From: Betaproteobacteria bacterium SCN1
GTDB lineage: Bacteria > Pseudomonadota > Gammaproteobacteria > Burkholderiales > Thiobacillaceae
Reading direction: 5' to 3'
Assembly (NCBI GenBank): GCA_008923315.1
Contig: WBSF01000009.1
Location: 1-64,000 of the forward strand
Length of the DNA: 64,000 bases
This document shows positions 1 through 64,000 of this stretch, piece after piece; within the stretch, counting starts at the first letter, position 1, and each line of letters starts with the position of its first letter. A model generated the notes under the pieces. The model ran no database searches, had not been told where the DNA came from, and was given only the letters and a program-made list of their open reading frames with translations. The position numbers and the translations under genes are program-made.

Positions 1-60
1 CGATGGCTTCAGATCGTAGCGGCCAACGCGGGCGTCGGCGGGGGATTTTTCAACGGCCTG

Positions 61-810
61 CTAGAGGTACTTTTTGAAGCTGCCTGCGGTCAGGCTCACG
101 GCCAGTCCGAGCAAGGCCGCGCTGGGCAACAGGATCACCAGCGGATGCACCGAGATCGGCAACGCCAGGTAGGTGATCCAGGGCAGCACGGCCAGCGGCA
201 TCAGGCTCGCTTTCGCGCGGTGGTAGATGAAGCCCGATTCCCGGCCCGCGCCGAACCGACGCACGTCCCGCCGTACCAGGCCGTCGATCAAGCCGACGAA
301 GGCCGCGGTGAGGATCAGCGGCAGCGTGAGCACCAGGACCAGCAGGCGCACGAGGAAAGTCAGCGTCGTGAAGGCCGCGGCGATCAGGTAGCTCTCGGCC
401 CAGACGTAGACCTGGCTGATGTAGTAGCGGAAATTGCGCGTCGGCTCGTGGCTGGGCGCACGGGAGCGCTCGGCGGTTCGGCTCATGCGCTCCAGCAACC
501 CCGAGCGCACGAACACCCACTCGTAGCCGGTATCGACCAGTTCGTGCGCCGTGCGCCCCGGCTCCTGCACGACCACGCTGCGCGTGAAGTGGTTGGACAG
601 GTGCCCGAGTTCGTATTGCAGCATCTGCCGGGAGTGGCGCCAACCCTGGTCCTTCCAGAACAGGTGCATGCCGACGCACTCCACCACGATCGAGAACAGC
701 AGCGAGCCAATCAGCACCCCGAGCAGCCGGAACGGCAAGGTGATGGTGCCGACGATCAGGCCCTGGCGCTGGTTCTGCTCCCGCTGCGCAGTCGAGGCGG
801 CGTCCTTCAT
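61..810 (-). CDS. ICE inner-membrane protein, TIGR03747/DUF4400 family
   Basis: A 249-residue membrane protein of the conjugation apparatus. Hydrophobic stretches lie near residues 18-50, 140-175 and 200-243, and the loop between the last two carries RRDVRRFGAGRESGF, which I recognise from the TIGR03747 (PFL_4697-like) ICE family. Its start overlaps the traD stop by four bases (ATGA), so the two are translationally coupled. The order TIGR03759, transglycosylase, TIGR03765, TraD, TIGR03747 is the standard one in this ICE class. Its biochemical role is not established; a mating-channel or coupling-protein partner is inferred from position. The gene is complete; the next transfer gene would lie left of the window. 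Confidence 0.9.
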   Translation of the reverse strand: MKDAASTAQREQNQRQGLIVGTITLPFRLLGVLIGSLLFSIVVECVGMHLFWKDQGWRHSRQMLQYELGHLSNHFTRSVVVQEPGRTAHELVDTGYEWVFVRSGLLERMSRTAERSRAPSHEPTRNFRYYISQVYVWAESYLIAAAFTTLTFLVRLLVLVLTLPLILTAAFVGLIDGLVRRDVRRFGAGRESGFIYHRAKASLMPLAVLPWITYLALPISVHPLVILLPSAALLGLAVSLTAGSFKKYL

Positions 811-2999
811 GGCGCGGCCTCGTTGCCCGCGCCGTCATCGGCGCCGGCGGCCAACGCGCCAGGCTCGGCCAGAGCAGCATCATCCAGCAGGTCCTCGGGC
901 AAGGCCGCGTCCTGCAAGGCCGGGGAACTGGTGAATTCCCACCACTGCGTCGCCTCGCTGTAGCTCTGGCGCATGTACCCCGCCAGTTGCTGCAGATCCT
1001 GCGGCATCACTTCGTCCGGGTCCGGCGCCGGCAGCGGCATGCGCACCTTCCAAAGCTGCCCGCCCTGCAGCAGCGCGAAGCACTGGCCTTTGGGCAGGCC
1101 GACGACGTGCGACGGCTCGATCATCGGCACGCTGGACATGCTGATGCGATCCTGCGTGTTGCTGGTGAAATCCGTGGCCCCACGGATGTCCGAGCTGTCG
1201 GTCGCGCCGGAGACGATGGTGGTCGTATAGACCTCAACCTTCGGCAACTGCCTCGTCAGCAGTTCGGCCGTGGCCGTCTCGCGCACACGCAGCATGAACA
1301 GGTTGTTGAAGTTCCCGATGACCTGGCCTGCCTTGGCCCGGTTGCCGATACGCGCTTCAATGTCGGAAAGCGTCTGCGTGTAGGCCGTGACCTGCATCCC
1401 TGCGCCGCCGCCCTTGTTGATCAACGGCACGAATTCGTCCCCCATCAACTCGTTGAATTCGTCGGCGTGGACGTTGATCGGCACGCGAGCGCCAGCCGAT
1501 GCGCCCGGCAGGCCGTCGTCGATTCCGTGCTTGTAGATGTGCCCAGCCACCGAGACGAGATCGCTGAACATCGAGTTGCCGACCGCTGCGGCGACCTCCG
1601 CATCGGACAGCGCATCCAGGCCCACATAGACGACGGCGCGCTTCCTGATCACCTGCATCCAGTCGAAGATCGGACGCGGGTCGGCCAGGTCGGAGTAGTT
1701 CGGCGCCAGAAGCTGGGCGATCTTGCCGCTGGTGAGCTTTTCCAGCAGCGGCAACAACGATGCGACGATCTTGTCGAAGTACGTCTTGTCGTATCGGACA
1801 GCGGAGCGCAGGCCATCCAGCACCGGGTCATAGTTGCGCGCCTGCGAGAGGTACTGCTCCAGCGCCACCACGCGCTTCTCGCGCCCGATCATGTTCCTGG
1901 GGATGTTCTTCTCGTTGAGCTTGGCCTCGATCTGGACGATCACCTCCCAGGCCTTGGGCTCCGTCTTGGCGAAGAAATGCTGGGCGTACTCGATGAACAG
2001 CGCGTCGATGTTGATGACGTGGCGCTGGATCAGCATGTAGTCCGGGCGCTGCCCCAGTTCCACCAGGGCGCGGGCGATGATGTTCACGAAGCGCCATGCG
2101 AACTCGCGGAACGCCGCGCTGTTGCCTTCGCCGGAGAGCTGCCCCGCCACCCGGGTCGCCACTTCCGAGATCCGGCCGAAACGGCCCACGGCGTTGTAGC
2201 GGGCGCTGATTTCCGGCCAGCCCAAGTGGAAGATGTAGAACTCGCCTTCGCGGCCAGCGCGCTGGGCTTCGACGTACATCCGCTTCAAGAGATCGGCATC
2301 CCCCTTGGGATCGATGACGATGACGACCTCATGCTCGCCGGCGGCGTTCTTACGCCGGATGTCCTGGGTGACGAACAACTCGGCCAGGCGCGTCTTGCCC
2401 ACCCGCGTGGTGCCCAGCACCAGCGAGTGCCCGACGCGCTCGCCCAGCGGCAGGCTGACGTCCACTTCGTCGGGCTCGATGCCGTGCAGCCTTGGCAGGC
2501 CTCCCACAGGCGGCAACGGGCGCACGGGGTTGAAAGGCACGTCCCAGCCGGTGAGCTTCGGCAGGCGCGAGAGCGGCAACGGCGCGAACTCCAGCCGTTC
2601 CTCCAGGCGTCTGGCCAGCCGGTAGGCCGGCGTCGGCTCGACGTAGCGCCGGAACTCCGGCCGGTACGTCTGCATCAGCCTATGGGTGTGCTTCTGCTCC
2701 CAGAGGAACCCACGCCCCACGAACAGCCGCTGCTGGCTGACCGGCACGTCCTTGCTCGTCATCACGTAGCGCGGCAGGCGGCGGATGTTGCGCCGGTAGC
2801 GCAGGATGACGCGGGCATCGCGGTAGCGGATCGCGCCGTAGGCGCCGAACGCCAAGGCGCTGCCGATGCCCATGGCCGGGCTCAGCGCGAGCGACCATGG
2901 GGCCACCAGGCACAGAAACGCGGCGCCTGCACACGCCGCGACGGTGTATAGCTCCACCGCTGGGCGTAGCAGAACCTCGACCGGCTGTTTCCCCGACAT
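807..2999 (-). CDS. traD: Conjugative coupling protein TraD (SXT/ICE type)
   Basis: A 730-residue type IV coupling ATPase that would dock the relaxase-bound DNA strand at the inner membrane and drive it into the mating channel. The N-terminus has two hydrophobic segments (about 15-35 and 40-55). A Walker A motif GTTRVGKTRL follows near residue 195 and a Walker B-type stretch VVIVIDPKGD about 30 residues later. The C-terminal tail is acidic and alanine-rich. Length and layout fit TIGR03743-type TraD. It begins 4 bases after the preceding gene's stop and overlaps the following membrane-protein gene, so it belongs to one transfer operon. Confidence 0.95.
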   Translation of the reverse strand: MSGKQPVEVLLRPAVELYTVAACAGAAFLCLVAPWSLALSPAMGIGSALAFGAYGAIRYRDARVILRYRRNIRRLPRYVMTSKDVPVSQQRLFVGRGFLWEQKHTHRLMQTYRPEFRRYVEPTPAYRLARRLEERLEFAPLPLSRLPKLTGWDVPFNPVRPLPPVGGLPRLHGIEPDEVDVSLPLGERVGHSLVLGTTRVGKTRLAELFVTQDIRRKNAAGEHEVVIVIDPKGDADLLKRMYVEAQRAGREGEFYIFHLGWPEISARYNAVGRFGRISEVATRVAGQLSGEGNSAAFREFAWRFVNIIARALVELGQRPDYMLIQRHVINIDALFIEYAQHFFAKTEPKAWEVIVQIEAKLNEKNIPRNMIGREKRVVALEQYLSQARNYDPVLDGLRSAVRYDKTYFDKIVASLLPLLEKLTSGKIAQLLAPNYSDLADPRPIFDWMQVIRKRAVVYVGLDALSDAEVAAAVGNSMFSDLVSVAGHIYKHGIDDGLPGASAGARVPINVHADEFNELMGDEFVPLINKGGGAGMQVTAYTQTLSDIEARIGNRAKAGQVIGNFNNLFMLRVRETATAELLTRQLPKVEVYTTTIVSGATDSSDIRGATDFTSNTQDRISMSSVPMIEPSHVVGLPKGQCFALLQGGQLWKVRMPLPAPDPDEVMPQDLQQLAGYMRQSYSEATQWWEFTSSPALQDAALPEDLLDDAALAEPGALAAGADDGAGNEAAP

Positions 3000-3003
3000 G
3001 GCT

Positions 3004-3552
3004 TCATTGCTCGATGCCGGTGGCCGTGATCAGCGCCGGGTAGTGCCGCAGGCCCAGCCGATAGGCCAGGTCGTCGCCGGCCACGGGCGCGAGCGGCACG
3101 CCGGGCACCAGGGCGCGCAGCCGCGTCAGGCCCTGCGCAGTCTCGACGTTGACCACCAGGCCGACCGCGCCGCGTTCGCGCAAAGCGGCGGCGCGGCGCT
3201 GCAACCACGCCCGCGAAGCCTCGTCGTCGCCGATGACCACGAACGGCCGCAGGCCGGGCGCTTCGATCACCCGCCGCGCGACGGTGCCGGGCGTGAGCTT
3301 GGCGCTGCGCACCGGCAGCATCGCGGCTTCGTCCGCTGGCGTGGCCGGAGCGCGGGGCGTCGGGATGGGCGGCCGCGCCGGGGAACCGGCGCGCGGCTGG
3401 AGGTTGAGGGCTTCGTAGTACGGCAGCGCCGACGTGCCGCCACGGTCTTCGACCACGATCAGCGGTTCGCCGGCGCGCGAGGCCAACGGCAGGCCAGCCA
3501 GCAGCATGAGCAGGCCCGTGAACGCGAGATGGGCCGGATGGGGTTTGGTCAT
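3004..3552 (-). CDS. ICE protein, TIGR03765 (PFL_4695) family
   Basis: A 182-residue protein with a signal peptide (MTKPHPAHLAFTGLLMLL, likely cleaved after ASRA). The mature part has a proline-rich linker followed by a small alpha/beta domain. I chose the ATG at 3552 because it overlaps the transglycosylase stop by four bases and opens directly into the signal peptide; an upstream in-frame extension has no such start. The protein is probably periplasmic. Its role is known only as a conserved member of this ICE transfer module, always next to TraD. Confidence 0.87.
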   Translation of the reverse strand: MTKPHPAHLAFTGLLMLLAGLPLASRAGEPLIVVEDRGGTSALPYYEALNLQPRAGSPARPPIPTPRAPATPADEAAMLPVRSAKLTPGTVARRVIEAPGLRPFVVIGDDEASRAWLQRRAAALRERGAVGLVVNVETAQGLTRLRALVPGVPLAPVAGDDLAYRLGLRHYPALITATGIEQ

Positions 3553-4139
3553 GGGGAACTCTCCTGGTGCGCGGCGAGTACCGCGGCGGTTGGGCGCGCG
3601 CCCTGCACTCGGGCAAGGTGGCGCGACACACTGCGCCGGTAGCGGGCGGCGGGCTCGCCGCCAGCGGGGCGGTGGTAGCGGCCGATCGCCAGCAGCCAGT
3701 CCTCGCCGGGGGTGTGCTGCTCTTTCAGGATCTCGGCGGCAATGGCCAGATTGCGGTACGGGTCCAGCAAGTCGCACGGACTGGTGAAGCGGTGCTTGTG
3801 GTAGCCGAGGTTGATCTGGCCCAGGCCCGCGTCGATGCGTGTGTGCGGTGTGGCGCGCATCGCCTGCTGCAAGCCAGAGCAGGCATCGGCCCGCGTGGCG
3901 AAGCGGCGGGACTGGCCGGCAACGTTGAGGGACCACGGCCAGGGAACGATGCGCCCGTTGCGCCGGATGCCGCTCTCCTGCAAGGCCACGGCGTAGAGCA
4001 CGGTCGATGGGATGCCTGCGCGCTGGGCAGCGAGTTGGTAAGCCGGTGGCGGAACCTCCTGGGCCAGGGCGGCACCGGCATACAGGCCGGCAGCGAGCAC
4101 CAGTGCGCGAAGGGGTACGGCTACGGCTGGCGCTGCCAT
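3549..4139 (-). CDS. Lytic transglycosylase of the conjugation module
   Basis: A 196-residue SLT-fold murein hydrolase expected to open peptidoglycan for the mating pore, a VirB1-like role. A signal peptide ends near LAQE at about residue 27. The catalytic Glu is in VALQESGIRR, followed by GLGQINLGYHKH and NLAIAAEILKEQ, the usual order of transglycosylase motifs. It overlaps TIGR03759 upstream by 19 bases and TIGR03765 downstream by 4 bases, so the three are co-translated. Confidence 0.9.
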   Translation of the reverse strand: MAAPAVAVPLRALVLAAGLYAGAALAQEVPPPAYQLAAQRAGIPSTVLYAVALQESGIRRNGRIVPWPWSLNVAGQSRRFATRADACSGLQQAMRATPHTRIDAGLGQINLGYHKHRFTSPCDLLDPYRNLAIAAEILKEQHTPGEDWLLAIGRYHRPAGGEPAARYRRSVSRHLARVQGARPTAAVLAAHQESSP

Positions 4140-4846
4140 TGGCCGTTCACTTCGCGCACGGCGGCGGGCAGATCGCCGGGCAGGCCCAGCGACAGCCAGC
4201 GGCCACCGTCGTGGTTGAGCGTGATGCTGCCGGCGCGCACGCGCGCCGGGTCGATCTGCGCGCGCTTGGCCCAGTCGCGGATGCGGGCATCATCCTGGCG
4301 GCTGCCCACCATATACAGGTCGAACTCCGCGCCCGAGGATTGCAGGCGCTGCACGAGCTGCCCGCAGGCCGTGCAGCCGTCCTTGACGAACACCGCCATG
4401 CGGCCGCTGCCACGCGCGATGCCGGCGCTTGGCTTGTCGTCGGGCAGGTTCACGCGCTGCATGCCGGGGTTCAGGCGCTGCCAGGCCTCGTCGTAGGCGC
4501 GCTGGTAGGCGAGCAGCTTCTCGACGCGGCGCGCTTCCACCTGCACCTGCAGCTCGGCGTAGCGGCGCCGTTCTTCATCGGTGCGGGCCTCGATACCCAG
4601 GGCAGACAGCGGGTCCAGGTTGGGCGACTGGATGCCCAGCGGCCCGTCCATCAGCTCGCGGTAGCGAGCCCATTCCTGCGGTTGCAGGCCCCATTCACTG
4701 GCTGCCCGGTCGTCCAGCACAAGGGCGGCCAGCGGGCGCTCCTGGCTCTGTGCATTGCGCGCGGGGGCCGTGGCGGGCTGCTGCGCCCAGGTCGCCCACT
4801 GCACCGACGCCAGGACGAGCGCACAAAGGAGGATCGACGGCTTCAT
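4121..4846 (-). CDS. ICE protein, TIGR03759 (PFL_4693) family
   Basis: A 241-residue exported protein. The start at 4846 follows a purine-rich ribosome-binding site (AGGAGCAC) and opens a signal peptide MKPSILLCALVLASVQWATW. The C-terminal half contains MAVFVKDGCTACGQLVQRL, a thioredoxin-like stretch with a CxxC motif, so a periplasmic disulfide role is possible. The middle is charged and helical (RRRYAELQVQVEARRVEKLL). It is recognised by family and by its place before the transglycosylase. An in-frame extension upstream to 4939 is possible but lacks a ribosome-binding site. Confidence 0.88.
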   Translation of the reverse strand: MKPSILLCALVLASVQWATWAQQPATAPARNAQSQERPLAALVLDDRAASEWGLQPQEWARYRELMDGPLGIQSPNLDPLSALGIEARTDEERRRYAELQVQVEARRVEKLLAYQRAYDEAWQRLNPGMQRVNLPDDKPSAGIARGSGRMAVFVKDGCTACGQLVQRLQSSGAEFDLYMVGSRQDDARIRDWAKRAQIDPARVRAGSITLNHDGGRWLSLGLPGDLPAAVREVNGQWQRQP

Positions 4847-4860
4847 GGGGTGTGCTCCTG

Positions 4861-5505
4861 TCAGGGAATCGCCACGCGGCGCGTCTGGTCGCCGGCCTGA
4901 AACACCGCGGCATTGCCCTCGATGGCCTGCAAGCGCCATGGGCCGACCGCATCACCGGGCAGCAGCACCTGGAGCTGGTCGGGCGTGAAATCCCCATTGG
5001 CCGGCGCGACGGACACGCTGCGCTCGCCCGCGCGCAGCTCGGCGCCGACGACGCGGAACGGCAGCGGCTGCGGTTCGGCCTTGGAGGCGGTGGCCGGGCG
5101 TGATGCGCGCGGCTGGGCGGGTGCTGCGGCGCGGGCGGCGGCCTGGCGCGTCTTGATCTGCTCGATCTCCGCTCGCAGTGCTTGAAGATCATCGGCGGCG
5201 GCATAGCCGTTCAGCGACTTCTCCACCTGGGCGGCGCGTGCTTCCAGGATTTGGCGGGTGTCCTTGAGGTCAGCGGCCGTTGCGACGGCCGGGCGCTGCT
5301 GGATGGCCTCGATCGTCTCGGCCAGGCCAGTCGCCTGCGCTTCGAGGCGCTGCAGGCGGGAATCCAGCCGCTCCTGGTCGGTTTGGTCGCGCATCGCCAG
5401 ATAGCCGAGCGCCACGATGACGCTGAGGCCGATCAGCCAGAGCCAGAACAGGCTCTGTACGACGACCGCGGCAGTTGAGCGTTGAGCGGGATGCAAGGCA
5501 TTCAT
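4861..5505 (-). CDS. Conserved ICE protein with one membrane anchor and coiled coil
   Basis: 214 residues. An N-terminal transmembrane segment (about 12-34, VVVQSLFWLWLIGLSVIVAL) is followed by a long heptad-rich region (about 40-125) and a Pro/Ala linker. A compact C-terminal domain ends in FQAGDQTRRVAIP. The layout resembles a periplasm-facing pilus or channel accessory protein, but I do not recognise a named domain. It starts inside the last codons of the PilL-like lipoprotein gene (4-base overlap) and is followed by TIGR03759 after 14 bases. Confidence 0.75.
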   Translation of the reverse strand: MNALHPAQRSTAAVVVQSLFWLWLIGLSVIVALGYLAMRDQTDQERLDSRLQRLEAQATGLAETIEAIQQRPAVATAADLKDTRQILEARAAQVEKSLNGYAAADDLQALRAEIEQIKTRQAAARAAAPAQPRASRPATASKAEPQPLPFRVVGAELRAGERSVSVAPANGDFTPDQLQVLLPGDAVGPWRLQAIEGNAAVFQAGDQTRRVAIP

Positions 5506-6086
5506 GGCTGGCCTCCCGAAACCGCAGGCGCCAGCGGGAACGTCTGCACCGCCGCGGTTGCGGTTGGCACGGGGGTGTTGTCGCCGGGCCGCTCGAAACA
5601 AATCTGCCGCGCGCGGTCATCCGCGTGCAGCTCCCAGGCCGGACCAGCCAGCGTGAGCAGCGCATCGCGCAAGGTCATGGGGCCGAGGTGCAGGTGTGCC
5701 GCCGGCAACGGCAGCGCGTACAGCTCGATCACAGCATGCGCGTTCTGGCACAGGCTGTAGCCGCTGCGCTTGAGCACATGCCGCACCCCATCCCCGACCG
5801 TGGCGCGGGCATCCTCGGGCATGGACACGTCGATGGTCTGCAAGAGCAGGTCGCGCTGCGCCGCCATGGGGGCCAGTTCGACCAGTGTGTAGCGGGCGTA
5901 GCGCACAACCGGGATGTACTCGGGCGCTTCGGGTTCGGGCGCGGCCGAGACTTCCTCGATGGTGTCGGGCGCGACCGGCGCAGTCGTCGTCGCGCAGCCA
6001 CCGGCCAGCACCGACCACAGTAGGCCGAAAAATCCCGCCAGCAGGCGGCGTTCGGGATGGTGAAACCAGGGTGGAGAGGGGCACAT
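5502..6086 (-). CDS. PilL-like lipoprotein of the ICE (PilL N-terminal domain)
   Basis: 194 residues with a lipobox, SVLAGGC, so it should be a lipoprotein. The core YTLVELAPMAAQRDLLLQTI, then ATVGDGVRHVLKRSGYSLC and HLGPMTLRDALLTLAGPAW, matches the secretin-associated PilL N-terminal domain seen in PFGI-1/SPI-7-class ICEs and type IVB pili. It heads the visible transfer operon and overlaps the next gene by four bases. It may act in the conjugative pilus or channel at the outer membrane; that role is inferred from the family. Confidence 0.85.
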   Translation of the reverse strand: MCPSPPWFHHPERRLLAGFFGLLWSVLAGGCATTTAPVAPDTIEEVSAAPEPEAPEYIPVVRYARYTLVELAPMAAQRDLLLQTIDVSMPEDARATVGDGVRHVLKRSGYSLCQNAHAVIELYALPLPAAHLHLGPMTLRDALLTLAGPAWELHADDRARQICFERPGDNTPVPTATAAVQTFPLAPAVSGGQP

Positions 6087-6543
6087 AGCTCGGTGTCCAG
6101 AAACATCGAGCCCTCACCATCGCCGCTCGGGCCACGAGCGGCAGCAAACAATGCGAACCAGGCAGCGCCCGATTTGCTAGGAGCTACAAAAGATGGTCGG
6201 TGACGAGTCCCTGGGGAAACTCGCCAGGGAATCAAAACGTTATATTTGGCACACTACTTCCGCTCAGTTTGCAGAGCGGAGATTTCATGGGCTAGGAACC
6301 ATATAAGAGCGGCGCAGTAGAAAGCTAAGCGCGCTGTATCGGAGTCGATTACCAATGACGGCCAGCTCATTCTGTTCATCAAAACGCGCTCGATCGCTGC
6401 GTCAGAACCGAGGAATGCACAGCAGAGTCCCGGTTTGAAAGTCAGATCTCGTGGCTCGTCGGCTATCTGTCTGGCTGATAAAACCAACAACGAGAGACAA
6501 GCCTTAATCGCACTTCTTGAGGAACCGGATGTTACCGTCAACG
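6087..6543. other. Intergenic region between pilL-like gene and GrpB cargo gene
   Basis: About 460 bases with no gene I trust. Read on the minus strand it is the leader and probable promoter region of the transfer operon. It holds two inverted repeats: CCCTGG/CCAGGG around 6209-6229 and CCGCTC/GAGCGG around 6266-6286. The A+T-richer stretch 6290-6530 matches the neighbouring GrpB gene rather than the ICE backbone and probably came in with it. Confidence 0.5.
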
Positions 6544-7056
6544 ATGCCTGTCCGTTTGGCACCTCATGACCCGCGCTGGGCGAACCAAGCGGCGAACGAA
6601 GCAGAGCGACTTAAACAGGGCGTGGACTCGATCCTCCAAGTCCATCATATCGGCTCAACTTCTATTCCGGGAATCGCCGCTAAGCCCATCCTCGACCTTA
6701 TGCCGGTCGTTCTGAACTTGGCCGCATTGGATAGCGAACGATCTGCCGTTGAAGCCCTTGGCTACGTATGGCACGGAGCCAACGGCATCGAGGGAAGGCG
6801 CTATTGCACCCTACATGATCCTGAAACGGGTGAGCGCCTCATTCAAATTCACTGCTTCGCGGATGGAGACGCCGCTATCCGCAGACACCTCGCTTTCCGC
6901 GATCTTCTGCGTAGTTCGCCGAGCCTCGCAGATCAGTACGAACGGGAGAAGTGCCGATGTGCAGCGCTACATCCCGAAAACAGTCGTGCGTACTCTGATT
7001 GCAAGGACGCTTGGATTAAGCGAATCGAAGCGGAAGCATTGTCTCGCTTTTCCTAG
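6544..7056 (+). CDS. GrpB/UPF0157 family nucleotidyltransferase-like protein (cargo)
   Basis: 170 residues from the ATG at 6544; two earlier in-frame ATGs at 6517 and 6529 are possible. The family signature is clear: LAPHDPRW near the N-terminus, then [20 protein letters not shown], then LIQIHCF. GrpB proteins have a nucleotidyltransferase fold and no well-proved substrate. It is the only plus-strand gene in the ICE part, more A+T-rich than its neighbours, and placed between the helicase terminator and the transfer operon, so it is most likely acquired cargo. Confidence 0.85.
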
Positions 7057-7245
7057 CCTCAACTTCAATGTCCGCTTTCGCGCGGCTGTACCGGCGTACG
7101 GTCGCGGCAAGCATGGCCCATCAGCATAGCTTCGGGGGCGCGACTTGGCCCGCGCCTAACTTCTTGACTCCCCGTCCTTGATAAACCTGCTGTGGCGGGC
7201 TTAGGCGAAATCCAGCGCAACGCCGAGCTGGAGCCATCGTGAGAC
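7057..7245. other. Short non-coding spacer after the GrpB gene
   Basis: Nothing coding is convincing here. It separates the plus-strand GrpB gene from the convergent minus-strand helicase gene. Its right edge is the helicase terminator; I see no matching terminator for GrpB. Confidence 0.4.
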
Positions 7246-7269
7246 AAAAAAACGGCCCCGAAGGGCCGT
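7246..7269 (-). terminator. Factor-independent terminator after the helicase gene
   Basis: On the minus strand a stem ACGGCCC/GGGCCGT with a short loop is followed by seven T residues. It lies 12 bases beyond the helicase stop codon and would end the long leftward run of ICE genes before the cargo insertion. Confidence 0.8.
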
Positions 7270-7281
7270 AAGTGGAAGGCA

Positions 7282-9561
7282 TCACGCGGCGACAAGCTGC
7301 CGGGCCAGTGCGACCTCGACGGAATCACCGTCCTGGTTCAGGACATCAAGCCCGGATTCGGGCACGTCGCCCGAGGTGGACTGCGAGACCATGATCTTCT
7401 TGGCCATCAGCTCCAGGCAGGTCATCTGCGAGGAACCGGCGTAGCCGAGGTAGATCACGCGCACGGGCTGCTTCTGCCCGATGCGCCAGGAGCGGCGTGC
7501 CGCCTGTTGGAGGCTATATACGTTGTAGCCCGACTGCATGAACACGATCGTCGGAAACTCCAACAGGTCCAACCCCGTCTTGACAAGTTCGGGATTGGTG
7601 ATGAGCACGTCGATGCCACGGTCCAGTTGCTCGGCGATCCAGTCTTCGCGACGGCTGGCATCCACGCTTGCGCGCAGCACCGCCACCCGAAAACCTTCCT
7701 GCTCCAGCAGCACCTTCAACCGGCTGGTCGTGTCGCGTGTGCCGGTATAGACCGTGTAGGCCAGGACCTTGCGGCCCTGGGCCTTCTCTTCCTTGCAGAT
7801 CTCGATCAGCTCACGCTCCTTGGGGCTGATCTCGAACTCGTTGAACTGAGCCGGGACGAACGCCAAGGTGTTGCGCGTGCGCGGATGCACCACGGTTTCC
7901 GACCGGAAGCAGCAATCCGGCCAGGCCAGCAGCACGTTGAGCACCACCCCCAGCAAGGTCGTATCGCGTCGCGCCAGAGCCTGTTTCAACTCCGCGGTCA
8001 GCCGACCCGCCAGATCGCGGTAGGCCGCGGCTTGCGCCGTGTCCATCGCGACTTCGCGGAACTCCTCGTCATACGGCGGCAGGACGTTGCCGCCGATGTC
8101 CTTGAGCTTGAGGAAGATCGTGAACGGCAGGATGCAACGAAGTACGCCCTTGGGGCCGAAGCCCGGGGCCTTGACCGTGCGCACCGATACCTTGGTGCCC
8201 TTGGCCGTCTTGTGCGCCGTGCCGGTGCTCTCGGAATAGATGTCCTTCAAGACCCCGTGATCGCGCATGAACGCCATCGCGGCCGAGGTCATGCTGCCGC
8301 TCGTGGTCGGGCGGTAGCCGTCTTCGATCATCCGCCCCGGAAGGGCTCGGAACAGCAGGTGAAAGAGATCATCACCATAGCCGCCCATCAGCGTGCCGGT
8401 CAGCAGCAAGGTCTTGCGAGCCTTCGCCGCCAGCACGCCCATGGCCTGGCCTTGGGCACTGCCACCGTTCTTGTACTCATGGGCCTCGTCGGCGACGAGC
8501 AGGTCGAACGTGCCTTGCGGAAGGTATCTCTTGATAAACTCGGACGGTTGGTAGCCGCCCTCACCGAAGCCAAACTCCATGCTGGCCATCGCACGTTCCA
8601 TGCGCGTGGCCTGACGGTCGGAAAACACCAGCTCGCCGTTGCCGTCCATGAGGTTGATGAACTCATGCACGTTGTCCCCCAACATCGAGGCAAGGAAACC
8701 ATCACCGAAGCGCTTCATGAGCTTCTGCGCGGTGATTTCCCCGATGGTCGGGATGCGCTTCAAGGCTTTGAGGACGGCCGAGGATTGGTCGCTGCCGGAC
8801 AGGCTTCTCGGGCGGATCAGCGTCCACAGGGGCGCAGCGCAATGGCCACACTTCCTGCGGTACTCCTCGGCTTCGAGCGCGACCGGGTTGACCGGCTCGC
8901 CGTCGAGGTCGGTGATGACCGTGCCGCAGTCCGGGCACGCTGCCACGTCGCCGTGGCGGGTGCGCCGCGTGGTGAAGACGGGCTTCCAGTGGAAGCCCAT
9001 CCGCATCCTCACGCGGCCCAGGACGAAGAACTCCTGACCCGTGGGCTGCACACCCAACTGCTCACGCAGCTTGATGAGCTTGACGAGCGTATCCGGCCCG
9101 TTGAGCACCCACACTTTGGCGCCCGCTACCGTCTCCTGGATCTCGCGCCGCCACTTGTAAACAAGGTGCGGTGGCGAAAGCACCAGGGTGCGGCGGTAGC
9201 CTTCGGCGTTGAGGACGGCGGCCGTGGCGATGCCGACGGTCGTCTTGCCGCAGCCCATCTCGCCGTTGACGATCGCGGCGCGTTCGCCACGGTCGATCAG
9301 CAGTTCGGCAGCAGCGTGGACGACTTCGGCCTGGGCCGGGAACAGCTTGCGCTTGAGGCTGGCGACGATGACTTGCCGGTGCGCCTGCGGTTGGCCGGTA
9401 TAGACCGGCGGATTGGCGCTGTTGAGGGCGTCGAGCAGTTCGTCGCCGAACTCGCCGACGAAATCCTGAAGGCTCAGGGTCAGAGGGTTGGATTCCGCGT
9501 CGAGCAGTTCGCCCTGCACGGGCGTGGCTTCAGCGGTAGTGGTTTCGAGATCGAGGGACAT
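7282..9561 (-). CDS. SNF2-type DEAD/DEAH helicase of the ICE
   Basis: A 759-residue superfamily 2 ATPase. Walker A is GEMGCGKTTVGIATA near residue 115, the DEAH box is VADEAHEYKNGG near 370, and motif III is LLLTGTL. The C-terminal half has the helicase domain with LITNPELVKTGLDLL and the arginine-finger region QQAARRSWRIGQKQPVR, typical of SNF2 proteins. Paired CxxC clusters (ACPDCGTV, KCGHCAAP) suggest a zinc-binding insert between the ATPase motifs. The start at 9561 has a GGAG site. Conserved in this ICE class; its substrate is unknown. It is the last gene before a strong terminator. Confidence 0.9.
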   Translation of the reverse strand: MSLDLETTTAEATPVQGELLDAESNPLTLSLQDFVGEFGDELLDALNSANPPVYTGQPQAHRQVIVASLKRKLFPAQAEVVHAAAELLIDRGERAAIVNGEMGCGKTTVGIATAAVLNAEGYRRTLVLSPPHLVYKWRREIQETVAGAKVWVLNGPDTLVKLIKLREQLGVQPTGQEFFVLGRVRMRMGFHWKPVFTTRRTRHGDVAACPDCGTVITDLDGEPVNPVALEAEEYRRKCGHCAAPLWTLIRPRSLSGSDQSSAVLKALKRIPTIGEITAQKLMKRFGDGFLASMLGDNVHEFINLMDGNGELVFSDRQATRMERAMASMEFGFGEGGYQPSEFIKRYLPQGTFDLLVADEAHEYKNGGSAQGQAMGVLAAKARKTLLLTGTLMGGYGDDLFHLLFRALPGRMIEDGYRPTTSGSMTSAAMAFMRDHGVLKDIYSESTGTAHKTAKGTKVSVRTVKAPGFGPKGVLRCILPFTIFLKLKDIGGNVLPPYDEEFREVAMDTAQAAAYRDLAGRLTAELKQALARRDTTLLGVVLNVLLAWPDCCFRSETVVHPRTRNTLAFVPAQFNEFEISPKERELIEICKEEKAQGRKVLAYTVYTGTRDTTSRLKVLLEQEGFRVAVLRASVDASRREDWIAEQLDRGIDVLITNPELVKTGLDLLEFPTIVFMQSGYNVYSLQQAARRSWRIGQKQPVRVIYLGYAGSSQMTCLELMAKKIMVSQSTSGDVPESGLDVLNQDGDSVEVALARQLVAA

Positions 9562-9581
9562 GGTGATGCTCCAAAGAAAAT

Positions 9582-9620
9582 GGGGCATGCACCACCCCCA
9601 ACGGGGCAATGGCATGCCCC
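9582..9620 (-). promoter_or_regulatory. Leader hairpin before the helicase gene
   Basis: A 9-bp perfect stem, GGGGCATGC with GCATGCCCC, lies 21 bases upstream of the helicase start on the minus strand. It is one of the series of GC-rich hairpins found in the gaps between ICE genes here. Confidence 0.55.
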
Positions 9621-9693
9621 GGAGTGGGAAGAGAATCGGCGCGTGGCCGAAGGTTGAAGGTGCGGGCCTGGGTGGCCTGCGGGTGAACCGTGC

Positions 9694-9999
9694 TCAGTCC
9701 TCGGACGGCAACACGATGACGGTGGCGCTGCGCTGCGCGTCGGTAACGATGCGAATGGCCAGCCCTGGGTGGATCACGTAGTGCGACTCCAGCGAAGCAC
9801 CTGATTGAAGCGCGGTGCTGTTGGCCTGCCATTGCTGGACGTTGACGTCTCCCCAGTCGCCACGGGTGTGGCGCCTGAAGTACGGGATCGGGTCGAGCCG
9901 ACCTGCGCGGACCAGGTGGTCAACGGCTCTGCTGAAGATAAGCGCCCCGATGGGGAACGCCAGCCTCTGGCAGTAGGTTTCGATGCGATGTGATGCCAT
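9694..9999 (-). CDS. Small conserved ICE protein, paralogue of the next gene
   Basis: 101 residues, function unknown. The start at 9999 has a strong AAGGAGGA site. The core LDPIPYFRRHTRGDWGDV followed by QWQANSTALQSG aligns with the neighbouring gene's core IDPLSYVQRHVRGDWGEI and RQANDVALDQD, and both end in a short beta-like tail (ATVIVLP / TTVVQLP). The two are tandem paralogues. No membrane segment or catalytic motif is visible; the shared RGDWG could be structural or a contact loop. Confidence 0.75.
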   Translation of the reverse strand: MASHRIETYCQRLAFPIGALIFSRAVDHLVRAGRLDPIPYFRRHTRGDWGDVNVQQWQANSTALQSGASLESHYVIHPGLAIRIVTDAQRSATVIVLPSED

Positions 10000-10088
10000 G
10001 GGCTCCTCCTTGAAAGGTTATTGAGCCACGACACCCCTGGCGGAGTGAAGTGGCTCCGTCAGGTGGATGGGATGACGAGGCGGTGCCT

Positions 10089-10409
10089 TCAGATCAGGTC
10101 GCGCTCTTCGGGAAGCTGGACCACCGTGGTCTGGTGGTCTTCGCTGGTCTTCACGATCAACACCAGTTCCGGCGTGATCCGGTACTGGGAGATCATCAGG
10201 TTGTCCTGATCGAGTGCGACATCGTTGGCCTGGCGGGTGGCCTCGTCGATCTCGCCCCAGTCGCCGCGCACGTGGCGCTGCACATAGGACAAGGGGTCGA
10301 TGAGACCTCGGCGGGCCAGCCAATGCACCTTCTCGCTCAACTGCAACGAGGCCGGTGCGAACAAGGGTTGCTTGTGCGGCGCGGGCCGCTTGAACGGATT
10401 GGGGAACAT
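10089..10409 (-). CDS. Small conserved ICE protein with RGDWG core
   Basis: 106 residues, paralogous to the gene at 9694-9999: the same hydrophobic helix, then IDPLSYVQRHVRGDWGEI, then a C-terminal strand region. It starts at 10409 after a GGAG site. The N-terminal tail (MFPNPFKRPAPHKQP) is basic and proline-rich and absent from the partner. It lies between the DUF6094 methyltransferase gene and its paralogue, reading the same way. Function unknown. Confidence 0.75.
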   Translation of the reverse strand: MFPNPFKRPAPHKQPLFAPASLQLSEKVHWLARRGLIDPLSYVQRHVRGDWGEIDEATRQANDVALDQDNLMISQYRITPELVLIVKTSEDHQTTVVQLPEERDLI

Positions 10410-10458
10410 GGTGTTTCTCCTTCGATGAAGTGCAGCGGGACGTCGGGCGTCCGGTGGA

Positions 10459-11568
10459 TCAGCGGATGGTCAGCACCTCGCCCCGTGTCGGGGAGCCAGG
10501 CGTCATGTCCCATGCGCGGATGACGGGCACGAACTTGTCGGTGAGGATGCGGGTCTCGGCGATGGAGCCGTCTTCCCGTTCGGTGAATTCCCGCTGGAGC
10601 GTCTTGTCCTTGTGGGTGTCACCTTTGACGACGAGCACGCGCCCGGTCTTGGAGCGCACAACCCCCGAGATCGCGCCCGCGGCCAGAGCCAGGGCGAGAT
10701 GCCAGTGGGACAAGGCCCGCGCCGGTGGACGCAGCGACTGCTGCGCGGCCCCCAGGTGCGTGTCCAGCGACGGCCAGAGGCCTTGCAGCCTGCCGACTTC
10801 ATCGGCGAACTGCTCGGGCTCCATCGTCACGCGGAAGAAATACTCCGGCTCGGCCGGACTGGCGGGGACGATGTACGGCAGGAACGGCCAATCGCTCGGC
10901 AGTTCCTCGGGTTCGACTTCGCCAAGCCCAATCTGCAGCAGCAGATTGCGCACGGCCTTGACGCCATCGGGTGCCAGCTCCCGCTGACGGACCCGGCGGC
11001 CGAAGATCACCACCTGCTTGAACTGCGTTTCCACCGCTCGGTAGATACGCAGATCGGTGTAGTGGCGCGTCAACCAGCCGACCAGCTCCGCGTCGAGCAC
11101 GTAGCCGGGGACGATGAAGACCAGCACGCCGCCGTATTGCAACAGCGACAGCGAACGCTGATAGAACAGCTTTTCGAGGCGGGCACGGCCCTGGCCCTGA
11201 TAGCCGATGTTGCCGTTGACGTCCTTGGACAGGTCGCCATACGGTGGATTCAGCCACAGTAGTCCGAAGGACTGCTTGGAGATCATCGTGTCCATCAGGT
11301 CCGCGTGCAGGCAGTGATCGACCAGGCCGCGGGCATGGCGCGCCCGCTCGGCGTCGAATTCGACGGCGAACGCCTTGGTCTGTTCGCGCCCGAGGGCATG
11401 AGAGGCTTCGGCGATTGCCACGCCTTCACCGGCGCAGGGATCGAGGATGCACATCGGCCCGTCGCTGGGCATCAGTGCGTTGAGGGCTCTTTCGAGCGTG
11501 GGTTCGTCGGTCGGGTAGTACCCATTTTTGGCGAAATTGCGGGCGAGCCGCGGGAACATGAGAGCCAT
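10459..11568 (-). CDS. DUF6094 family adenine-N6 methyltransferase-like protein
   Basis: 369 residues. The Rossmann SAM-binding motif is CILDPCAGEGVAIAEA, and the catalytic motif is LLWLNPPYGD, the (D/N/S)PP(Y/F) tetrapeptide of N6-adenine and related methyltransferases. Next comes a GGVLVFIVPGYVL strand. It therefore looks like a DNA or RNA methyltransferase, and I see no restriction endonuclease beside it. The start at 11568 follows an AGGAGAC site. The C-terminal third has no motif I recognise. It is a conserved backbone gene of this ICE class; an anti-restriction role is an inference. Confidence 0.85.
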   Translation of the reverse strand: MALMFPRLARNFAKNGYYPTDEPTLERALNALMPSDGPMCILDPCAGEGVAIAEASHALGREQTKAFAVEFDAERARHARGLVDHCLHADLMDTMISKQSFGLLWLNPPYGDLSKDVNGNIGYQGQGRARLEKLFYQRSLSLLQYGGVLVFIVPGYVLDAELVGWLTRHYTDLRIYRAVETQFKQVVIFGRRVRQRELAPDGVKAVRNLLLQIGLGEVEPEELPSDWPFLPYIVPASPAEPEYFFRVTMEPEQFADEVGRLQGLWPSLDTHLGAAQQSLRPPARALSHWHLALALAAGAISGVVRSKTGRVLVVKGDTHKDKTLQREFTEREDGSIAETRILTDKFVPVIRAWDMTPGSPTRGEVLTIR

Positions 11569-11632
11569 GGAAGTCTCCTGGTTGGCGGGGATGAATGACG
11601 GAAGCACGCCAAGGCGTGCCTCCGAGGGTGGG

Positions 11633-12280
11633 TCAAGCCGCTACCGCTTCCGGCGTCCAAATCTTGGCCGGATAGGGATAGGCGGTGAGCGCGTCACTGC
11701 GGATCAGGGAGCCCAGCGCCAAGCTCAGCGCCGGCACGTCGATGGCGAGCCGATGGCCTTCCAGCGGCCCGAGGGCGAACGGAAGGCGGGCCAGCATCTC
11801 GCGGCTTTGCAGCAGTTCCAGCACGGTCTCGCGCCAGTGGTCGAGCAGCGGCAACGGGCAGGTGTCCCGCACCAGCATCCACAGGCGGTCAAGCCGGTGG
11901 GCGCTGTCACGTGGCAGCAGTGCCAATGCGCTGGCGTTGGCCTTGTCGGGCTTGACGCAGCGCCGGTCGAACAGCCACACGTTGGACAGCGAACCGAACA
12001 GCGTTCGCCGGTAGGCGCGCGTGATGCGCTTTTCCAGGCGATCGACGTTGCCGATGAATACCGGGACGCTGCCGCCCTGGTCGGTGATGACGTGGAACTG
12101 GTCCAGTCCCTGCTCGTCGCGCCCGAGGGTCAGGCGTGCAAGGAACTGCTGGACGGCGGTGTCCCGCGCCCAGATGGACAGGAAGATCAGGTTGCCCTGG
12201 TCATCGCCGACGCAGGCGTCGGCCATCACGTCCGGGCATTCGTCGATGCGGTACAGCGTGGAAGAAGTGTTTGCGGGCAT
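11633..12280 (-). CDS. Hypothetical ICE protein (215 aa)
   Basis: Not recognised beyond being a typical minus-strand ICE gene. A region rich in beta strands (NLIFLSIWARDTAVQQFLAR, HVITDQGGSVPVFIGNVDRL) is followed by a helical half with many Leu/Arg pairs. There are no membrane segments and no obvious catalytic motif. It lies upstream of the DUF6094 methyltransferase in the same orientation, with a 64-base gap. It could be a nucleic-acid-binding accessory protein, but the sequence does not show that. Confidence 0.65.
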   Translation of the reverse strand: MPANTSSTLYRIDECPDVMADACVGDDQGNLIFLSIWARDTAVQQFLARLTLGRDEQGLDQFHVITDQGGSVPVFIGNVDRLEKRITRAYRRTLFGSLSNVWLFDRRCVKPDKANASALALLPRDSAHRLDRLWMLVRDTCPLPLLDHWRETVLELLQSREMLARLPFALGPLEGHRLAIDVPALSLALGSLIRSDALTAYPYPAKIWTPEAVAA

Positions 12281-12317
12281 GGTGGTGTCCTCGGATGAAC
12301 GGGAACAGCACCGCCCG

Positions 12318-12338
12318 CTGGGGCAAGTACTGCCCCAG
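12318..12338 (-). promoter_or_regulatory. Leader hairpin before the 215-aa gene
   Basis: A perfect 8-bp stem CTGGGGCA/TGCCCCAG with a five-base loop, about 40 bases upstream of the start at 12280 on the minus strand. It is flanked by further C-rich and G-rich runs that can extend it. Confidence 0.55.
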
Positions 12339-12356
12339 GGGGTGGAAGAAAACCGC

Positions 12357-12617
12357 TCAGTCCGGCTCGAACTGTTGGGTGTGCGGATTGAAGTGAAGCG
12401 CCTCGTCCACCGCGGTGATCGGCGTGAAGCCGTCCAGGTAGATGTTGTTGAGGTACTGATCGCGGTAGGTCAGTGCCTGTCGCGCCTGCTCCTCGGTGAG
12501 GCCGTTGTCGATGAAGTACGCCAGCATTTCCTCGTCGGAGGACACTTCGTCGTTGGACAAACTGCCTTCAACGAGTGCCAGCAGCGATGGCGTGAGCGAA
12601 GCCAAAATCGGGTCCAT
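12357..12617 (-). CDS. Small acidic hypothetical protein (86 aa)
   Basis: The start at 12617 is set by an excellent AGGAGG site. The 86-residue product is acidic and helical (ALVEGSLSNDEVSSDEEMLA, then GLTEEQARQALTYRD). The GLTEEQA segment looks like a UBA-type or similar three-helix bundle, but this is only a resemblance. It lies just downstream of the frameshifted DUF6927 gene. Function unknown. Confidence 0.65.
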   Translation of the reverse strand: MDPILASLTPSLLALVEGSLSNDEVSSDEEMLAYFIDNGLTEEQARQALTYRDQYLNNIYLDGFTPITAVDEALHFNPHTQQFEPD

Positions 12618-12633
12618 GTCGGTTCCTCCTGGC

Positions 12634-13027
12634 TCAGGCCATCGACGCCGCGGCGGATGCCGCGGATGCCGTGGGTGTGCGCCGCCGTGCGTGGTAGGCG
12701 CGAACGCCTGCACGCCAGTCGGCGGACTGCTCCGGTGCGAGGTCCAGATAGGACAGCGGGCACGTGTAGTAGTACGGGTGCATGGACTCGTCCCCACTGG
12801 CCGCCGCTGCGTTCAAGCAGATCGCAGCGGATGTAGCGAAGGGACTGGTCCGGTGCGAGATCACGATGCACGCCTTCGACCTTGGCGGTCATTTCGGCGA
12901 CGGACCACAGCACGTTGCCGCGCAGGGTGTGAGCGATGACCTTGACGCTGGCGCGCTCGGTCTCTTGCGTTGCGATCAGTTCCGCGATCAGTTCGGACCG
13001 CGATTGGTTTGAGAAATACCAGCCCAT
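12634..13027 (-). pseudogene. DUF6927-like ICE gene broken by a frameshift
   Basis: The first 79 residues (MGWYFSNQSRSELIAELI through LLERSGGQWG) are in one frame. The family's C-terminal part (DESMHPYYYTCPLSYLDLAP through RAYHARRR) continues in another frame just beyond base 12790. From memory the intact family reads SGGQWGYKDM(E/D)ESMHP; a 14-base deletion between TGGG and GACGAG would produce exactly the observed junction. The start is supported by a GAGGAGG site that lies in an inverted repeat. The frameshifted product would have an unrelated tail running to 12470, so the gene is probably inactive unless this is an assembly error. Confidence 0.8.
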
Positions 13028-13061
13028 GAGAGGCCTCCTCGAAAAGTTGAGCCGGAGGCCT

Positions 13062-13086
13062 CCCGTGGGGAAGAACCCCCAGCGGG
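13062..13086 (-). promoter_or_regulatory. Leader hairpin before the DUF6927-like gene
   Basis: CCCG-T-GGGG, loop AAGAA, then CCCC with GCGGG after a short bulge. The architecture matches the hairpin at 13506-13532 although the gap position differs. It is close to the ribosome-binding site of the gene starting at 13027. Confidence 0.5.
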
Positions 13087-13129
13087 TGATGGAATGTCGC
13101 AGGTGCGCGAAGGAACCTATGCCCTGTCC

Positions 13130-13471
13130 TCAGTCCCAGTCGTCATCGTCTCGATCACAACCGGCCGGGCAGCAGCCGAACTCGATGCCGTGCGAGCAGT
13201 AGCCGTGCGTTGCATTCCAGTCCTGGGATTCCTGCCGCTCGGCAGGTGTTGCGTAGTCCCATTCCTGTGCGGCGATTTCGAGAGCCTGAGCACGCTGCTC
13301 TTCCGGCAATCTATTGGCCAGCGCGTCGATCTCCGAACTGAAGAGCGTCACGTAGTGGTCGTAGGACAAGCCGCAACCGCGCTGGGCGTGTGCGGCGGCC
13401 GCCTTGCAGAGTTCCCGCCACGCGGGTTCATCCAGCGTTGAACGCGGGGTATCGCAAGCGATGATGGACAT
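13130..13471 (-). CDS. Hypothetical ICE protein with Cys-rich acidic tail (113 aa)
   Basis: 113 residues from the ATG at 13471, which follows a GGAGGTC site. The N-terminal two thirds are helical. The C-terminus HGYCSHGIEFGCCPAGC followed by DRDDDDWD has four Cys and two His close together, so metal binding is plausible. The gene is preceded by a leader hairpin and is a stand-alone unit between DUF3275 and DUF6927 genes. I do not recognise a named family. Confidence 0.65.
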   Translation of the reverse strand: MSIIACDTPRSTLDEPAWRELCKAAAAHAQRGCGLSYDHYVTLFSSEIDALANRLPEEQRAQALEIAAQEWDYATPAERQESQDWNATHGYCSHGIEFGCCPAGCDRDDDDWD

Positions 13472-13505
13472 GATGGAGACCTCCAGAAAATGGCCAGGGC
13501 CTCCC

Positions 13506-13532
13506 CCGCATGGGGAAGGAACCCCGGCGGGT
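13506..13532 (-). promoter_or_regulatory. Leader hairpin before the Cys-rich-tail gene
   Basis: Two stacked stems, CCCGC/GCGGG outside and GGGG/CCCC inside, with an AAGGAA loop, 35 bases upstream of the start at 13471 on the minus strand. It is the clearest relative of the hairpin at 13062-13086. Confidence 0.55.
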
Positions 13533-13563
13533 GGATGAAGAACACCGCGCATGCGGCGTCTGC

Positions 13564-14253
13564 TCACGCAGCTTGTGGTTCGGCCTGGCGGCTCCACTCC
13601 TGCGTCTTGAAGTCCAGCGCGTAGCCCAGCTCGCCCAGGCGGGCGATCTGCGCGCGCAGGGTGCGGCGGTCGATGGTCGAATCCAGTTTCACGGACTCGC
13701 CCAGCGGCCACAGCAAGCCGAACAGCGCGGCGTCACCGTCTTCGGTGCTGCCGGGGGCAGCGGCCGCAGCAGGCGGTGGCGCATCCACGCCGAAGGGCGT
13801 GGTATCGACCAGCGGGTCCGCGGACGCCTGCACGGGTGCGGGCTTGGCAGGCCTGGATGCCTTGGCGGGCTTGGCCGGCGTTGCCGCAGGCTGCGCCCCT
13901 TGCTCTTCATCGAGCGGATCGACGTCCTGGGTGGCGAAGCTGCGGGCTTCGTCGCGGCTCAGTTTGTCGATGCCGTTGAGCGTCATTCCGTCGAGGCTGG
14001 CACGGATCTCGAACCGCATGCCGCCGCCGACCGGGTAGGACTTCGGGAAGATGTAGCGGATGATGAATTCCCCGTCGTACTTGCCTTCGGGGTACTGCTC
14101 CAGCTCCGGGTCTTTGACCTCGAACGTACCGAGGTGCGTGGCGAGACGGCCGACCGTGAACGGGCCGTTCTTGCCGCGGATGGTGCGCAGCGTGAGCTGG
14201 CCGGGGACGACGATGGGCGCGACCGATTTCTCGGGTGCCGATGTGACTGCCAT
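13564..14253 (-). CDS. DUF3275 family ICE protein
   Basis: 229 residues. The N-terminal domain (about 17-100) carries GQLTLRTIRGKNGPFTVGRL, LGTFEVKDPELEQYPEGKY and GEFIIRYIFPKSY, the conserved DUF3275 core, which looks like an all-beta fold. A long Ala/Pro-rich linker (120-170) leads to a C-terminal helical segment. Function unknown; the family travels with this ICE class. The start at 14253 has a GGAGAACC site, and a terminator-like hairpin lies upstream at 14293-14308. Confidence 0.85.
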   Translation of the reverse strand: MAVTSAPEKSVAPIVVPGQLTLRTIRGKNGPFTVGRLATHLGTFEVKDPELEQYPEGKYDGEFIIRYIFPKSYPVGGGMRFEIRASLDGMTLNGIDKLSRDEARSFATQDVDPLDEEQGAQPAATPAKPAKASRPAKPAPVQASADPLVDTTPFGVDAPPPAAAAAPGSTEDGDAALFGLLWPLGESVKLDSTIDRRTLRAQIARLGELGYALDFKTQEWSRQAEPQAA

Positions 14254-14309
14254 GATGGTTCTCCTTGAAGAATAGGAAAAGGCAAGGCCCCGTGAGGGGC
14301 CATGCCGGA

Positions 14310-15227
14310 TCAGAACGAAGCAGCCAATGCCGGCTCCTGCTCTTCGACCTCACCTGCGGGCTCGCGCTCGGCGGGCTCGACAGGCTGGTCGGCAGCGGTG
14401 CCGGCGGCGTCCTCGGCTTCGGGCGCGGGTGCGTCCTCGGCCTGCGGCGCCTCGGCTTGCGCCTGGCTCGTCGGATAGACCTGGGTGCCGTCGATCTTGA
14501 TCAGACCGATGTGGATCAGTGTCGATTCCAGGCTCGCTCCCGGCTCCCCGGCGCGCTCACCCTTGGTGCGGATGTACGGATCGATCTTCATGTCGTTCAA
14601 CTTGAAGGCGATCAGCACCTTGCGGTCCCCTTCGATGGCCTGCACGCACCGGCGAACCAGGTGCTCGGCTTCAGGGGTGGCGACGATGGTGTCGAAGTAC
14701 CGATAGTCCGGTTCACCGACAGGCCCGGCCAGAGCCGCGACGCAGCACGACAGGAACGGATCGCCATCCTTGGGGGTGACGTCCTTCGGACGGCTGAGGT
14801 AGCCGATGCCGCGGGTGATCAGCTCGTGCTGCTTGATGGAAGCCAGTTCGGCCCGGTCAAGCGGCTCGGTCTTGAGCAGTCGCGCCTTGAGGGACGCGGC
14901 GGCTTCACCCTTGCGCTCGCCCTTGTCGCGGATGTACGCATCGCCCCAGAGGTCGCCGAGGCGGAAGCGCACCAGCGGGCGCTGCTTGGGATCGTCAACG
15001 CCGATATAGCGTTCGACCAGCTTCTTGGCCTCGGCACCGGAGACCTTGACATCGAAGTAGCGGTAGCTGGGGTCCTTTGCGGAGCCGACCAGCGCGGCAA
15101 CGGTGCATGCCAGGAAAGGCTGCGCACGGCGGCCGCCCCGGACAGGCACTTCACGGACACGCTGGATGTAGCCGATGCCCGAGGTGTGGAGGTCGAAATA
15201 CGATTTCTCGTTGGATGTGGTGTTCAT
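14310..15227 (-). CDS. STY4534-family ICE protein (DUF3577) with two homologous domains
   Basis: 305 residues. Two copies of one domain are visible. Copy 1 (about 17-115) has GIGYIQRVREV, QPFLACTVAALVG, YRYFDVKVSGAEA and DAYIRDKGERKGE. Copy 2 (about 138-240) has GIGYLSRPKDV, DPFLSCCVAALAG, YRYFDTIVATPEA and DPYIRTKGERAGE. The tail is acidic and Ala/Pro-rich. The family is annotated as an ICE replication protein; a DNA-binding OB-like fold is plausible but not proved. The start at 15227 was chosen for its GGAGATTC site, and the gene has a long structured leader. Confidence 0.85.
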   Translation of the reverse strand: MNTTSNEKSYFDLHTSGIGYIQRVREVPVRGGRRAQPFLACTVAALVGSAKDPSYRYFDVKVSGAEAKKLVERYIGVDDPKQRPLVRFRLGDLWGDAYIRDKGERKGEAAASLKARLLKTEPLDRAELASIKQHELITRGIGYLSRPKDVTPKDGDPFLSCCVAALAGPVGEPDYRYFDTIVATPEAEHLVRRCVQAIEGDRKVLIAFKLNDMKIDPYIRTKGERAGEPGASLESTLIHIGLIKIDGTQVYPTSQAQAEAPQAEDAPAPEAEDAAGTAADQPVEPAEREPAGEVEEQEPALAASF

Positions 15228-15265
15228 GGTGAATCTCCATAGGGAAGAAGCGGAGACACACCAGC

Positions 15266-15304
15266 CCCACGCATGCGGGGAAAGGTGCGTAACCCCGCGG
15301 TGGG
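15266..15304 (-). promoter_or_regulatory. Simple GC hairpin in the leader of the STY4534-family gene
   Basis: Nested stems CCCAC/GTGGG and GCGGGG/CCCCGC enclose a 12-base loop. It sits between the three-hairpin element at 15381-15467 and the start codon at 15227, the same placement as the simple hairpin in the other structured leaders. Confidence 0.55.
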
Positions 15305-15380
15305 TTGATAAGGCGAAAGCATCCGCCACCAGAGACTGGTGGCCGCTCGCGGAAGGATGCGGTGCGAGCTGGCTCGGTCA

Positions 15381-15467
15381 CGCAGTGGGAACTGCGCCGC
15401 AACCTCGAAGACCGATGGTTGCCTGGCATGTCGCTGACGACGTCAGCAGGCATGGGGCCAGCATGGC
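15381..15467 (-). promoter_or_regulatory. Structured leader element, copy A
   Basis: Three consecutive stems: CGCAGT/ACTGCG (15381-15396), GCAACC/GGTTGC (15399-15422) and GCTGAC/GTCAGC (15433-15447) with CATG flanks, then ATGGC 16 bases beyond. The same order recurs at 18585-18652, 21563-21628 and 22460-22539 with different paired bases. It lies in the 264-base leader of the STY4534-family gene. Transcribed from the minus strand it would be a cis-acting RNA; the sequence cannot say what it responds to. Confidence 0.65.
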
Positions 15468-15491
15468 GGGGCCTCGCGCGCGCGGCAGCAA

Positions 15492-16001
15492 TCAATCGGC
15501 ATCCGGGCGTTTCCCTTTGTCCGCGCCGTCAGGCGCGCGCCACAGGCACTTGGGGCCGCGCAGGTGGTCGGGGGTGTCGGCGCGAGGACGGCTGGGGCGG
15601 CTCCAGGTACCGCCGCCGCGTGTACCGACCAGCCGCCAGCCGGCAGCGCGCAGGCTGGCACCGCCTTCCTCGGGCAAGGTGTAGGTGATCAGCCGCGTGT
15701 AGCCCAGGGCCTTAGCCGCCTTCCAGGCGGCTCCGTAGAGCTTGCTGCAGGCGTTCGGCGCGCCATCGGTGCAGAGCCTGGTGACTTCGAGGGTCCAGCC
15801 GTCGTCCAGGTGACGCGCGACCGGGCGACCGACGATGGCCACGCCGCAAATACTGTCGCTGCCGGACAGCGTGACCGCCAGCGCGAACTTCGCCCCCTGA
15901 ACCGGGCGGTGGTGTCGGTGGTGCTCCTGCACGAAGGCATTGGCGGTGCGCAGCGACACGGGCACCAGTTGCAGCCGTGGCGAGGCCAATGCCGTGCGCA
16001 C
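15492..16001 (-). CDS. XF1762-like GNAT-fold protein
   Basis: 169 residues from the GTG at 16001, which lies 4 bases after the upstream gene's stop; an ATG further up at 16103 would overlap that gene by 98 bases and adds a low-complexity stretch. The core RTANAFVQEHHRHHRPVQG, then GVAIVGRPVARHLDDG, TLEVTRLCTDGAPNACSKLY and RLITYTLPEEGGASLRAAGW, is the XF1762 family pattern with an acetyltransferase-like fold. The substrate is unknown. It is likely co-transcribed with the PP-loop gene before it. Confidence 0.8.
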   Translation of the reverse strand: MRTALASPRLQLVPVSLRTANAFVQEHHRHHRPVQGAKFALAVTLSGSDSICGVAIVGRPVARHLDDGWTLEVTRLCTDGAPNACSKLYGAAWKAAKALGYTRLITYTLPEEGGASLRAAGWRLVGTRGGGTWSRPSRPRADTPDHLRGPKCLWRAPDGADKGKRPDAD

Positions 16002-16005
16002 AGCA

Positions 16006-16848
16006 TCAATCGCCGCAGAAGCAGGCGAGCGGTTCCTCGGCGGCATCGAACAGGTCGCCCTGGTCGGCGGCGAAGCGCGCCAGGTCGGCGTAGCTGGGGC
16101 CATCGGCGCGAAACCGAGCGCCGCTGGGCTTGCTCGCCAAGTTCAGGGATTCCATGCGAATCCACCACACGGCGGCTTCGGGCCGGGCCTTGATGAGGGC
16201 CAGGCGCTGCCCGCGCGGCTTCAGGAAGCACAGATCGCAGTTGCCTTCGAGCGTGCGTCCGTTGACCGTGAGCAGGTCGAGGTCGAACGGCTGCGCCTGC
16301 CAGAAGGTGCCCACGTCGCGCACGGTGACGCCGGCATCCGCCAGCGGCATGCACATGGTTTCGTGGGTCGATTCGGTGGAGTGGCCGCGTGCGCGAATCT
16401 TGGCGACGCGCCGTTGCTCGTCGGCCCTGATGCCGATCATCTGGTCCCAGTCCGTCCAGCCCAGGTGCCGCAGGAAGCGGTGCATCGGGCGAATCTTCAG
16501 GCTGGTCGTGCAGCCGCGCGCCACGGGATTGGGCAGGTACTGGCGCTTGCGTATCAGCGCCTCGAACGGTTCGCCCTGACGGCTGGCTCGCTCGAAATCG
16601 ACCAGCATGAAGCCCGGCTCCATGGGCAGGTATTCCAGCCAGTGAATCGGCATCTGCCAGCGTTCGGCGCAGTCGCGCACGAAGCGCAAGGTCGCTTCCA
16701 CTTCCTTGCCGGTGTTGGCGAAGCAGACCACGGTGTCAGCAGGCAGGCCGCCATTGGCCTGCAACACACGCCAGAGCATGTACGCGCTGGTGCGTCCCCC
16801 GGAGAAGCTGATGCAGGTGGGTTGGGTGATCTTGAACGGGTCGTGCAT
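16006..16848 (-). CDS. PAPS-reductase-family PP-loop ATPase
   Basis: 280 residues. The PP-loop is CISFSGGRTSAYML near residue 12. Conserved Cys residues occur in ARGCTTSLKIRPM, CDLCFLK and the C-terminal CFCGD. The family activates substrates by adenylation; this ICE version is annotated as CysH-like but probably does not reduce sulfate. A GGAGAC site precedes the ATG at 16848, immediately below a hairpin. It is followed by the XF1762-like gene in the same unit. Involvement in nucleic-acid or sulfur modification is only an inference. Confidence 0.85.
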   Translation of the reverse strand: MHDPFKITQPTCISFSGGRTSAYMLWRVLQANGGLPADTVVCFANTGKEVEATLRFVRDCAERWQMPIHWLEYLPMEPGFMLVDFERASRQGEPFEALIRKRQYLPNPVARGCTTSLKIRPMHRFLRHLGWTDWDQMIGIRADEQRRVAKIRARGHSTESTHETMCMPLADAGVTVRDVGTFWQAQPFDLDLLTVNGRTLEGNCDLCFLKPRGQRLALIKARPEAAVWWIRMESLNLASKPSGARFRADGPSYADLARFAADQGDLFDAAEEPLACFCGD

Positions 16849-16860
16849 GCGGTCGTCTCC

Positions 16861-16900
16861 GTGGGCATGTCGGCGGCAGGCCGACGAGGCAGGCCATGGC
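16861..16900 (-). promoter_or_regulatory. Structured leader element, partial copy E
   Basis: Stem GTCGGC/GCCGAC (16869-16885) preceded by GGGCATG and followed by CCATGGCGG. It has the third hairpin and the ATGGC tail of copies A-D but not the other two stems. It ends 12 bases from the start codon of the PP-loop gene and would border its ribosome-binding site. Confidence 0.45.
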
Positions 16901-16941
16901 GGCCGGAGACGAGCGCGCACGCGCGGCGGTGGCCGCGGTAC

Positions 16942-16970
16942 GAAGAAAGGAAAGCCCCCGGATGGGGGCT
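16942..16970 (-). terminator. Terminator after the DUF3085 gene
   Basis: On the minus strand AGCCCCC/GGGGGCT closes a four-base loop and is followed by a pyrimidine-rich TTTCCTTTCTTC tract. It lies 28 bases past the DUF3085 stop codon, so the PP-loop gene needs its own promoter. Confidence 0.65.
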
Positions 16971-16997
16971 GCGAGGGCCCGCGCGGCGGTTGCTGCG

Positions 16998-17351
16998 CTA
17001 TGCCGGGGGAACCACCTCCAGCGACAGATGCGTGGCGGTGGCGGACAGCATCAGGTCGTCCGTGCCGTGCAGGATGCGTGCGAAGACGCCTTCCTTCGGA
17101 TCGAAGAACTCGCCGAAGTCGTCGCCGCCCAGTTCGGCGCGTGCCAGCTCCCACCAGTCATCGAACGGATCGGTATCCGGGTTGCAGCCGACGGCATAGG
17201 CCAACAGCTTCACCCGACCGTCCGGGCGTCGTTCCCCGCGCTCGGCGAGGAAGTACACGCCCTGATCCTTGGCGAGGATCACGCGGCCCTGAGTGGCGAT
17301 CGCCTCGGCCAGCACGGGGCGCAGGTCGGAGCCTCTGAATCGCAGGGACAT
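16998..17351 (-). CDS. DUF3085 family protein
   Basis: 117 residues starting MSLRFRGSDLRPVLAEAIAT after a GGAGA site. The pattern GVYFLAERGERRPDGRVKLL, then YAVGCNPDTDPFDDWWELAR and ELGGDDFGEFF, is the DUF3085 signature. The function of the family is unknown; it occurs on ICEs and plasmids. Terminator-like hairpins lie on both sides, so it may be transcribed alone. Confidence 0.82.
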   Translation of the reverse strand: MSLRFRGSDLRPVLAEAIATQGRVILAKDQGVYFLAERGERRPDGRVKLLAYAVGCNPDTDPFDDWWELARAELGGDDFGEFFDPKEGVFARILHGTDDLMLSATATHLSLEVVPPA

Positions 17352-17375
17352 GATTGAAATCTCCTGTGTGGAATG

Positions 17376-17413
17376 GAAAAGAAAAGGCCCTCCACCCGGA
17401 TGGATGGAAGGCC
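17376..17413 (-). terminator. Terminator-like hairpin upstream of the DUF3085 gene
   Basis: GGCC and TCCA pair with GGCC and TGGA across one mismatch. On the minus strand it is followed by a TTTTCTTTTC tract. It would end transcription from the genes at 17444-18468. Confidence 0.5.
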
Positions 17414-17443
17414 CGTGGGGCATGCGGCCGGTAGGCTTCGGCG

Positions 17444-17662
17444 TCAGCCGTAGTGCCGCCGGGCCTCCTGCCATGGAACGAAGCGCGCATCACCGCCAGT
17501 GGAGATCGGAAGCTGCAAGCTCCCGGTCTCTTCCGCCGAGAAGCACGTCGCCTGGTCGAACGGGACCCAGCCGAACTCGTTGGACCAGAAGCCGGCGCTG
17601 TCGCCGATGGCCGACTCGTTGGGCGAATACACCACCCAGCAGTCGCCGGCCTTGGACGTCAT
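17444..17662 (-). CDS. Small hypothetical ICE protein (72 aa)
   Basis: 72 residues, MTSKAGDCWVVYSPNESAIG onward, with conserved-looking aromatic residues (GFWSNEFGWVPFDQA). The ATG at 17662 overlaps the preceding gene's stop by four bases, which fixes the start and indicates translational coupling. No named domain recognised. Confidence 0.7.
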   Translation of the reverse strand: MTSKAGDCWVVYSPNESAIGDSAGFWSNEFGWVPFDQATCFSAEETGSLQLPISTGGDARFVPWQEARRHYG

Positions 17663-18468
17663 GCCGGCACTGCCTGGCGGCGGGCCGCTTTGGCGTCGAT
17701 CACGCTCACGTCGATCAGGCGCCAGCGTCCGTCGTCGATGAGCCGCTCCAGCACTTCGCCGAGCATGTCGAAATACACCTCGTCGTGCCGATCGACCAGC
17801 TCGCCGTCGCGGCGCAGTTCCACCACGTAGGTGTCCCCGCCGCGGTCGTAGAGGATCGTCACCTGGCCCTCGAACTTTGCGGTCGAGACCGTGAAGCTGA
17901 TCGCCGGCGGGGTCTCGATGATCTTCGACGGCTTGGGATCGACCCAGGTGAAGTCCCGGGCGCCCGCATCGACCAGCATGTGGGTGATGCGCCGGAACCC
18001 GTCGGGCGCCGGCATTTCCTCCAACTGCTCGATGAGCTGGCCCAGCTCCATGCACTGCGGCTCGGGGATGGGCAGCTTGGCTGGCGCGGAGCCGAGAATA
18101 TGCCTCGTGATGGTGTAAGGCGTGCCATCCGAGGTTTTCTCGGTGATGACTTCCGGGGTGTCCGCGCGCAGGCCGTCGAAGCGGTGGCGGGCATACGGTT
18201 GGACATGCACCTTGGCGCCTTCGCTGGGAACGGCGGTCACCAGGTTGGGGTCGAGCACCGCGAACTCGCTGGGTTTGAGCTTGACGACGATGGCATCGTC
18301 CGTCGCGGCGACCACCTTGCCGTCGAAAGGCTGGGGATCGAAGGCGAAGCCCAGCGCCGAAGGCTGCGGCTGATCATCGAACACACGGTACTTGATCGAC
18401 CGCACGTTGCGGGGCACATGACCCGCGACAAGCGAAGGCATCAGGGTCTTGATGAGAGAGCGATCCAT
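17659..18468 (-). CDS. Hypothetical ICE protein (269 aa)
   Basis: Starts at 18468 after GGAGATTC. The first part (RSIKYRVFDDQPQPSALGFA, then FDGKVVAATDDAIVVKLKP) reads like a beta-rich domain. The C-terminal part (FEGQVTILYDRGGDTYVVEL, then HDEVYFDMLGEVLERLIDDG) resembles a small alpha/beta domain. I do not recognise a family. It is coupled to the 72-residue gene downstream and has a structured leader upstream. No export or membrane signal is seen. Confidence 0.7.
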   Translation of the reverse strand: MDRSLIKTLMPSLVAGHVPRNVRSIKYRVFDDQPQPSALGFAFDPQPFDGKVVAATDDAIVVKLKPSEFAVLDPNLVTAVPSEGAKVHVQPYARHRFDGLRADTPEVITEKTSDGTPYTITRHILGSAPAKLPIPEPQCMELGQLIEQLEEMPAPDGFRRITHMLVDAGARDFTWVDPKPSKIIETPPAISFTVSTAKFEGQVTILYDRGGDTYVVELRRDGELVDRHDEVYFDMLGEVLERLIDDGRWRLIDVSVIDAKAARRQAVPA

Positions 18469-18503
18469 GGGAATCTCCTTGAGGAAAAACAAGGGATTCC
18501 CTG

Positions 18504-18529
18504 CCCACAAGGGAGAGGTCCCTTGTGGG
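18504..18529 (-). promoter_or_regulatory. Simple hairpin in the leader of the 269-aa gene
   Basis: A perfect 11-bp stem CCCACAAGGGA/TCCCTTGTGGG with a four-base loop, 36 bases upstream of the start codon. It is the longest uninterrupted stem among these gap hairpins and does not resemble the others in base sequence. Confidence 0.6.
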
Positions 18530-18584
18530 TGGATGGACGCGGTACGTCCGTAGGAAGAAACGACCAGCACGGTTTCCCGCGCTT

Positions 18585-18652
18585 GCAGCCTCGAAGGTCT
18601 TGGCTGCCTGGGCATGTGTCGGCAACGCCGACGAACATGGGGCAAGGATGGC
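18585..18652 (-). promoter_or_regulatory. Structured leader element, copy B
   Basis: Stems GCAGCC/GGCTGC (18585-18607) and CATGT+GTCGGC/GCCGAC+ACATG (18613-18639), then ATGGC 16 bases beyond the inner stem, as in copy A. The first hairpin of copies A, C and D is weak here. Relative to copy A the inner stem bases change on both sides together. It lies in the 282-base leader of the 269-residue gene. Confidence 0.65.
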
Positions 18653-18720
18653 CCTGGAGTGAGCGGTCCGCCCGTAGGAAACCGCACCGCGCCGCATCCG
18701 CTTTCCTTCGCTGCGGGCAA

Positions 18721-18744
18721 GAAAAAGCCCCTCGGAAGGGGCTT
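18721..18744 (-). terminator. Terminator after the 92-aa gene
   Basis: On the minus strand AAGCCCC/GGGGCTT is followed by TTTTTC. It begins 7 bases after the stop codon at 18751, isolating the structured-leader unit downstream. Confidence 0.75.
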
Positions 18745-18750
18745 GGGGGG

Positions 18751-19029
18751 TCAAGCTTCGTAAACGAAGTAGTGCTCGCGCTGGCGCGGGAAGAAGACAT
18801 GCTTCCATGTATCGCCGCTGGTGTTGCCACCGTCGAACACGACTATTTCGTAGTCGTCCACGTCGGTGTCCACCAGGTCGGCGCTGGCGATATGGCGCAT
18901 GTGCAGCGTGCCACGCATGCGCTCGAATACCAGGATCTGGCCGATGGCGTCGTCCTGGCTCATGGCATTGACGCAGGCTCCAAGCTGGTGCTCGAAGTCG
19001 AGCGCGGGCGAGATGAGGTCGGGGAACAT
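18751..19029 (-). CDS. Hypothetical ICE protein (92 aa)
   Basis: 92 residues, acidic in the middle (SADLVDTDVDDYEIVVFDGG) with aromatic C-terminal strands. The start at 19029 follows an AGGAGCAC site. No recognised domain. A terminator follows directly, and an inverted repeat ACCAGCCCG/CGGGCTGGT (19052-19084) precedes it. Confidence 0.65.
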   Translation of the reverse strand: MFPDLISPALDFEHQLGACVNAMSQDDAIGQILVFERMRGTLHMRHIASADLVDTDVDDYEIVVFDGGNTSGDTWKHVFFPRQREHYFVYEA

Positions 19030-19123
19030 GAGGGTGCTCCTGTGAAAATGAACCAGCCCGGCTCCGGGCAGGAGACGGGCTGGTATGGGGGAGAAAGAGG
19101 AAGGATGGCGCGTCGCGTGGCTG

Positions 19124-19861
19124 CTAGGACTCGGCCAGCGGCAGGCCCGGTAGCACGGAAGCGTCGGCGTCGAGGATCAGGATGCGCACGTCGGCCTGGC
19201 CAGCCAGTTCAAGGATGTTCGCCAGGTCGTCCGGCATGCCCTTGTTCCGGTGCTCCTGCCGAAGCTGCTCGGCGGTGATGCCCTCGGCATACTCCAGGTT
19301 CTGGTCCGTCCAGGGCGTGGAGATCAGCTTGATGCCGATCGCCGGGCTGTACGGAACCCGGAACGCGATGAACAGGAAAGCCTCCGGCGTGGCGAGGTCT
19401 GCCAGGTTGGCGAGGTAGTGCCAGGTATCGACGGTGATGTGCTCACGGCTGATTTCCCAGGCCCGGCTGAAATACCCGGTCTCGAAACTCAGGCGCTGCA
19501 CGACTTCCCGCGCGGCCTCGGCCGAATAGGTGTCACCGACGTGGACCGGACGGCCGTCGAAGTCGTCGCCATGGATGGCATAGACCACGGCGCCGATCAC
19601 GCCTTGGCCGCTGACGCCCTCACCGGCATCGCATTCGGCCAGCACCTCGGCACTCACGGGGTGAGGACCATTGCTGACCACGGCGAAATCGCTGGTGACG
19701 ATGCAGGACGATGAAACCAGCTCCTCGTCGGAGAGGTGTTCTTGGCTCTGGTGGATGTTTCGCCAGACATGCGGGCTTCCGTCCTCGTAGCTGATGCACA
19801 GCGTGCGGACGATTTTCAGATTCCAGTAGCCGCGGAGAAAGGGATTGGGTTTCTGGGACAT
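19124..19861 (-). CDS. Hypothetical ICE protein (245 aa)
   Basis: 245 residues from the ATG at 19861 (GGAGAGTT site), beginning MSQKPNPFLRGYWNLKIVRT. It has mixed alpha/beta character, with GVIGAVVYAIHGDDFDGRPV and AFLFIAFRVPYSPAIGIKLI. I could not assign a domain; a DUF5983-type relationship crossed my mind but I cannot support it. It is preceded by a perfect leader hairpin and reads with its neighbours. Confidence 0.65.
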   Translation of the reverse strand: MSQKPNPFLRGYWNLKIVRTLCISYEDGSPHVWRNIHQSQEHLSDEELVSSSCIVTSDFAVVSNGPHPVSAEVLAECDAGEGVSGQGVIGAVVYAIHGDDFDGRPVHVGDTYSAEAAREVVQRLSFETGYFSRAWEISREHITVDTWHYLANLADLATPEAFLFIAFRVPYSPAIGIKLISTPWTDQNLEYAEGITAEQLRQEHRNKGMPDDLANILELAGQADVRILILDADASVLPGLPLAES

Positions 19862-19899
19862 GGGAACTCTCCAGATTTGAATAATGGAGCCAATCCCCG

Positions 19900-19922
19900 C
19901 CACCGGGAATTGGACCCGGTGG
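19900..19922 (-). promoter_or_regulatory. Leader hairpin before the 245-aa gene
   Basis: A perfect 8-bp stem CCACCGGG/CCCGGTGG with a seven-base loop, about 40 bases upstream of the start at 19861. Confidence 0.55.
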
Positions 19923-19941
19923 GTTGAAAGTGGAAAATGCG

Positions 19942-20628
19942 TCAGGCGGCGCTGATCGTCGGCGTCTGGGCCAGTCGTTCGGCGACGCGATGGCGCACAC
20001 TCAGGCGGAAATGCTCGTCGTTGATGCCGGCGAGCAGGTTGGCGGCCTCCAACGCGATCAACGCCGAGGCCTCTTCGATGTCGGTGGCCACGATGGCCTT
20101 GCGCAGTTGGTCGCCGAGTTGGAGCGCCTGCGAGGACGTTCTGAAGACCTGTACCTCGCGGCTCAGGTAGCAGCCGTGGCCACCGAACTCGAACAGCCTT
20201 GGCTTGCTGCAATACCAGCAGCCCTCGAACTGGATGGCGGTCAGGTGATGGCCGTCATCGAAGCGGGAGGCGATCAGAAGCAAGGCTTCCAGGTCGGCGC
20301 TGTCCTCGAACTGGTGGTGCTCGATCAGGTTCTCCAGCTCCCCGTCCTGGTCAGCGCCGAAGTGCGCGGCCAGCCGTTCAAGCAGAGGCGGAATCGACAA
20401 CTCTTCGTCGTCGGGCATGGGGATGCCGAGTTGTGCGGCCAGGTTTTCCAGACCGTCCAGCACATCTGTCCATCGCGGATTATTGGTCTCGGCGATCTGG
20501 GCGATGTAGGCCTGCCCATTGCTGGGATGGTGTTCGTCCAGCCTGAAGGCACCGAACAGTGCCTTGATGACGGGAGTAACGTGGTCGAGCACGAGAACGC
20601 CCGTGCCTTCGTAGTAGTTGTTTGCCAT
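19942..20628 (-). CDS. Hypothetical ICE protein (228 aa)
   Basis: 228 residues from the ATG at 20628 after an AAAGGAGCC site. The first half is acidic and helical. The second half has CWYCSKPRLFEFGGHGCYLS, a Cys-containing beta hairpin that may bind metal, then two helices ending RHRVAERLAQTPTISAA. No family recognised. It lies in the block of conserved, uncharacterised ICE genes. Confidence 0.65.
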   Translation of the reverse strand: MANNYYEGTGVLVLDHVTPVIKALFGAFRLDEHHPSNGQAYIAQIAETNNPRWTDVLDGLENLAAQLGIPMPDDEELSIPPLLERLAAHFGADQDGELENLIEHHQFEDSADLEALLLIASRFDDGHHLTAIQFEGCWYCSKPRLFEFGGHGCYLSREVQVFRTSSQALQLGDQLRKAIVATDIEEASALIALEAANLLAGINDEHFRLSVRHRVAERLAQTPTISAA

Positions 20629-20730
20629 GCTGGCTCCTTTCGGGGAAGTGAGCGGAGCCAGCCCATGCGGACGACGGCATCCGCAGGGAATCGCCCAAGG
20701 CCGTTGGCGCCGGGCGATGGGGAAGAAATT

Positions 20731-20762
20731 GAGGGACATGGCCTTGTGGGCGCATGTCCCTC
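20731..20762 (-). promoter_or_regulatory. Hairpin between the 130-aa and 228-aa genes
   Basis: A perfect 10-bp stem GAGGGACATG/CATGTCCCTC with a 12-base loop. A second small stem GCGGA/TCCGC lies nearer the downstream start. Unlike the terminators it has no T tract. Confidence 0.55.
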
Positions 20763-20803
20763 ACGGGGGGGATCGAGAGGACGGTGGCGTGCCGGAGACC
20801 GGC

Positions 20804-21196
20804 TCACCAGCCGTTGTAGTTCACCAGCAGGTCGGCGATGACCTTGCGGCGCTCCAGATCGAGACCGTCGAAGTCCGACAGCCCGTGGAAGTGGCAGCGC
20901 TTGAGCATGGCACCGCCCTCGCGCGCGTTGTAGAAGCTGACCATGGCGGACAGGAACATGCGTTCGCCGCTGCTCAGGACGCCGAGGGCATCGTTGAGCC
21001 GCAGCATGTCGGGACGCAAATCCCACTTGGTGTTGGCCTGGTTCAGGCCTTCACGGGTGCCGTCGCCGAACCACTCGGGACCAGCAATCTCGACACCGCG
21101 CTTCCAGGCCTCGAAGAAGGCTTGGGGCGCGGCAGCGAAACGCTGATCTTCCCGCATGATCTGATCGACGACTTCCCGCGGCAATAGCTGGTTCAT
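20804..21196 (-). CDS. Hypothetical ICE protein (130 aa)
   Basis: 130 residues, mostly helical, with MLRLNDALGVLSSGERMFLS and ending VIADLLVNYNGW. It starts at 21196 with an upstream GGAGAAATC site and lies 21 bases below the 70-residue gene, so the two are probably co-transcribed. No recognised family. Confidence 0.65.
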   Translation of the reverse strand: MNQLLPREVVDQIMREDQRFAAAPQAFFEAWKRGVEIAGPEWFGDGTREGLNQANTKWDLRPDMLRLNDALGVLSSGERMFLSAMVSFYNAREGGAMLKRCHFHGLSDFDGLDLERRKVIADLLVNYNGW

Positions 21197-21217
21197 GACG
21201 TGATTTCTCCAGTTGGA

Positions 21218-21430
21218 TCAGGGAACGGCGAGCTGGGACCAGCCGCCTCTTTCGAGGGCGCGTTGAGCCGCGGCATAGCTGCGGAAGTACTCGCGGGATT
21301 CCCGCGAAACGGGACCTTCGGTATCGCGCGTGCCGATGTAGTGGCCGGCGGCGCTTTGCAGGACTTCGAGCGGCAGGAACTTGCCGCAGTAGGTCAGGGC
21401 CAACTGGCCGAAAGAGGCTTGCTGGGACAT
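21218..21430 (-). CDS. Small hypothetical ICE protein (70 aa)
   Basis: 70 residues from the ATG at 21430 after an AAGGAGCC site. The sequence MSQQASFGQLALTYCGKFLP, then REYFRSYAAAQRALERGGW, looks like a short helical protein. It is preceded by a 332-base leader that contains structured element copy C and a terminator. Confidence 0.65.
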   Translation of the reverse strand: MSQQASFGQLALTYCGKFLPLEVLQSAAGHYIGTRDTEGPVSRESREYFRSYAAAQRALERGGWSQLAVP

Positions 21431-21562
21431 GGACGGGCTCCTTGGAAAAGCGGGGCCTCGTCCCTCACGGGATGGCAGCTCCCGCACGCGGTTGGAAAAA
21501 AAGCATCGGCGTCACGGGGACGCGCGTCCGCGAGATTGATGCGATGCGGACTGGTGGGTGAC

Positions 21563-21628
21563 GCGGGAGAGACCCGCGGCAGCCTGGAACCCTGGCTGCT
21601 GGCATGTGCTGACGAATCAGCGAACATG
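21563..21628 (-). promoter_or_regulatory. Structured leader element, copy C
   Basis: All three stems are present: GCGGG/CCCGC (21563-21577), GCAGCC/GGCTGC (21579-21599), and CATGT+GCTGA/TCAGC+ACATG (21603-21628) with a four-base loop. The outer CATGT/ACATG pairing is identical to copy B while the inner stem differs on both strands. The ATGGC tail of copies A, B, D and E is not evident. Confidence 0.65.
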
Positions 21629-21704
21629 CGGGCAGCTTCGTGCGAGGGCCGCTCGGCGTCAGTGGGAAAACGGCATCCGGCCCAGCCCCGATTGATGGGC
21701 GCAG

Positions 21705-21737
21705 AGAAAAGAAAAGCCCCGCATCGAGTGCGGGGCT
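21705..21737 (-). terminator. Terminator after the 185-aa gene
   Basis: On the minus strand AGCCCCGCA/TGCGGGGCT closes a five-base loop and runs into TTTTCTTTTC. It starts 25 bases after the stop codon at 21763. Confidence 0.75.
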
Positions 21738-21762
21738 GTCAGGAGGGTGCGGTGGCGCTGGG

Positions 21763-22320
21763 TCAGTCGGGCTTGTCGCCCAGGACATGCTGCTTCCACA
21801 AGTCGAATGCCTGCTCGGGCGGAAGCTCGGCGAGGATGACGATGGGCTGGGCCTGCCGGCTGCGCAGCTTTGCAAAGTACGCCGCGCGGTCGGCAATGGC
21901 CTTGAGCTTGATGCCCTTGATGAACAGCAGTTTGCCGTCCTTGATGAACAGCACCTTGTTGCCGATGTCGCGGTTGAACGCGGCTCGCACCTTGCGTTCC
22001 GCGTGCATGGCATCGGCCAGCTCATCGATCAGGAAGTCGAGCGTCATGTCGATGTAATGAGGATCTTCGCCCTCCTGGCCGAGATCGAGCGGCGTGGGCG
22101 GCAGGCCCTTGGCGAAGGCTTCGGCCTGAGCCAGCAGCGCCGCCTTGCCGTTGAGTGCGCGTAGGAACGTCGATCCGCCATGCCCGTCGTTGCGGGCCTC
22201 GGCGATGGGAGTGTCGTCGAACACGATGGTGGCGGTGAAGCACAGCGTTTCCTCGCTGGCGAAGTCGGCCACCTTGAGGTTCTTCAGCGTGATGCGGTTT
22301 TGCTTGGTGATGGTTTCCAT
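21763..22320 (-). CDS. Hypothetical ICE protein (185 aa)
   Basis: 185 residues from the ATG at 22320, beginning METITKQNRITLKNLKVADF. An N-terminal beta-rich part (ETLCFTATIVFDDTPIAEAR) precedes helical segments and LFIKDGKLLFIKGIKLK. It lies downstream of the cytosine methyltransferase gene with structured leader copy D between them. No named domain recognised. Confidence 0.68.
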   Translation of the reverse strand: METITKQNRITLKNLKVADFASEETLCFTATIVFDDTPIAEARNDGHGGSTFLRALNGKAALLAQAEAFAKGLPPTPLDLGQEGEDPHYIDMTLDFLIDELADAMHAERKVRAAFNRDIGNKVLFIKDGKLLFIKGIKLKAIADRAAYFAKLRSRQAQPIVILAELPPEQAFDLWKQHVLGDKPD

Positions 22321-22359
22321 GGGAAGTCCTGAAATCGACCGGGCGGCGACATGCCCCTG

Positions 22360-22382
22360 ACGGGACGTGGCGACCATCCCGT
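22360..22382 (-). promoter_or_regulatory. Simple hairpin in the leader of the 185-aa gene
   Basis: Stem ACGGGA/TCCCGT enclosing 11 bases, 40 bases upstream of the start at 22320. It is in the same relative position as the simple hairpins below copies A and B. Confidence 0.45.
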
Positions 22383-22459
22383 GGGTTGGAGAAAGGAGGC
22401 ATCGATGCCCCGGTGGGCAGCGTTCGCCGGTGAGATGCCGAAGCGAACTGGCGGGTGGC

Positions 22460-22539
22460 GTGGGCGGAACCCACGGCAGCCTGGACACCCTGGCTGCGGG
22501 CTGCTGCCGATACATCGGCAATGCAGGAAGGAGAATGGC
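22460..22539 (-). promoter_or_regulatory. Structured leader element, copy D
   Basis: Stems GTGGG/CCCAC (22460-22474), GCAGCC/GGCTGC (22476-22497), and CTGC+TGCCGA/TCGGCA+GCAG (22501-22526), followed by ATGGC. Here even the outer CATGT/ACATG pair of copies B and C is replaced by CTGC/GCAG, a two-sided change that keeps pairing. It fills most of the gap between the methyltransferase and the 185-residue gene. Confidence 0.65.
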
Positions 22540-22563
22540 GCGGCCCGCAGGCTGCGTCGCCGA

Positions 22564-24171
22564 TCAAACCGAAGCGGTCGAGCCCGTCTTGTGCAGGCAC
22601 TGCATCAGCCGGTGGCCCAGCCAAGCCATGCACGGGACGGCCATGGAGTTGCCGATCGCCTTGTAGCGCGGAGCGTCCGCGGCAGGCTTGCCGCGGTATG
22701 GGATCAGCGTGTAGTCGTCGGGCATGCCCTGCAGCCGCTCGCACTCCATGGGCATCAGCCGCCGCACCCGCCAGTGCGACCAGTCGCCGGGGCCGGGGTC
22801 GTTCCAGTCGTAGCGGAAATGCGCCTCGAAGTCGGGGGCCAGCACATGGGGCTTGTCCGCGCCGCCGCCGCTGGTGCGCAGTGCGGCCGCTACGCTGCCG
22901 CCCAGCTCGGCGGCAAGACCCTGCGGCCGTCCCCGCAGGGCAACGCAGGCCACCATCGGCACCCCGTAGCCTGGCTTGCCGTTGGACAGGACGGTGCAAG
23001 CCACCTGTCCGTGGCCCGACTCGAAGCGCACTTCGCCGCGGTTATTCTGCGCGAACGCGATGGCAGGCACGACACCGGCGTTCGCATGGCTGTTGCGATG
23101 CCCGCCAGCGCGCAGCGTCGGCGTCAGGTCGATCGTCGCATCCGCGCCGTTGCCCTGGGCGGTGAAGGCGATGATTGGCACGCCCTTGCCCGTGCCGTCC
23201 TCGCTGCTGCCCTTGCCGTTGTTGGCGGTATCGAGGGCATGGGCGATGCTGCCGGCGACCGACTGCACCATGAACGTCTCGGTGCGGATGTCGTGCTTGG
23301 GGCCAGCGGCCATCAGGCATGCCGCCACATCGACGGGGCCGGTGCCGCCGCTGAATCCGAACGTCGTCGTGACCTGACCGTAGGGCTGCTTCAGTCCTGC
23401 GTATCCCGAGTACTCGCCTGCTGCCGCAGCACCCGGTCCAGCAGCGCGGGCAGCTTCTTGCCACGGCGCGCGGCCCGCAGAAGAATCCCCGCGCAGGCCT
23501 GGGCGCTCAAAAAGTACTTCGGCGGGATCGAGGTCATCACCACCACATGCCACAAGAAACACGCGCTTGCGGCGTTGGGCGACACCGAAATATTGAGCGT
23601 CGAGCACGCGCCAGGCGATGCGGCGGCGGGGTCCAGACACACAACCAGCGTGCGCCCATTTTTCCCCTGGCGGCTGGAGCGCACGGCCTTCTCCGGCCAG
23701 TGCGCCCAGGAAATGCCCGAAGGCATTGCTGCGGTCGTTGAGGACGCCGGGGACGTTTTCCCAGACGAGCGTTGCCGGCGAGCGGCGGTTTTGGTGGCGG
23801 GTTTGGTCGATGGCATTTGCAAGCTCCACATAGGCAAGGGTCAAGGCTCCACGCGGGTCGTTCAGCCCCTGGCGCGCGCCGGCAACGCTGAACGACTGGC
23901 ACGGCGTGCCGCCGACCAGGATGTCGGGCGCTGGCACGATGCCGGAGCGCACCTGGCGGGCGATCGCGGTCATGTCGCCGAGGTTGGGCACGTGGGGGTA
24001 GCGGTGGGCGAGCACGGCGCTCGGGAAGGCGTCGATCTCGGCGAACCACGCGGCTTGCAGGCCGAGAGGTTGCCAGGCGAGGCTCACGGCCTCGATGCCG
24101 CTGCACACGCTGCCGTACAGCAGTGGCGCGGCCTGGGGCGCACCGCGAAGGGTGCGAGGTTGCGGGTTCAT
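22564..24171 (-). CDS. DNA (cytosine-5) methyltransferase
   Basis: 535 residues. Motif I is YGSVCSGIEAVSLAW, motif IV GGTPCQSFSVAGAR with the catalytic Cys, motif VI VWENVPGVL, motif VIII QRRKRVFLVA and motif X RYKAIGNSMAVPCMAW. The target-recognition region between VIII and IX (about 230-455) is long and Gly/Asn-rich (GGTGPVDVAAC, SEDGTGKGVPIIAF), as in phage and ICE enzymes. No restriction endonuclease is adjacent, so it is probably a solitary methylase that protects the element or marks its DNA. The start at 24171 is preceded by GGAGACCCGAC. The upstream gap to topB is 515 bases. Confidence 0.92.
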   Translation of the reverse strand: MNPQPRTLRGAPQAAPLLYGSVCSGIEAVSLAWQPLGLQAAWFAEIDAFPSAVLAHRYPHVPNLGDMTAIARQVRSGIVPAPDILVGGTPCQSFSVAGARQGLNDPRGALTLAYVELANAIDQTRHQNRRSPATLVWENVPGVLNDRSNAFGHFLGALAGEGRALQPPGEKWAHAGCVSGPRRRIAWRVLDAQYFGVAQRRKRVFLVACGGDDLDPAEVLFERPGLRGDSSAGRAPWQEAARAAGPGAAAAGEYSGYAGLKQPYGQVTTTFGFSGGTGPVDVAACLMAAGPKHDIRTETFMVQSVAGSIAHALDTANNGKGSSEDGTGKGVPIIAFTAQGNGADATIDLTPTLRAGGHRNSHANAGVVPAIAFAQNNRGEVRFESGHGQVACTVLSNGKPGYGVPMVACVALRGRPQGLAAELGGSVAAALRTSGGGADKPHVLAPDFEAHFRYDWNDPGPGDWSHWRVRRLMPMECERLQGMPDDYTLIPYRGKPAADAPRYKAIGNSMAVPCMAWLGHRLMQCLHKTGSTASV

Positions 24172-24686
24172 GTCGGGTCTCCTGTTCGTGTGGCCCTGGG
24201 CGGGCCGGGACGTTGATCGGCAGGAGAAAGACGCCGAAGGCCCTGCGGCCTTCGGCTCGGGAGGACAGAACCACCCGTGGGCTGTTGCAGGCCCGGTCGT
24301 CGCTAGAACCGTCTGCTCATCAGCAATCACACCCGGCCCATGTCGTGGCTGGGGCCGGCATCGTCTGGCGTGTATCCACACACAAACGGAGCCCAGTGTT
24401 TCGCCGGCGGGCACCGGCACCGAATACCGCTGACCACGAAGGGTCTCCGGGTGGCTCGCGCAGGCAAGCCATCGGGGGACCCTTCGCAGCGGGCGGAAAA
24501 ATGCAGATCAGCAGAACGCGCGGGAAACGGTTCGCGGAGAAGCTACCTTCAGGTCCCGTGGCCGGGGACGGCCGGGCGGGACGCGCACGCGGACAAGAAG
24601 GCGTTGCGCGCTGGGCGTCCCGCAGGGCGTGCGGAACACGGGCCGCGCCGCCGATGGCGGGCACGGCTCACGGGAAACGGGGTCGT
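24172..24686. other. Long leader between topB and the cytosine methyltransferase
   Basis: No convincing gene. Read on the minus strand it is the methyltransferase leader. It contains a perfect 9-bp stem CGAAGGGTC/GACCCTTCG (24437-24486) with an inner TGGCT/AGCCA pair, and a smaller hairpin CGAAGGCC/GGCCTTCG near 24235-24255. Neither has a T tract, so they look regulatory or structural rather than terminators. Confidence 0.5.
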
Positions 24687-26708
24687 TCAGGAGCCTTTGC
24701 GGCCGCTGTCACTGGTACGGCGCGGGCGCGAGGCCCCGCGCTTGGACGTGCCGGATTCGACCGGCAGCGTGCCTTTGCAGTCGGGGTAGCGACTGCACGA
24801 CCAGAACGGGCCGCTCTTGCCGGTGCGCTGGCGTGTGGGTGCGCCGCATTGCGGGCAAGTCGGCCCTTGGGGAACCTTGATGGACAGGGATGTGCTGCCG
24901 TACTGCGCGATCAACTGGGAAATCCATGCGGCCTGCTTGCCGATGAACACGTCCAGCGTGAGTTGGCCGGCCTCGATCATGTCCAGCGCCTGTTCCCAGA
25001 CGGCGGTGGTCCCTGGGTCGGCAATCGCTGCGGGCACCGCGTCGATCAGGGTGAAGGCAGCTTCCGAGGCGCGGATGGAGCGCCCCTTCTTCACGAGGTA
25101 GCCCCGCGTCAGCAGGCCGGTGATGATGTTGGCGCGCGTGGCTTCGGTGCCGATGCCCGTCGTGTCCTTCAACTTCTGTTTCAGGCGCGGGTCGGTCACG
25201 AAACGCGCAACGCCCTTCATCGACTTGACCAGTTCGCCCTGAGTGTAGGGCTTGGGCGGCATCGTCTTGAGCGCCTTGATCTCGGCCTCGGCCACCTGGC
25301 ATGCCATGCCTTCGCGCAGCGCGGGCAGAGCCTGGCTGCGCGCGGTGGCCTCGCCATCCTCGTCGGGCTGCGGCTCGGCCAGCACCAGGTGCCAGCCGCG
25401 GGCGACGACTTGCTTTCCCGTGGCCGCAAGCGTCTGCTGGCCGCAGGAGAAGTTCGCCACGGTGCGATCGAACTCGTGATGTGGCAAAAATTGGGCGAGA
25501 TAGTGCGCCCGGATCAGTCGGTACACCGCCAGTTCCTTCTCGCTCATGGCCGAGAGGTTCGCCGGTTCGAGCGTCGGGATGATGCCGTGGTGCGCCGTGA
25601 CCTTGCCGTCGTTCCAGGCGCGCGAGCGTTGGGTACGGTCGAGCTGGCCCATGATCGGACGCAGCGACGGATCGGTCTTGAGCAGGCTGTCCAGTACCGC
25701 AGGCACCTCGGCGAACATGCTTTCAGGCAGGTAGCCGGAATCGGAACGCGGGTACGTGGTGGCCTTGTGCGTCTCGTACAGGGCCTGGGCAATCTCCAGG
25801 GTTTCCTGCACGTCCAGCCCAAGCTGCTTGGAGCACACCTCCTGCAAGGTGCCCAGGTCGAACAGCAGCGGCGGACCTTCGCGCACGCGTTCGGTCTCGA
25901 CCGACACCACCTGGGCACTGCCGGCTGCGCGGATCTGCTGCGCGGCCTGCTGAGCGATGGGCTGCTGCACGCATCGGCCGGCGGCGTCGGTGCAGCCTTC
26001 GGGCGGAACCCACTGCGCGCTGAAAGCCTGGCCGCCTGCGGACAGGGACACGTCGATGGCCCAAAACGGCACCGACCTGAAAGCCGCGATCTCGCGGTCG
26101 CGGTCCACCACGAGCTTGAGCGTCGGGGTCTGGACGCGCCCGACCGACAGCACGCCGTCATAGCCTGCCTGCCGCCCCAGCACCGTGAACAGCCGGCTGA
26201 GGTTCATGCCGACGAGCCAGTCGGCCCGCGAGCGCGCCAGTGCCGAGAAGTACATCGGCAGCGTGTCGGACGACGGCCGCAGCTTGCCGAGCGCGGTGCG
26301 GATCGAGGCATCGTTGAGCGCCGACAGCCACAGGCGCTCGATGGGGCCTCGGTAGCCACACAGATCGATGATCTCGCGGGCGATCAGTTCGCCCTCGCGG
26401 TCGGCATCGGTGGCGATGACCAGGTGGGTCGTCTTCGCCAGAAGCGCCTTGACGACCTTGAATTGCGTGGCGGTCTTCGGTTTGACCTCGACCCGCCATT
26501 GCTGGGGAATGATGGGCAACTGGTCCAGCGACCAGCGCTTGAGCGCCGCGTCATAGACCTCGGGTGCTGCCGCTTCTACGAGATGGCCGATGCACCAGGT
26601 GACGGTGACGCCGGAGCCGCTGAGACAGCCTTCACCGCGCTGCGTCGCGCCGAGAATCCGGCCAATGTCGTTGCCCTGGGAAGGCTTCTCGCACAAGAAC
26701 AGCCGCAT
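24687..26708 (-). CDS. topB: DNA topoisomerase III, ICE-encoded
   Basis: A 673-residue type IA topoisomerase. The Toprim domain opens MRLFLCEKPSQGNDIGRILG, with VIATDADREGELIARE supplying the acidic Mg-binding residues. The active-site Tyr is in TTYPRSDSGYLPE near residue 330. The C-terminus has a zinc ribbon CPQCGAP ... FWSCSRYPDC and a basic tail. It would unlink DNA during ICE replication or transfer; in ICEclc-type elements a topB-like gene belongs to the processing module. It lies below ssb and a 23-bp palindrome. Confidence 0.95.
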   Translation of the reverse strand: MRLFLCEKPSQGNDIGRILGATQRGEGCLSGSGVTVTWCIGHLVEAAAPEVYDAALKRWSLDQLPIIPQQWRVEVKPKTATQFKVVKALLAKTTHLVIATDADREGELIAREIIDLCGYRGPIERLWLSALNDASIRTALGKLRPSSDTLPMYFSALARSRADWLVGMNLSRLFTVLGRQAGYDGVLSVGRVQTPTLKLVVDRDREIAAFRSVPFWAIDVSLSAGGQAFSAQWVPPEGCTDAAGRCVQQPIAQQAAQQIRAAGSAQVVSVETERVREGPPLLFDLGTLQEVCSKQLGLDVQETLEIAQALYETHKATTYPRSDSGYLPESMFAEVPAVLDSLLKTDPSLRPIMGQLDRTQRSRAWNDGKVTAHHGIIPTLEPANLSAMSEKELAVYRLIRAHYLAQFLPHHEFDRTVANFSCGQQTLAATGKQVVARGWHLVLAEPQPDEDGEATARSQALPALREGMACQVAEAEIKALKTMPPKPYTQGELVKSMKGVARFVTDPRLKQKLKDTTGIGTEATRANIITGLLTRGYLVKKGRSIRASEAAFTLIDAVPAAIADPGTTAVWEQALDMIEAGQLTLDVFIGKQAAWISQLIAQYGSTSLSIKVPQGPTCPQCGAPTRQRTGKSGPFWSCSRYPDCKGTLPVESGTSKRGASRPRRTSDSGRKGS

Positions 26709-26985
26709 GTTCGTCCATCCGATTTCCGTGGTTCGCTGAGTTGCTGGAAACTAGGATGCCGAGCACCACCAGAGGCAGCAGCAAACAAGCCGCATGCGGC
26801 GGCGACCACTTTCACGGGATGGAATGGCTGGGTCGGGGATGGCGTGCAGCCGGGGATATGCGGGCCGGGAGCCGCGATTTTCGGGAGCGCGTGGAAGCCG
26901 GTGGACGTTGATGGAGCTATCCCCTGGGGATAGCTCGCGAGAGCATGGAGGGCGGCGAAGACGTGCGACCGCCCTCCATGCCGGG
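26709..26985. other. topB upstream region with palindrome copy 1
   Basis: A 277-base gap between topB and ssb on the minus strand. Apart from the palindrome at 26914-26936 and a short A+T-rich patch just upstream of topB (26710-26760) I see no gene. It is a candidate promoter and operator region for topB. Confidence 0.45.
26914..26936. repeat. 23-bp palindrome, copy 1 (upstream of topB)
   Basis: A perfect palindrome: arm GAGCTATCCCC, one central T, then the exact complement. Three further copies lie at 28943, 29065 and 29195. With a single-base centre it cannot form a useful RNA loop, so a DNA site for a dimeric protein is more likely. Confidence 0.8.
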
Positions 26986-27426
26986 TCACTTCCTGCGCTT
27001 GGCTTCTTTCGGCGCAGCCGGCTCCTGCGCGGGCTGGGGCTTGGGTTCTGCCTCCTGCGGCTTCGGACTGAGGGCCACGGACTCGATGCGGAATGGCAGG
27101 ATGCCGACGCTGCGCGCGTTGACCTGCCAGGTCTCACGCGGCTGATCCTCATTGTCCGTCCAGGGTTCGCGCTCCATGCGGCCGACGACCAGCACGCGCA
27201 TGCCTTTCTGGTACAGGTCTTTCCAGTGCGCGGCGTCCCGGTGCCAGATTTCCACCGGCGCCCAGAAGCCGCCGCGGTCCTCGAAGTCGCCGCCCTTGGT
27301 GGGAACGGGGTTGTCGAAATAGACGTTCAGCCGCAGCAAGCGCCGCGGTTCGTCGTTGCCGTTGGGGAACTCCCGGTACTCGGGTGGCGAGCCGATGTTG
27401 CCTTCGCCGGAAAAATGCGTGCTCAT
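26986..27426 (-). CDS. ssb: ICE single-stranded DNA-binding protein
   Basis: 146 residues. An OB-fold N-terminal domain has LLRLNVYFDNPVPTKGG, FWAPVEIWHRDAAHW and VLVVGRMEREPWTDNEDQPR. The C-terminal tail is rich in Pro, Lys and Glu and lacks the usual acidic DDDIPF end, so it may not recruit the normal SSB partners. It should coat transferred or replicating single strands. It follows DUF3158 with a 73-base gap and precedes topB. Confidence 0.88.
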   Translation of the reverse strand: MSTHFSGEGNIGSPPEYREFPNGNDEPRRLLRLNVYFDNPVPTKGGDFEDRGGFWAPVEIWHRDAAHWKDLYQKGMRVLVVGRMEREPWTDNEDQPRETWQVNARSVGILPFRIESVALSPKPQEAEPKPQPAQEPAAPKEAKRRK

Positions 27427-27499
27427 GGTGTGATCTCCGTGGTGGTTGAAATACCCGTGCCTCGTCGGCGTCGCGCGCGTGCTGGGGTGCCCGACGCGA

Positions 27500-28027
27500 T
27501 CACCGATCGCGCATTGCAGAGGGGATGGACGTGAGCCGGCGCAGGTAGGCGTCTTCCGCCTCGGCCGCCTTGCTGGCGCATTCCTGCGCCTGCCTGCCCA
27601 AGGTGTGCAACAGGCTGATCTGCATGTTCAGCGTGATGCGCTGAAGTTCGATCGCGTGCAGATCGGCCAGCAGGTTGACCGGCGTGCTGGTGCTCGCCAT
27701 CAGTGCCTGCCACAGGGCCACGCCCATGGCCGAGCGGTCGTGCCTGCGCCAGCGCAAGAACGTCGTTCCCGCGCCAGTGGTCTGCTGGGCCAGTTCGATG
27801 GGCAGCAGGTGGAAGGGATGCCCGATGGCCTGTTGCAGCACTTGTCGCTGCGCCAGGCCGATCAACTCGTCGCGCATGGCGAAGCACTGGCTGGCCCAGA
27901 CCTCGAAGTCCCTCTTACCTTTAAAAGGCTTTAAAAGGCCTTTTAGAGAGGCCGCGTGTTCCAGCCGCATGAAGGCACCCTGTTGCAGGCCCCGGAAGTA
28001 GCGGGTGGACTGGTTCAGATCGCTCAT
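27500..28027 (-). CDS. DUF3158 family ICE protein
   Basis: 175 residues, helical throughout (RYFRGLQQGAFMRLEHAASL, then TTFLRWRRHDRSAMGVALW), matching DUF3158. It overlaps the PFL_4669-family gene by four bases (ATGA). The function is unknown; the family is always near ssb and topB in this ICE class, suggesting a part in element replication or processing. Confidence 0.82.
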   Translation of the reverse strand: MSDLNQSTRYFRGLQQGAFMRLEHAASLKGLLKPFKGKRDFEVWASQCFAMRDELIGLAQRQVLQQAIGHPFHLLPIELAQQTTGAGTTFLRWRRHDRSAMGVALWQALMASTSTPVNLLADLHAIELQRITLNMQISLLHTLGRQAQECASKAAEAEDAYLRRLTSIPSAMRDR

Positions 28028-28824
28028 GCGGATTCGTCCTCGCCGACAGCGGGTGCACCTTCGGACAAGTCGGCAGCAGCGGCTTCGTCGCCATTGGCAA
28101 GGGAAGCGCCTACGGCTGCGGCAGGCCCCTCACCGCGCTGCTGCAGGCCACGACGCACGATGGGCGGTGCAAACTTCGAGCGGCGCATGCCTTCGAGCAC
28201 GTCCTGTGGCAGTTCGCCGAATTTCTCCAGCGCCGCCCGCGCTGCGGCATTCTTCGCCGCGAAGTCGTCGCGGGTGCAGCCCGAGTAGCGGTACTGCTGG
28301 GCCAGCGAGAACAGGCTGCGCAGCGCGTGCGCGCCCTCGTTGAGCCAGCGCTCCAAGGTGCTGCGGTCGATGAGCGCGGTGTGGTGGGCGAGGATCAGCT
28401 TGCGCGCGATGTCGTCGTAGTCGGCCAGCAGATAGACCGCCGCGAAGCCCAGTTGCGCGTTGACGAACAGCGGCAGCTTGACGGGTTGCACATTGAGGTT
28501 CTCGCCCAGGCTCAATGCCGCAGGCACGCCCGCCAGTGCCTGGTCCACCTGTTCGCGCAAGGTCTGCAGCGTGGTCCTGGTCTGGTCGAGCTTGTCCTCG
28601 ATGCGCAGCATCCACCAGTCTGAATACGGGTCGTCCTGCTCCGAGCCGCGCTTCATCTTGTTCATCACCGCGATGTAGCCGTTCAGGCCGACGATGCCAG
28701 GTCGCCCTTCGGCGGCGGCGCGGCCGTGCCAGATGCGGGAAGCGTGGTGGGTGTGCAGCGTCAGCGACATCGCGCTGCGCAGGGAGCCGAGGTTGAGTTG
28801 CAATGGTTCGTTGCTGGTTGCCAT
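28024..28824 (-). CDS. ICE protein, TIGR03761 (PFL_4669) family
   Basis: 266 residues. The start MATSNEPLQLNLGSLRSAMS, then HHASRIWHGRAAAEGRPGIV and NGYIAVMNKMKRGSEQDDPY, identifies the PFL_4669 family. The C-terminal tail is acidic and Ala-rich. Function unknown. It heads the unit with DUF3158 and ssb and lies just below three copies of the 23-bp palindrome, so its promoter is probably controlled there. Confidence 0.88.
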   Translation of the reverse strand: MATSNEPLQLNLGSLRSAMSLTLHTHHASRIWHGRAAAEGRPGIVGLNGYIAVMNKMKRGSEQDDPYSDWWMLRIEDKLDQTRTTLQTLREQVDQALAGVPAALSLGENLNVQPVKLPLFVNAQLGFAAVYLLADYDDIARKLILAHHTALIDRSTLERWLNEGAHALRSLFSLAQQYRYSGCTRDDFAAKNAAARAALEKFGELPQDVLEGMRRSKFAPPIVRRGLQQRGEGPAAAVGASLANGDEAAAADLSEGAPAVGEDESA

Positions 28825-28942
28825 GGTGAGCGCTCGCAGGTGGACAGGGAGCCGCCAGCATCCGCATGCAGCGGAAGGCAGTCAGTCAACAAACCGAAAT
28901 GGGCCAGGCCCCGGTTTCGTCGTGATCGTCGCGCGCGGGTGA

Positions 28943-28965
28943 GAGCTATCCCCAGGGGATAGCTC
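28943..28965. repeat. 23-bp palindrome, copy 2
   Basis: Perfect arms GAGCTATCCCC with a central A, about 120 bases upstream of the PFL_4669-family start. Confidence 0.8.
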
Positions 28966-29064
28966 CACCAAACACCATGGAGCGCTGTTCGCCCCGAGCA
29001 CGACGGACATGCGCTGAGAAAGGCATCGTGCAGACCCCGCATGAGGGCGTTACACCTTGCATCA

Positions 29065-29087
29065 CGGCTATCCCCTGGGGATAGCTC
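29065..29087. repeat. 23-bp palindrome, copy 3
   Basis: Central T. The inner 19 bases are perfect; the outer two bases of the left arm are CG instead of GA. Confidence 0.75.
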
Positions 29088-29194
29088 CATGGAGCGCCAA
29101 CGAAAGCGATTCGCCGGGCTCAGCGCGGATGGCCCGGTCTGGGGCGATCATTCGATGCCTGGTCCGCCCGCATCCGAGATCCATCACCGCCGAC

Positions 29195-29217
29195 GAACTA
29201 TCCCCAGGGGATAGCTC
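29195..29217. repeat. 23-bp palindrome, copy 4
   Basis: Central A, with one mismatch (GAACTATCCCC in the left arm). Its right flank CCACTGAACGCCATGG resembles that of copy 2 (CCACCAAACACCATGG), so the repeat unit may be longer than the palindrome. Confidence 0.75.
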
Positions 29218-29265
29218 CACTGAACGCCATGGGCGTCTGCTTCATGGTCTGATCGCACGAAGCGG

Positions 29266-30480
29266 TCAACTCTTGCGCAGAAGCTCGCGTAGCCGGTCGA
29301 TGTGCTGCTTGGCCACCTCGGGCGGAACCACGTTGCGTGGGGGCTCAGGTGGCGCATCTCGCGTGGCGGCTGGTGGCGGTGCCGACCCAGCCTGCTTGGC
29401 CCACGCATTGAACTCGCCACGGATGGCCCGCTGGATGATGCCGAACAGGTAGCCGGCCGGGTTGCGGATGGCGCTGCCACGACAGCGCTCCGCCCATTCG
29501 TCCAGCACGGCTTGTCGCAGCGAGGCATCGACCTGCTGCAAGGCCACCATGGCGCCGGCCTGCTGCTCTTCTTTCAAATCGAGGAAGCGCTCGGGCAGGC
29601 GAATGCCCTGCATCGCGCGCGCCTGCTCACGCTCACGCGCGGTAGTACGTACTTCATCAATACGACTACTACGTACTGTACGGTCCTGCTTCGGATTCCG
29701 AAGAGAGGCGTCTGACGCGGGTTTCGGCCCTGCTTCGGAATCCGAAGAGGGGCGTTCGCCATTCCGAAGAAGGCTCGCGGGCCCTTCTTCGGAATCGTGG
29801 GAGGCTCCCCCCTGTGGATAACTTTCGGTGGCTCCGATGCCCTGGCGCGCCAGGCGCTCGGCAAGCACCTGCAGCCGCGACGGCAAGGTGCGGCCGGACA
29901 GCAGCGGGTCGTCCGCGATCTCCTTCAAGGTGTTCAGGCCCACGACCTGCACGGCCTTGGCCGAGTGGCCGAGGGCCTGGCTGACCAACTCCAGGTAGTC
30001 GGCGTCCAACTGCATCGCCTCGAACGGGGTCAGGGGCTCGTCATGCAGCACGTAGAGGTTGCCGAGGATGCGGCCGGTCTTGGGGTCGCGTCGCCGGCGC
30101 ACCAGGCTCAGCCAGCGCGTCAGGCGCAGCAGCGTCAGCGCCCGTGCCACGGTTTCATGCGAAGCCGATCCTGCGCAGGGCATCGACGCCAGCCAGGGGC
30201 GTAGCTGCTCATAGGTGGGGAACGCGGTCACCCCGTCCTGGTTGAGCATCAGCCGGAACACCTGCCAGGCATTGCGTTCCAGCGGCGTCAGCCGACGATC
30301 GAGGAACAGTCGCCTGGGCACGCTCTCGTGCCGGTTGCCGCTGAAGAGGAAGCCGTCGCTGGGTGCGGTCGCGGGTGCGCTGGAACGGGGCGCGAGTTCC
30401 TTCAGGGCGCCCGCGAACAGATCGGCGAGGGCGACGGGGCCTTGGCGCGGTGCGCGTGGTGCGGGGTCGTCCACGGCCAT
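29266..30480 (-). CDS. STY4528-family ICE protein; position of bisC
   Basis: 404 residues. The N-terminal half resembles a winged-helix module (RRLTPLERNAWQVFRLMLNQ, then SASHETVARALTLLRLTRWL). A variable linker (about 225-290) follows, then a helical C-terminus (IRNPAGYLFGIIQRAIRGEF). The family is annotated as a pathogenicity-island replication protein. By order after parB and the DUF2857 gene, and by length, it corresponds to BisC of ICEclc, one half of the activator of transfer competence; that match is from memory of synteny. The linker DNA contains the CTTCGGA palindromes. It begins 3 bases after the DUF2857 stop. Confidence 0.8.
   Translation of the reverse strand: MAVDDPAPRAPRQGPVALADLFAGALKELAPRSSAPATAPSDGFLFSGNRHESVPRRLFLDRRLTPLERNAWQVFRLMLNQDGVTAFPTYEQLRPWLASMPCAGSASHETVARALTLLRLTRWLSLVRRRRDPKTGRILGNLYVLHDEPLTPFEAMQLDADYLELVSQALGHSAKAVQVVGLNTLKEIADDPLLSGRTLPSRLQVLAERLARQGIGATESYPQGGASHDSEEGPASLLRNGERPSSDSEAGPKPASDASLRNPKQDRTVRSSRIDEVRTTAREREQARAMQGIRLPERFLDLKEEQQAGAMVALQQVDASLRQAVLDEWAERCRGSAIRNPAGYLFGIIQRAIRGEFNAWAKQAGSAPPPAATRDAPPEPPRNVVPPEVAKQHIDRLRELLRKS
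29689..29795. repeat. Palindrome cluster inside the STY4528-family gene
   Basis: Perfect palindromes CTTCGGA-T-TCCGAAG (29689-29703) and CTTCGGA-A-TCCGAAG (29733-29747), then a 13-bp inverted repeat ATTCCGAAGAAGG/CCTTCTTCGGAAT (29761-29795) with the same core. They lie in the poorly conserved linker and make near-repeats in the peptide (ASLLRN / ASLRN). Confidence 0.7.
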
Positions 30481-30483
30481 CGC

Positions 30484-31044
30484 TTAACCCAGTCCCTGAT
30501 CGACCCAGTTCTTGATCGCGGCCCAGACCACCGACAGCGGCAGTGACATGCCTTCGGCCAGGTCCATTGCCGCATCGAGAATCGAGGTTTCATCCTCCAG
30601 ATCGACGTTTCTGCTGCTGGTCACGGCCTTCCATTGCCGCCACAGTTCCGTATCTTGGGTCTCGTCCAAGACAGGGTGGCGCCCCTTGCGCTTAGGCAGG
30701 CCGAGGATCTCGCGCCGCAGCGCAACTTCCTGGTGGGTGAGGCCGTAAAAGCGGCTCACCATTTCCGTGCTGGCACCCAGGCGCAACATGCGATCGACCG
30801 TGGCGATCTCCTTCTCCACGTCCTGCGCCTGTTTGAGCAGCCGCCGGAGCACTTCGCGATTGACCGTCACCGAACACCACGACACATTGGCGTTGGCCAG
30901 CACGCTGATCAGCGCAGGGTGCTTGAGCGCGTACAGTTCTTCCTCTCCGAACCCCATCAGCTTGCAGCGCCGCAGTTGCCCATTGCGCAGGTCATACAGC
31001 GCCTGGGCAATGACGGCCTGGTTGAGGGGGTGCGGTGCAGACAT
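30484..31044 (-). CDS. DUF2857 family regulator; position of bisD
   Basis: 186 residues. The central part MLRLGASTEMVSRFYGLTHQ, then LRREILGLPKRKGRHPVLDE, is the DUF2857 signature (STY4526-like). In ICEclc the DUF2857 protein BisD pairs with BisC to activate the transfer programme; the equivalence here rests on family and gene order. It follows parB by 15 bases and precedes the STY4528-family gene by 3 bases, so all three are in one operon. Confidence 0.82.
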   Translation of the reverse strand: MSAPHPLNQAVIAQALYDLRNGQLRRCKLMGFGEEELYALKHPALISVLANANVSWCSVTVNREVLRRLLKQAQDVEKEIATVDRMLRLGASTEMVSRFYGLTHQEVALRREILGLPKRKGRHPVLDETQDTELWRQWKAVTSSRNVDLEDETSILDAAMDLAEGMSLPLSVVWAAIKNWVDQGLG

Positions 31045-31059
31045 GCTGGACTCCCTCGC

Positions 31060-32706
31060 TCAGGTCCCGGAAGCCGTGGTGCTGGCTTCCAAATCCAGCA
31101 GGCGCCGAGCCAGACGCAGCAGCCGAAAGAGCTTGACCACTGCGGTGTCGCTCAAGCACGTGGCGTCGTGGCTTTGACCCTGGCCGTGCAGCAGTGCCGG
31201 CAGATCAAGGGCGAGTTGCCCGTTGTCCAGGCCAAGCTCGGCGAGGCTCTGGCCCGCAAGGCACGCCAGCAGCGCCAGCACGGCGCGGCCCGCCGGTGAT
31301 GGGGCCTGGCCACGGCATGCGAAGCCGATGCCATCGGGACGGTCATCGATGCACCCGTCCAGGTCCGCTTCGGCCGCGATCTCGCGCGCGAACTGAGCAA
31401 TGTGAATGCGCAGCCGGTCCGGTGTGTCCAAGCCGGGATCGATGTACCAGACGTCCGAGATGGGATAGAGGCCACCGGCCTGCACCGGGATGGACTGCAG
31501 CACGTTGGCCGAGAAATCGGGCGGGAGCGCATCCCCCAACTGGTCGGCGACCATGCGCTGGATGGATTGGAGTCGCTCCGTCGTCGGTGCCGGCGAGACG
31601 ATGTGCCCCTGCAGCAGATCGCCCGACGCTGCCACTGGGTTGCCCGAAGACGCCTCGCCAGCCGCGTTGTCCTGGCGTGGGGGCACGGCGCCTGGCCGTC
31701 CCACAGGGGATGCCACGGTCGGCGCGGGCGTTGACGCATCACGTGGCGGCCGCGCCAGGGGCACGGGATCGGGCAAGGTCGGTTGTGCCGGGGACGGCGT
31801 CGGGTCGCTGACCAATGCACGGTGACGGCTTTCCGATTCGGTCAGGTCCAGCGCCAGCACGTCGTAGTCGATGCCCAGCAACTCGGACATCTGGCCGATC
31901 AGCTCGTCCTGCACGCGCTGCGGCGAGAACTCGTCGGCCTGCGTGTCGAACTGCGACAGCACTTCCTGAAAGAACCCCTCGAAGTCCAAAGGAAGCGACT
32001 TGGCTTTGGCGTACTGCTCCCAGGTGCGCTCGCAGGCCTTGCGCATGACCGACAGCCGCTCGACCTGGTGGCGGCCGAGCCCTCCATAGAGCACGGTCGG
32101 GATCGCGGGCAGCAGGTAGCGCACCGCATCGGCCATGCGGCTGATGTGTGACTGCTGCACGGGGTAGCCATCGGCGCCCAGACGGCGGGCCAGTTCGGAC
32201 TGGCTTAGCGTGGCGCCGCTTTCCGCTTCATAGAACTCGCGAGCTTTCTCGACGCCCAAGGCGCGTTCGATGAACGTGAGGCCGCCGCGCAACTCGTTCT
32301 CCGCAAGGTGCCCGGTCAACGCGACGATTTCGCCCCGCGCGGGCCAGGGCCGAAACAGGCACGATATGCGGAAGAAGCGCTCGTCCCGCGTTTCCGACCA
32401 GAGTTCACGCAGGATCGCCAGGCGCGTGTTGCCGCCGTTGCGGATGATGTAGTGATCTTCGCCTGGTCGGCGGGTGATGGCCGGCGCCGCATCCAGGCCC
32501 CGTTCGCGAATGGATGCCTTGATCTCCTCGTAGGCGGGATTGCGCTTCTTGCGCGGGTCGTGGTCGTAAGGGCGCAACTGGTCCAGCGTCACGACCATCG
32601 GCGTGTCGGCGATCGGATCGCTCAAGGCCGTGGCCGATGGACCGCTGCGCTCGAACCCGGCGGCAAGCAGCTTGCCGGCCATGTCCTGGGAGGTCATCTC
32701 AGCCAT
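31060..32706 (-). CDS. parB: ICE ParB family protein (PFGI-1 class)
   Basis: 548 residues. The ParB/Srx nuclease-like domain is at about 40-130, with LDQLRPYDHDPRKKRNPAYE, IKASIRERGLDAAPAITRRP and IIRNGGNTRLAIL. The helix-turn-helix region is LSQSELARRLGADGYPVQQS near 190. A Pro/Ala linker (about 300-360) leads to a C-terminal domain seen in TIGR03764. It should bind a centromere-like site and work with ParA. Its start overlaps the shi-like gene by 8 bases. Confidence 0.92.
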   Translation of the reverse strand: MAEMTSQDMAGKLLAAGFERSGPSATALSDPIADTPMVVTLDQLRPYDHDPRKKRNPAYEEIKASIRERGLDAAPAITRRPGEDHYIIRNGGNTRLAILRELWSETRDERFFRISCLFRPWPARGEIVALTGHLAENELRGGLTFIERALGVEKAREFYEAESGATLSQSELARRLGADGYPVQQSHISRMADAVRYLLPAIPTVLYGGLGRHQVERLSVMRKACERTWEQYAKAKSLPLDFEGFFQEVLSQFDTQADEFSPQRVQDELIGQMSELLGIDYDVLALDLTESESRHRALVSDPTPSPAQPTLPDPVPLARPPRDASTPAPTVASPVGRPGAVPPRQDNAAGEASSGNPVAASGDLLQGHIVSPAPTTERLQSIQRMVADQLGDALPPDFSANVLQSIPVQAGGLYPISDVWYIDPGLDTPDRLRIHIAQFAREIAAEADLDGCIDDRPDGIGFACRGQAPSPAGRAVLALLACLAGQSLAELGLDNGQLALDLPALLHGQGQSHDATCLSDTAVVKLFRLLRLARRLLDLEASTTASGT

Positions 32707-32959
32707 GGCCGCATCCCTTCGTGCTGGCGGCCTGGGCCAAGCGAGCCTCGCGCTCGGCACGGCGGATCTGCGCGCGGGCATTGAGGGCCGCCCGGTGGTC
32801 GCTCGCGGTCGAGCTGGTATAGATCGCAGCGCAACCGGCTTTGGTGAACTTAAGGTGCCCGCTCGGTGTGCGCTTGACGTGCCAACCTTCGCCGATCGCG
32901 AATTCGATCAGGGCGCGCAGCCGCTTGTGGCCGCGCGCCAGTTCATGTGCGTTCGCCAT
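32699..32959 (-). CDS. Shi-like small protein between parA and parB (HicA-like fold)
   Basis: 86 residues. KRLRALIEFAIGEGWHVKRT followed by SGHLKFTKAGC has the look of a HicA-type double-stranded-RNA-binding fold, with His in the strand region. It overlaps parA by 17 bases and parB by 8, so expression is coupled. In ICEclc the gene in this slot, shi, with parA slows growth of transfer-competent cells; I infer equivalence from position only. No HicB partner is present. Confidence 0.75.
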   Translation of the reverse strand: MANAHELARGHKRLRALIEFAIGEGWHVKRTPSGHLKFTKAGCAAIYTSSTASDHRAALNARAQIRRAEREARLAQAASTKGCGHG

Positions 32960-33818
32960 GGGGCCTCCCCATCTCAGAGGGGCGCTGCGGGCGGCCGGAC
33001 ACGCGGGCCAGTTGCTCCTGCCATTGCGGGAACAATTCGCCGGCAAGGGCGCGCATGGTGTCGAGCGCGGCGGGCGCGACTCTGCCCAGCGGCTGTCGGT
33101 ATTCGACCCGATGCACAGGCAGGCCACGGGTCGCAGCGCGTGGATAGGCTTCGATGGCCGGCACGTCGGTGTCGAGCACGCGGATGCCGGCGTGGTCCTG
33201 GAACAGGTCGCGCAGGGCCTGCTGGATCAGCCGCGCGTTGGCGGACACGGGGTGGACGCGGTTGATCAGCAGATGCAACGGCGGCGGTTCGATGCCGAGG
33301 TGGCGATACGGCGCGATGTCTTCCAGCAACTGCATGGTGCCGCGTCGCAGTTCGCGGGCTGCGAGGATTTCCGGGGTCACGGGCGACAGCGCAAGATCGG
33401 AGGCGAGCACCGCCATCTCCAGCAGCACGCTGCGCGCCCCCTGGGTGTCGATCAGCAGCAGGTCGTAGAGGGGTGCCAGCACCGGCAACAGGTGGCGCAG
33501 CCGCAAGCGCCCGTCTGGCGCATGCAGCAGCAAGGTGTTCAGTTCGCCCCGGTGATCGTTGGAGACCACCAGGTCCAGCCCCGCGATGATCGTGCGGGAC
33601 ACGAGCCGGCCGAGGTCGCGCTCGTTGAAGGCCAGCAGCTCGTAGATGCCGCCGGGCGCGCGGTGGGCCAGCTCGTAGTAGGAGGACAGCGTGGGCTGCA
33701 CGTCGAGGTCGAGCAGCAGCACGCGTAGGCCCGCATCGGAAACGAGTCCGCCGAGGTTGGCGGCGATGGTGGTCTTGCCGACGCCGCCCTTGGTCGAGAT
33801 GATGGATACAACCTGCAT
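32943..33818 (-). CDS. parA: ParA/Soj family partition ATPase
   Basis: 291 residues. Deviant Walker A is STKGGVGKTTIAANLGG at the N-terminus, motif A' VLLLDLDVQPTLSSYY, and Walker B LLLIDTQGARS. The rest follows the MinD/ParA fold. It would segregate or stabilise the excised element with ParB. It starts 42 bases after the alpA stop and overlaps the next small gene. Confidence 0.93.
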   Translation of the reverse strand: MQVVSIISTKGGVGKTTIAANLGGLVSDAGLRVLLLDLDVQPTLSSYYELAHRAPGGIYELLAFNERDLGRLVSRTIIAGLDLVVSNDHRGELNTLLLHAPDGRLRLRHLLPVLAPLYDLLLIDTQGARSVLLEMAVLASDLALSPVTPEILAARELRRGTMQLLEDIAPYRHLGIEPPPLHLLINRVHPVSANARLIQQALRDLFQDHAGIRVLDTDVPAIEAYPRAATRGLPVHRVEYRQPLGRVAPAALDTMRALAGELFPQWQEQLARVSGRPQRPSEMGRPHGERT

Positions 33819-33860
33819 GGCGCTCTCCGTCTGGGAATGGGAAGTCCAAGGGAGAGCGGA

Positions 33861-34082
33861 TCAGGTCCGGTTGTTGAGGCGTTCGGCGATCCACTGGTCG
33901 ATTTCGATCGAATCCCAGCCGACGGCGCGAATGCCGAGGCGCAGCGCCTGGGGGAACTGGCGCTTCTTCATCAGGCTGTAGATGTGGGCGCGCTTGAAGC
34001 CCGACTTGGCTTCGACTTCATCGAGCCGCAAGATGCGGCGCTCGTTCGGTGGCAGGACAGGTGCTTGCGACATGTCGGTCAC
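33861..34082 (-). CDS. alpA: AlpA family MerR-like regulator
   Basis: 73 residues. ILRLDEVEAKSGFKRAHIYS, then LMKKRQFPQALRLGIRAVGW and IDQWIAERL, is the AlpA excisionase/regulator pattern with a winged helix. It is first in the alpA-parA-shi-parB-DUF2857-STY4528 operon. In this ICE family the operon promoter is under positive feedback from the BisDC-type activator. Two short palindromes lie just upstream. Confidence 0.9.
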   Translation of the reverse strand: MTDMSQAPVLPPNERRILRLDEVEAKSGFKRAHIYSLMKKRQFPQALRLGIRAVGWDSIEIDQWIAERLNNRT

Positions 34083-34116
34083 TCCTGAACGCTCGGTGGC
34101 GTTTGTTGGCGTGACC

Positions 34117-34160
34117 TCTATTCAATAGACATCGCTACGAAAAGACATTGCAAATGCAAT
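34117..34160 (-). promoter_or_regulatory. Operator-like palindromes upstream of alpA
   Basis: Two perfect inverted repeats, TCTATT-C-AATAGA (34117-34129) and ATTGCA-AA-TGCAAT (34147-34160), in the A+T-rich 109-base gap between the regulator gene and alpA. The spacing (35 to 78 bases above the start codon) suits control of the alpA promoter. Confidence 0.6.
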
Positions 34161-34191
34161 CTCCGCGACTGCACATACAAGCTGGAAAACC

Positions 34192-34938
34192 TCATGCGCT
34201 TGCGCTACGGACGTACTTCCTGGCGTTGGCGAACTTGCCGTTCAAGGTTCGCTCCGTGATGCCCATGGTGCCGCCGTAGTGGGCGACCAATGCCGAGACA
34301 AGGGCCTCCTGCGTTTTGAAGCTGGAGTAAGGCACGCCCGAGGGGGACTGGCCCAGCATCAGCGTCAGCATCCCGCCGATGATGTTGAGATACGTCGTCT
34401 CCGCCCGTTCGCTGATCTCGCACTGGCTGGCAGCCAGCAGCACGGTGGACTGCTTGAGCAGGGTGTCGTGCTGCTCCTGCAGTTCTCGTATCTGGCGCCC
34501 GGCTTGCTCCAGCGCTGCCTGAAGGGCCAGCCGCTCCACCAGGATCGCCTGTCCTGTTTCCATGGTGATGAAAGGATGCGCCATGCGTTCGCCACGGCTG
34601 AACAGGAATCCTGGCCGGTGCTCAGGATAGTGGGTGCGCATCCAACGTTTCAGATCAACATGGCGAACGGTCAAATCCGGCGACTGCAGTAGCTTCGGGT
34701 CATTGAGCGTGATCCCGTCCGTGCCGTAGGGCAGGTCTCCGTTGAGGATGCCGTCATAGATGCGCTCCGAGTACAGCCGGCACTCGTTCCACCGCGGGCA
34801 GTTCAGCGACGGTGGCAGGAAGCGCGGTGATGCGATCGCGGCCAGGATCATCGGCAGGTACCGCAGCAACCCGGCCCATCGGATGGCCGCTTCGATGGGT
34901 CGATAGAACACCTTTGATGTTGAAATGTCCTTGTGCAT
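34192..34938 (-). CDS. ICE regulator in the position of bisR
   Basis: 248 residues, no standard DNA-binding motif recognised at once. The middle (about 145-185) is a coiled coil (LAALEQAGRQIRELQEQHD-like heptads). The C-terminus GGTMGITERTLNGKFANARK looks like a helix-turn-helix or recognition helix with a basic end. In ICEclc the gene outside alpA near the right end is bisR, founder of a regulator family that turns on BisDC; I assign it by synteny and size, not by a remembered alignment. It is the rightmost clear ICE gene. Confidence 0.65.
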   Translation of the reverse strand: MHKDISTSKVFYRPIEAAIRWAGLLRYLPMILAAIASPRFLPPSLNCPRWNECRLYSERIYDGILNGDLPYGTDGITLNDPKLLQSPDLTVRHVDLKRWMRTHYPEHRPGFLFSRGERMAHPFITMETGQAILVERLALQAALEQAGRQIRELQEQHDTLLKQSTVLLAASQCEISERAETTYLNIIGGMLTLMLGQSPSGVPYSSFKTQEALVSALVAHYGGTMGITERTLNGKFANARKYVRSASA

Positions 34939-36096
34939 GTCTTCGTCTCCTTTCGGAAGCGCTACATCACCGGCTCCTTTCTTGCCCTGCCAAGGGCTGT
35001 CGTGTCGTTATGGCCTGCAGCGGATGCCTGGGACGATGCCCTGAACGTAGGCGGGCGAGATGATTGGCATCCGCCGCAGGTGGCCTCGTCTTGTTCGATG
35101 TGCAAGAATTGACCGGTTGCCGGCCCATCGAGCGATGAGGACGCAAGCTCGATATTGGCGCTCACGGTATCAGCGTCATGCGCTGCGCTATCCCTCGCAA
35201 AACCGGTTCGGTATGGTCTGATACGCCGACGGTTTCACAAAGCCGTGAGCAGCGCCATTTATGCCTGTAGGTCTCGGATCAGCAGAGGAAAGCGGCGGTG
35301 TCATATCTGGCCCGGATGCTGATATTGCGATATAGCATCACGCACGTGCGGGCCAAGGTGACTGCTTACCTCAGATTCCATGCTCACAAATCCCGGCCGC
35401 ATCTGACGATCGCAGGGGGGCAATGCGAAGTGGCAGGCCTACTCGCTCTTTGCTTCTTCGACCTTCGACAGGGCAGCGCTGTCGTCGGAACCGAGGTGGG
35501 GGCGATCTGCTGGAGGCTCGGTGCTGTCGGAGGTGGCTTTGCCAAACATGCTCGTGGTAAAATCCCAAAGGCTTACTTTGGAATTCCGTTCGGGCGCACT
35601 CGGGCTGAGTTCTAGCTTCTAAATTCAATACTTTGGTCTGTCCATGACCCGTACCGCTTCGACCAACATCGCTCTGTGGTGGCGCTTCCAATAGGAAGCG
35701 GCATGTCGTTGCGGTCTTGACCGCACCTTGCCGCCGTACCGGCAGGCAAGGTTTCAAGAAGGCTTCCCCGGCACGGCGGCTCCAAGATTTGAGGAGATTG
35801 CCCGATGCCCTTAGCTGATCATCCCCATCGTCGAACTGATGCTCCGCGCCCCGCGACGCTGCGATGGGGGAGTCTGCCCGTTCCGTCTCATCACTCGGCC
35901 CAACCATGCTGGCGTAGGCGCTGCTCCAGTGCGCCGCGTTGGCGCGCTTTGCCACTTCTCTCAAGATCCGTTGCCGCTGTCAGCAAGCACCTGCGCGCAC
36001 TTCGTCCATCGCAAGCGACTGTCGATGTGTGTAATGAAGTGAGTAATGGAGGGTGCGTGTAATGAGAAACATCAATAAAATCAAGGACTTATAATC
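34939..36096. other. ICE right border region upstream of trpG
   Basis: About 1.16 kb with no gene I can defend. An open frame on the minus strand at 35371-35964 has low-complexity, shadow-like content. The left part reads like the rest of the ICE. The last 90 bases (36007-36096) are A+T-rich, with near-repeats of TGTAATGA and GAGTAATG, and carry the trpG ribosome-binding site (AAGGA at 36083). The attachment site should lie here, but I found no tRNA 3' end or clear direct repeat. Confidence 0.5.
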
Positions 36097-36675
36097 ATGA
36101 GACTCCTGATGATCGACAACTACGACAGCTTCACCTACAACCTCGTGCAGTATTTCGGGGAATTGGGCGAAGAGGTGAAAGTCGTGCGCAACGACGAGAT
36201 CGACCTGGCGGGCATCGCGGCGATGAAGCCCGACCACATCGTCGTCTCGCCCGGGCCCTGCACGCCCAACGAGGCCGGGGTGTCCGTGCCGCTGATCGAG
36301 GCGTTCGCCGGCAAGGTGCCGATCCTCGGCGTGTGTCTGGGGCATCAGAGCATCGGCCAGGCCTTCGGCGGCCGGATCGTGCGCGCGCGCGAGCTGATGC
36401 ACGGCAAGACCTCGATGATCCATCACGCCGATGCCGGTGTGTTCCATGGCCTGCCCAATCCCTTCCGGGCCACGCGCTATCACTCGCTGGTGATCGAGCG
36501 CGCCTCGCTGCCGGACTGTCTGGAAATCACCGCCTGGACGGACGACGGCGAGATCATGGGCGTGCGCCACAAGACGCTGGCGGTGGAAGGCGTGCAGTTC
36601 CACCCCGAATCCATTCTCACCGAACACGGCCACACGCTGCTGCGGAATTTCCTCGGCCAGGCCGTCCCGGCCTGA
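36097..36675 (+). CDS. trpG: Anthranilate/aminodeoxychorismate synthase glutaminase subunit
   Basis: 192 residues, a class I glutamine amidotransferase supplying ammonia to TrpE (or PabB). The start is [20 protein letters not shown]. The nucleophile Cys is in [17 protein letters not shown] and the His/Glu pair in [13 protein letters not shown]. It begins a trpG-trpD-trpC set on the plus strand. trpE, often upstream, is not seen; the ICE border occupies that side. Confidence 0.95.
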
Positions 36676-36775
36676 GGGCGCGGCGCGGTTTCGAACCGGC
36701 CGCAGTTCGCGCCATAATGGCGGCTTCGATTTTTCAGCGGTCGGCGGCCCTGCCGCATTCCGGCCCGATCCAGCC

Positions 36776-37807
36776 ATGTCCATCACCCCGCAGGAAGCGC
36801 TGAAGCGCACCATCGAGCACCGCGAGATTTTCTTCGACGAAATGGTCGCGCTGATGCGCCAGATCATGGCGGGCGAGATCTCGCCCGTGATGACCGCCGC
36901 GATCCTCACCGGCCTGCGTACCAAGAAGGAAACCGTCGGCGAGATTGCCGCCGCCGCGACGGTGATGCGCGAACTGGCGACCAGGGTGAGCGTGCCGCCG
37001 CCCAACGACAATTTCCTCGACGTGGTCGGCACCGGCGGCGACGGCGCCCAGACCTTCAACATTTCCACCGCCACCATCTTCGTCGCGGCGGCCGCCGGTG
37101 CGCGCGTCGCCAAGCACGGCGGGCGCAGCGTGTCGTCCAGCTCGGGCAGCGCGGACGTTCTGGAGGCGCTGGGCGTGAACCTCGCGCTCACCCCCGCGCA
37201 GGTGGCCGAATGCGTCGAGGCCACCGGCATCGGCTTCATGTTCGCACCCAACCACCACAGCGCGATGAAGAACGTGGCGCCGATCCGCAAGGAGCTCGGC
37301 GTACGCACGATCTTCAACATCCTCGGCCCGCTGACCAATCCGGCCGGCGCGCCGAACACGCTGATGGGCGTGTTCCATCCCGATCTCGTGGGCATCCAGG
37401 TGCGCGTGATGCAGCGCCTGGGCGCGAACCACGTGCTGGTGGTGCACGGCCAGGACGGTATGGACGAGGTTTCGCTCGGCGCCGCCACGCTGGTCGGCGA
37501 GCTCAAGGACGGCAACGTGAGCGAGTACACGATCCACCCCGAGGATTACGGCCTGGCCATGATGTCCAGCCGCAACCTGCGGGTCGGCAACGCCGGGGAA
37601 TCGAAAGCCATGCTGCTCGGCGCGCTCGACAACCAGCCGGGGCCGGCGCGCGAGATCGTGGCATTCAATGCCGGCGTGGCGCTCTACACCGCGAACCTCG
37701 TATCCGACATCGGCGACGGCATCGCACGGGCGCGCGAGGCGATGGCATCGGGCGCGGCGCGCGCGAAGGTCGAAGCCTTCGCGGCCTTCACCCGACGTTT
37801 TCAGTGA
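36776..37807 (+). CDS. trpD: Anthranilate phosphoribosyltransferase
   Basis: 343 residues, transfers phosphoribose from PRPP to anthranilate. The PRPP-binding motif [16 protein letters not shown] is near residue 80, with [20 protein letters not shown] and the anthranilate-site region [20 protein letters not shown] following. The length is normal. It is 100 bases after trpG and 19 before trpC. Confidence 0.96.
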
Positions 37808-37826
37808 GCGGTCCGTCAAGCCGGCG

Positions 37827-38615
37827 ATGAGCGACATCCTCGAAAAAATCCTTGCCACCAAGCGCAGCGAAATCTTTGATGCGCGCACCGACGTGCCGCT
37901 GGCGGAAATGCGCGCGCGTGCCGCCGCCGCCTTGCCGCCGCGCGATTTCGTCGGCGCGCTGCGCACGAAGCAGGCCGAGGGCAAGCCGGCGGTCATCGCG
38001 GAGATCAAGAAGGCCAGCCCGAGCAAGGGCGTGATCCGTCCCGACTTCCGTCCGGCCGAGATCGCGGCCAGCTATGAGAAGGGCGGCGCGGCCTGCCTGT
38101 CGGTGCTCACCGACGTCGAGTATTTCCAGGGCAGCCCGGGCTACCTCATGCAGGCGCGCGCCGCCTGTGCGTTGCCGGTGCTGCGCAAGGACTTCATGAT
38201 CGATCCCTACCAGGTGTACGAAGCGCGCGCGATGGGCGCCGACTGCATCCTGCTCATCGTCGCTGCGCTGGAATTGAAGGCCATGCAGGATCTGGAAGCG
38301 CTGGCGACGGAGCTGGGCATGGCGGTGCTGGTGGAATCGCACGATGCGGCGGAACTCGACGCCGCGCTGCAGTTGAAGACGCCGCTCATGGGCATCAACA
38401 ACCGCAACTTGCGCACCTTCGAGGTCAGCCTCGACACCACGCTGGATCTGCTGCCGAAGATCGACGGCGAACGCATCGTCGTCACCGAATCCGGCATCCT
38501 CGCGCCCGCCGACGTGGCCCGCATGCGGGCCCGTAGCGTGAACACTTTCCTGGTCGGCGAAGCCTTCATGCGGGCCGACGATCCGGGGACGGAGCTGGCG
38601 CGCCTGTTTGCTTGA
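37827..38615 (+). CDS. trpC: Indole-3-glycerol phosphate synthase
   Basis: 262 residues from the ATG at 37827; an upstream frame extension is a shadow of trpD. The TIM-barrel motifs are present: [19 protein letters not shown] with the catalytic Lys/Glu, [40 protein letters not shown] and VTESGIL. It closes the tryptophan set. Confidence 0.96.
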
Positions 38616-38703
38616 TCAGCTACAAGTTGCAGGATTCAAGAGGCAAGGAAAGCCTTGTGACGTACAACTTGAATCTTGACCCCGAGCGTTGGGCGCGTCG
38701 CGC

Positions 38704-40206
38704 TCAACGTTTGCCGAACAAACTCCCCAATACCCCGCGAATGATCGAGCGGCCGACCTGGCTGCCGATGGCGCGCGCGGCGGATTTGGCCAGGGCCTCG
38801 ACCGCGCCTTCGCGGCGGCCGCTGCCGCCGAGTACGCCGCCCAGCGTGCCGCTGCCATTCGATCCGGCCTGTCGGGCGGTCTTGGCATCCGCCTTGGCCT
38901 GGGCTTCCGCTGCCGCGGCCTGCGCGGCCTCTTCGGCGCGCGCCTTCAGTTTTTCGTAGGCCGATTCGCGGTCGACGGCCTTGTCGTAGACGCCCGCGAC
39001 CAGCGAAGTCTGGATGATCCGGCGGCGCTGCGCATCGGTGATGGGGCCGATCTGCCCCTGCGGTGGCACGATGAAAGCGCGTTCGACGACACCGGGACGG
39101 CCCTTGGCGTCAAGGAAGGACACCAGCGCTTCGCCGACGCCGAGCTCGGTGATGGCGGCGGCTTCGTCGAGGTCCGGGTTGTCGCGCATGGTTTCGGCGG
39201 CGGCCTTCACCGCCTTCTGGTCGCGGGCGGAGAAGGCGCGCAGCGCGTGCTGCACGCGGTTGCCCAGTTGCGACAGCACCTTGTCCGGCACGTCGGCCGG
39301 ATTCTGCGTGACGAAAAACACCCCCACGCCCTTGGAGCGGATGAGACGCACCACCTGCTCGATCTTGTCGACCAGCGCGTCGGGCGCGTCGTTGAACAGC
39401 AGGTGCGCCTCGTCGAAGAAGAAGACGAGCTTGGGCTTGTCGAGGTCGCCCGCCTCGGGGAGCTTCTCGAACAGCTCGGACAGCAGCCACAGCAGCAGCG
39501 TGGCGTAGAGCTTGGGCGACTGCATCAGCCTGTCGGCCGACAGGATGTTGACGACGCCGTGGCCGCGGTCGGTCTGGATGAGGTCGTCGATGTTGAGCAT
39601 GGGCTCGCCGAATATCTGCTCGCCGCCCTGGGATTCGAGCGCGAGCAGGCCGCGCTGGATGGCGCCGATGGAGGCGGACGAGACATTGCCGTATTCGGTG
39701 GTAAAGGTCTTCGCGTTCTCGCCGACGTAGGCGAGCATGGCGCGCAGATCCTTCAGATCGAGCAGGAGCAGACCGTTGTCGTCGGCCACCTTGAAGACGA
39801 GATTGAGCACGCCGCTCTGGGTCTCGTTCAGGTCGAGCATGCGGCCCAGCAGCAACGGTCCCATATCCGACACGGTGGCCCGGACGGGATGGCCCTGTTC
39901 GCCGAAGGCGTCCCAGAAGGTGACGGGGTAGGCCTTGTGTTCGAAGCCTTCGAGCTTGAGCTGTTCGACGCGTTCGGCGACCTTGGCGTTGCCGCCGCCG
40001 GGCTGCGAAATGCCGGACAGGTCGCCTTTCACGTCGGACAGGAAACAGGGCACGCCGATATCGGAAAAATGCTCGGCCAGCGTCTGCAGGGTGACGGTCT
40101 TGCCGGTGCCGGTGGCGCCGGTGACGAGGCCATGGCGATTGGCCATCTGCGGCAGGATGTGCAGCCCGGTGGCGTCGTGCTGGGCAATGAGCAGGGGGTC
40201 GGTCAT
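38704..40206 (-). CDS. HerA-like ATPase, DUF853 (YjgR family)
   Basis: 500 residues from the ATG at 40206; an ATG at 40230 is an alternative. Walker A is [20 protein letters not shown], Walker [17 protein letters not shown], and the arginine-rich C-terminus contains [15 protein letters not shown]. The family resembles HerA/FtsK-type hexameric ATPases; the cellular role of YjgR-like proteins is not settled. It converges with trpC and diverges from the NADH dehydrogenase gene. Confidence 0.9.
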
Positions 40207-40321
40207 GGCAGTGCTCTCTCGGGCGGACAAGCCCGGATTCTAACGGCTCGGTGTATTCCCTTATAGAAGCGTTCTCTAATATTCCGTATCATCGCCTTCC
40301 ACAAGCATTCGGGAGGGCCCG

Positions 40322-41641
40322 GTGGCGCCGGGCGTACAGATGCATCAAATCGTCATTGTCGGCGGCGGCGCCGGCGGGCTCGAACTGGCCACCCGCCTGG
40401 GCGACAGGCTGGGCAGGAAAAAACGCGCACATGTCACGCTGATCGACGCCTCGCCGTCGCATCTCTGGAAGCCCCTGCTCTACGAGGTCGCCGCAGGCAG
40501 TCTCGATTCCTACGCCGAGCGCCTGGAATACCTGGCGCAGGGGCACTGGCACGGATTCACCTTCCGCCTCGGCCGCATGGACGGCCTCGATCGCGAGAAC
40601 AAGCAGGTGAACGTGGCACCTACGCTGGACGAGAACGGCACCGAGATCATTCCGCGCCGCAGCTTCCCCTACGACACGCTGATCATCGCCGTCGGCTCGG
40701 TCGCCAACGATTTCGGCGTGCCCGGCGTGGCCGAACACTGCGTCATGCTCGACACGCCCGAACAGGCACGCGAATTCCACCGCCGTCATATCAACGCCTG
40801 TCTGCGGGCGAACACGCAGACCGACGCTGTCGCGCCGGGCCAGCTCACCGTCGGCATCGTCGGTGCGGGCGCGACCGGCGTCGAGCTTGCCGCCGAACTG
40901 CACGACACCACGCGCGAACTGTCGTCTTACGGCATGGATCACATCGAGCCGGATAAAAGCCTCAAGCTCCTGCTCGTCGAGGCGTCGGACCGCATCCTGC
41001 CCGGCCTGCCGCCGCGCCTGTCTGCTGCCGCTGCGGACAGGCTGCGCGAACTGGGGGTGGAGATGCACGTCGACGAGCGCGTCGTCGAGGTGCGCCGGGA
41101 CGGCATGCTGACCGCTTCCGGCAAATTCATTCCGGCGAGCATGATGGTCTGGTCGGCCGGCATCAAGGCGCCGGATTTTCTACGGGACATGGCCGGGCTG
41201 GAGACCAACCGCATCAATCAGCTCGTCGTTCGGCCGACGCTCCAGACCACGCGTGACGACGATGTCTTCGCGCTGGGCGACTGCGCCGCGCTGGCGATGC
41301 CCGACGGGCGCAACGTGCCGCCGCGCGCGCAGGCCGCGCACCAGCAGGCCGGCACGATGGCGAAGAACATCTGCCGTCGCATGGCCGGCAAGCCGCTGAA
41401 GGATTACGCCTATCGCGACTACGGCTCGCTTGTCGCGCTCGGCCGTTTTTCCACCGTCGGCAACCTCATGGGCGGTCTCACCGGCGGCAGCATCATGATC
41501 GAGGGTGCGGTCGCGCGGCTGGTGTACTGGTCGTTGCACAAGATGCACCAGATTGCCCTGCATGGCTGGTTCAAGACCGCGCTCACCGCCTACGCGCACT
41601 TCATCAGTACGCCGACACGGGCGCGGATCAAGCTGCACTGA
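40322..41641 (+). CDS. ndh: Type II NADH dehydrogenase (NDH-2) family oxidoreductase
   Basis: 439 residues from a GTG with GGGAGG six bases ahead; an in-frame ATG at 40340 is possible. Two nucleotide-binding folds: FAD motif IVIVGGGAGGLELATRLGD and NAD motif VGIVGAGATGVELAAEL. FALGDCAALAMPDGR is the C-terminal FAD contact. An amphipathic C-terminus (SLHKMHQIALHGWFKTALTA) would attach it to the membrane. It should pass electrons from NADH to quinone without proton pumping. Confidence 0.9.
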   Translation: MAPGVQMHQIVIVGGGAGGLELATRLGDRLGRKKRAHVTLIDASPSHLWKPLLYEVAAGSLDSYAERLEYLAQGHWHGFTFRLGRMDGLDRENKQVNVAPTLDENGTEIIPRRSFPYDTLIIAVGSVANDFGVPGVAEHCVMLDTPEQAREFHRRHINACLRANTQTDAVAPGQLTVGIVGAGATGVELAAELHDTTRELSSYGMDHIEPDKSLKLLLVEASDRILPGLPPRLSAAAADRLRELGVEMHVDERVVEVRRDGMLTASGKFIPASMMVWSAGIKAPDFLRDMAGLETNRINQLVVRPTLQTTRDDDVFALGDCAALAMPDGRNVPPRAQAAHQQAGTMAKNICRRMAGKPLKDYAYRDYGSLVALGRFSTVGNLMGGLTGGSIMIEGAVARLVYWSLHKMHQIALHGWFKTALTAYAHFISTPTRARIKLH

Positions 41642-41667
41642 CCGGGCGTGAGGGTTGCGGGGCCGGG

Positions 41668-42702
41668 TCAGTCGCCGTTCCACAGCCGCGCCGCGCCGCG
41701 CACGCCGCTGGAATCGCCGTATTTCGGCGGTACCAGCGGCGTGTCCACACGGTCCGAGAATACGTAGCGCCGCCACAGTTTCGGCACGGTGTCGTAGAGC
41801 CGGGCGATGTTCGACAGGCCGCCGCCGAGCACGATCACGTCCGGATCGATGAGATTGATGACGCCGGCCAGCGCGCGGGCAAGGCGTTCCTCGTAGCGTG
41901 CCAGCGTGGCGCTGCACGGGCCGTAGCCCGCGTTCGCCAGTTGCGCGATTTCGTGCGCGGGCAGGTCCTCGCCGCCGTAGCGCACGTGATCGGCGGCGAG
42001 GCCGGGGCCGGACAGCCAGGTTTCGATGCAGCCCTTTTTGCCGCAATAGCAGGCGGGGGCGGCGTCCAGCTCGCGCGGCGTGGGCCAGGGGTGGATGAGT
42101 GCGTCGCCGGTGGCGGGATGGGTGCCGGTGGGTTCGCGGTCGGACGGGGCGCAGGCGAACTGGACGTAGGGCAGGGGGCTGTGGCCCCATTCGCCGGCGA
42201 TGGCGTTGGCGCCGCGCAGCAGCTGTCCGCGCACGACCACGCCGCCGCCGACCCCGGTGCCGAGGATGACGCCGAACACGCCGTCGGCGCCGGCCGCCGC
42301 ACCGTCGATCGCTTCTGACAGGGCGAAGCAGTCGGCATCGTTGGCGAGCCGGATGTCGCGGTTCAGCGCGCGTTCGAGATCCGCTTTCAGTGGCCGGCCG
42401 TTCAGGCAGGTGGAATTGCAGTTCTTCATGCGTCCGGTCGCAGGCGAAAGGGCGCCGGGTGTCCCGATGCCGACCCGGCCGGGTGCGGCCAGACCGAGTT
42501 CGGCTTCGGCGGCGCCTACCAGGGCAGCGACGGCGGCGACCGTGGCGGCATAGTCGCCCTGCGGCGTCGCGACGCGTCGCCGCAGGCATTCCCGGCCCGC
42601 TTCGTCGAGCGCGATCAGCTCGATCTTGGTCCCGCCGAGATCGACGCCCAGACGCAGCGTGGCGGGGCGGCGGGCGGGAGGCTCGGTGCTAAAATCGCGC
42701 AT
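41668..42702 (-). CDS. ROK family sugar kinase
   Basis: 344 residues. The ATP-binding motif is [19 protein letters not shown]. The ROK zinc motif is [18 protein letters not shown], preceded by the catalytic region [15 protein letters not shown]. It resembles fructokinase (Mak) or N-acetylglucosamine kinase; the substrate cannot be fixed. Only 22 bases separate its start from the divergent yebC start, so the two promoters overlap coding sequence. Confidence 0.9.
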
Positions 42703-42724
42703 TCACTTTGCGTCGGAACGAAAC

Positions 42725-43456
42725 ATGGCAGGACATTCGAAATGGGCCAACATCCAGCATCGTAAGGGACGCCAGGATGCCAAGCGCGGGAAGATTTTCA
42801 CCAAGCTTATCAAGGAAGTGACCGTGGCCGCGAAGATGGGCGGCGGCGATCCGGCAATGAACCCGCGCCTGCGGCTCGCCATCGACAAGGCCAAGGCCGA
42901 ATCGATGCCCAAGGACAACATCGAGAACGCGATCAAGCGCGGCACCGGCCAGCTCGACGGCGTGAACTACGAAGAGGTGCGCTACGAAGGCTACGGCATC
43001 GGCGGTGTTGCGGTGATGGTCGACTGCCTCACCGACAACAAGACACGCACCGTCGCCGACGTGCGTCATGCCTTCACCAAGCATGGCGGCAACATGGGCA
43101 CTGACGGTTGTGTGGCCTTCCAGTTCAGGCATTGCGGCCAGATCGTCCTGGAGCCGGGCGCGTCCGAGGATGCGGTGATGGAGGCCGCGCTCGACGCCGG
43201 CGCCGATGATGTGATCGCCAGCGAGGACGGTTCGATCGAAGTGCTGACCTCGCCCGATCCGAAGACTTTCGAGAGCGTGAAGCATGCGCTCGAAGCCGCC
43301 GGCTTCAAGCCGGCCGTGGCCGAGATCACCATGCGCCCCGAAGGCGAGACCGAACTCGCCGGCGATGATGCGGTGAAGATGCAGAAAATCCTCGATGCGC
43401 TCGAAAGCCTGGACGACGTGCAGGAGGTCTATACCAACGCCGTGCTGCCGGAATGA
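42725..43456 (+). CDS. yebC: YebC/PmpR family transcriptional or translational regulator
   Basis: 243 residues starting [20 protein letters not shown], with the conserved [20 protein letters not shown] and [15 protein letters not shown]. The family binds DNA or ribosomes depending on the member; in this neighbourhood it usually precedes ruvC. It lies 16 bases before ruvC. Confidence 0.95.
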
Positions 43457-43472
43457 CCGGGGGCATCCCGAC

Positions 43473-43988
43473 GTGCGCATCCTCGGCATCGACCCCGGCC
43501 TGCGGCATACCGGCTTCGGGGTGATCGAGCAGACAGGACAGAAACTGGCCTACGTGGCGAGCGGTGTCGTCAAAAGCGGCGACGGCGAACTGCCGGCCCG
43601 GCTCGGCGTGCTGTTCGCCGGGCTGAACGAAGTCATCGCCACCTACCGGCCCGACACCTGCGCGGTGGAAATCGTCTTCGTCAACGTCAACCCGCAGTCG
43701 ACGCTGTTGCTGGGCCAGGCGCGCGGGGCCGCGATCTGCGCGGCGGTGTCGCATGCGCTGCCGGTCGCGGAATACACCGCGCTGCAGATCAAGCAGGCCG
43801 TGGTCGGACACGGCAAGGCCGCCAAGGAGCAGGTGCAGGAAATGGTGAAGCGTCTGCTCGTCCTGCCGGTGGCGCCCACCGCAGACGCGGCCGACGCGCT
43901 GGCCTGCGCAATCGCGCATGCGCATGGCAGCCGCCTGGGATCGCAGTCCACGGCGGGCTACCGGGTGAAAGGCGGGAGACTGGTATGA
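43473..43988 (+). CDS. ruvC: Holliday junction endonuclease RuvC
   Basis: 171 residues from a GTG at 43473 with a G-rich site upstream. The acidic catalytic residues are in [18 protein letters not shown] (Asp), [20 protein letters not shown] (Glu) and [14 protein letters not shown] (two Asp). It resolves the four-way junctions moved by RuvAB. ruvA begins 13 bases downstream. Confidence 0.95.
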
Positions 43989-44001
43989 ATCGGAACGGAA
44001 C

Positions 44002-44577
44002 ATGATCGGCAGAATCACCGGATTGCTTGCCGCCAAGCAGCCGCCGCAGGTGCTGGTGGACGTGAACGGCGTCGGCTACGAACTCGATGTGCCGATGAGC
44101 ACGTTCTACAACCTGCCGGGCATCGGCGAAAAGGTCAGCCTGCTCACGCATCTGGCGATCCGCGAGGATGTGCACCTGCTGTACGGTTTCGGCAGCGAGA
44201 CCGAGCGCGCGGCTTTCCGGGAGCTGCTGAAGGTGTCGGGCATCGGCGCGAAGACGGCGCTGGCGGTGTTGTCGGGGCTGTCGGTGAACGATCTCGCCGC
44301 TGCCATAGCCGCCCAGGAGAGCGGCCGCATCGTGAAGGTGCCGGGTATCGGCAAGAAGACGGCCGAACGCCTGCTGCTGGAGCTGAAGGGCAAGCCGGTA
44401 TTCGCCGGTGCGATCGCCAGCGCGGCGCCGGCCAGCGCATCCGACGACGTCCGCCAGGCGCTGCTGGCGCTGGGGTACAACGAACGCGAAACGAACGAGG
44501 CGGTCCGCACCCTGCCTGCCGATCTGCCGGTGGGCGAGGCGATCCGCCAGGCGCTGCGCAGCTTGTCCAAGGGATGA
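44002..44577 (+). CDS. ruvA: Holliday junction DNA-binding protein RuvA
   Basis: 191 residues. An OB-fold domain is in the first 65 residues; helix-hairpin-helix motifs [16 protein letters not shown] and [16 protein letters not shown] follow. The C-terminal domain III ([20 protein letters not shown]) contacts RuvB. Its stop overlaps the start of a GGDEF gene by four bases, so ruvB is not directly downstream. Confidence 0.96.
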
Positions 44578-46061
44578 GCGTGGTGGCCGTTCCAGCCGAT
44601 CTCGACCGCCGTTTCCGTGCGCGCCTGTGGATCGTGGCGACGATTTTTGCATTTTCGCTCGCACTGACGCTCTGGATGGGATTCCGCGAGGCCGAGACGC
44701 GACGCGACGCATTTCTGCAGCAGCAGATCGAACAGCTCGAAAAAAACGTGATGCGGCGTCTGGCGTTCTACCGTCTTGCGGCCGATCAGCTGGCGGGCGA
44801 GCCCGAAACGTACGATCAATTGGTGCTGGGCGACCCGGACAGCCAGCATCGCTGGGCGGAAATGCGCCTGAGCTTCATTCCCGGCGTGCTGGGCCTGGCG
44901 TTGGTCGAGCCTGGCGGGCACGTGCTGGGCAATGCCGGCGAACTGCGCGTCGGGCAGGCGTGCGCCCGCGATCTGGCCCTGCCGGGGGCGCTCGGCAATC
45001 CGCAATTGATGCTGCATCGGGAACGGGCGGACCTGGCGCATTTCGATGTCACCGTGCCGGTGAAGAATCCGGCGGGCGAGATGGCGGGCGGGGTGTTTCT
45101 GAGCCTGCGTCTGGAACAGTTGCAACGCGTGATCGACGATTCGCGCTACCCCGGGCATGCCCTCGCGATCGTCGACCGCGGCGGGCGGGTCGTGGTGCGG
45201 ACGGCGAACTGGCAGTCCGGTGGCGCCGATCGCGAAAAAACGCTGGGTGACACGGGGTGGCGCATCCAGGTCAGGGGGGCGCCGCTCGCTTTGTCCTCCG
45301 AAGAGAAGACGCTGATCGTCGCCATGGGGATCACCCTTCTGGCGGTGCTGGCAGTGATGTGGCAGGGCATGCGGGTGCTGCAGCGCAACATGCGCCACGA
45401 TCTGGCCATGATTCGCGATGGGCTGGGTGCCGTTGCGGCAGGGGCGCCTTTGCCCGCGTTGTCGCCGGCCTACGCGCAGTTTCTTCCGGCCATGCGCGAA
45501 ATCGAACGCATCGCCGGTGAGATCGAGAAGCAACGCAGCGAATTCGCCCGTCTGAGCCTCACCGACGTGCTGACCGGCCTGCCCAACCGGCGGGCGATGG
45601 AGGGTCGGTTCAAGCAGATGCTGGGGCTGGCGCAGCGCGGGCACCAGATCGCCCTGGTTCTGTTCGACCTCGATCACTTCAAGGCGCTCAACGACAAGCA
45701 CGGCCATGCCTCGGGCGATCGGGCGCTCATCGTGCTGGCCAATGCGCTCGCGGCCGTCTCGCGGGATTCGGATTTTTCGGCGCGGCTGGCGGGCGACGAG
45801 TTCGTGATCATGCTTGCCGGGCTGGACGAACAGGGAACCAACGCCTGGTTTCTGCGCCTTGTCGACCGTTTCCAGGCCGAATTGCGCGCGAACGGGATCG
45901 TCGCGGAGCTGAGTATCAGCGCGGGCCACACCTGGCTGTCGGGCAAGGACACGCTCAGCCGCACACTGACCCGCGCAGACCGCGCGCTTTATCGGGCCAA
46001 ATCGGAAGGCCGCGCACGATTGGCCTTCCATCGGGACGAGCACGGGGACAGCGCGGGGTAG
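44574..46061 (+). CDS. Membrane-bound diguanylate cyclase (AGDEF variant)
   Basis: 495 residues. Transmembrane segments at about 20-40 and 245-265 enclose a periplasmic sensor region. The GGDEF domain (about 325-490) has [40 protein letters not shown] and a signature reading LAGDEF, so the first Gly is Ala. An inhibitory I-site RDSD lies five residues before it. Cyclase activity is likely, since AGDEF variants can be active, but not certain. The gene overlaps ruvA by four bases and ends 9 bases before ruvB, an unusual guest in a repair operon. Confidence 0.9.
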
Positions 46062-46070
46062 AATCGCCGC

Positions 46071-47098
<1,028 letters not shown>

Positions 47099-47099
<1 letters not shown>

Positions 47100-47500
47100 T
47101 GGCCTACGTCTGGCCGGTACGCGTGTACTGGGAAGACACGGATGCCGGCGGCGTGGTGTACTACGCCAACTACCTCAAGTTTCTGGAGCGGGCCCGCAGC
47201 GAGTGGCTGCGCGCGCTGGGGTTCGAGCAGGACGTCCTGCGCGATGACGGCGGCGTGGTCTTCGTCGTGCGGCGGGTCGAGATCGATTATCTGGCGCCGG
47301 CGCGTTTCAACGATCTGCTCGATGTGTCGGTGGCCCTGGCGGAACGGGGCCGCGCCAGCCTGGATGTCGAACAGACGATCCTGCGCGGGCCAACCCGGTT
47401 GGCTTCGGCGCGGGTCAGGCTGGCGTGCGTGGATGCCCGGCGGTTCAAACCCGCTAAAATACCCGCGCCCATCCTTGACGCCGCAGGCCGTGCAACGTGA
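47099..47500 (+). CDS. ybgC: Tol-Pal-associated acyl-CoA thioesterase YbgC
   Basis: A 133-residue hot-dog fold with the catalytic motif WEDTDAGGVVYYANYLKFLE. It hydrolyses acyl-CoA and, as usual, opens the tol-pal operon. It ends in a GTGA overlap with tolQ. Confidence 0.93.
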
Positions 47501-48189
47501 ATCCCGACTTGACCCAAGATCTTTCGTTTGTCCACCTCATCGTCAACGCGTCGGTGCCGGTGCAGATCGTGATGCTGCTGCTGCTGGGGGCTTCGCTGAT
47601 GTCGTGGTGGTTCATCTTCATCAAGCTGTTCGCGCTCAAGCGCGCCAAACGCGTCACCGAACGTTTCGAACGGGAATTCTGGGGCGGCGGCGATATCAAC
47701 GCGATGTACCAGCGCGTCTCGGCCGAGCGCGGCTCGGCAGGCGAGATGGAGCGTATCTTCGAGGCCGGATTCCGCGAATTCATGAAACTGCGCAGGCAGG
47801 CCGGTCTGTCCGTCAATGTCATCATCGACGGCACGCGGCGTGCGATGCGCGCGACCTACCAGCGTGAGCTCGACAACCTCGAATCGCATCTGGCCTTCCT
47901 CGCCACCGTTGGCTCGGTTTCGCCCTATGTCGGACTGTTCGGTACCGTGTGGGGCATCATGATCGCTTTCATGGGCCTGTCGAGCGTTGCGCAGGCCACG
48001 CTCGCACAGGTCGCGCCCGGGATCGCCGAAGCCCTGATCGCCACTGCGATGGGGCTGTTCGCCGCGATCCCCGCGGTGGTTGGCTACAATCGCTACACCC
48101 ACGATATCGACCGGCTGGCCAACCGTATGGAAAGCTTCATGGAGGAGTTTTCCAACATCCTGCAGCGGCAGGCGACCAAAGCGGCTTAG
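47497..48189 (+). CDS. tolQ: Tol system proton-channel protein TolQ
   Basis: 230 residues from a GTG overlapping ybgC. Three transmembrane segments: about 18-40, 135-160 (ATVGSVSPYVGLFGTVWGIM) and 170-195 (GIAEALIATAMGLFAAIPAV). With TolR it forms the force-driven channel that energises TolA. It is followed by an unexpected 271-base gap before tolR. Confidence 0.95.
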   Translation: MNPDLTQDLSFVHLIVNASVPVQIVMLLLLGASLMSWWFIFIKLFALKRAKRVTERFEREFWGGGDINAMYQRVSAERGSAGEMERIFEAGFREFMKLRRQAGLSVNVIIDGTRRAMRATYQRELDNLESHLAFLATVGSVSPYVGLFGTVWGIMIAFMGLSSVAQATLAQVAPGIAEALIATAMGLFAAIPAVVGYNRYTHDIDRLANRMESFMEEFSNILQRQATKAA

Positions 48190-48460
48190 CGCCGGCCTCG
48201 ACAGCGATCATGCCCTACGTTGAGACCAGGAACGAACGGACCCGAGGCGCAACGCGCCGACAGGGGCCATTCCCTTGCCGGGCGCAGCAACACGGCGGTC
48301 GCCAATGCGGGCCTCAACCCGGCGAGCCGCTTGCCTGCAGACGCAGGACTGCCTTGCGGGCCGTCCATCCGGGACGGCCCGATTCCGTTTTCCGCGTGAT
48401 GCGCGGCATCCCGCGAGCAAGCGACGCCGGGCGCGATTCCTGCCGGGGCGGGGCTTGAAT
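48190..48460. other. Non-coding spacer between tolQ and tolR
   Basis: 271 bases where these genes usually touch or overlap. No open frame looks real. A 10-bp stem CGGGCCGTCC/GGACGGCCCG (48357-48381) with a short loop lies 80 bases before tolR, without a T tract. It may be an attenuator, a processing site or an inserted small repeat. Confidence 0.55.
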
Positions 48461-48871
48461 ATGGCCCGTACCCGCAAGCAGGTTGCGCAGATCAACGTCG
48501 TGCCGATGATCGACGTAATGCTGGTGCTGCTCGTCATCTTCATGGTGACCGCGCCCTTCATCAATCCGGGCCAGGTCGATCTGCCCAGTGTGGGCAAGAC
48601 CGCGCAGACCCCGGCCCAGCCGCTCGAGATCATCATCAAGGAATCGGGCGACTATCTGTTGCGCGACCGTGCGGCGGGTGATGACGTGCATACCGTGCGC
48701 AAGGCCGACCTGGCCAGGGAGATTGCCGCGCGCCATCGTGCCGCCCCCGATCAGCCGGTGGTGATCGCGGCGGACAAGAACGTCCGCTACGAAGAAGTGA
48801 TGCACACGATGTCGCTGCTGCAAAAGGCGCAGATCAGCCGAATCGGTCTGCTGGCCCGTCCGGCGCCGTGA
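48461..48871 (+). CDS. tolR: Tol system protein TolR
   Basis: 136 residues from the ATG at 48461. A single transmembrane helix, AQINVVPMIDVMLVLLVIFM, includes the proton-binding Asp. The periplasmic domain ends in RIGLLARPAP. Its stop overlaps tolA's GTG by GTGA. Confidence 0.94.
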   Translation: MARTRKQVAQINVVPMIDVMLVLLVIFMVTAPFINPGQVDLPSVGKTAQTPAQPLEIIIKESGDYLLRDRAAGDDVHTVRKADLAREIAARHRAAPDQPVVIAADKNVRYEEVMHTMSLLQKAQISRIGLLARPAP

Positions 48872-49734
48872 TCACCGCCGCCGACGCGCCTTATCTGTCG
48901 CGGCCGGGCCCGAATCTCGCCGCAGGCCTCCTGGCGCTCGGCGTGCATGCCGTGTTCGTGTTGCTGCTCGTCGTCGGCGTTTCCTGGCAGACCCAGCATC
49001 CCGCCCCGGTGATGGTTGACCTGTGGGCCGCCCTGCCCGATGTGCCGCGTCCGCCCGCGCCTCCGGTCGAGCCGCTTCCGGTCCCTCCCAGGCCGGCTCC
49101 GCCGAAACCCGCGCCTGTGCCGAAGCCGGCCGTCAAGGAGGCGCCTCCGCCCAAACCGCCCGATATCGCGCTGGAAAAGGAAAAGGCCCGGAAGAAAGCG
49201 GAAGCGGAAAAGCTGGAAAAGTTGAAAGCCATGCAGGCGGCCGAAGCGAAAGCGCTCGCCGATGCCGCGCGCGAGGAGGCGGCGGCAATGAAGAAGGCCC
49301 AGGAACAGCAGCTCGCGGACAAGGAAAGGAAGAAACGCGAACTCCTGCGTCAGCTGGAAGAAGAAGAACTGATGCAGCGCATGGCGGATGAAGAGGCGCG
49401 ACAGAATGCGGCACGTGCGGCCGCAGCCAGGCGGCTGAACGAGGTCGATCGCATCAAGGGCCAGTACCAGGACATGATCCGCGCGACCGTGCGCGGCAAC
49501 ACCCGTCTTCCGCCCGATCTGCAGGGCAATCCCGAGGTGCGCTTCACGGTGAAATTGCTGCCCACGGGCGAAGTGGTCGACGTCCGGCGCACGCAATCCA
49601 GCGGCAATGCCGCGTACGACGAGGCCGTCGAGCGCGCGATCCGCAAATCGTCGCCGCTTCCCCTGCCCGCCGACCGCGATGCGCGCGCGGCTTTCGTGCC
49701 GGAACTTTCTTTCGTGCACCGTCCCAAAGAGTGA
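48868..49734 (+). CDS. tolA: Tol system envelope-spanning protein TolA
   Basis: 288 residues from a GTG coupled to tolR. The anchor is near residues 18-40 (LALGVHAVFVLLLVVGVSW), then a proline-rich stretch, a long Lys/Glu/Ala coiled coil (about 105-190), and a C-terminal TonB-like domain (RGNTRLPPDLQGNPEVRFTV). It transmits energy from TolQR to TolB-Pal. Confidence 0.93.
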   Translation: MITAADAPYLSRPGPNLAAGLLALGVHAVFVLLLVVGVSWQTQHPAPVMVDLWAALPDVPRPPAPPVEPLPVPPRPAPPKPAPVPKPAVKEAPPPKPPDIALEKEKARKKAEAEKLEKLKAMQAAEAKALADAAREEAAAMKKAQEQQLADKERKKRELLRQLEEEELMQRMADEEARQNAARAAAARRLNEVDRIKGQYQDMIRATVRGNTRLPPDLQGNPEVRFTVKLLPTGEVVDVRRTQSSGNAAYDEAVERAIRKSSPLPLPADRDARAAFVPELSFVHRPKE

Positions 49735-49823
49735 GCCGTCACACGCGCCTGCGCCGGGGCGTGCCGGGGGCCTGTGTTAAACTCGCTTGCCAATCAAGCA
49801 CTTTTGTCGAGAACGCTTTACCC

Positions 49824-51098
49824 ATGTTGCGTGCTGTCCTGCTGTTCCCGCTGTTGTGCCTGTCCCTGCTTGGTATGGCGCCCGCTGCATGGGCCGCAAT
49901 GGAAATCCAGGTGATCGGGGGCGCGGCCAACAAGATCGCGCTGGCGATGGTGCCTTTCCAGGCCGCGTCCGGCCAGCCGTTGCCGGCGCTCACCCAGATC
50001 GCGGGCGACGATCTCAACCGCACCGGCCAGTTCAAGCTCGTCGACGTCAGCGGTACGCCGGCGCCGTCCGAACCTTCGCAGGTGAACTACGGCGTATGGC
50101 GCGGCAAGGGTGCGGAAGCGATGGTGATCGGCCAGGTCGTTTCCCTGCCCGGTGGACGTTTTGAAGTGCGTTTCCGCCTGATAGACGTGGTCCGGCAGAC
50201 GCAGATCGCAGGCTACAGCTACAACATCGCGCCGAGCCAGTGGCGCGCGACGGCGCACCAGATCGCCGACATCATCTACGAAAAGCTCACCGGCGTGAAA
50301 GGCGCATTCGGCAGCCGCATCGCCTACGTGCAGAAACAGGGCAAGCGTTACGAACTGCGCGTGGCCGATGCGGACGGCCAGAATCCCCGCACCGTGGTGC
50401 GCTCCAACGAACCGTTGATCTCACCGATGTTCTCGCCGGACGGCGCACGTCTGGTCTACGTTTCGTTCGAGGACAAGAAGCCCGTCGTGTACGTGCAATC
50501 GCTTGCCGACGGCAACCGCCGCAAGGTGGCCGCGTTCAAAGGCTCGAATTCCGCGCCTGCCTGGTCTCCCGATGGTCGCCGGCTGGCCGTGGTGCTCACC
50601 CGGGACGAAGCCTCGCAGATTTATCTGATCAATGCCGACGGCAGCGGACTGAACCGGCTGACGCAGGGCGGCAACATCGATACCGAGCCCGTGTTTTCGC
50701 CTGACGGACAGACAATCTTCTTCACGTCAGACCGCGGCGGCAGTCCGCAGATCTATCGCGTATCCGTGAACGGCGGCGAGCCGAAGCGCGTGACGTTCAG
50801 CGGCGGCTACAACGTGTCGCCGGCGATCAGTCCGGACGGCAAGCTGCTGAGTTACATCAGTCGCGACGAAGGCCGTTTCCGCGTGGCCTTGCAGGATCTG
50901 GCGTCGGGCCAGTCGCGCGTGCTGACCGATACCGCACGCGACGAATCGCCGGCCTTTGCGCCCAATGGCCAGTCAGTGCTGTATGCCACGGTCCAGGGCG
51001 GGCGCGGAATTCTGGGTACGGTAAGTCTGGATGGCCGTACCCGCGCGCGTCTGTCGGAATCGGGTGTCGATGCGCGCGAGCCAGCGTGGGGGCCGTGA
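49824..51098 (+). CDS. tolB: Periplasmic beta-propeller protein TolB
   Basis: 424 residues from the ATG at 49824, which opens a signal peptide (MLRAVLLFPLLCLSLLG through AAWA). An N-terminal alpha/beta domain is followed by six WD-like repeats with SPDG motifs (FSPDGARLVYVS, WSPDGRRLAVV, FSPDGQTIFFTSDRGG). It links TolA to Pal. Confidence 0.95.
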   Translation: MLRAVLLFPLLCLSLLGMAPAAWAAMEIQVIGGAANKIALAMVPFQAASGQPLPALTQIAGDDLNRTGQFKLVDVSGTPAPSEPSQVNYGVWRGKGAEAMVIGQVVSLPGGRFEVRFRLIDVVRQTQIAGYSYNIAPSQWRATAHQIADIIYEKLTGVKGAFGSRIAYVQKQGKRYELRVADADGQNPRTVVRSNEPLISPMFSPDGARLVYVSFEDKKPVVYVQSLADGNRRKVAAFKGSNSAPAWSPDGRRLAVVLTRDEASQIYLINADGSGLNRLTQGGNIDTEPVFSPDGQTIFFTSDRGGSPQIYRVSVNGGEPKRVTFSGGYNVSPAISPDGKLLSYISRDEGRFRVALQDLASGQSRVLTDTARDESPAFAPNGQSVLYATVQGGRGILGTVSLDGRTRARLSESGVDAREPAWGP

Positions 51099-51137
51099 CA
51101 GGCTGCCCGGGATGAACGATTGTTTGGGGACCGCGAC

Positions 51138-51434
51138 GTGATTGTGAATCGGGTGCTTGTACTGATGGCGTTGGCGGGGCTCGCCGGATGCGCGGGGACC
51201 CGGCACGCAGCCGGGATGCCGGAGGTGCCGGCCGGGGGCGCGGCGTCGGCACAGGTTTCTGCCGAGGCACCCGCAATTCCGCAGGCGGCCGGTGCATTGC
51301 CGTCCATCGTTGTGCAGCCCGGCATCGCGGGCCCCCATCAATGCATGCTGGCCTGGGCGCAAGGCATGCAGGATGCATTGCAGCCCTGGATGTATGCCAT
51401 GCGGGGGTGTGACGCCCGCACCGTCGCCCCTTGA
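51138..51434 (+). CDS. Small lipoprotein between tolB and pal
   Basis: 98 residues from the GTG at 51138, chosen for a GGGGA site seven bases ahead; a TTG at 51120 and a GTG at 51144 are alternatives. A lipobox ALAGLAGC follows a short hydrophobic helix. The mature part is Ala/Pro-rich and has two Cys near the C-terminus (HQCMLAWAQGMQ, MRGCDA). I do not recognise it; it is not a standard tol-pal member. Confidence 0.6.
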   Translation: MIVNRVLVLMALAGLAGCAGTRHAAGMPEVPAGGAASAQVSAEAPAIPQAAGALPSIVVQPGIAGPHQCMLAWAQGMQDALQPWMYAMRGCDARTVAP

Positions 51435-51466
51435 ACCGGATATCACACTAAAAGGAGAGAGTCGAG

Positions 51467-52063
51467 ATGAAGATGCACAACATGCTTTGGCCCGTTTTGC
51501 TTGCCCTGGCCGTTTCCGCCTGCAGCACCACGGGCGGCACGGAAGCCACGGTTGAAGACCGCACGGGTGGCAAGACGGCTGCCACGGTGGGGGCGGACGG
51601 CAAGACAGCGGGGGCCGGTGGCGCCGAAACCACCGGGCTGGGCGGTGCTGGCGTGAACGGAAGTGCCCTCGACGGCAGCGGCAATACGGCCGCTACGGGC
51701 GACGAGCGCAAGAACCCCGCCAGCCCGTTGTCGCAGCGCAGCGTTTATTTCGACTTCGACAGTTTTACGGTGAAAGACGCTTACCGCCCCATGCTCGAAG
51801 CGCACGCGGGCTATCTGCTGGCCAAGCGCGACGCACGGGTCATCCTGCAGGGCAATACCGACGAACGCGGCAGCCGCGAGTACAACCTCGCGCTTGGCCA
51901 GAAACGTGCCGAGGCCGTGCGCAAGGCACTGGCGGTTCTGGGGGTGTCCGATGCGCAGATGGAGGCCGTGAGCTTCGGCGAGGAAAAACCGCGCAAGGAA
52001 GGCGAAAGCGAAGAGGCCTATGCCGAAAATCGCCGCGTCGACGTGGTCTATTCGGACGAGTAA
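51467..52063 (+). CDS. pal: Peptidoglycan-associated lipoprotein Pal
   Basis: 198 residues. The lipobox is VLLALAVSAC. A long Gly/Thr/Ala-rich linker (about 25-85) precedes the OmpA-like domain with VYFDFDSFTVKD and the peptidoglycan-binding NTDERGSREYNLALGQKRA. It tethers the outer membrane to the wall. The linker is longer and more repetitive than in E. coli Pal. Confidence 0.94.
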   Translation: MKMHNMLWPVLLALAVSACSTTGGTEATVEDRTGGKTAATVGADGKTAGAGGAETTGLGGAGVNGSALDGSGNTAATGDERKNPASPLSQRSVYFDFDSFTVKDAYRPMLEAHAGYLLAKRDARVILQGNTDERGSREYNLALGQKRAEAVRKALAVLGVSDAQMEAVSFGEEKPRKEGESEEAYAENRRVDVVYSDE

Positions 52064-52072
52064 TTTCGCCCG

Positions 52073-52909
52073 ATGCCTGCCGTCTGCCGCATCTGCCTGA
52101 TTCTGGCGCTGGCTGTGCCGTTGCCGGCCACGGCGCAACTGTTCGGCGGCAATTCCACCGAGCTGGCCGCGCAGGTTCAGGCCCTGCGGCAGAAAGTCGA
52201 TGCGCTCGACGTCCGTTTGCTCAAGCTCGAGGGTCTGATCCAGCAGAATCAGGAACTGCTGGGTTTGCTGAAGGAAGTCGAGACGCTCAAGGCCGACGTT
52301 GCAAAGATGCGCGGACAGGGTGAAATGCAGGCGCACCAGATCGATACCCTGGGCAAACGCCAGAACGATCTGTATGTCGACCTTGATCAGCGGCTGGGCG
52401 AACTGGCCAAGGCAGCGAAACCGGCGCCCGCACCCGCGCCGCCACCGGTTGCTGCTGCTCCCCAGGCGCCGGCAGCCGATGTGCCTGCCCCGTCCGGACC
52501 GCCCCCGACGCCTGCCGCACAACAGCTCGATCCCCTGGTCGAATCGCGCACCTACGAGGCGGCGCTCAACCATTTCCGCGAAGCCAATTACGCGGGTGCG
52601 ATCGCCGGATTCAAGGGGTTTTTGAAAGCGTATCCCGACAGCGCGCTGGCGCCGAACGCGCAGTACTGGATCGGGTATTCCTACTATGCGCTGAAGGACT
52701 ACAAGACTGCGCTGGCGCACCAGCAGAAGCTGGTGGCAGCCTACCCCGGCAGCGCCAAGGTGCCGGACGCGCTGCTCAATATCGCGACCAACCAGATTGC
52801 GCTCGACAATCTGGATGCTGCGAAGAAGACGCTCGAAGATCTGGTGTCCAAGCATCCGGGCACCAATGCCGCGACGCTGGCGAGCCGCCGGCTGGCTGCA
52901 CTGAAGTAA
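52073..52909 (+). CDS. cpoB: Cell-division coordinator CpoB (YbgF)
   Basis: 278 residues. A signal peptide, a coiled-coil trimerisation region (about 30-110, LAAQVQALRQKVDALDVRLL), a Pro/Ala linker, and C-terminal tetratricopeptide repeats (YEAALNHFREANYAGAIAGF, APNAQYWIGYSYYALKDYKT). It coordinates Tol-Pal with septal wall synthesis. Confidence 0.92.
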   Translation: MPAVCRICLILALAVPLPATAQLFGGNSTELAAQVQALRQKVDALDVRLLKLEGLIQQNQELLGLLKEVETLKADVAKMRGQGEMQAHQIDTLGKRQNDLYVDLDQRLGELAKAAKPAPAPAPPPVAAAPQAPAADVPAPSGPPPTPAAQQLDPLVESRTYEAALNHFREANYAGAIAGFKGFLKAYPDSALAPNAQYWIGYSYYALKDYKTALAHQQKLVAAYPGSAKVPDALLNIATNQIALDNLDAAKKTLEDLVSKHPGTNAATLASRRLAALK

Positions 52910-52912
52910 TCC

Positions 52913-53623
52913 GTGCGCGAACCGGCCGTTACACTCCACCCGCAAGGAGTAGGCCGTGGTTGTAATGATGCTGAAGCATCAACAACCACGCTCCGCCTGA
53001 CGGAGATATTCCTGTCCCTGCAGGGCGAAACCAGCCGTACCGGCCTGCCGACCGTTTTTGTGCGCCTGAGCGGCTGCCCGCTGCGGTGTCGCTGGTGCGA
53101 TACGCCATACAGTTTCCAGGGCGGCGAGACCGTGATGCTGTCCGACGTTCTGGCGCGCATCGCTGCGTACGGCGTATCGACGGTCTGCGTGACCGGCGGC
53201 GAGCCGCTGGCGCAGAAGCATTGCCCGGCGCTGCTTGCGGCATTGTGCGATGCAGGGTATTCGGTATCGCTCGAAACGAGCGGCGCGCTGGATGTGTCAA
53301 TGGTCGATGCCCGGGTGTCGCGGATCGTCGACATCAAGCCGCCGGCGTCCGGCGAAGCCGAACGCAACCGCTGGGACAACCTCACGCATCTGAATTTCCG
53401 CGACGAGCTCAAATTCGTACTGGCTGATCGCGGCGACTATGAATGGGCGCGGGCACTGTTGCACGAGCGGAATCTGCCGGCCATCGCGCCTGTGCTGTTT
53501 TCGCCCGTGCAGGGCGAGCTGGCGCCAGGCGCGCTTGCGGAATGGATACTGGCCGACCGCCTGCCGGTCCGGATGCAGGTACAGTTGCACAAGATACTGT
53601 GGGGCAATGCCCAGGGCCGATGA
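52913..53623 (+). CDS. queE: 7-carboxy-7-deazaguanine synthase QueE
   Basis: A 236-residue radical-SAM enzyme of queuosine synthesis. The cluster motif is [13 protein letters not shown], preceded by [20 protein letters not shown] and followed by [15 protein letters not shown]. The only in-frame start is the GTG at 52913, three bases after cpoB, giving a 28-residue extension over typical homologues. A 14-bp hairpin and a second, well-led but out-of-frame GTG (52956) lie in that extension. It ends in an ATGA overlap with queC. Confidence 0.9.
52956..52989 (+). promoter_or_regulatory. Hairpin in the 5' part of queE
   Basis: GTGGTTGT-AA-TGATGC, loop TGAA, then GCATCA-ACAACCAC: fourteen pairs with one two-base bulge. 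AAGGAG lies 8 bases before it, so it would cover the start of a possible short leader reading frame. Confidence 0.55.
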
Positions 53624-54306
53624 GTACGCGTCCCGCCATCGTCCTCTTGTCCGGCGGACTCGATTCCGCAACCGTGCTCGCGATCGCGCGCGATGCCGGT
53701 TTTGCCTGCCATGCGCTCAGCCTGGATTACGGCCAGCGCCATCGTGCCGAACTGGCCGCTGCCGCCCGGCTGGCAGCGGCGCTCGGCGCGGTCGAACACC
53801 GGGTGATGCGCCTGGGGCTTGGCGATATCGGCGGTTCGGCGCTGACCGATGCGGCAATTGCCGTCCCGGAACAGCCCAGTGAAGGCATACCGGTCACGTA
53901 TGTGCCCGCACGCAATACGGTCATGCTGGCCCTGGCCCTGGCGTGGGCCGAGGTGCTGGATGCGCGCGATATCTTCATCGGTGTCAATGCCGTCGACTAC
54001 TCGGGGTATCCGGACTGTCGGCCGGAATTCGTCGCAGCCTTCGAACGCATGGCCAATCTTGCGACCCGGGCCGGTATCGAAGGCAAGTCACTGGCGGTGC
54101 ATGCGCCGCTCCAGTACCTGACCAAGGCGGAAATCGTCAGGCGCGGGGCGGCCCTGGGTGTGGATTATGCGCACACGGTGAGCTGCTATCAGGCCGATCC
54201 GGCAGGGCGTGCCTGCGGCGTCTGCGATGCCTGCCGGCTGCGGCGGCAGGGTTTCGAACAGGCCCGCCTGCCCGACCCTACGGTATATATGGAAGTGCGC
54301 GACTAG
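53620..54306 (+). CDS. queC: 7-cyano-7-deazaguanine synthase QueC
   Basis: 228 residues from the ATG that overlaps the queE stop. The PP-loop is [17 protein letters not shown]; the substrate region is [12 protein letters not shown]; four zinc Cys lie in [20 protein letters not shown]. With QueE it makes preQ0, the precursor of queuosine. Confidence 0.95.
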
Positions 54307-54402
54307 AGATATTTACCTAATTGCTTAAGCCTGTTTGCTGGGGAATAATCGCCGGGCCCGCGCGCGGGTTGTAACCATAAATATTTTCGGGAGACGCGCT
54401 GT

Positions 54403-55557
54403 ATGGAAGGACTCGATCTGATCAGCCAGGCGATTGCTGCGCTCGGCTGGGATCCCAATGACGCATTCGTCAAGACCCGCACGGTCGCCTGGATTGCCTT
54501 CGCGCTTGCCTTCGTCTTCGGCTACATAGGCAACAAGACGCATTTCTGCACCATGGGCGCGGTGTCGGACATCGTCAACATGAACCAGTGGGACCGCATG
54601 CGCGCCTGGATGCTCGCGATCGCCGTCGCCATCATGGGAACCAGCACCCTGGTCTATCTGGGAGACCTGGACGTTTCCAAGACCATCTATACCGGGTCCA
54701 ATTTCTACTGGCTGGCGGCGCTTGTCGGCGGCCTTACCTTCGGCATCGGCATGACGCTTGCCGGCGGCTGCGGCCAGCGCACCCTGGTGCGGCTGGGCGG
54801 CGGCAATCTCAAATCCATTGTCGTCTTCATCTTTATGGGATACGCGGCGCTGGTAACGCTGTCGGGCATTTTCGGCGCGTTCCGGGTGGGCGTGCTGCAG
54901 GCGGCCCCGGTGACCGTCCATCTCGACGGCATGCAGACGCTGCCCGCGCTGCTGGGCATGCATACGCCGGAAAACACGCTCGCAGCCGGACTGGCCATCG
55001 GCGTGCTGCTGCTGCTGTTCGTGTTCCTCAATAAAGATTTCAGGGGCAATGCCGATAATATCCTTGCAGGCATCGTGATTGGCCTGATCGTGGTGGCGGG
55101 ATGGTACGTCACCGGCCGCTTCGGTTTCGGCGAGGATCCGGATACGCTCGAAATGGTCTACCTGGGCACAAACTCCCATCTTGCCGAGTCGATGACGTTC
55201 GTTGCGCCTCTTGGCTACACCATGAATCTCTGGGCCTACTGGACCGATAGCTCGACCATCGTCACCTTCGGTGTTGCCAGCGTGTTCGGCGTGATTGCCG
55301 GATCCCTTGTCTACGGTGTGACGCACAAGACCTTCCGCTGGGAAGCGTTCAATTCTGCGCAGGATATGTTCCGCCACATCGTCGGCGCCATTCTCATGGG
55401 CTTCGGCGGCGTGACTGCACTGGGCTGCACCATCGGCCAGGGTGTCACGGGAATTTCCACGCTGGCCGTGTCATCCTTCATCGTCCTGGCGGCCATCATC
55501 GCGGGCGCGGCCGTAACGATGAAGATCCAGTATTACCTTTTGATGCGCGAAGCGTGA
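54403..55557 (+). CDS. YeeE/YedE family membrane protein (sulfur-compound carrier)
   Basis: 384 residues, about nine to ten transmembrane helices. Conserved Cys residues lie in THFCTMGAVSD, LAGGCGQRTLVRL and ALGCTIGQGVTG, the pattern used by YeeE-type carriers to pass thiosulfate-like ions. It has an AT-rich leader and a GGGAGA site. It is followed by a TlpA-like protein gene, and the two may work together in sulfur metabolism; that is inference. Confidence 0.88.
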   Translation: MEGLDLISQAIAALGWDPNDAFVKTRTVAWIAFALAFVFGYIGNKTHFCTMGAVSDIVNMNQWDRMRAWMLAIAVAIMGTSTLVYLGDLDVSKTIYTGSNFYWLAALVGGLTFGIGMTLAGGCGQRTLVRLGGGNLKSIVVFIFMGYAALVTLSGIFGAFRVGVLQAAPVTVHLDGMQTLPALLGMHTPENTLAAGLAIGVLLLLFVFLNKDFRGNADNILAGIVIGLIVVAGWYVTGRFGFGEDPDTLEMVYLGTNSHLAESMTFVAPLGYTMNLWAYWTDSSTIVTFGVASVFGVIAGSLVYGVTHKTFRWEAFNSAQDMFRHIVGAILMGFGGVTALGCTIGQGVTGISTLAVSSFIVLAAIIAGAAVTMKIQYYLLMREA

Positions 55558-55670
55558 CCGGCATGCAACGCGCCAACAAAATTTACACCCCTGGTTCAAA
55601 TGAACCTTGACCCCGTCAGAGGGGGTTGTTACGGTGAAAGCGCAAAGGCCCGTAGCCGAAAGGATTGATT

Positions 55671-56294
55671 TTGAAGAAGTGGTTCAGCACCCTGTGTCTC
55701 GCCTTCCTGGCGGTTTTCGCCTCCCAGGCGTATGCCGCCAAGGCGGTGAATTTCCAGTTCACCGACAGCAAGGGAAAGACCATCCGCCTTTCGGATTACA
55801 AGGGCAAATGGGTTCTGGTCAATTTCTGGGCACCCTGGTGTCCGCGCTGCAAGATGGAGTTCAATGAGCTGAACGACCTGGATGCGCGCAAGGATTTCGT
55901 CGTGATCGGCGTGGCCATGGACTACGGTATCGACGAAGGCTCGGTCCATACCACCGTTCAGCGTTTCAACCTGCGCTATCCCCAGATCATCGGCGGCAAC
56001 CGGCGCGATCCGAATCCCCCGTCGCTACAGGTCGGCCCCGTGGATTTCTACCCCACCTCCTACCTGTATTCGCCCAGCGGCGAGATCGTCATGTTCATCC
56101 CGGGCATCATCAGCAAGCAGAAGATAGTCGCCTTTACCGAGCAGTACCGGTCGACGGGGGCCACCGAATTCGCGCAGAACGATTTCGTCCCCGTGTCGTC
56201 GACAAAGGCGGGCGTCCGACCGGCCAGCATGACCAGTAAAAAACCCGCCAAGGCGAAGTCGCAAGACAAAAAAAAAGCAACAACCAGCTACTGA
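55671..56294 (+). CDS. TlpA-like periplasmic thioredoxin-fold protein
   Basis: 207 residues from a TTG at 55671, with AAAGGA seven bases ahead; the TTG at 55665 is too close to that site. The signal peptide is MKKWFSTLCLAFLAVFASQA. The active site is NFWAPWCPRCKMEF. A Lys-rich C-terminal tail (KKPAKAKSQDKKKA) is unusual. It is likely a periplasmic thiol oxidoreductase beside the YeeE-type carrier. Confidence 0.87.
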   Translation: MKKWFSTLCLAFLAVFASQAYAAKAVNFQFTDSKGKTIRLSDYKGKWVLVNFWAPWCPRCKMEFNELNDLDARKDFVVIGVAMDYGIDEGSVHTTVQRFNLRYPQIIGGNRRDPNPPSLQVGPVDFYPTSYLYSPSGEIVMFIPGIISKQKIVAFTEQYRSTGATEFAQNDFVPVSSTKAGVRPASMTSKKPAKAKSQDKKKATTSY

Positions 56295-56376
56295 AGAATT
56301 GAGTCGCGCGGCGTGTGAAATCGCCCGCCCGATTGGCCATGCCATTGGGCGCGGACAAGAAAAATGCGATTCGGTC

Positions 56377-56406
56377 TTTACCCGTGCCGGCACGTTCAGC
56401 TATAAT
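56377..56406 (+). promoter_or_regulatory. Promoter of tRNA-Lys
   Basis: TATAAT at 56401-56406 with TTTACC at 56377-56382, spacer 18. The tRNA begins about 39 bases after the -10 box, which leaves a normal 5' leader for RNase P. Confidence 0.55.
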
Positions 56407-56444
56407 TTCAAGCTTTCTTGGGCACGGCTCCCGGTCGCGTCCAA

Positions 56445-56520
56445 GGGTCGGTAGCTCAGCCGGTAGAGCAGCGGACTTTTAATCCGTTGGTCGCGAGTTC
56501 GAATCTCGCCCGACCCACCA
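56445..56520 (+). tRNA. tRNA-Lys (anticodon TTT)
   Basis: 76 bases with an encoded CCA end. The acceptor stem GGGTCGG pairs with CCGACCC. The D loop is AGCTCAGCCGGTAGAGC. The anticodon loop CTTTTAA gives TTT, and the T arm contains GTTCGAATC. A terminator follows within ten bases. Confidence 0.97.
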
Positions 56521-56528
56521 GACACTGG

Positions 56529-56555
56529 AAAGCCGCCTTTGCAGGCGGCTTTTTT
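56529..56555 (+). terminator. Terminator after tRNA-Lys
   Basis: AAGCCGCC/GGCGGCTT with a six-base loop, followed by a run of T. Confidence 0.9.
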
Positions 56556-56757
56556 CATTGCGTTGCAGGCGGGAAGCGTTGGGGCTACTCCGCGGGGGGT
56601 GACATAAATTGTCAGCTCCTGTGCCGTTGAGCGGCAGCCCGGCTTGAATCTGCCCGGATTTTTTGACTTGGGATTTTCGGCTATGTGCGAACGCCAACCC
56701 AATAAAATCAAGCCTTCGCAGCGCTTCCATGTCGAAAATGGCCGGCACGGCCTAAAG

Positions 56758-56774
56758 TTGGCACGCCCGATGCA
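56758..56774 (+). promoter_or_regulatory. Sigma-54-type promoter of the pilin gene
   Basis: TTGGCACG, four bases, then ATGCA: the -24 GG and -12 GC are spaced as in RpoN promoters. It lies about 68 bases above the pilin start, so the transcript would have a short leader. The other bases between the tRNA terminator and here hold no gene. PilR/PilS control is known for such pilins and is inferred here. Confidence 0.7.
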
Positions 56775-56841
56775 CGTTAAAGGCCCAGACAGGGCGACCT
56801 GTTGGACCCATCAACCTGTGCATGACTTTAGGAGAAGCGAA

Positions 56842-57288
56842 ATGATGAAAAAAGCTCAACAGGGCTTTACCCTGATCGAACTGATGATCGTTGTGGCGAT
56901 CATCGGTATTCTGGCGGCGATTGCGATTCCGCAGTATCAGGATTATGTGACGCGCTCCCGCTGGTCGGACAACCTGCAGCGCGTTGCTCAAATTAAAACC
57001 TCAGTTGGAGAGTGTATGCAAGTAAATGCGCAGAATGGTGCACCTGCTGCACCCTGTGATTCACTCGCCAACTTGTCCACTGGTGGCTTTCTCCCTGCTG
57101 GATACGCGGTTGTCGCTACGCCAGCGCTTGCCAGTGGTGCGTATGCTGGTGGGGTAATTACCTTGACAGGCACGGCTGCGGCTAATAGTTGTGTGGTAAC
57201 ACTTACGCCTAATGCCAATGCTAATACTGTGACTTGGGCCGTTGCTAACGGCGGTGGTTGTACTCGATCGCAAACAGGTATCAATTAA
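56842..57288 (+). CDS. pilA: Type IV pilin (PilA-like)
   Basis: 148 residues from the ATG at 56842 (TAGGAG site). A short leader MMKKAQQG precedes the cleavage site, then [20 protein letters not shown] with the Glu at position 5 of the mature protein. A C-terminal Cys pair (SCVVTLT and GGGCTRS) could close the D-loop. The 3' half is more A+T-rich than the chromosome around it. It sits alone between two terminators. Confidence 0.92.
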
Positions 57289-57315
57289 TACGCTTTGCTG
57301 CTGCGATGGTTTGTC

Positions 57316-57343
57316 AAAAGCCCCGGAGTTTCCGGGGCTTTTT
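57316..57343 (+). terminator. Terminator after the pilin gene
   Basis: AAAGCCCCGGA/TCCGGGGCTTT with a three-base loop and a T tract, 27 bases after the stop codon. Confidence 0.92.
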
Positions 57344-57432
57344 CGATTGGTTAAAGGGATAGGGTGGGATAAGGGGGGCAGACACGATTAATTCCTGCTG
57401 TGCTGTGTGCTTCCCCCGCTCCGCACGCCCTC

Positions 57433-58137
57433 ATGGCCCGACTCCCTCGTTACGTCATCCCCGGCAGCCCCAGCACATCATCCAGCGCGGCAACAACCGC
57501 CAGATCATCTTCGCCGCCGAGGCAGACTATCGGTTCTTCCGCGATGCCTTGATCGACGCCGCGCTCAAGCATCGCCTGCGCATCCACGCCTACGTATGGA
57601 TGACCAACCATATCCATCTTCTGGCGACGGCGGAATACGACGATAGCATCGGCAAAGTATTTCAATCGGCCGGCCGCAAATATGTGCAGTACTTCAACCA
57701 CACCCATAAGCGAAGCGGCACCCTGTGGGAAGGCCGCTACCGGGCGACGGTGGTGGACAGCGAACACTATCTGCTGACCTTGATGCGCTACATCGAAATG
57801 AATCCCGTGCGGGCTGAGATGGTGGCGCATCCAAGAGACTATCTCTGGTCGAGCTACCGTTCAAACGCTTTGGATGAGACTGGAGAGAACGCGGATTGGC
57901 TGACGCCGCATGTCGAATACGATCGGCTGGGCGGAGATACCGCCGAGCGGTAGGGGGCGTATCGGCTTGTTCCGCGCAGCGATTTCAAGAGGCGCCTTGG
58001 AGGCGATACGCGAATGCACGCACAAGGGCTGGGCGCTTGGGAGTGAACACTTTCGGGAGCAGATTGAGAAAGTGAGCGGCAGGCGCGCCGCCTCGAAAGA
58101 GGTGGGGCGGCCGAAGAAGGAAAGTGATCGCGTCTGA
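57433..58137 (+). pseudogene. Decayed REP-associated (Y1/IS200-like) transposase
   Basis: The start MARLPRYVIPGSP is in one frame; QHIIQRGNNRQIIFAAEADY continues in another, explained by one lost C in the CCCC run at 57468-57471. The main body has the HUH motif NHIHLLAT, the GTLWEGRYRA segment and YIEMNPVRAEMV. A TAG at 57951 and a one-base insertion near 57965 break it again; the tail LFRAAISRGALEAIRECTHK ... GRPKKE is in a third frame. Three lesions mean it is inactive. Confidence 0.85.
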
Positions 58138-58150
58138 CCCTGTTTCTTTG

Positions 58151-58296
58151 CTGGTGCTGCGCTATGACCTGATGAGCCACGATGCCATCTATCTGGCCCT
58201 GCGTTTGCAGTTGCCCATCGCAACGCAGATGGGGCTCTGATGGAAGCGGCCAGATCCGCCGGCGTGGGGCTGTTCAAGGCAGCAGCCTTGCCTTGA
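58151..58296 (+). pseudogene. 3' remnant of a VapC-like PIN-domain toxin gene
   Basis: The frame LVLRYDLMSHDAIYLALRLQ then LPIATQ is the C-terminal PIN pattern. Adding back one G near 58228 restores DGALMEAARSAGVGLFKAAA then LP and a stop. No start, no upstream half and no antitoxin are present. Confidence 0.6.
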
Positions 58297-58299
58297 TTT

Positions 58300-58741
58300 T
58301 TATCGGGGGTAGGTGCCGTCGCCCATGGCGCGGCGAATGATTTCAGGCGCGAATCCCCGACCCTGAAGAAAACGCATCTGCCGGGCTTTTTCGGCCGGGT
58401 CGCGGGGCGGGATGCCGAATTTCTTTTCCCAAACCAGGCGTGCGCGTTCGAGTTCGCCGTCGGGATTGGCGGCCAGCGCCGTTTCGATGAGGGTTTCGTT
58501 CACGCCGCGCTGGCGCAGGTCGTAGGCGAGGCGGATGCGGCCGTGCCGCGCGCGGTGGTCGGCGATCCAGCTTTCGGCGAAGCGCCGGTCGGACAGCCAG
58601 CCTTTCTCCTCGAATTCGTCTAGCACCGGTTCGACAGCCTCGGATGCGAATCCCGCTGCTTCCAGCTTCCGCGTCAATTCGGACCGGCTGTGCTCGCGCC
58701 GCGCCAGATAGCCCAGCGCCCGCTCGCGCAGGCTGGCGGGA

Positions 58742-58764
<23 letters not shown>
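58300..58764 (-). CDS. recX: RecA regulatory protein RecX
   Basis: 154 residues. [20 protein letters not shown], then [20 protein letters not shown] and [19 protein letters not shown], is the three-repeat helical RecX pattern. It modulates RecA filaments. It overlaps the 3' end of recA by 23 bases, so the two are co-expressed. Confidence 0.93.
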
Positions 58765-59797
<1,033 letters not shown>

Positions 59798-59891
59798 GCG
59801 GGTCTCCTGGTGTCGGTGGGTGGGCAGACGGCGGTCTGCATGGGCTGAACTTTAGGCAGTATATTTTTTTGTGTCAATAAAAAATATCACC

Positions 59892-59904
59892 TACATAAAA
59901 TGTA
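59892..59904. promoter_or_regulatory. Palindrome in the recA/WYL divergent region
   Basis: TACAT-AAA-ATGTA within a strongly A+T-rich stretch between recA and the divergent WYL regulator gene. It is a candidate operator for the WYL protein; the overlapping TGTA-TG-TACA can extend the site. Confidence 0.5.
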
Positions 59905-59965
59905 TGTACAAATAAATTGTATCCAGGCGCGTGCCCCCTATAATGCCGACAAAGCGGAGATGGCA

Positions 59966-60853
59966 ATGATTCCAAAGGAAAAACTGCTGCTCGATCTCAA
60001 ATGGGCGACGCGGCAGCGCCTGCATTACATCGAGATGATGGCCTGGTATGCGGGCGTAGTGACGCGAGGCGACGTGGCGAAGGCCTTCGGGCTGTCCGAT
60101 CCGGCAGCGACCAAGGACCTCAAGCTCTATGGTGAACTGGCGCCGGGCAATCTGGCGTACCACCATGGCGTGTTCGGCTTTGTGCCCACGCCCGGTTTTT
60201 CGTCCGTGTTTGCCGATCTGTCGCCGGCTGTCGCGTTGCCGGCGTTTGCGGCCAATCTGGCGGTGGCCGGCGGCCCCTATGGTGCGGACCGGGTCTATGG
60301 CTTGCCGACGGCGGGCTTGCCGCTGCCGGTACGGTTGCCCGGGCGCGATACGCTTGCACAAATCACACGTGCGATCCATGGACGCCGCCGCCTGCAGGTG
60401 GTGTACCGGTCGCTGACGGGCAGTCCGGCCGCGCCACGGGTGATCGAACCACACACGCTGGTCGATACCGGATCGCGCTGGCATGTTAGGGCCTATAGTG
60501 TCGCGAGCGGCGATTTCCGCGATTTCGTGCTGTCGCGCATTGTCGAGGCGGCCATGCTCGATGTGCGGGCCGAGTCGGCCGAGGAATACGACGAGGACTG
60601 GGTTGAATGGGTCAGGCTGGCGCTGATGCCGCATCCGGGTCTGGATCCCGACCGGCGCGCGAGCCTTCTCGTCGATTACGGCGCCGAGAACGACCGCATC
60701 GAAGTCAGGGTGCGGCGCGCCTTGCTGGGCTACGTGCTGCAGCGTCTGGGCGTGGATACGACGCCCGGCCATGCGATGAATCCGCAGGCGTATCAGCTGG
60801 TGGTGGCGAACCGCGACGAGATCGAGCCGTTCGCGGCGTGGGCGTTTGCATGA
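59966..60853 (+). CDS. WYL-domain regulator resembling BrxR/CapW
   Basis: 295 residues from the ATG at 59966 (CGGAGAT site); an upstream ATG at 59960 is possible. An N-terminal winged helix (RLHYIEMMAWYAGVVTRGDV, then LSDPAATKDLKLYGELAPGN) is close to the pattern I know from BrxR/CapW repressors of phage-defence loci. The WYL domain has VIEPHTLVDTGSRWHVRAYS, with WHV in place of WYL, and a C-terminal WCX-like domain. No defence genes are adjacent. It is divergent from recA across 168 A+T-rich bases, which suggests shared or damage-related control. Confidence 0.85.
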   Translation: MIPKEKLLLDLKWATRQRLHYIEMMAWYAGVVTRGDVAKAFGLSDPAATKDLKLYGELAPGNLAYHHGVFGFVPTPGFSSVFADLSPAVALPAFAANLAVAGGPYGADRVYGLPTAGLPLPVRLPGRDTLAQITRAIHGRRRLQVVYRSLTGSPAAPRVIEPHTLVDTGSRWHVRAYSVASGDFRDFVLSRIVEAAMLDVRAESAEEYDEDWVEWVRLALMPHPGLDPDRRASLLVDYGAENDRIEVRVRRALLGYVLQRLGVDTTPGHAMNPQAYQLVVANRDEIEPFAAWAFA

Positions 60854-60946
60854 AGAAGCGGGAGACAGGGATCGGAGTTTAAGGGGGATCCGTGTGGTGC
60901 GGTGCAGCCGCACAAACTCCCCGGTCGCGAGAGCCTGGCCTCAGCC

Positions 60947-61444
60947 TCATTCAACCAGTTCGATCATGCCTCGCAGCGCTGCGGCCACCGCGCGCGAGCG
61001 GATTTCCGTGCGGTCGCCGTCGAGCCGGCAGGTGGACGACATCAATGTGCCGTCGTTGAGCGCCCAGCCGTAGCAAACCGTGCCGACCGGTTTTTCGCGC
61101 GTGCCGCCGCCGGGGCCGGCGATGCCGGAGACCGACAGCGCGGCATGAACCGGACTGCGCACCAGCGCGCCGTGGGCCATGGCGCGCGCCGTTTCTTCCG
61201 AAACCGCGCCGTAGGTGGCGATCGTGTCCGGCGGTACGCCGAGCAGTTCGATCTTGGCGGCGTTGGCGTAGGTAATGAAACCGCGTTCGTAAAACGACGA
61301 GCTGCCGGGGATCGAGGTCAGTACTTCGCCGATCCAGCCGCCGGTGCAGGATTCCGCAGTGGCGAGCATCCAGCCGCGCGCGTGCAGTTTCCGGCCGAGC
61401 GTTTCGGCCAGTTCATGCAGTTCGTCGTCGTTTACACGAGCCAT
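60947..61444 (-). CDS. pncC: CinA C-terminal / nicotinamide-nucleotide amidase PncC
   Basis: 165 residues from the ATG at 61444. The catalytic region ATAESCTGGWIGEVLTSIPG, then GFITYANAAKIELLGVPPDT and VSGIAGPGGGTREKPVGTV, defines the CinA C-terminal deamidase fold. It recycles NMN to NaMN. It overlaps the pgpA end by 13 bases. Confidence 0.93.
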   Translation of the reverse strand: MARVNDDELHELAETLGRKLHARGWMLATAESCTGGWIGEVLTSIPGSSSFYERGFITYANAAKIELLGVPPDTIATYGAVSEETARAMAHGALVRSPVHAALSVSGIAGPGGGTREKPVGTVCYGWALNDGTLMSSTCRLDGDRTEIRSRAVAAALRGMIELVE

Positions 61445-61920
61445 TCCATTCCCTTCAAGGCCAGAATCGCATAACCGGCCGCCAGCAGGTCGTCGAACAT
61501 TACGCCGAAACCGTTTTTCAGGCGGGTGTCGAAAAAGCGGATCGGCCAAGGCTTCAGGATATCGAACAGGCGGAAGAGCGCAAAGGCCAGCACGATCCAG
61601 AGCCCGCCTGCCGGCGTAAAAAGCAGCACCAGCGCATAGGCCACGATCTCGTCCCAGACGATGCCGCCATGATCGGCCACGCCCAGTGCACGCCCCGTGC
61701 GTGCGCAGACCCAGATGCCGAGCAGAAACGCGGCGGCGAGCAGGGCGAGGCGCATGGACAGGTCCGGCGTCAGTGCCGCGAGCGCCCAGAACAGCGGCAG
61801 TCCGAGCAGGGTGCCTGCCGTGCCCGGGGCTTTCGGCGCCAGTCCGGTCCCGAAGCCGAAAGCGATCAGGTGGGCCGGGTGGCGAAACAGGAAGGCAAGA
61901 TCAGGGCGCGAAGTGGTCAT
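61432..61920 (-). CDS. pgpA: Phosphatidylglycerophosphatase A
   Basis: 162 residues from the ATG at 61920. FGTGLAPKAPGTAGTLLGLP, WDEIVAYALVLLF and FRLFDILKPWPIRFFD are PgpA motifs, with four hydrophobic segments. It dephosphorylates PGP to phosphatidylglycerol. It overlaps thiL by 20 bases. Confidence 0.94.
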   Translation of the reverse strand: MTTSRPDLAFLFRHPAHLIAFGFGTGLAPKAPGTAGTLLGLPLFWALAALTPDLSMRLALLAAAFLLGIWVCARTGRALGVADHGGIVWDEIVAYALVLLFTPAGGLWIVLAFALFRLFDILKPWPIRFFDTRLKNGFGVMFDDLLAAGYAILALKGMEWLV

Positions 61921-62854
61921 GTCCGGTGCGTTCCAGCGACAGGGGGTGGCCATTCGCGTCGACGATCGCGAGGCCGGCTGCGTCGACGATGCGACCGATG
62001 CGTGTCACCGGCGTATCGGCCGCGGCGGCGGCGGCGTGCACGGCATCGCGCCGGTCGCACGGTGCGGTGAAGCAAAGCTCGTAGTCGTCGCCGCCCGCCA
62101 GCACGGCGTCGCGGGCCGCTGCTTCGTGCAGGTAGGTGCGCGTGGCGGGCAACAGGGGCAGGGCGTCGAATTCGAGCACCGCGCCGACGCGCGAGCGTTC
62201 GAGGATGTGGCCCAGATCGGCGGCGAGACCGTCGGAAATATCGATGGCGCTCGTGGCCAGTCCGCGCAGGGCGATGCCCAGCGCAACGCGCGGTGTCGGC
62301 AGGTAGAGCGCGGGCAGCACGCGGGCGGCGTCGATCTGTTCCATGAACAGCCGTCCCTGCCGGTAGGCGAGCGCCATCGCCGCCGAGCCGATGACGCCCG
62401 ATACCCAGACATCGTCGCCGGGCTTCGCACCGTCGCGCCGCAGTGCCTGCCCGGGCGGCACTTCGCCGATGGCAGTGATGCCGAACGTGAGCGGGCCGCG
62501 CGTGGTGTCGCCGCCGACGAGTTCGACGCCGTGCAGGTCGGCCATGCGAAAGAAACCACGTGCGAAAGCAGCGAGCCAGGCCTCGTCGACAGCCGGCAGG
62601 GCGATCGAAAGCGTGACCCAGCGCGGCGCCGCACCCATTGCGGCCAGATCGGACAGATTCACCGCGAGCGACTTGTGCCCGAGGCCGGCCGGGCTGTCCT
62701 GCGGCATGAAATGGCGGCCTTCGAGCAGCATGTCGGAAGTGACCGCGAGCTGCATGCCGGACGCGGGGGTGAGCAGGGCGCAGTCGTCGCCCACACCCAG
62801 CACGGCGCCGGGCGTGGCGCGGGTGAAGTAGCGGGCGATGAGGTCGAATTCCAT
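61901..62854 (-). CDS. thiL: Thiamine-monophosphate kinase
   Basis: 317 residues. GAVLGVGDDCALL, then LAVTSDMLLEGRHF and KSLAVNLSDLAAMGAAPRW, is the ThiL ATP/Mg-binding pattern; AIDISDGLAADLGHI follows. It makes thiamine pyrophosphate. It sits in the usual nusB-thiL-pgpA order, read on the minus strand. Confidence 0.95.
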   Translation of the reverse strand: MEFDLIARYFTRATPGAVLGVGDDCALLTPASGMQLAVTSDMLLEGRHFMPQDSPAGLGHKSLAVNLSDLAAMGAAPRWVTLSIALPAVDEAWLAAFARGFFRMADLHGVELVGGDTTRGPLTFGITAIGEVPPGQALRRDGAKPGDDVWVSGVIGSAAMALAYRQGRLFMEQIDAARVLPALYLPTPRVALGIALRGLATSAIDISDGLAADLGHILERSRVGAVLEFDALPLLPATRTYLHEAAARDAVLAGGDDYELCFTAPCDRRDAVHAAAAAADTPVTRIGRIVDAAGLAIVDANGHPLSLERTGHDHFAP

Positions 62855-62943
62855 AGTCAGGGGAGGGCAGGATGTAGGGGCGTTTGTGCGGCTGTGCCGC
62901 GCCTACGCATTCATGCAGCGCAGTCGCGCAATCCCCCTGATCC

Positions 62944-63366
62944 CTAGCCCCTGGTTTCCAGCGCGCGCACTTCCCGCCCCAGTTTGTCGAGCACGCCGTT
63001 GACGTATTTGTGGCCGTCGGTGCCGCCGAATTTCTTCGCGAGTTCGACGCCTTCGTTGATGACGACGCGCAGGGGCACGTCGGGGCAGTGCAGCAGTTCG
63101 TAGGCGCCGATGAGCAGGATGCCGCGCTCGACGGGCGACAGGTCGTCGATGGCGCGGTCGAGCAGCGGCGCCAGGCGCGTGCTCAGCATATCCTCCTCTT
63201 TCAGCACGCCGTAGAGCAGGGTGCGGAAATAGGGTTCGTCGACCCGCTTGAACTGCTCGTCTTCCTTGAGATTGGCGACGATGAGGGTGACGTCGGCGCC
63301 GCCCACCCGCCATGCGTACAGGCCCTGCAGTGTGAATTCGCGCGCGAGCTTGCGTGAGCCCGCCAT
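62944..63366 (-). CDS. nusB: Transcription antitermination factor NusB
   Basis: 140 residues. ARRLAREFT-like opening (SRKLAREFTLQGLYAWRVGG), then DLSPVERGILLIGAYELLHC and VVINEGVELAKKFGGTDGHK, are standard NusB helices. It begins one base after the ribH stop. Confidence 0.95.
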   Translation of the reverse strand: MAGSRKLAREFTLQGLYAWRVGGADVTLIVANLKEDEQFKRVDEPYFRTLLYGVLKEEDMLSTRLAPLLDRAIDDLSPVERGILLIGAYELLHCPDVPLRVVINEGVELAKKFGGTDGHKYVNGVLDKLGREVRALETRG

Positions 63367-63367
63367 G

Positions 63368-63835
63368 TCAGAGGCGCTTCATCAGGTTGGCCATTTCGAT
63401 GGCCACGCGCGCGGCATCGCGCCCTTTTTCCGCCATGCGCGCGTGCGCCTGTTCTTCGGTTTCCACGGTGAGGATCGCATTGGCGATGGGCACGCCGGTT
63501 TCGAGCTGGACGTCGAGAATGCCGCGCGAGGACTCGTTGGCGACGATCTCGAAATGGTAGGTTTCGCCGCGCACGACCGCGCCGAGGGCAACGAGCGCAT
63601 CGTACTGGCCGGACTGCGCCATTTTCTGCAGCGCCAGCGGATGTTCGAGCGCGCCGGGCACGTCGACCAGCAGCACGTCTTCGCGCGCCACGCCGAGGCG
63701 GATGAGCTCGGTGTCGCAGGCCGACAGGAGGCCTTCGCAGATATCCTTGTTGAAACGGCTCATGACGATGCCGATGCGGAGTCCCTTGCCGTTGTAGACG
63801 GGGTCGAGTTCGTTGATGCTGGTGTTGTTTCCCAT
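63368..63835 (-). CDS. ribH: 6,7-Dimethyl-8-ribityllumazine synthase
   Basis: 155 residues. [60 protein letters not shown] and [17 protein letters not shown] are RibH motifs, with the catalytic His in RGETYHFE. It is the penultimate step of riboflavin synthesis, downstream of the ribBA-type gene. Confidence 0.96.
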
Positions 63836-63855
63836 GTTTCCGTGTCCTTATCTGA

Positions 63856-64000
63856 TCAGGCCTTGTCGAGGTAGCCCACGACTTCCAGGCCGAAGCCGTC
63901 CATTGCCGGCATCTTGCGCGGGCTGGCCAGGAGCCGCATCTTGCCGACGCCGAGGTCGCGCAGGATCTGCGCGCCGATGCCGTAGTCGCGCAGGTCGTAT
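63856..64000 (-). CDS. ribBA: GTP cyclohydrolase II domain, 3' end (ribBA-type), truncated by the window
   Basis: The last 47 residues of a gene whose start lies beyond the window. [20 protein letters not shown] then [20 protein letters not shown] is the C-terminus of GTP cyclohydrolase II. Position before ribH favours the fused RibBA form over RibA alone, but only this end is visible. Confidence 0.85.

What the first reader, a model, noticed from the sequence alone, without database searches (positions are those of the whole stretch)
15381..22539. A repeated three-hairpin leader RNA with compensatory changes in front of separate ICE genes
Four gaps (15228-15491, 18469-18750, 21431-21762, 22321-22563) share one architecture. 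A first stem is seen in A, C and D. A second stem GCARCC/GGYTGC is followed by a third stem in CATGT...ACATG or equivalent flanks, then usually ATGGC about 15 bases on. The third stem reads GCTGAC/GTCAGC, GTCGGC/GCCGAC, GCTGA/TCAGC and TGCCGA/TCGGCA in A-D, and the outer flank changes from CATGT/ACATG to CTGC/GCAG in D: both sides change together. A partial fifth copy (E, 16861-16900) abuts the PP-loop ATPase start. In A, B and D a simple GC hairpin lies between the element and the start codon. The downstream genes are unrelated, so this looks like a shared cis-acting RNA of the element. I recall that published motifs such as radC RNA occur near mobile-element genes, but I cannot match the consensus from memory.
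Basis: partly seen in the sequence, partly recalled or inferred. Interest (0 to 1): 0.85.

Follow-up and report, generated by a model that had tools for sequence, protein, structure and literature searches.

The report
radC leader RNAs in an ICE
The repeated hairpins are four copies of a known but unexplained bacterial RNA family (radC RNA), and their surroundings suggest they are the start of messages made when a mobile DNA element prepares to transfer, often with a final hairpin that can hide the ribosome-binding site.

Summary
Copies A-D are full-length Rfam RF01754 (radC RNA) matches on the MINUS strand (123, 105, 86, 71 bits; cut-off 40). Copy E is at chance level. The host element is ICEclc-like (DUF2857/BisC, AcaB, SSB, topoisomerase).

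New here:
(1) 231 of 248 radC copies carry an inverted repeat at nearly fixed spacing upstream, outside the Rfam model. It also precedes the AcaB-ssb operon, without radC RNA, in 12 of 12 non-redundant loci tested. I read it as the operator of BisDC "transfer competence" promoters (inferred).
(2) An extra helix and a pseudoknot have covariation support; a second pseudoknot has less. CaCoFold had already flagged missing pairs in this family.
(3) Leaders of unlike genes often end in a hairpin pairing the Shine-Dalgarno sequence beside AUG; not seen in D. Support for a freeing, alternative pairing is mixed.

Best reading: radC RNA leads transcripts of the BisDC regulon and controls their translation. 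What it senses is unknown. Membership is ordinary; the regulon link and expression platform were not found in the papers searched.

The parts
15319..15464 (-). copy A, radC RNA, leader of the DUF3577 gene (14310-15227)
   Evidence: RF01754 123.4 bits; gene by Pfam
18503..18649 (-). copy B, radC RNA, leader of the ~270-aa gene of unknown family ending at 17659
   Evidence: RF01754 104.7 bits; no Pfam match for the gene
21503..21638 (-). copy C, radC RNA, before the 70-aa gene 21218-21430
   Evidence: RF01754 85.9 bits
22399..22536 (-). copy D, radC RNA, before gene 21763-22320
   Evidence: RF01754 70.7 bits
15491..15519 (-). inverted-repeat element upstream of A; overlaps the stop of the Mom-like gene
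   Evidence: matrix score 18.6; not in the training set
18676..18705 (-). inverted-repeat element upstream of B
   Evidence: matrix score 27.3; this copy was in the training set
21665..21694 (-). inverted-repeat element upstream of C
   Evidence: matrix score 23.1; not in the training set
22563..22591 (-). inverted-repeat element upstream of D (weakest)
   Evidence: matrix score 15.5; not in the training set
28888..28918 (-). same inverted repeat before the AcaB-DUF3158-SSB-topoisomerase genes, no radC RNA there
   Evidence: matrix score 23.0; found in 12 of 12 non-redundant AcaB upstream regions
15228..15262 (-). Shine-Dalgarno-pairing hairpin of A, ends at the base before AUG
   Evidence: segment fold z -3.74; with 75 nt upstream and 15 nt of the gene an alternative fold is the minimum
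18469..18501 (-). Shine-Dalgarno-pairing hairpin of B
   Evidence: segment fold z -8.70
21431..21463 (-). hairpin at the start codon of C (weaker)
   Evidence: segment fold z -1.44
30484..31044 (-). DUF2857 protein, BisC-like regulator
   Evidence: PF11198 E 6.7e-63; BisC carries DUF2857 (PMC7423338, passage)
28024..28824 (-). AcaB-family gene, first gene of the inrR/ssb-type operon
   Evidence: PF08900 E 1.4e-80

Best explanation
Each element is a radC RNA (RF01754) forming the 5' part of the leader of a transcript from an ICE promoter that is switched on in transfer-competent cells. In the DNA, an inverted repeat (about 9 + 10 + 11 bases) ends about 36 bases before the RNA's first helix. It is most likely the operator where the BisDC activator works, with the RNA starting near Rfam's 5' edge. 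In the RNA, P1, P2, P3 and a fourth helix are tied by one or two pseudoknots into a compact domain. After it comes a variable stretch that, in most leader families, ends in a hairpin pairing the Shine-Dalgarno sequence beside the start codon. The conserved domain most likely tunes translation by deciding whether that hairpin forms, so that several ICE genes (DUF3577, unknown genes, RadC) answer to one signal. Shown: family membership, the repeat and its spacing, covariation, the hairpin in several unlike gene families. Inferred: BisDC binding, start site, translational switching, existence of a ligand or binding protein.
For: RF01754 matches. 257 copies in 114 named 8-kb loci; of the 94 loci with more than one copy none has mixed strands; repeat score >=15 in 231 of the 248 copies with enough upstream sequence. 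In the whole, redundant set the repeat starts at offset -63 to -66 in 267 of 271 such copies; shuffles reach 15 in 0.08% of 1200. The matrix, trained on radC copies only, finds the repeat 92-95 bases before the AcaB start in 12 of 12 non-redundant loci. AcaB homologues at E<1e-60 in 46 of 46 tested genomes of named radC loci; DUF2857 in 7 of 8 and AcaB in 6 of 8 unnamed radC genomes. In ICEclc a 27-bp motif is shared by 8 of 9 bimodal transfer-competence promoters, and the authors suggest post-transcriptional control to explain high coverage but ordinary reporter output of ORF81655 (PMC9286271, section 6). A weak, unshown primer-extension product lay ~250 bp before ORF81655 (PMC2892462, passage); by coordinate offset I equate ORF81655 with the DUF3577 gene, where P1 lies about 227 nt before the start. 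Covariation. Shine-Dalgarno unpaired median 0.20 in 31 radC leaders against 0.32 in 150 controls, p 9e-5; below 0.3 in 23 of 31 against 70 of 150. G-U exceeds A-C 32 to 13 on the sense strand.
Against: The published 27-bp motif sits in a supplementary figure I could not open; its identity with my repeat is inferred. The paper finds no motif outside the eight promoters and no bimodal reporter activity upstream of ORF84835 and ORF89247, which by my offsets are the equivalents of copies B and D, where I see the repeat. The mapped inrR start lies, by coordinate transfer, about 97 bp upstream of the repeat, and the paper's motif-to-start distance of 152 bp does not match. [quoted passage not shown] Copies before RadC genes (9 of 9) and L066 lack the repeat and overlap an upstream ORF's stop. 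Random 200-nt windows of the AcaB loci reach score 15 in 2.8% and 19 in 0.9% of 750. The freeing pairing is mixed: 12 of 30 leaders at p<=0.05 against 24 of 118 controls; own partner in the top 4 for 10 of 17 representatives. D shows no start hairpin. A terminator-like match with a T-rich tail ends copy C's RNA, which would also fit attenuation. Controls were not matched for intergenic context. Copies are redundant and were fetched by an exact P2 pattern.
Confidence: 0.55

Rival explanations
1. The radC RNA is a constitutive 5' stabiliser: folded hairpins protect long ICE mRNAs, and the start hairpin only lowers translation; there is no switch.
For: Published read coverage is highest upstream of ORF81655 although reporter output is ordinary. 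The freeing pairing has mixed support.
Against: A covarying pseudoknot and near-invariant unpaired stretches suggest recognition. Copies inside an operon, overlapping the upstream stop, cannot protect a 5' end unless processed.
Confidence: 0.2
2. The leader acts on translation, but is bound by an ICE-encoded or host protein (autoregulation or assembly control) rather than sensing a small molecule. This overlaps the best explanation.
For: Restricted range: 2 of 369 sampled genomes of the class, one of them the window's own; a close AcaB in 46 of 46 tested named radC genomes.
Against: No RNA-binding partner was identified; no protein was tested.
Confidence: 0.3
3. Transcription attenuation or antitermination: the leader decides whether polymerase stops at its own 3' hairpin or reads through terminators between ICE genes.
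For: Terminator-like sites end the genes before B (18744-18725) and C (21737-21715). Two more matches lie inside the RNAs themselves: B 18583-18566, and C 21523-21509, whose tail is T-rich.
Against: None of the 12 terminator-like matches lies between the RNA's 3' end and AUG in A-D (shuffles average 5.5). The start-codon hairpins point to translation. Readthrough was not tested.
Confidence: 0.12
4. The repeats are single-stranded DNA promoters (Frpo-like) used while the ICE enters the recipient as single-stranded DNA.
For: Several copies on one strand near likely DNA-modification and DNA-handling genes, as for leading-region Frpo (PMC11541004, passages and section 8).
Against: No sigma-70-like site in 14200-23000, where shuffles give 0.6 (weak evidence); G-U over A-C bias favours sense RNA; oriT position and single-strand DNA folds were not tested.
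Confidence: 0.04

Closest known systems
radC RNA motif, Rfam RF01754 (Weinberg et al. 2010, PMC2864571; table row and passages seen)
   Same: All four copies match all 149 positions above the gathering score; upstream of ORFs; one target family is RadC (PF04002, one representative).
   Different: The model printed shows no GUYCGC/GCGRAC helix, upstream DNA repeat or start-codon hairpin. Covariance models cannot hold pseudoknots, so Rfam or the 2010 figure may already draw them; I did not see the seed alignment or the additional files.
CaCoFold re-analysis of radC/RF01754 (PMC7657543, passages seen)
   Same: Lists radC among families whose database structures miss covarying pairs.
   Different: The pairs themselves were not visible to me; they may be the same as mine.
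ICEclc transfer-competence (BisDC) promoters (PMC9286271 section 6 read and other passages; PMC7423338, PMC13393423 passages)
   Same: Similar gene order around ssb/topoisomerase, DUF2857 (BisC), promoters with a common motif.
   Different: In the passages I read, none mentions a structured leader RNA; for PMC9286271 the words leader and hairpin occur 0 times.
Translational riboswitches / RBS-sequestering leaders (general knowledge)
   Same: Conserved folded domain followed by variable sequence that often ends in a Shine-Dalgarno-pairing hairpin.
   Different: No ligand known; the freeing pairing is only partly supported.

Membership tests
radC RNA RF01754 | score above gathering threshold over the full model | tested here: met
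   4 of 4 copies, 70.7-123.4 bits against 40
radC RNA RF01754 | P1, P2, P3 helices conserved | tested here: met
   helices 1, 2, 3, 5: 89-98% of cells paired on 25 chosen copies
radC RNA RF01754 | located before a coding sequence | tested here: met
ICEclc family | BisC (DUF2857), AcaB-type gene, SSB, topoisomerase in order | tested here: met
   ICEclc itself was not fetched or compared by sequence
BisDC-dependent promoters | the published 27-bp motif | not testable with these tools
   S3 Fig of PMC9286271 could not be opened (no supplement look-ups allowed)
Frpo/ssi single-strand promoters | -35/-10-like elements within the folded DNA | tested here: inconclusive
   0 sigma-70-like sites in 14200-23000 against 0.6 expected; the single-strand DNA fold was not tested
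riboswitch | direct ligand binding | not testable with these tools
   needs in-line probing or SHAPE
riboswitch | mutually exclusive expression platform | tested here: inconclusive

The most novel reading that the evidence does not exclude
radC RNA is a pseudoknotted translational switch shared by four or five genes of one ICE, so a whole transfer programme obeys control at two levels: BisDC at the promoter and an unknown metabolite or protein at the ribosome-binding site. It could hold DNA-modification and DNA-handling genes translationally silent until the right moment of transfer.
Probability: 0.3. Interest if true: 0.8.

Novelty: new member of a known kind. Interest (0 to 1): 0.5.

Why it matters
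radC RNA was listed in 2010 as a probable cis-regulatory RNA with unknown switch status. Tying it to a well-studied ICE regulon (ICEclc/BisDC) gives it a model organism, named promoters and existing reporter strains, and offers a concrete cause for the mismatch between RNA level and reporter output reported for ORF81655. If the switch is real, it adds RNA-level control to conjugation by this ICE family.

Tried and rejected
Copy E as a fifth radC RNA: rejected (6.0 bits, E 6.1).

A FliA/sigma-28 reading of the repeat (consensus recalled, spacing off by one) was considered and not tested; I dropped it when the same repeat appeared as a symmetric element before the AcaB operon.

RNA-hairpin reading of the repeat: its arms partly co-vary by eye, but it occurs without radC RNA; left open.

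Phages, plasmids, E. coli: a search with copy A gave 2 plasmid records, 1 phage record and no E. coli match; not followed.

Equating the published 27-bp motif with the repeat by distance to the inrR start: did not fit; reported against my reading.

Freeing pairing as a general rule: only partly supported.

Repeat in more distant AcaB elements (L212-L229): in the 11 of 18 loci where a start was guessed no score exceeded 11.5; the guesses are unreliable.

Pseudoknot 2: 25 of 25 rows have >=5 pairs and 23 of 25 >=6, against 41% and 16% with shuffled tails; but other rows' tails pair too (96% >=5, 60% >=6), so much of it is conserved sequence rather than covariation. On the fixed columns it pairs in only 46% of cells, because rows are misaligned by one base there.

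Rows left out: for the repeat matrix I dropped six copies because they visibly lacked the repeat and one false regex hit, 7 of 47, so the matrix is selected for copies that have it. One search used 25 chosen copies without the B type. Pseudoknot 2 was left out of the G-U count. In one search one of 13 non-redundant AcaB loci (L162) had a wrongly placed start and fell out's test.

Odds changed on re-check: I had left out the ICEclc results for ORF84835/ORF89247 and the terminator-like match in copy C; best explanation lowered from 0.6 to 0.55, attenuation rival raised from 0.08 to 0.12, Frpo membership row changed to inconclusive.
Full report
WHAT IS THERE. The four gaps hold four copies of radC RNA (Rfam RF01754), all on the minus strand and all matched end to end: A 15464-15319 (123.4 bits), B 18649-18503 (104.7), C 21638-21503 (85.9), D 22536-22399 (70.7), against a gathering score of 40. 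A covariance model that I built from 34 copies, these four included, finds the same four in window 1-36000, with a gap of 50 bits to the next match; the proposed copy E is at chance level. The genome has nine copies over the cut-off: four in the window, four further along contig C6 (158.8-199 kb), and one on contig C8, about 7.5 kb from a TraI-family relaxase gene.

SURROUNDINGS. The minus strand of about 0-34 kb looks like an ICEclc-type element: TraD/TraG, DUF2859, DUF3577, DUF3275, a C5 methyltransferase and a topoisomerase, SSB and an AcaB-family gene, and DUF3158, DUF2857 and a ParA-type ATPase. BisC of ICEclc carries DUF2857 (PMC7423338, passage). Chromosomal genes are reached by 37.7 kb (IGPS). 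ICEclc ORF names minus window coordinates give nearly constant offsets: SSB and AcaB 67189, topoisomerase 67197, DUF3577 67345 (ORF names from PMC2892462, passages; I take the names to be low-end coordinates). On that inference copy A precedes the equivalent of ORF81655 and copy C that of ORF88400, two of the promoters that are bimodally active in transfer-competent cells; B and D would precede ORF84835 and ORF89247, which showed rising RNA-seq coverage but no bimodal reporter activity (PMC9286271 section 6).

THE UPSTREAM REPEAT. Aligning copies from many genera showed a conserved bipartite inverted repeat (GAA[AT]nCGG - about 10 bases - TGCCG[AT]TT) before the Rfam 5' edge. A matrix trained on 40 copies (7 of 47 dropped, six of them because they lack it) was applied to 257 nhmmer-detected copies in 114 named loci. 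Of the 248 with enough upstream sequence 231 score 15 or more, 15 score 13.6-15.0 and two lower. Shuffles reach 15 in 0.08% of 1200, and the offset is almost fixed. Window copies A, C and D, not in the training set, score 18.6, 23.1 and 15.5. The matrix also finds the repeat 92-95 bases before the AcaB gene in 12 of 12 non-redundant loci (drawn from 35), without radC RNA there. Scores are 17-23; 0.28% of 720 shuffles reach 15 and none 19, while random windows of the same loci, which can contain true sites, reach 15 in 2.8% and 19 in 0.9% of 750. The repeat is therefore not part of the RNA family as such. I read it as the operator of the BisDC-dependent promoters and possibly the published 27-bp motif, but could not open that figure, and the distance printed for inrR (152 bp) does not match my transfer. 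Weaker sites lie before the topoisomerase gene (26813) and a transfer-region gene (6176). Nine copies of one downstream gene family, RadC in the representative tested, lack the repeat, and there the upstream ORF's stop lies inside or just at the P2 core; L066 is alike. The RNA is thus kept without the promoter, which argues that it works as RNA.

THE FOLD. On 25 chosen copies, a structure with P1, P2, P3, P5, a further helix GUYCGC/GCGRAC and two pseudoknots gives 88.0% paired cells (81.7 shuffled), 21 pairs with changes on both sides (11.4), a covariation score of 0.254 (0.136 shuffled; at most 0.116 slid), and 44 further pair types (40.9 shuffled, not remarkable). The added helix is paired in every cell, as UA in 15 and CG in 10 copies at one pair. 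Pseudoknot 1 joins the P2 loop to the strand after P3: GATC/GATC, GGTC/GACC and GACC/GGTC occur, and 29 of 32 ungapped rows pair fully (shuffled mean 21.3, maximum 26 in 2000). Pseudoknot 2 joins GCAUC in the new helix's loop to GAUGC at the 3' end: 25 of 25 rows have at least 5 pairs (41% with shuffled tails), although tails of other rows pair nearly as often, so it is mostly conserved sequence. B-type copies do not show it by eye. G-U cells exceed A-C cells 32 to 13, where shuffled letters give 80 to 66 (pseudoknot 2 left out), as expected if the sense RNA folds; the cells are not independent. CaCoFold has stated that covarying pairs are missing from the radC structures (PMC7657543, passages), so the extra pairing may not be new.

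THE START-CODON HAIRPIN. Leaders of unrelated genes end in a hairpin that pairs the Shine-Dalgarno sequence and stops at AUG. The arms differ by family: GGUGUGUCUCC/GGAGAUUCACC (A), GGGAAUCCCUUG/CAAGGAGAUUCCC (B), and GGCGCCCUCC/GGAGGUUCGCC before RadC. In 31 non-redundant radC leaders the Shine-Dalgarno sequence is less accessible than in 150 control genes from the fetched loci (median unpaired 0.20 against 0.32, p 9e-5; below 0.3 in 23 of 31 against 70 of 150; folding z median -1.47 against -0.39, p 4e-4); the controls were not matched for context. In the window the last 75-95 nt of the leader give z -3.7 (A), -8.7 (B), -1.4 (C) and -0.7 (D). Upstream segments can pair the anti-Shine-Dalgarno arm over most of its length with similar energy in the A, B and RadC families; for A, a slightly shifted window makes that alternative the minimum. 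This pairing beats shuffles (p<=0.05) for 12 of 30 leaders against 24 of 118 controls, and the own partner ranks in the top four for 10 of 17 representatives. A switch is plausible but not shown. Of 12 terminator-like matches in 14200-23000 (5.5 in shuffles) none lies between the RNA's 3' end and AUG in A-D, but one lies in B's RNA and one, with a T-rich tail, at the 3' end of C's, so attenuation is not excluded.

RANGE. radC RNA was found in 7 of 199 relatives and 2 of 369 genomes of the class, the window's own counted in both. AcaB homologues at E<1e-60 occur in 46 of 46 genomes tested of those holding the 114 named loci; among eight unnamed radC genomes AcaB is found in 6 and DUF2857 in 7. 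In the class sample 24 of 369 genomes have an AcaB at E<=1e-40, and only two genomes, both among these 24, had the RNA (strict filters). The RNA thus seems to mark one ICE lineage.

LITERATURE. 'radC RNA' and 'radC motif' as phrases occur in no paper of the library, and RF01754 in two. The 2010 table rates the motif as certainly RNA, probably cis-regulatory, switch unknown. Two searches with ICEclc, leader, riboswitch, translation, post-transcriptional and untranslated-region terms showed no paper joining them among the eight rows listed each. Deletions of ORF81655-75419 or ORF88400-84388 did not measurably change ICEclc transfer (PMC9286271, passage), so the genes behind these leaders may matter only in other recipients or conditions.

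Noticed in passing
window 26916-26934, 28945-28963, 29067-29085, 29197-29215: Four copies of a palindrome GCTATCCCC[AT]GGGGATAGC (up to 2 mismatches) around the AcaB/SSB operon, also upstream of AcaB in 11 of 13 non-redundant loci; candidates for the BisD loading sites (bisS) named in PMC13393423 (passage).
   Followed up: partly
window 15492-16103 and 16006-16848 (minus): A weakly Mom-like protein (E 2e-4, below Pfam's cut-off) next to a PAPS-reductase-like protein that matches an SspD model of phosphorothioate defence (E 4e-14); with the methyltransferases this looks like a DNA-modification or anti-restriction cluster.
   Followed up: no
C6:198902-199052 (L016 18902-19052): The radC RNA before a RadC gene overlaps the end of a DsbA/thioredoxin-like ORF whose stop (18948) lies in helix P2.
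   Followed up: partly
contig C8:366873-375489 and C6:1-36000: C8 ends and C6 begins within ICE-like sequence (TraI and a radC copy on C8), so the window's ICE may be split between the two contigs.
   Followed up: no
window 6147-6176 and 26784-26813 (minus): Two further inverted-repeat sites (scores 19.3 and 16.3) before a transfer-region gene and the topoisomerase gene, without radC RNA.
   Followed up: no
window 21499-21523 (minus): Copy C's last hairpin and the following run of T look like an intrinsic terminator (sequence).
   Followed up: no
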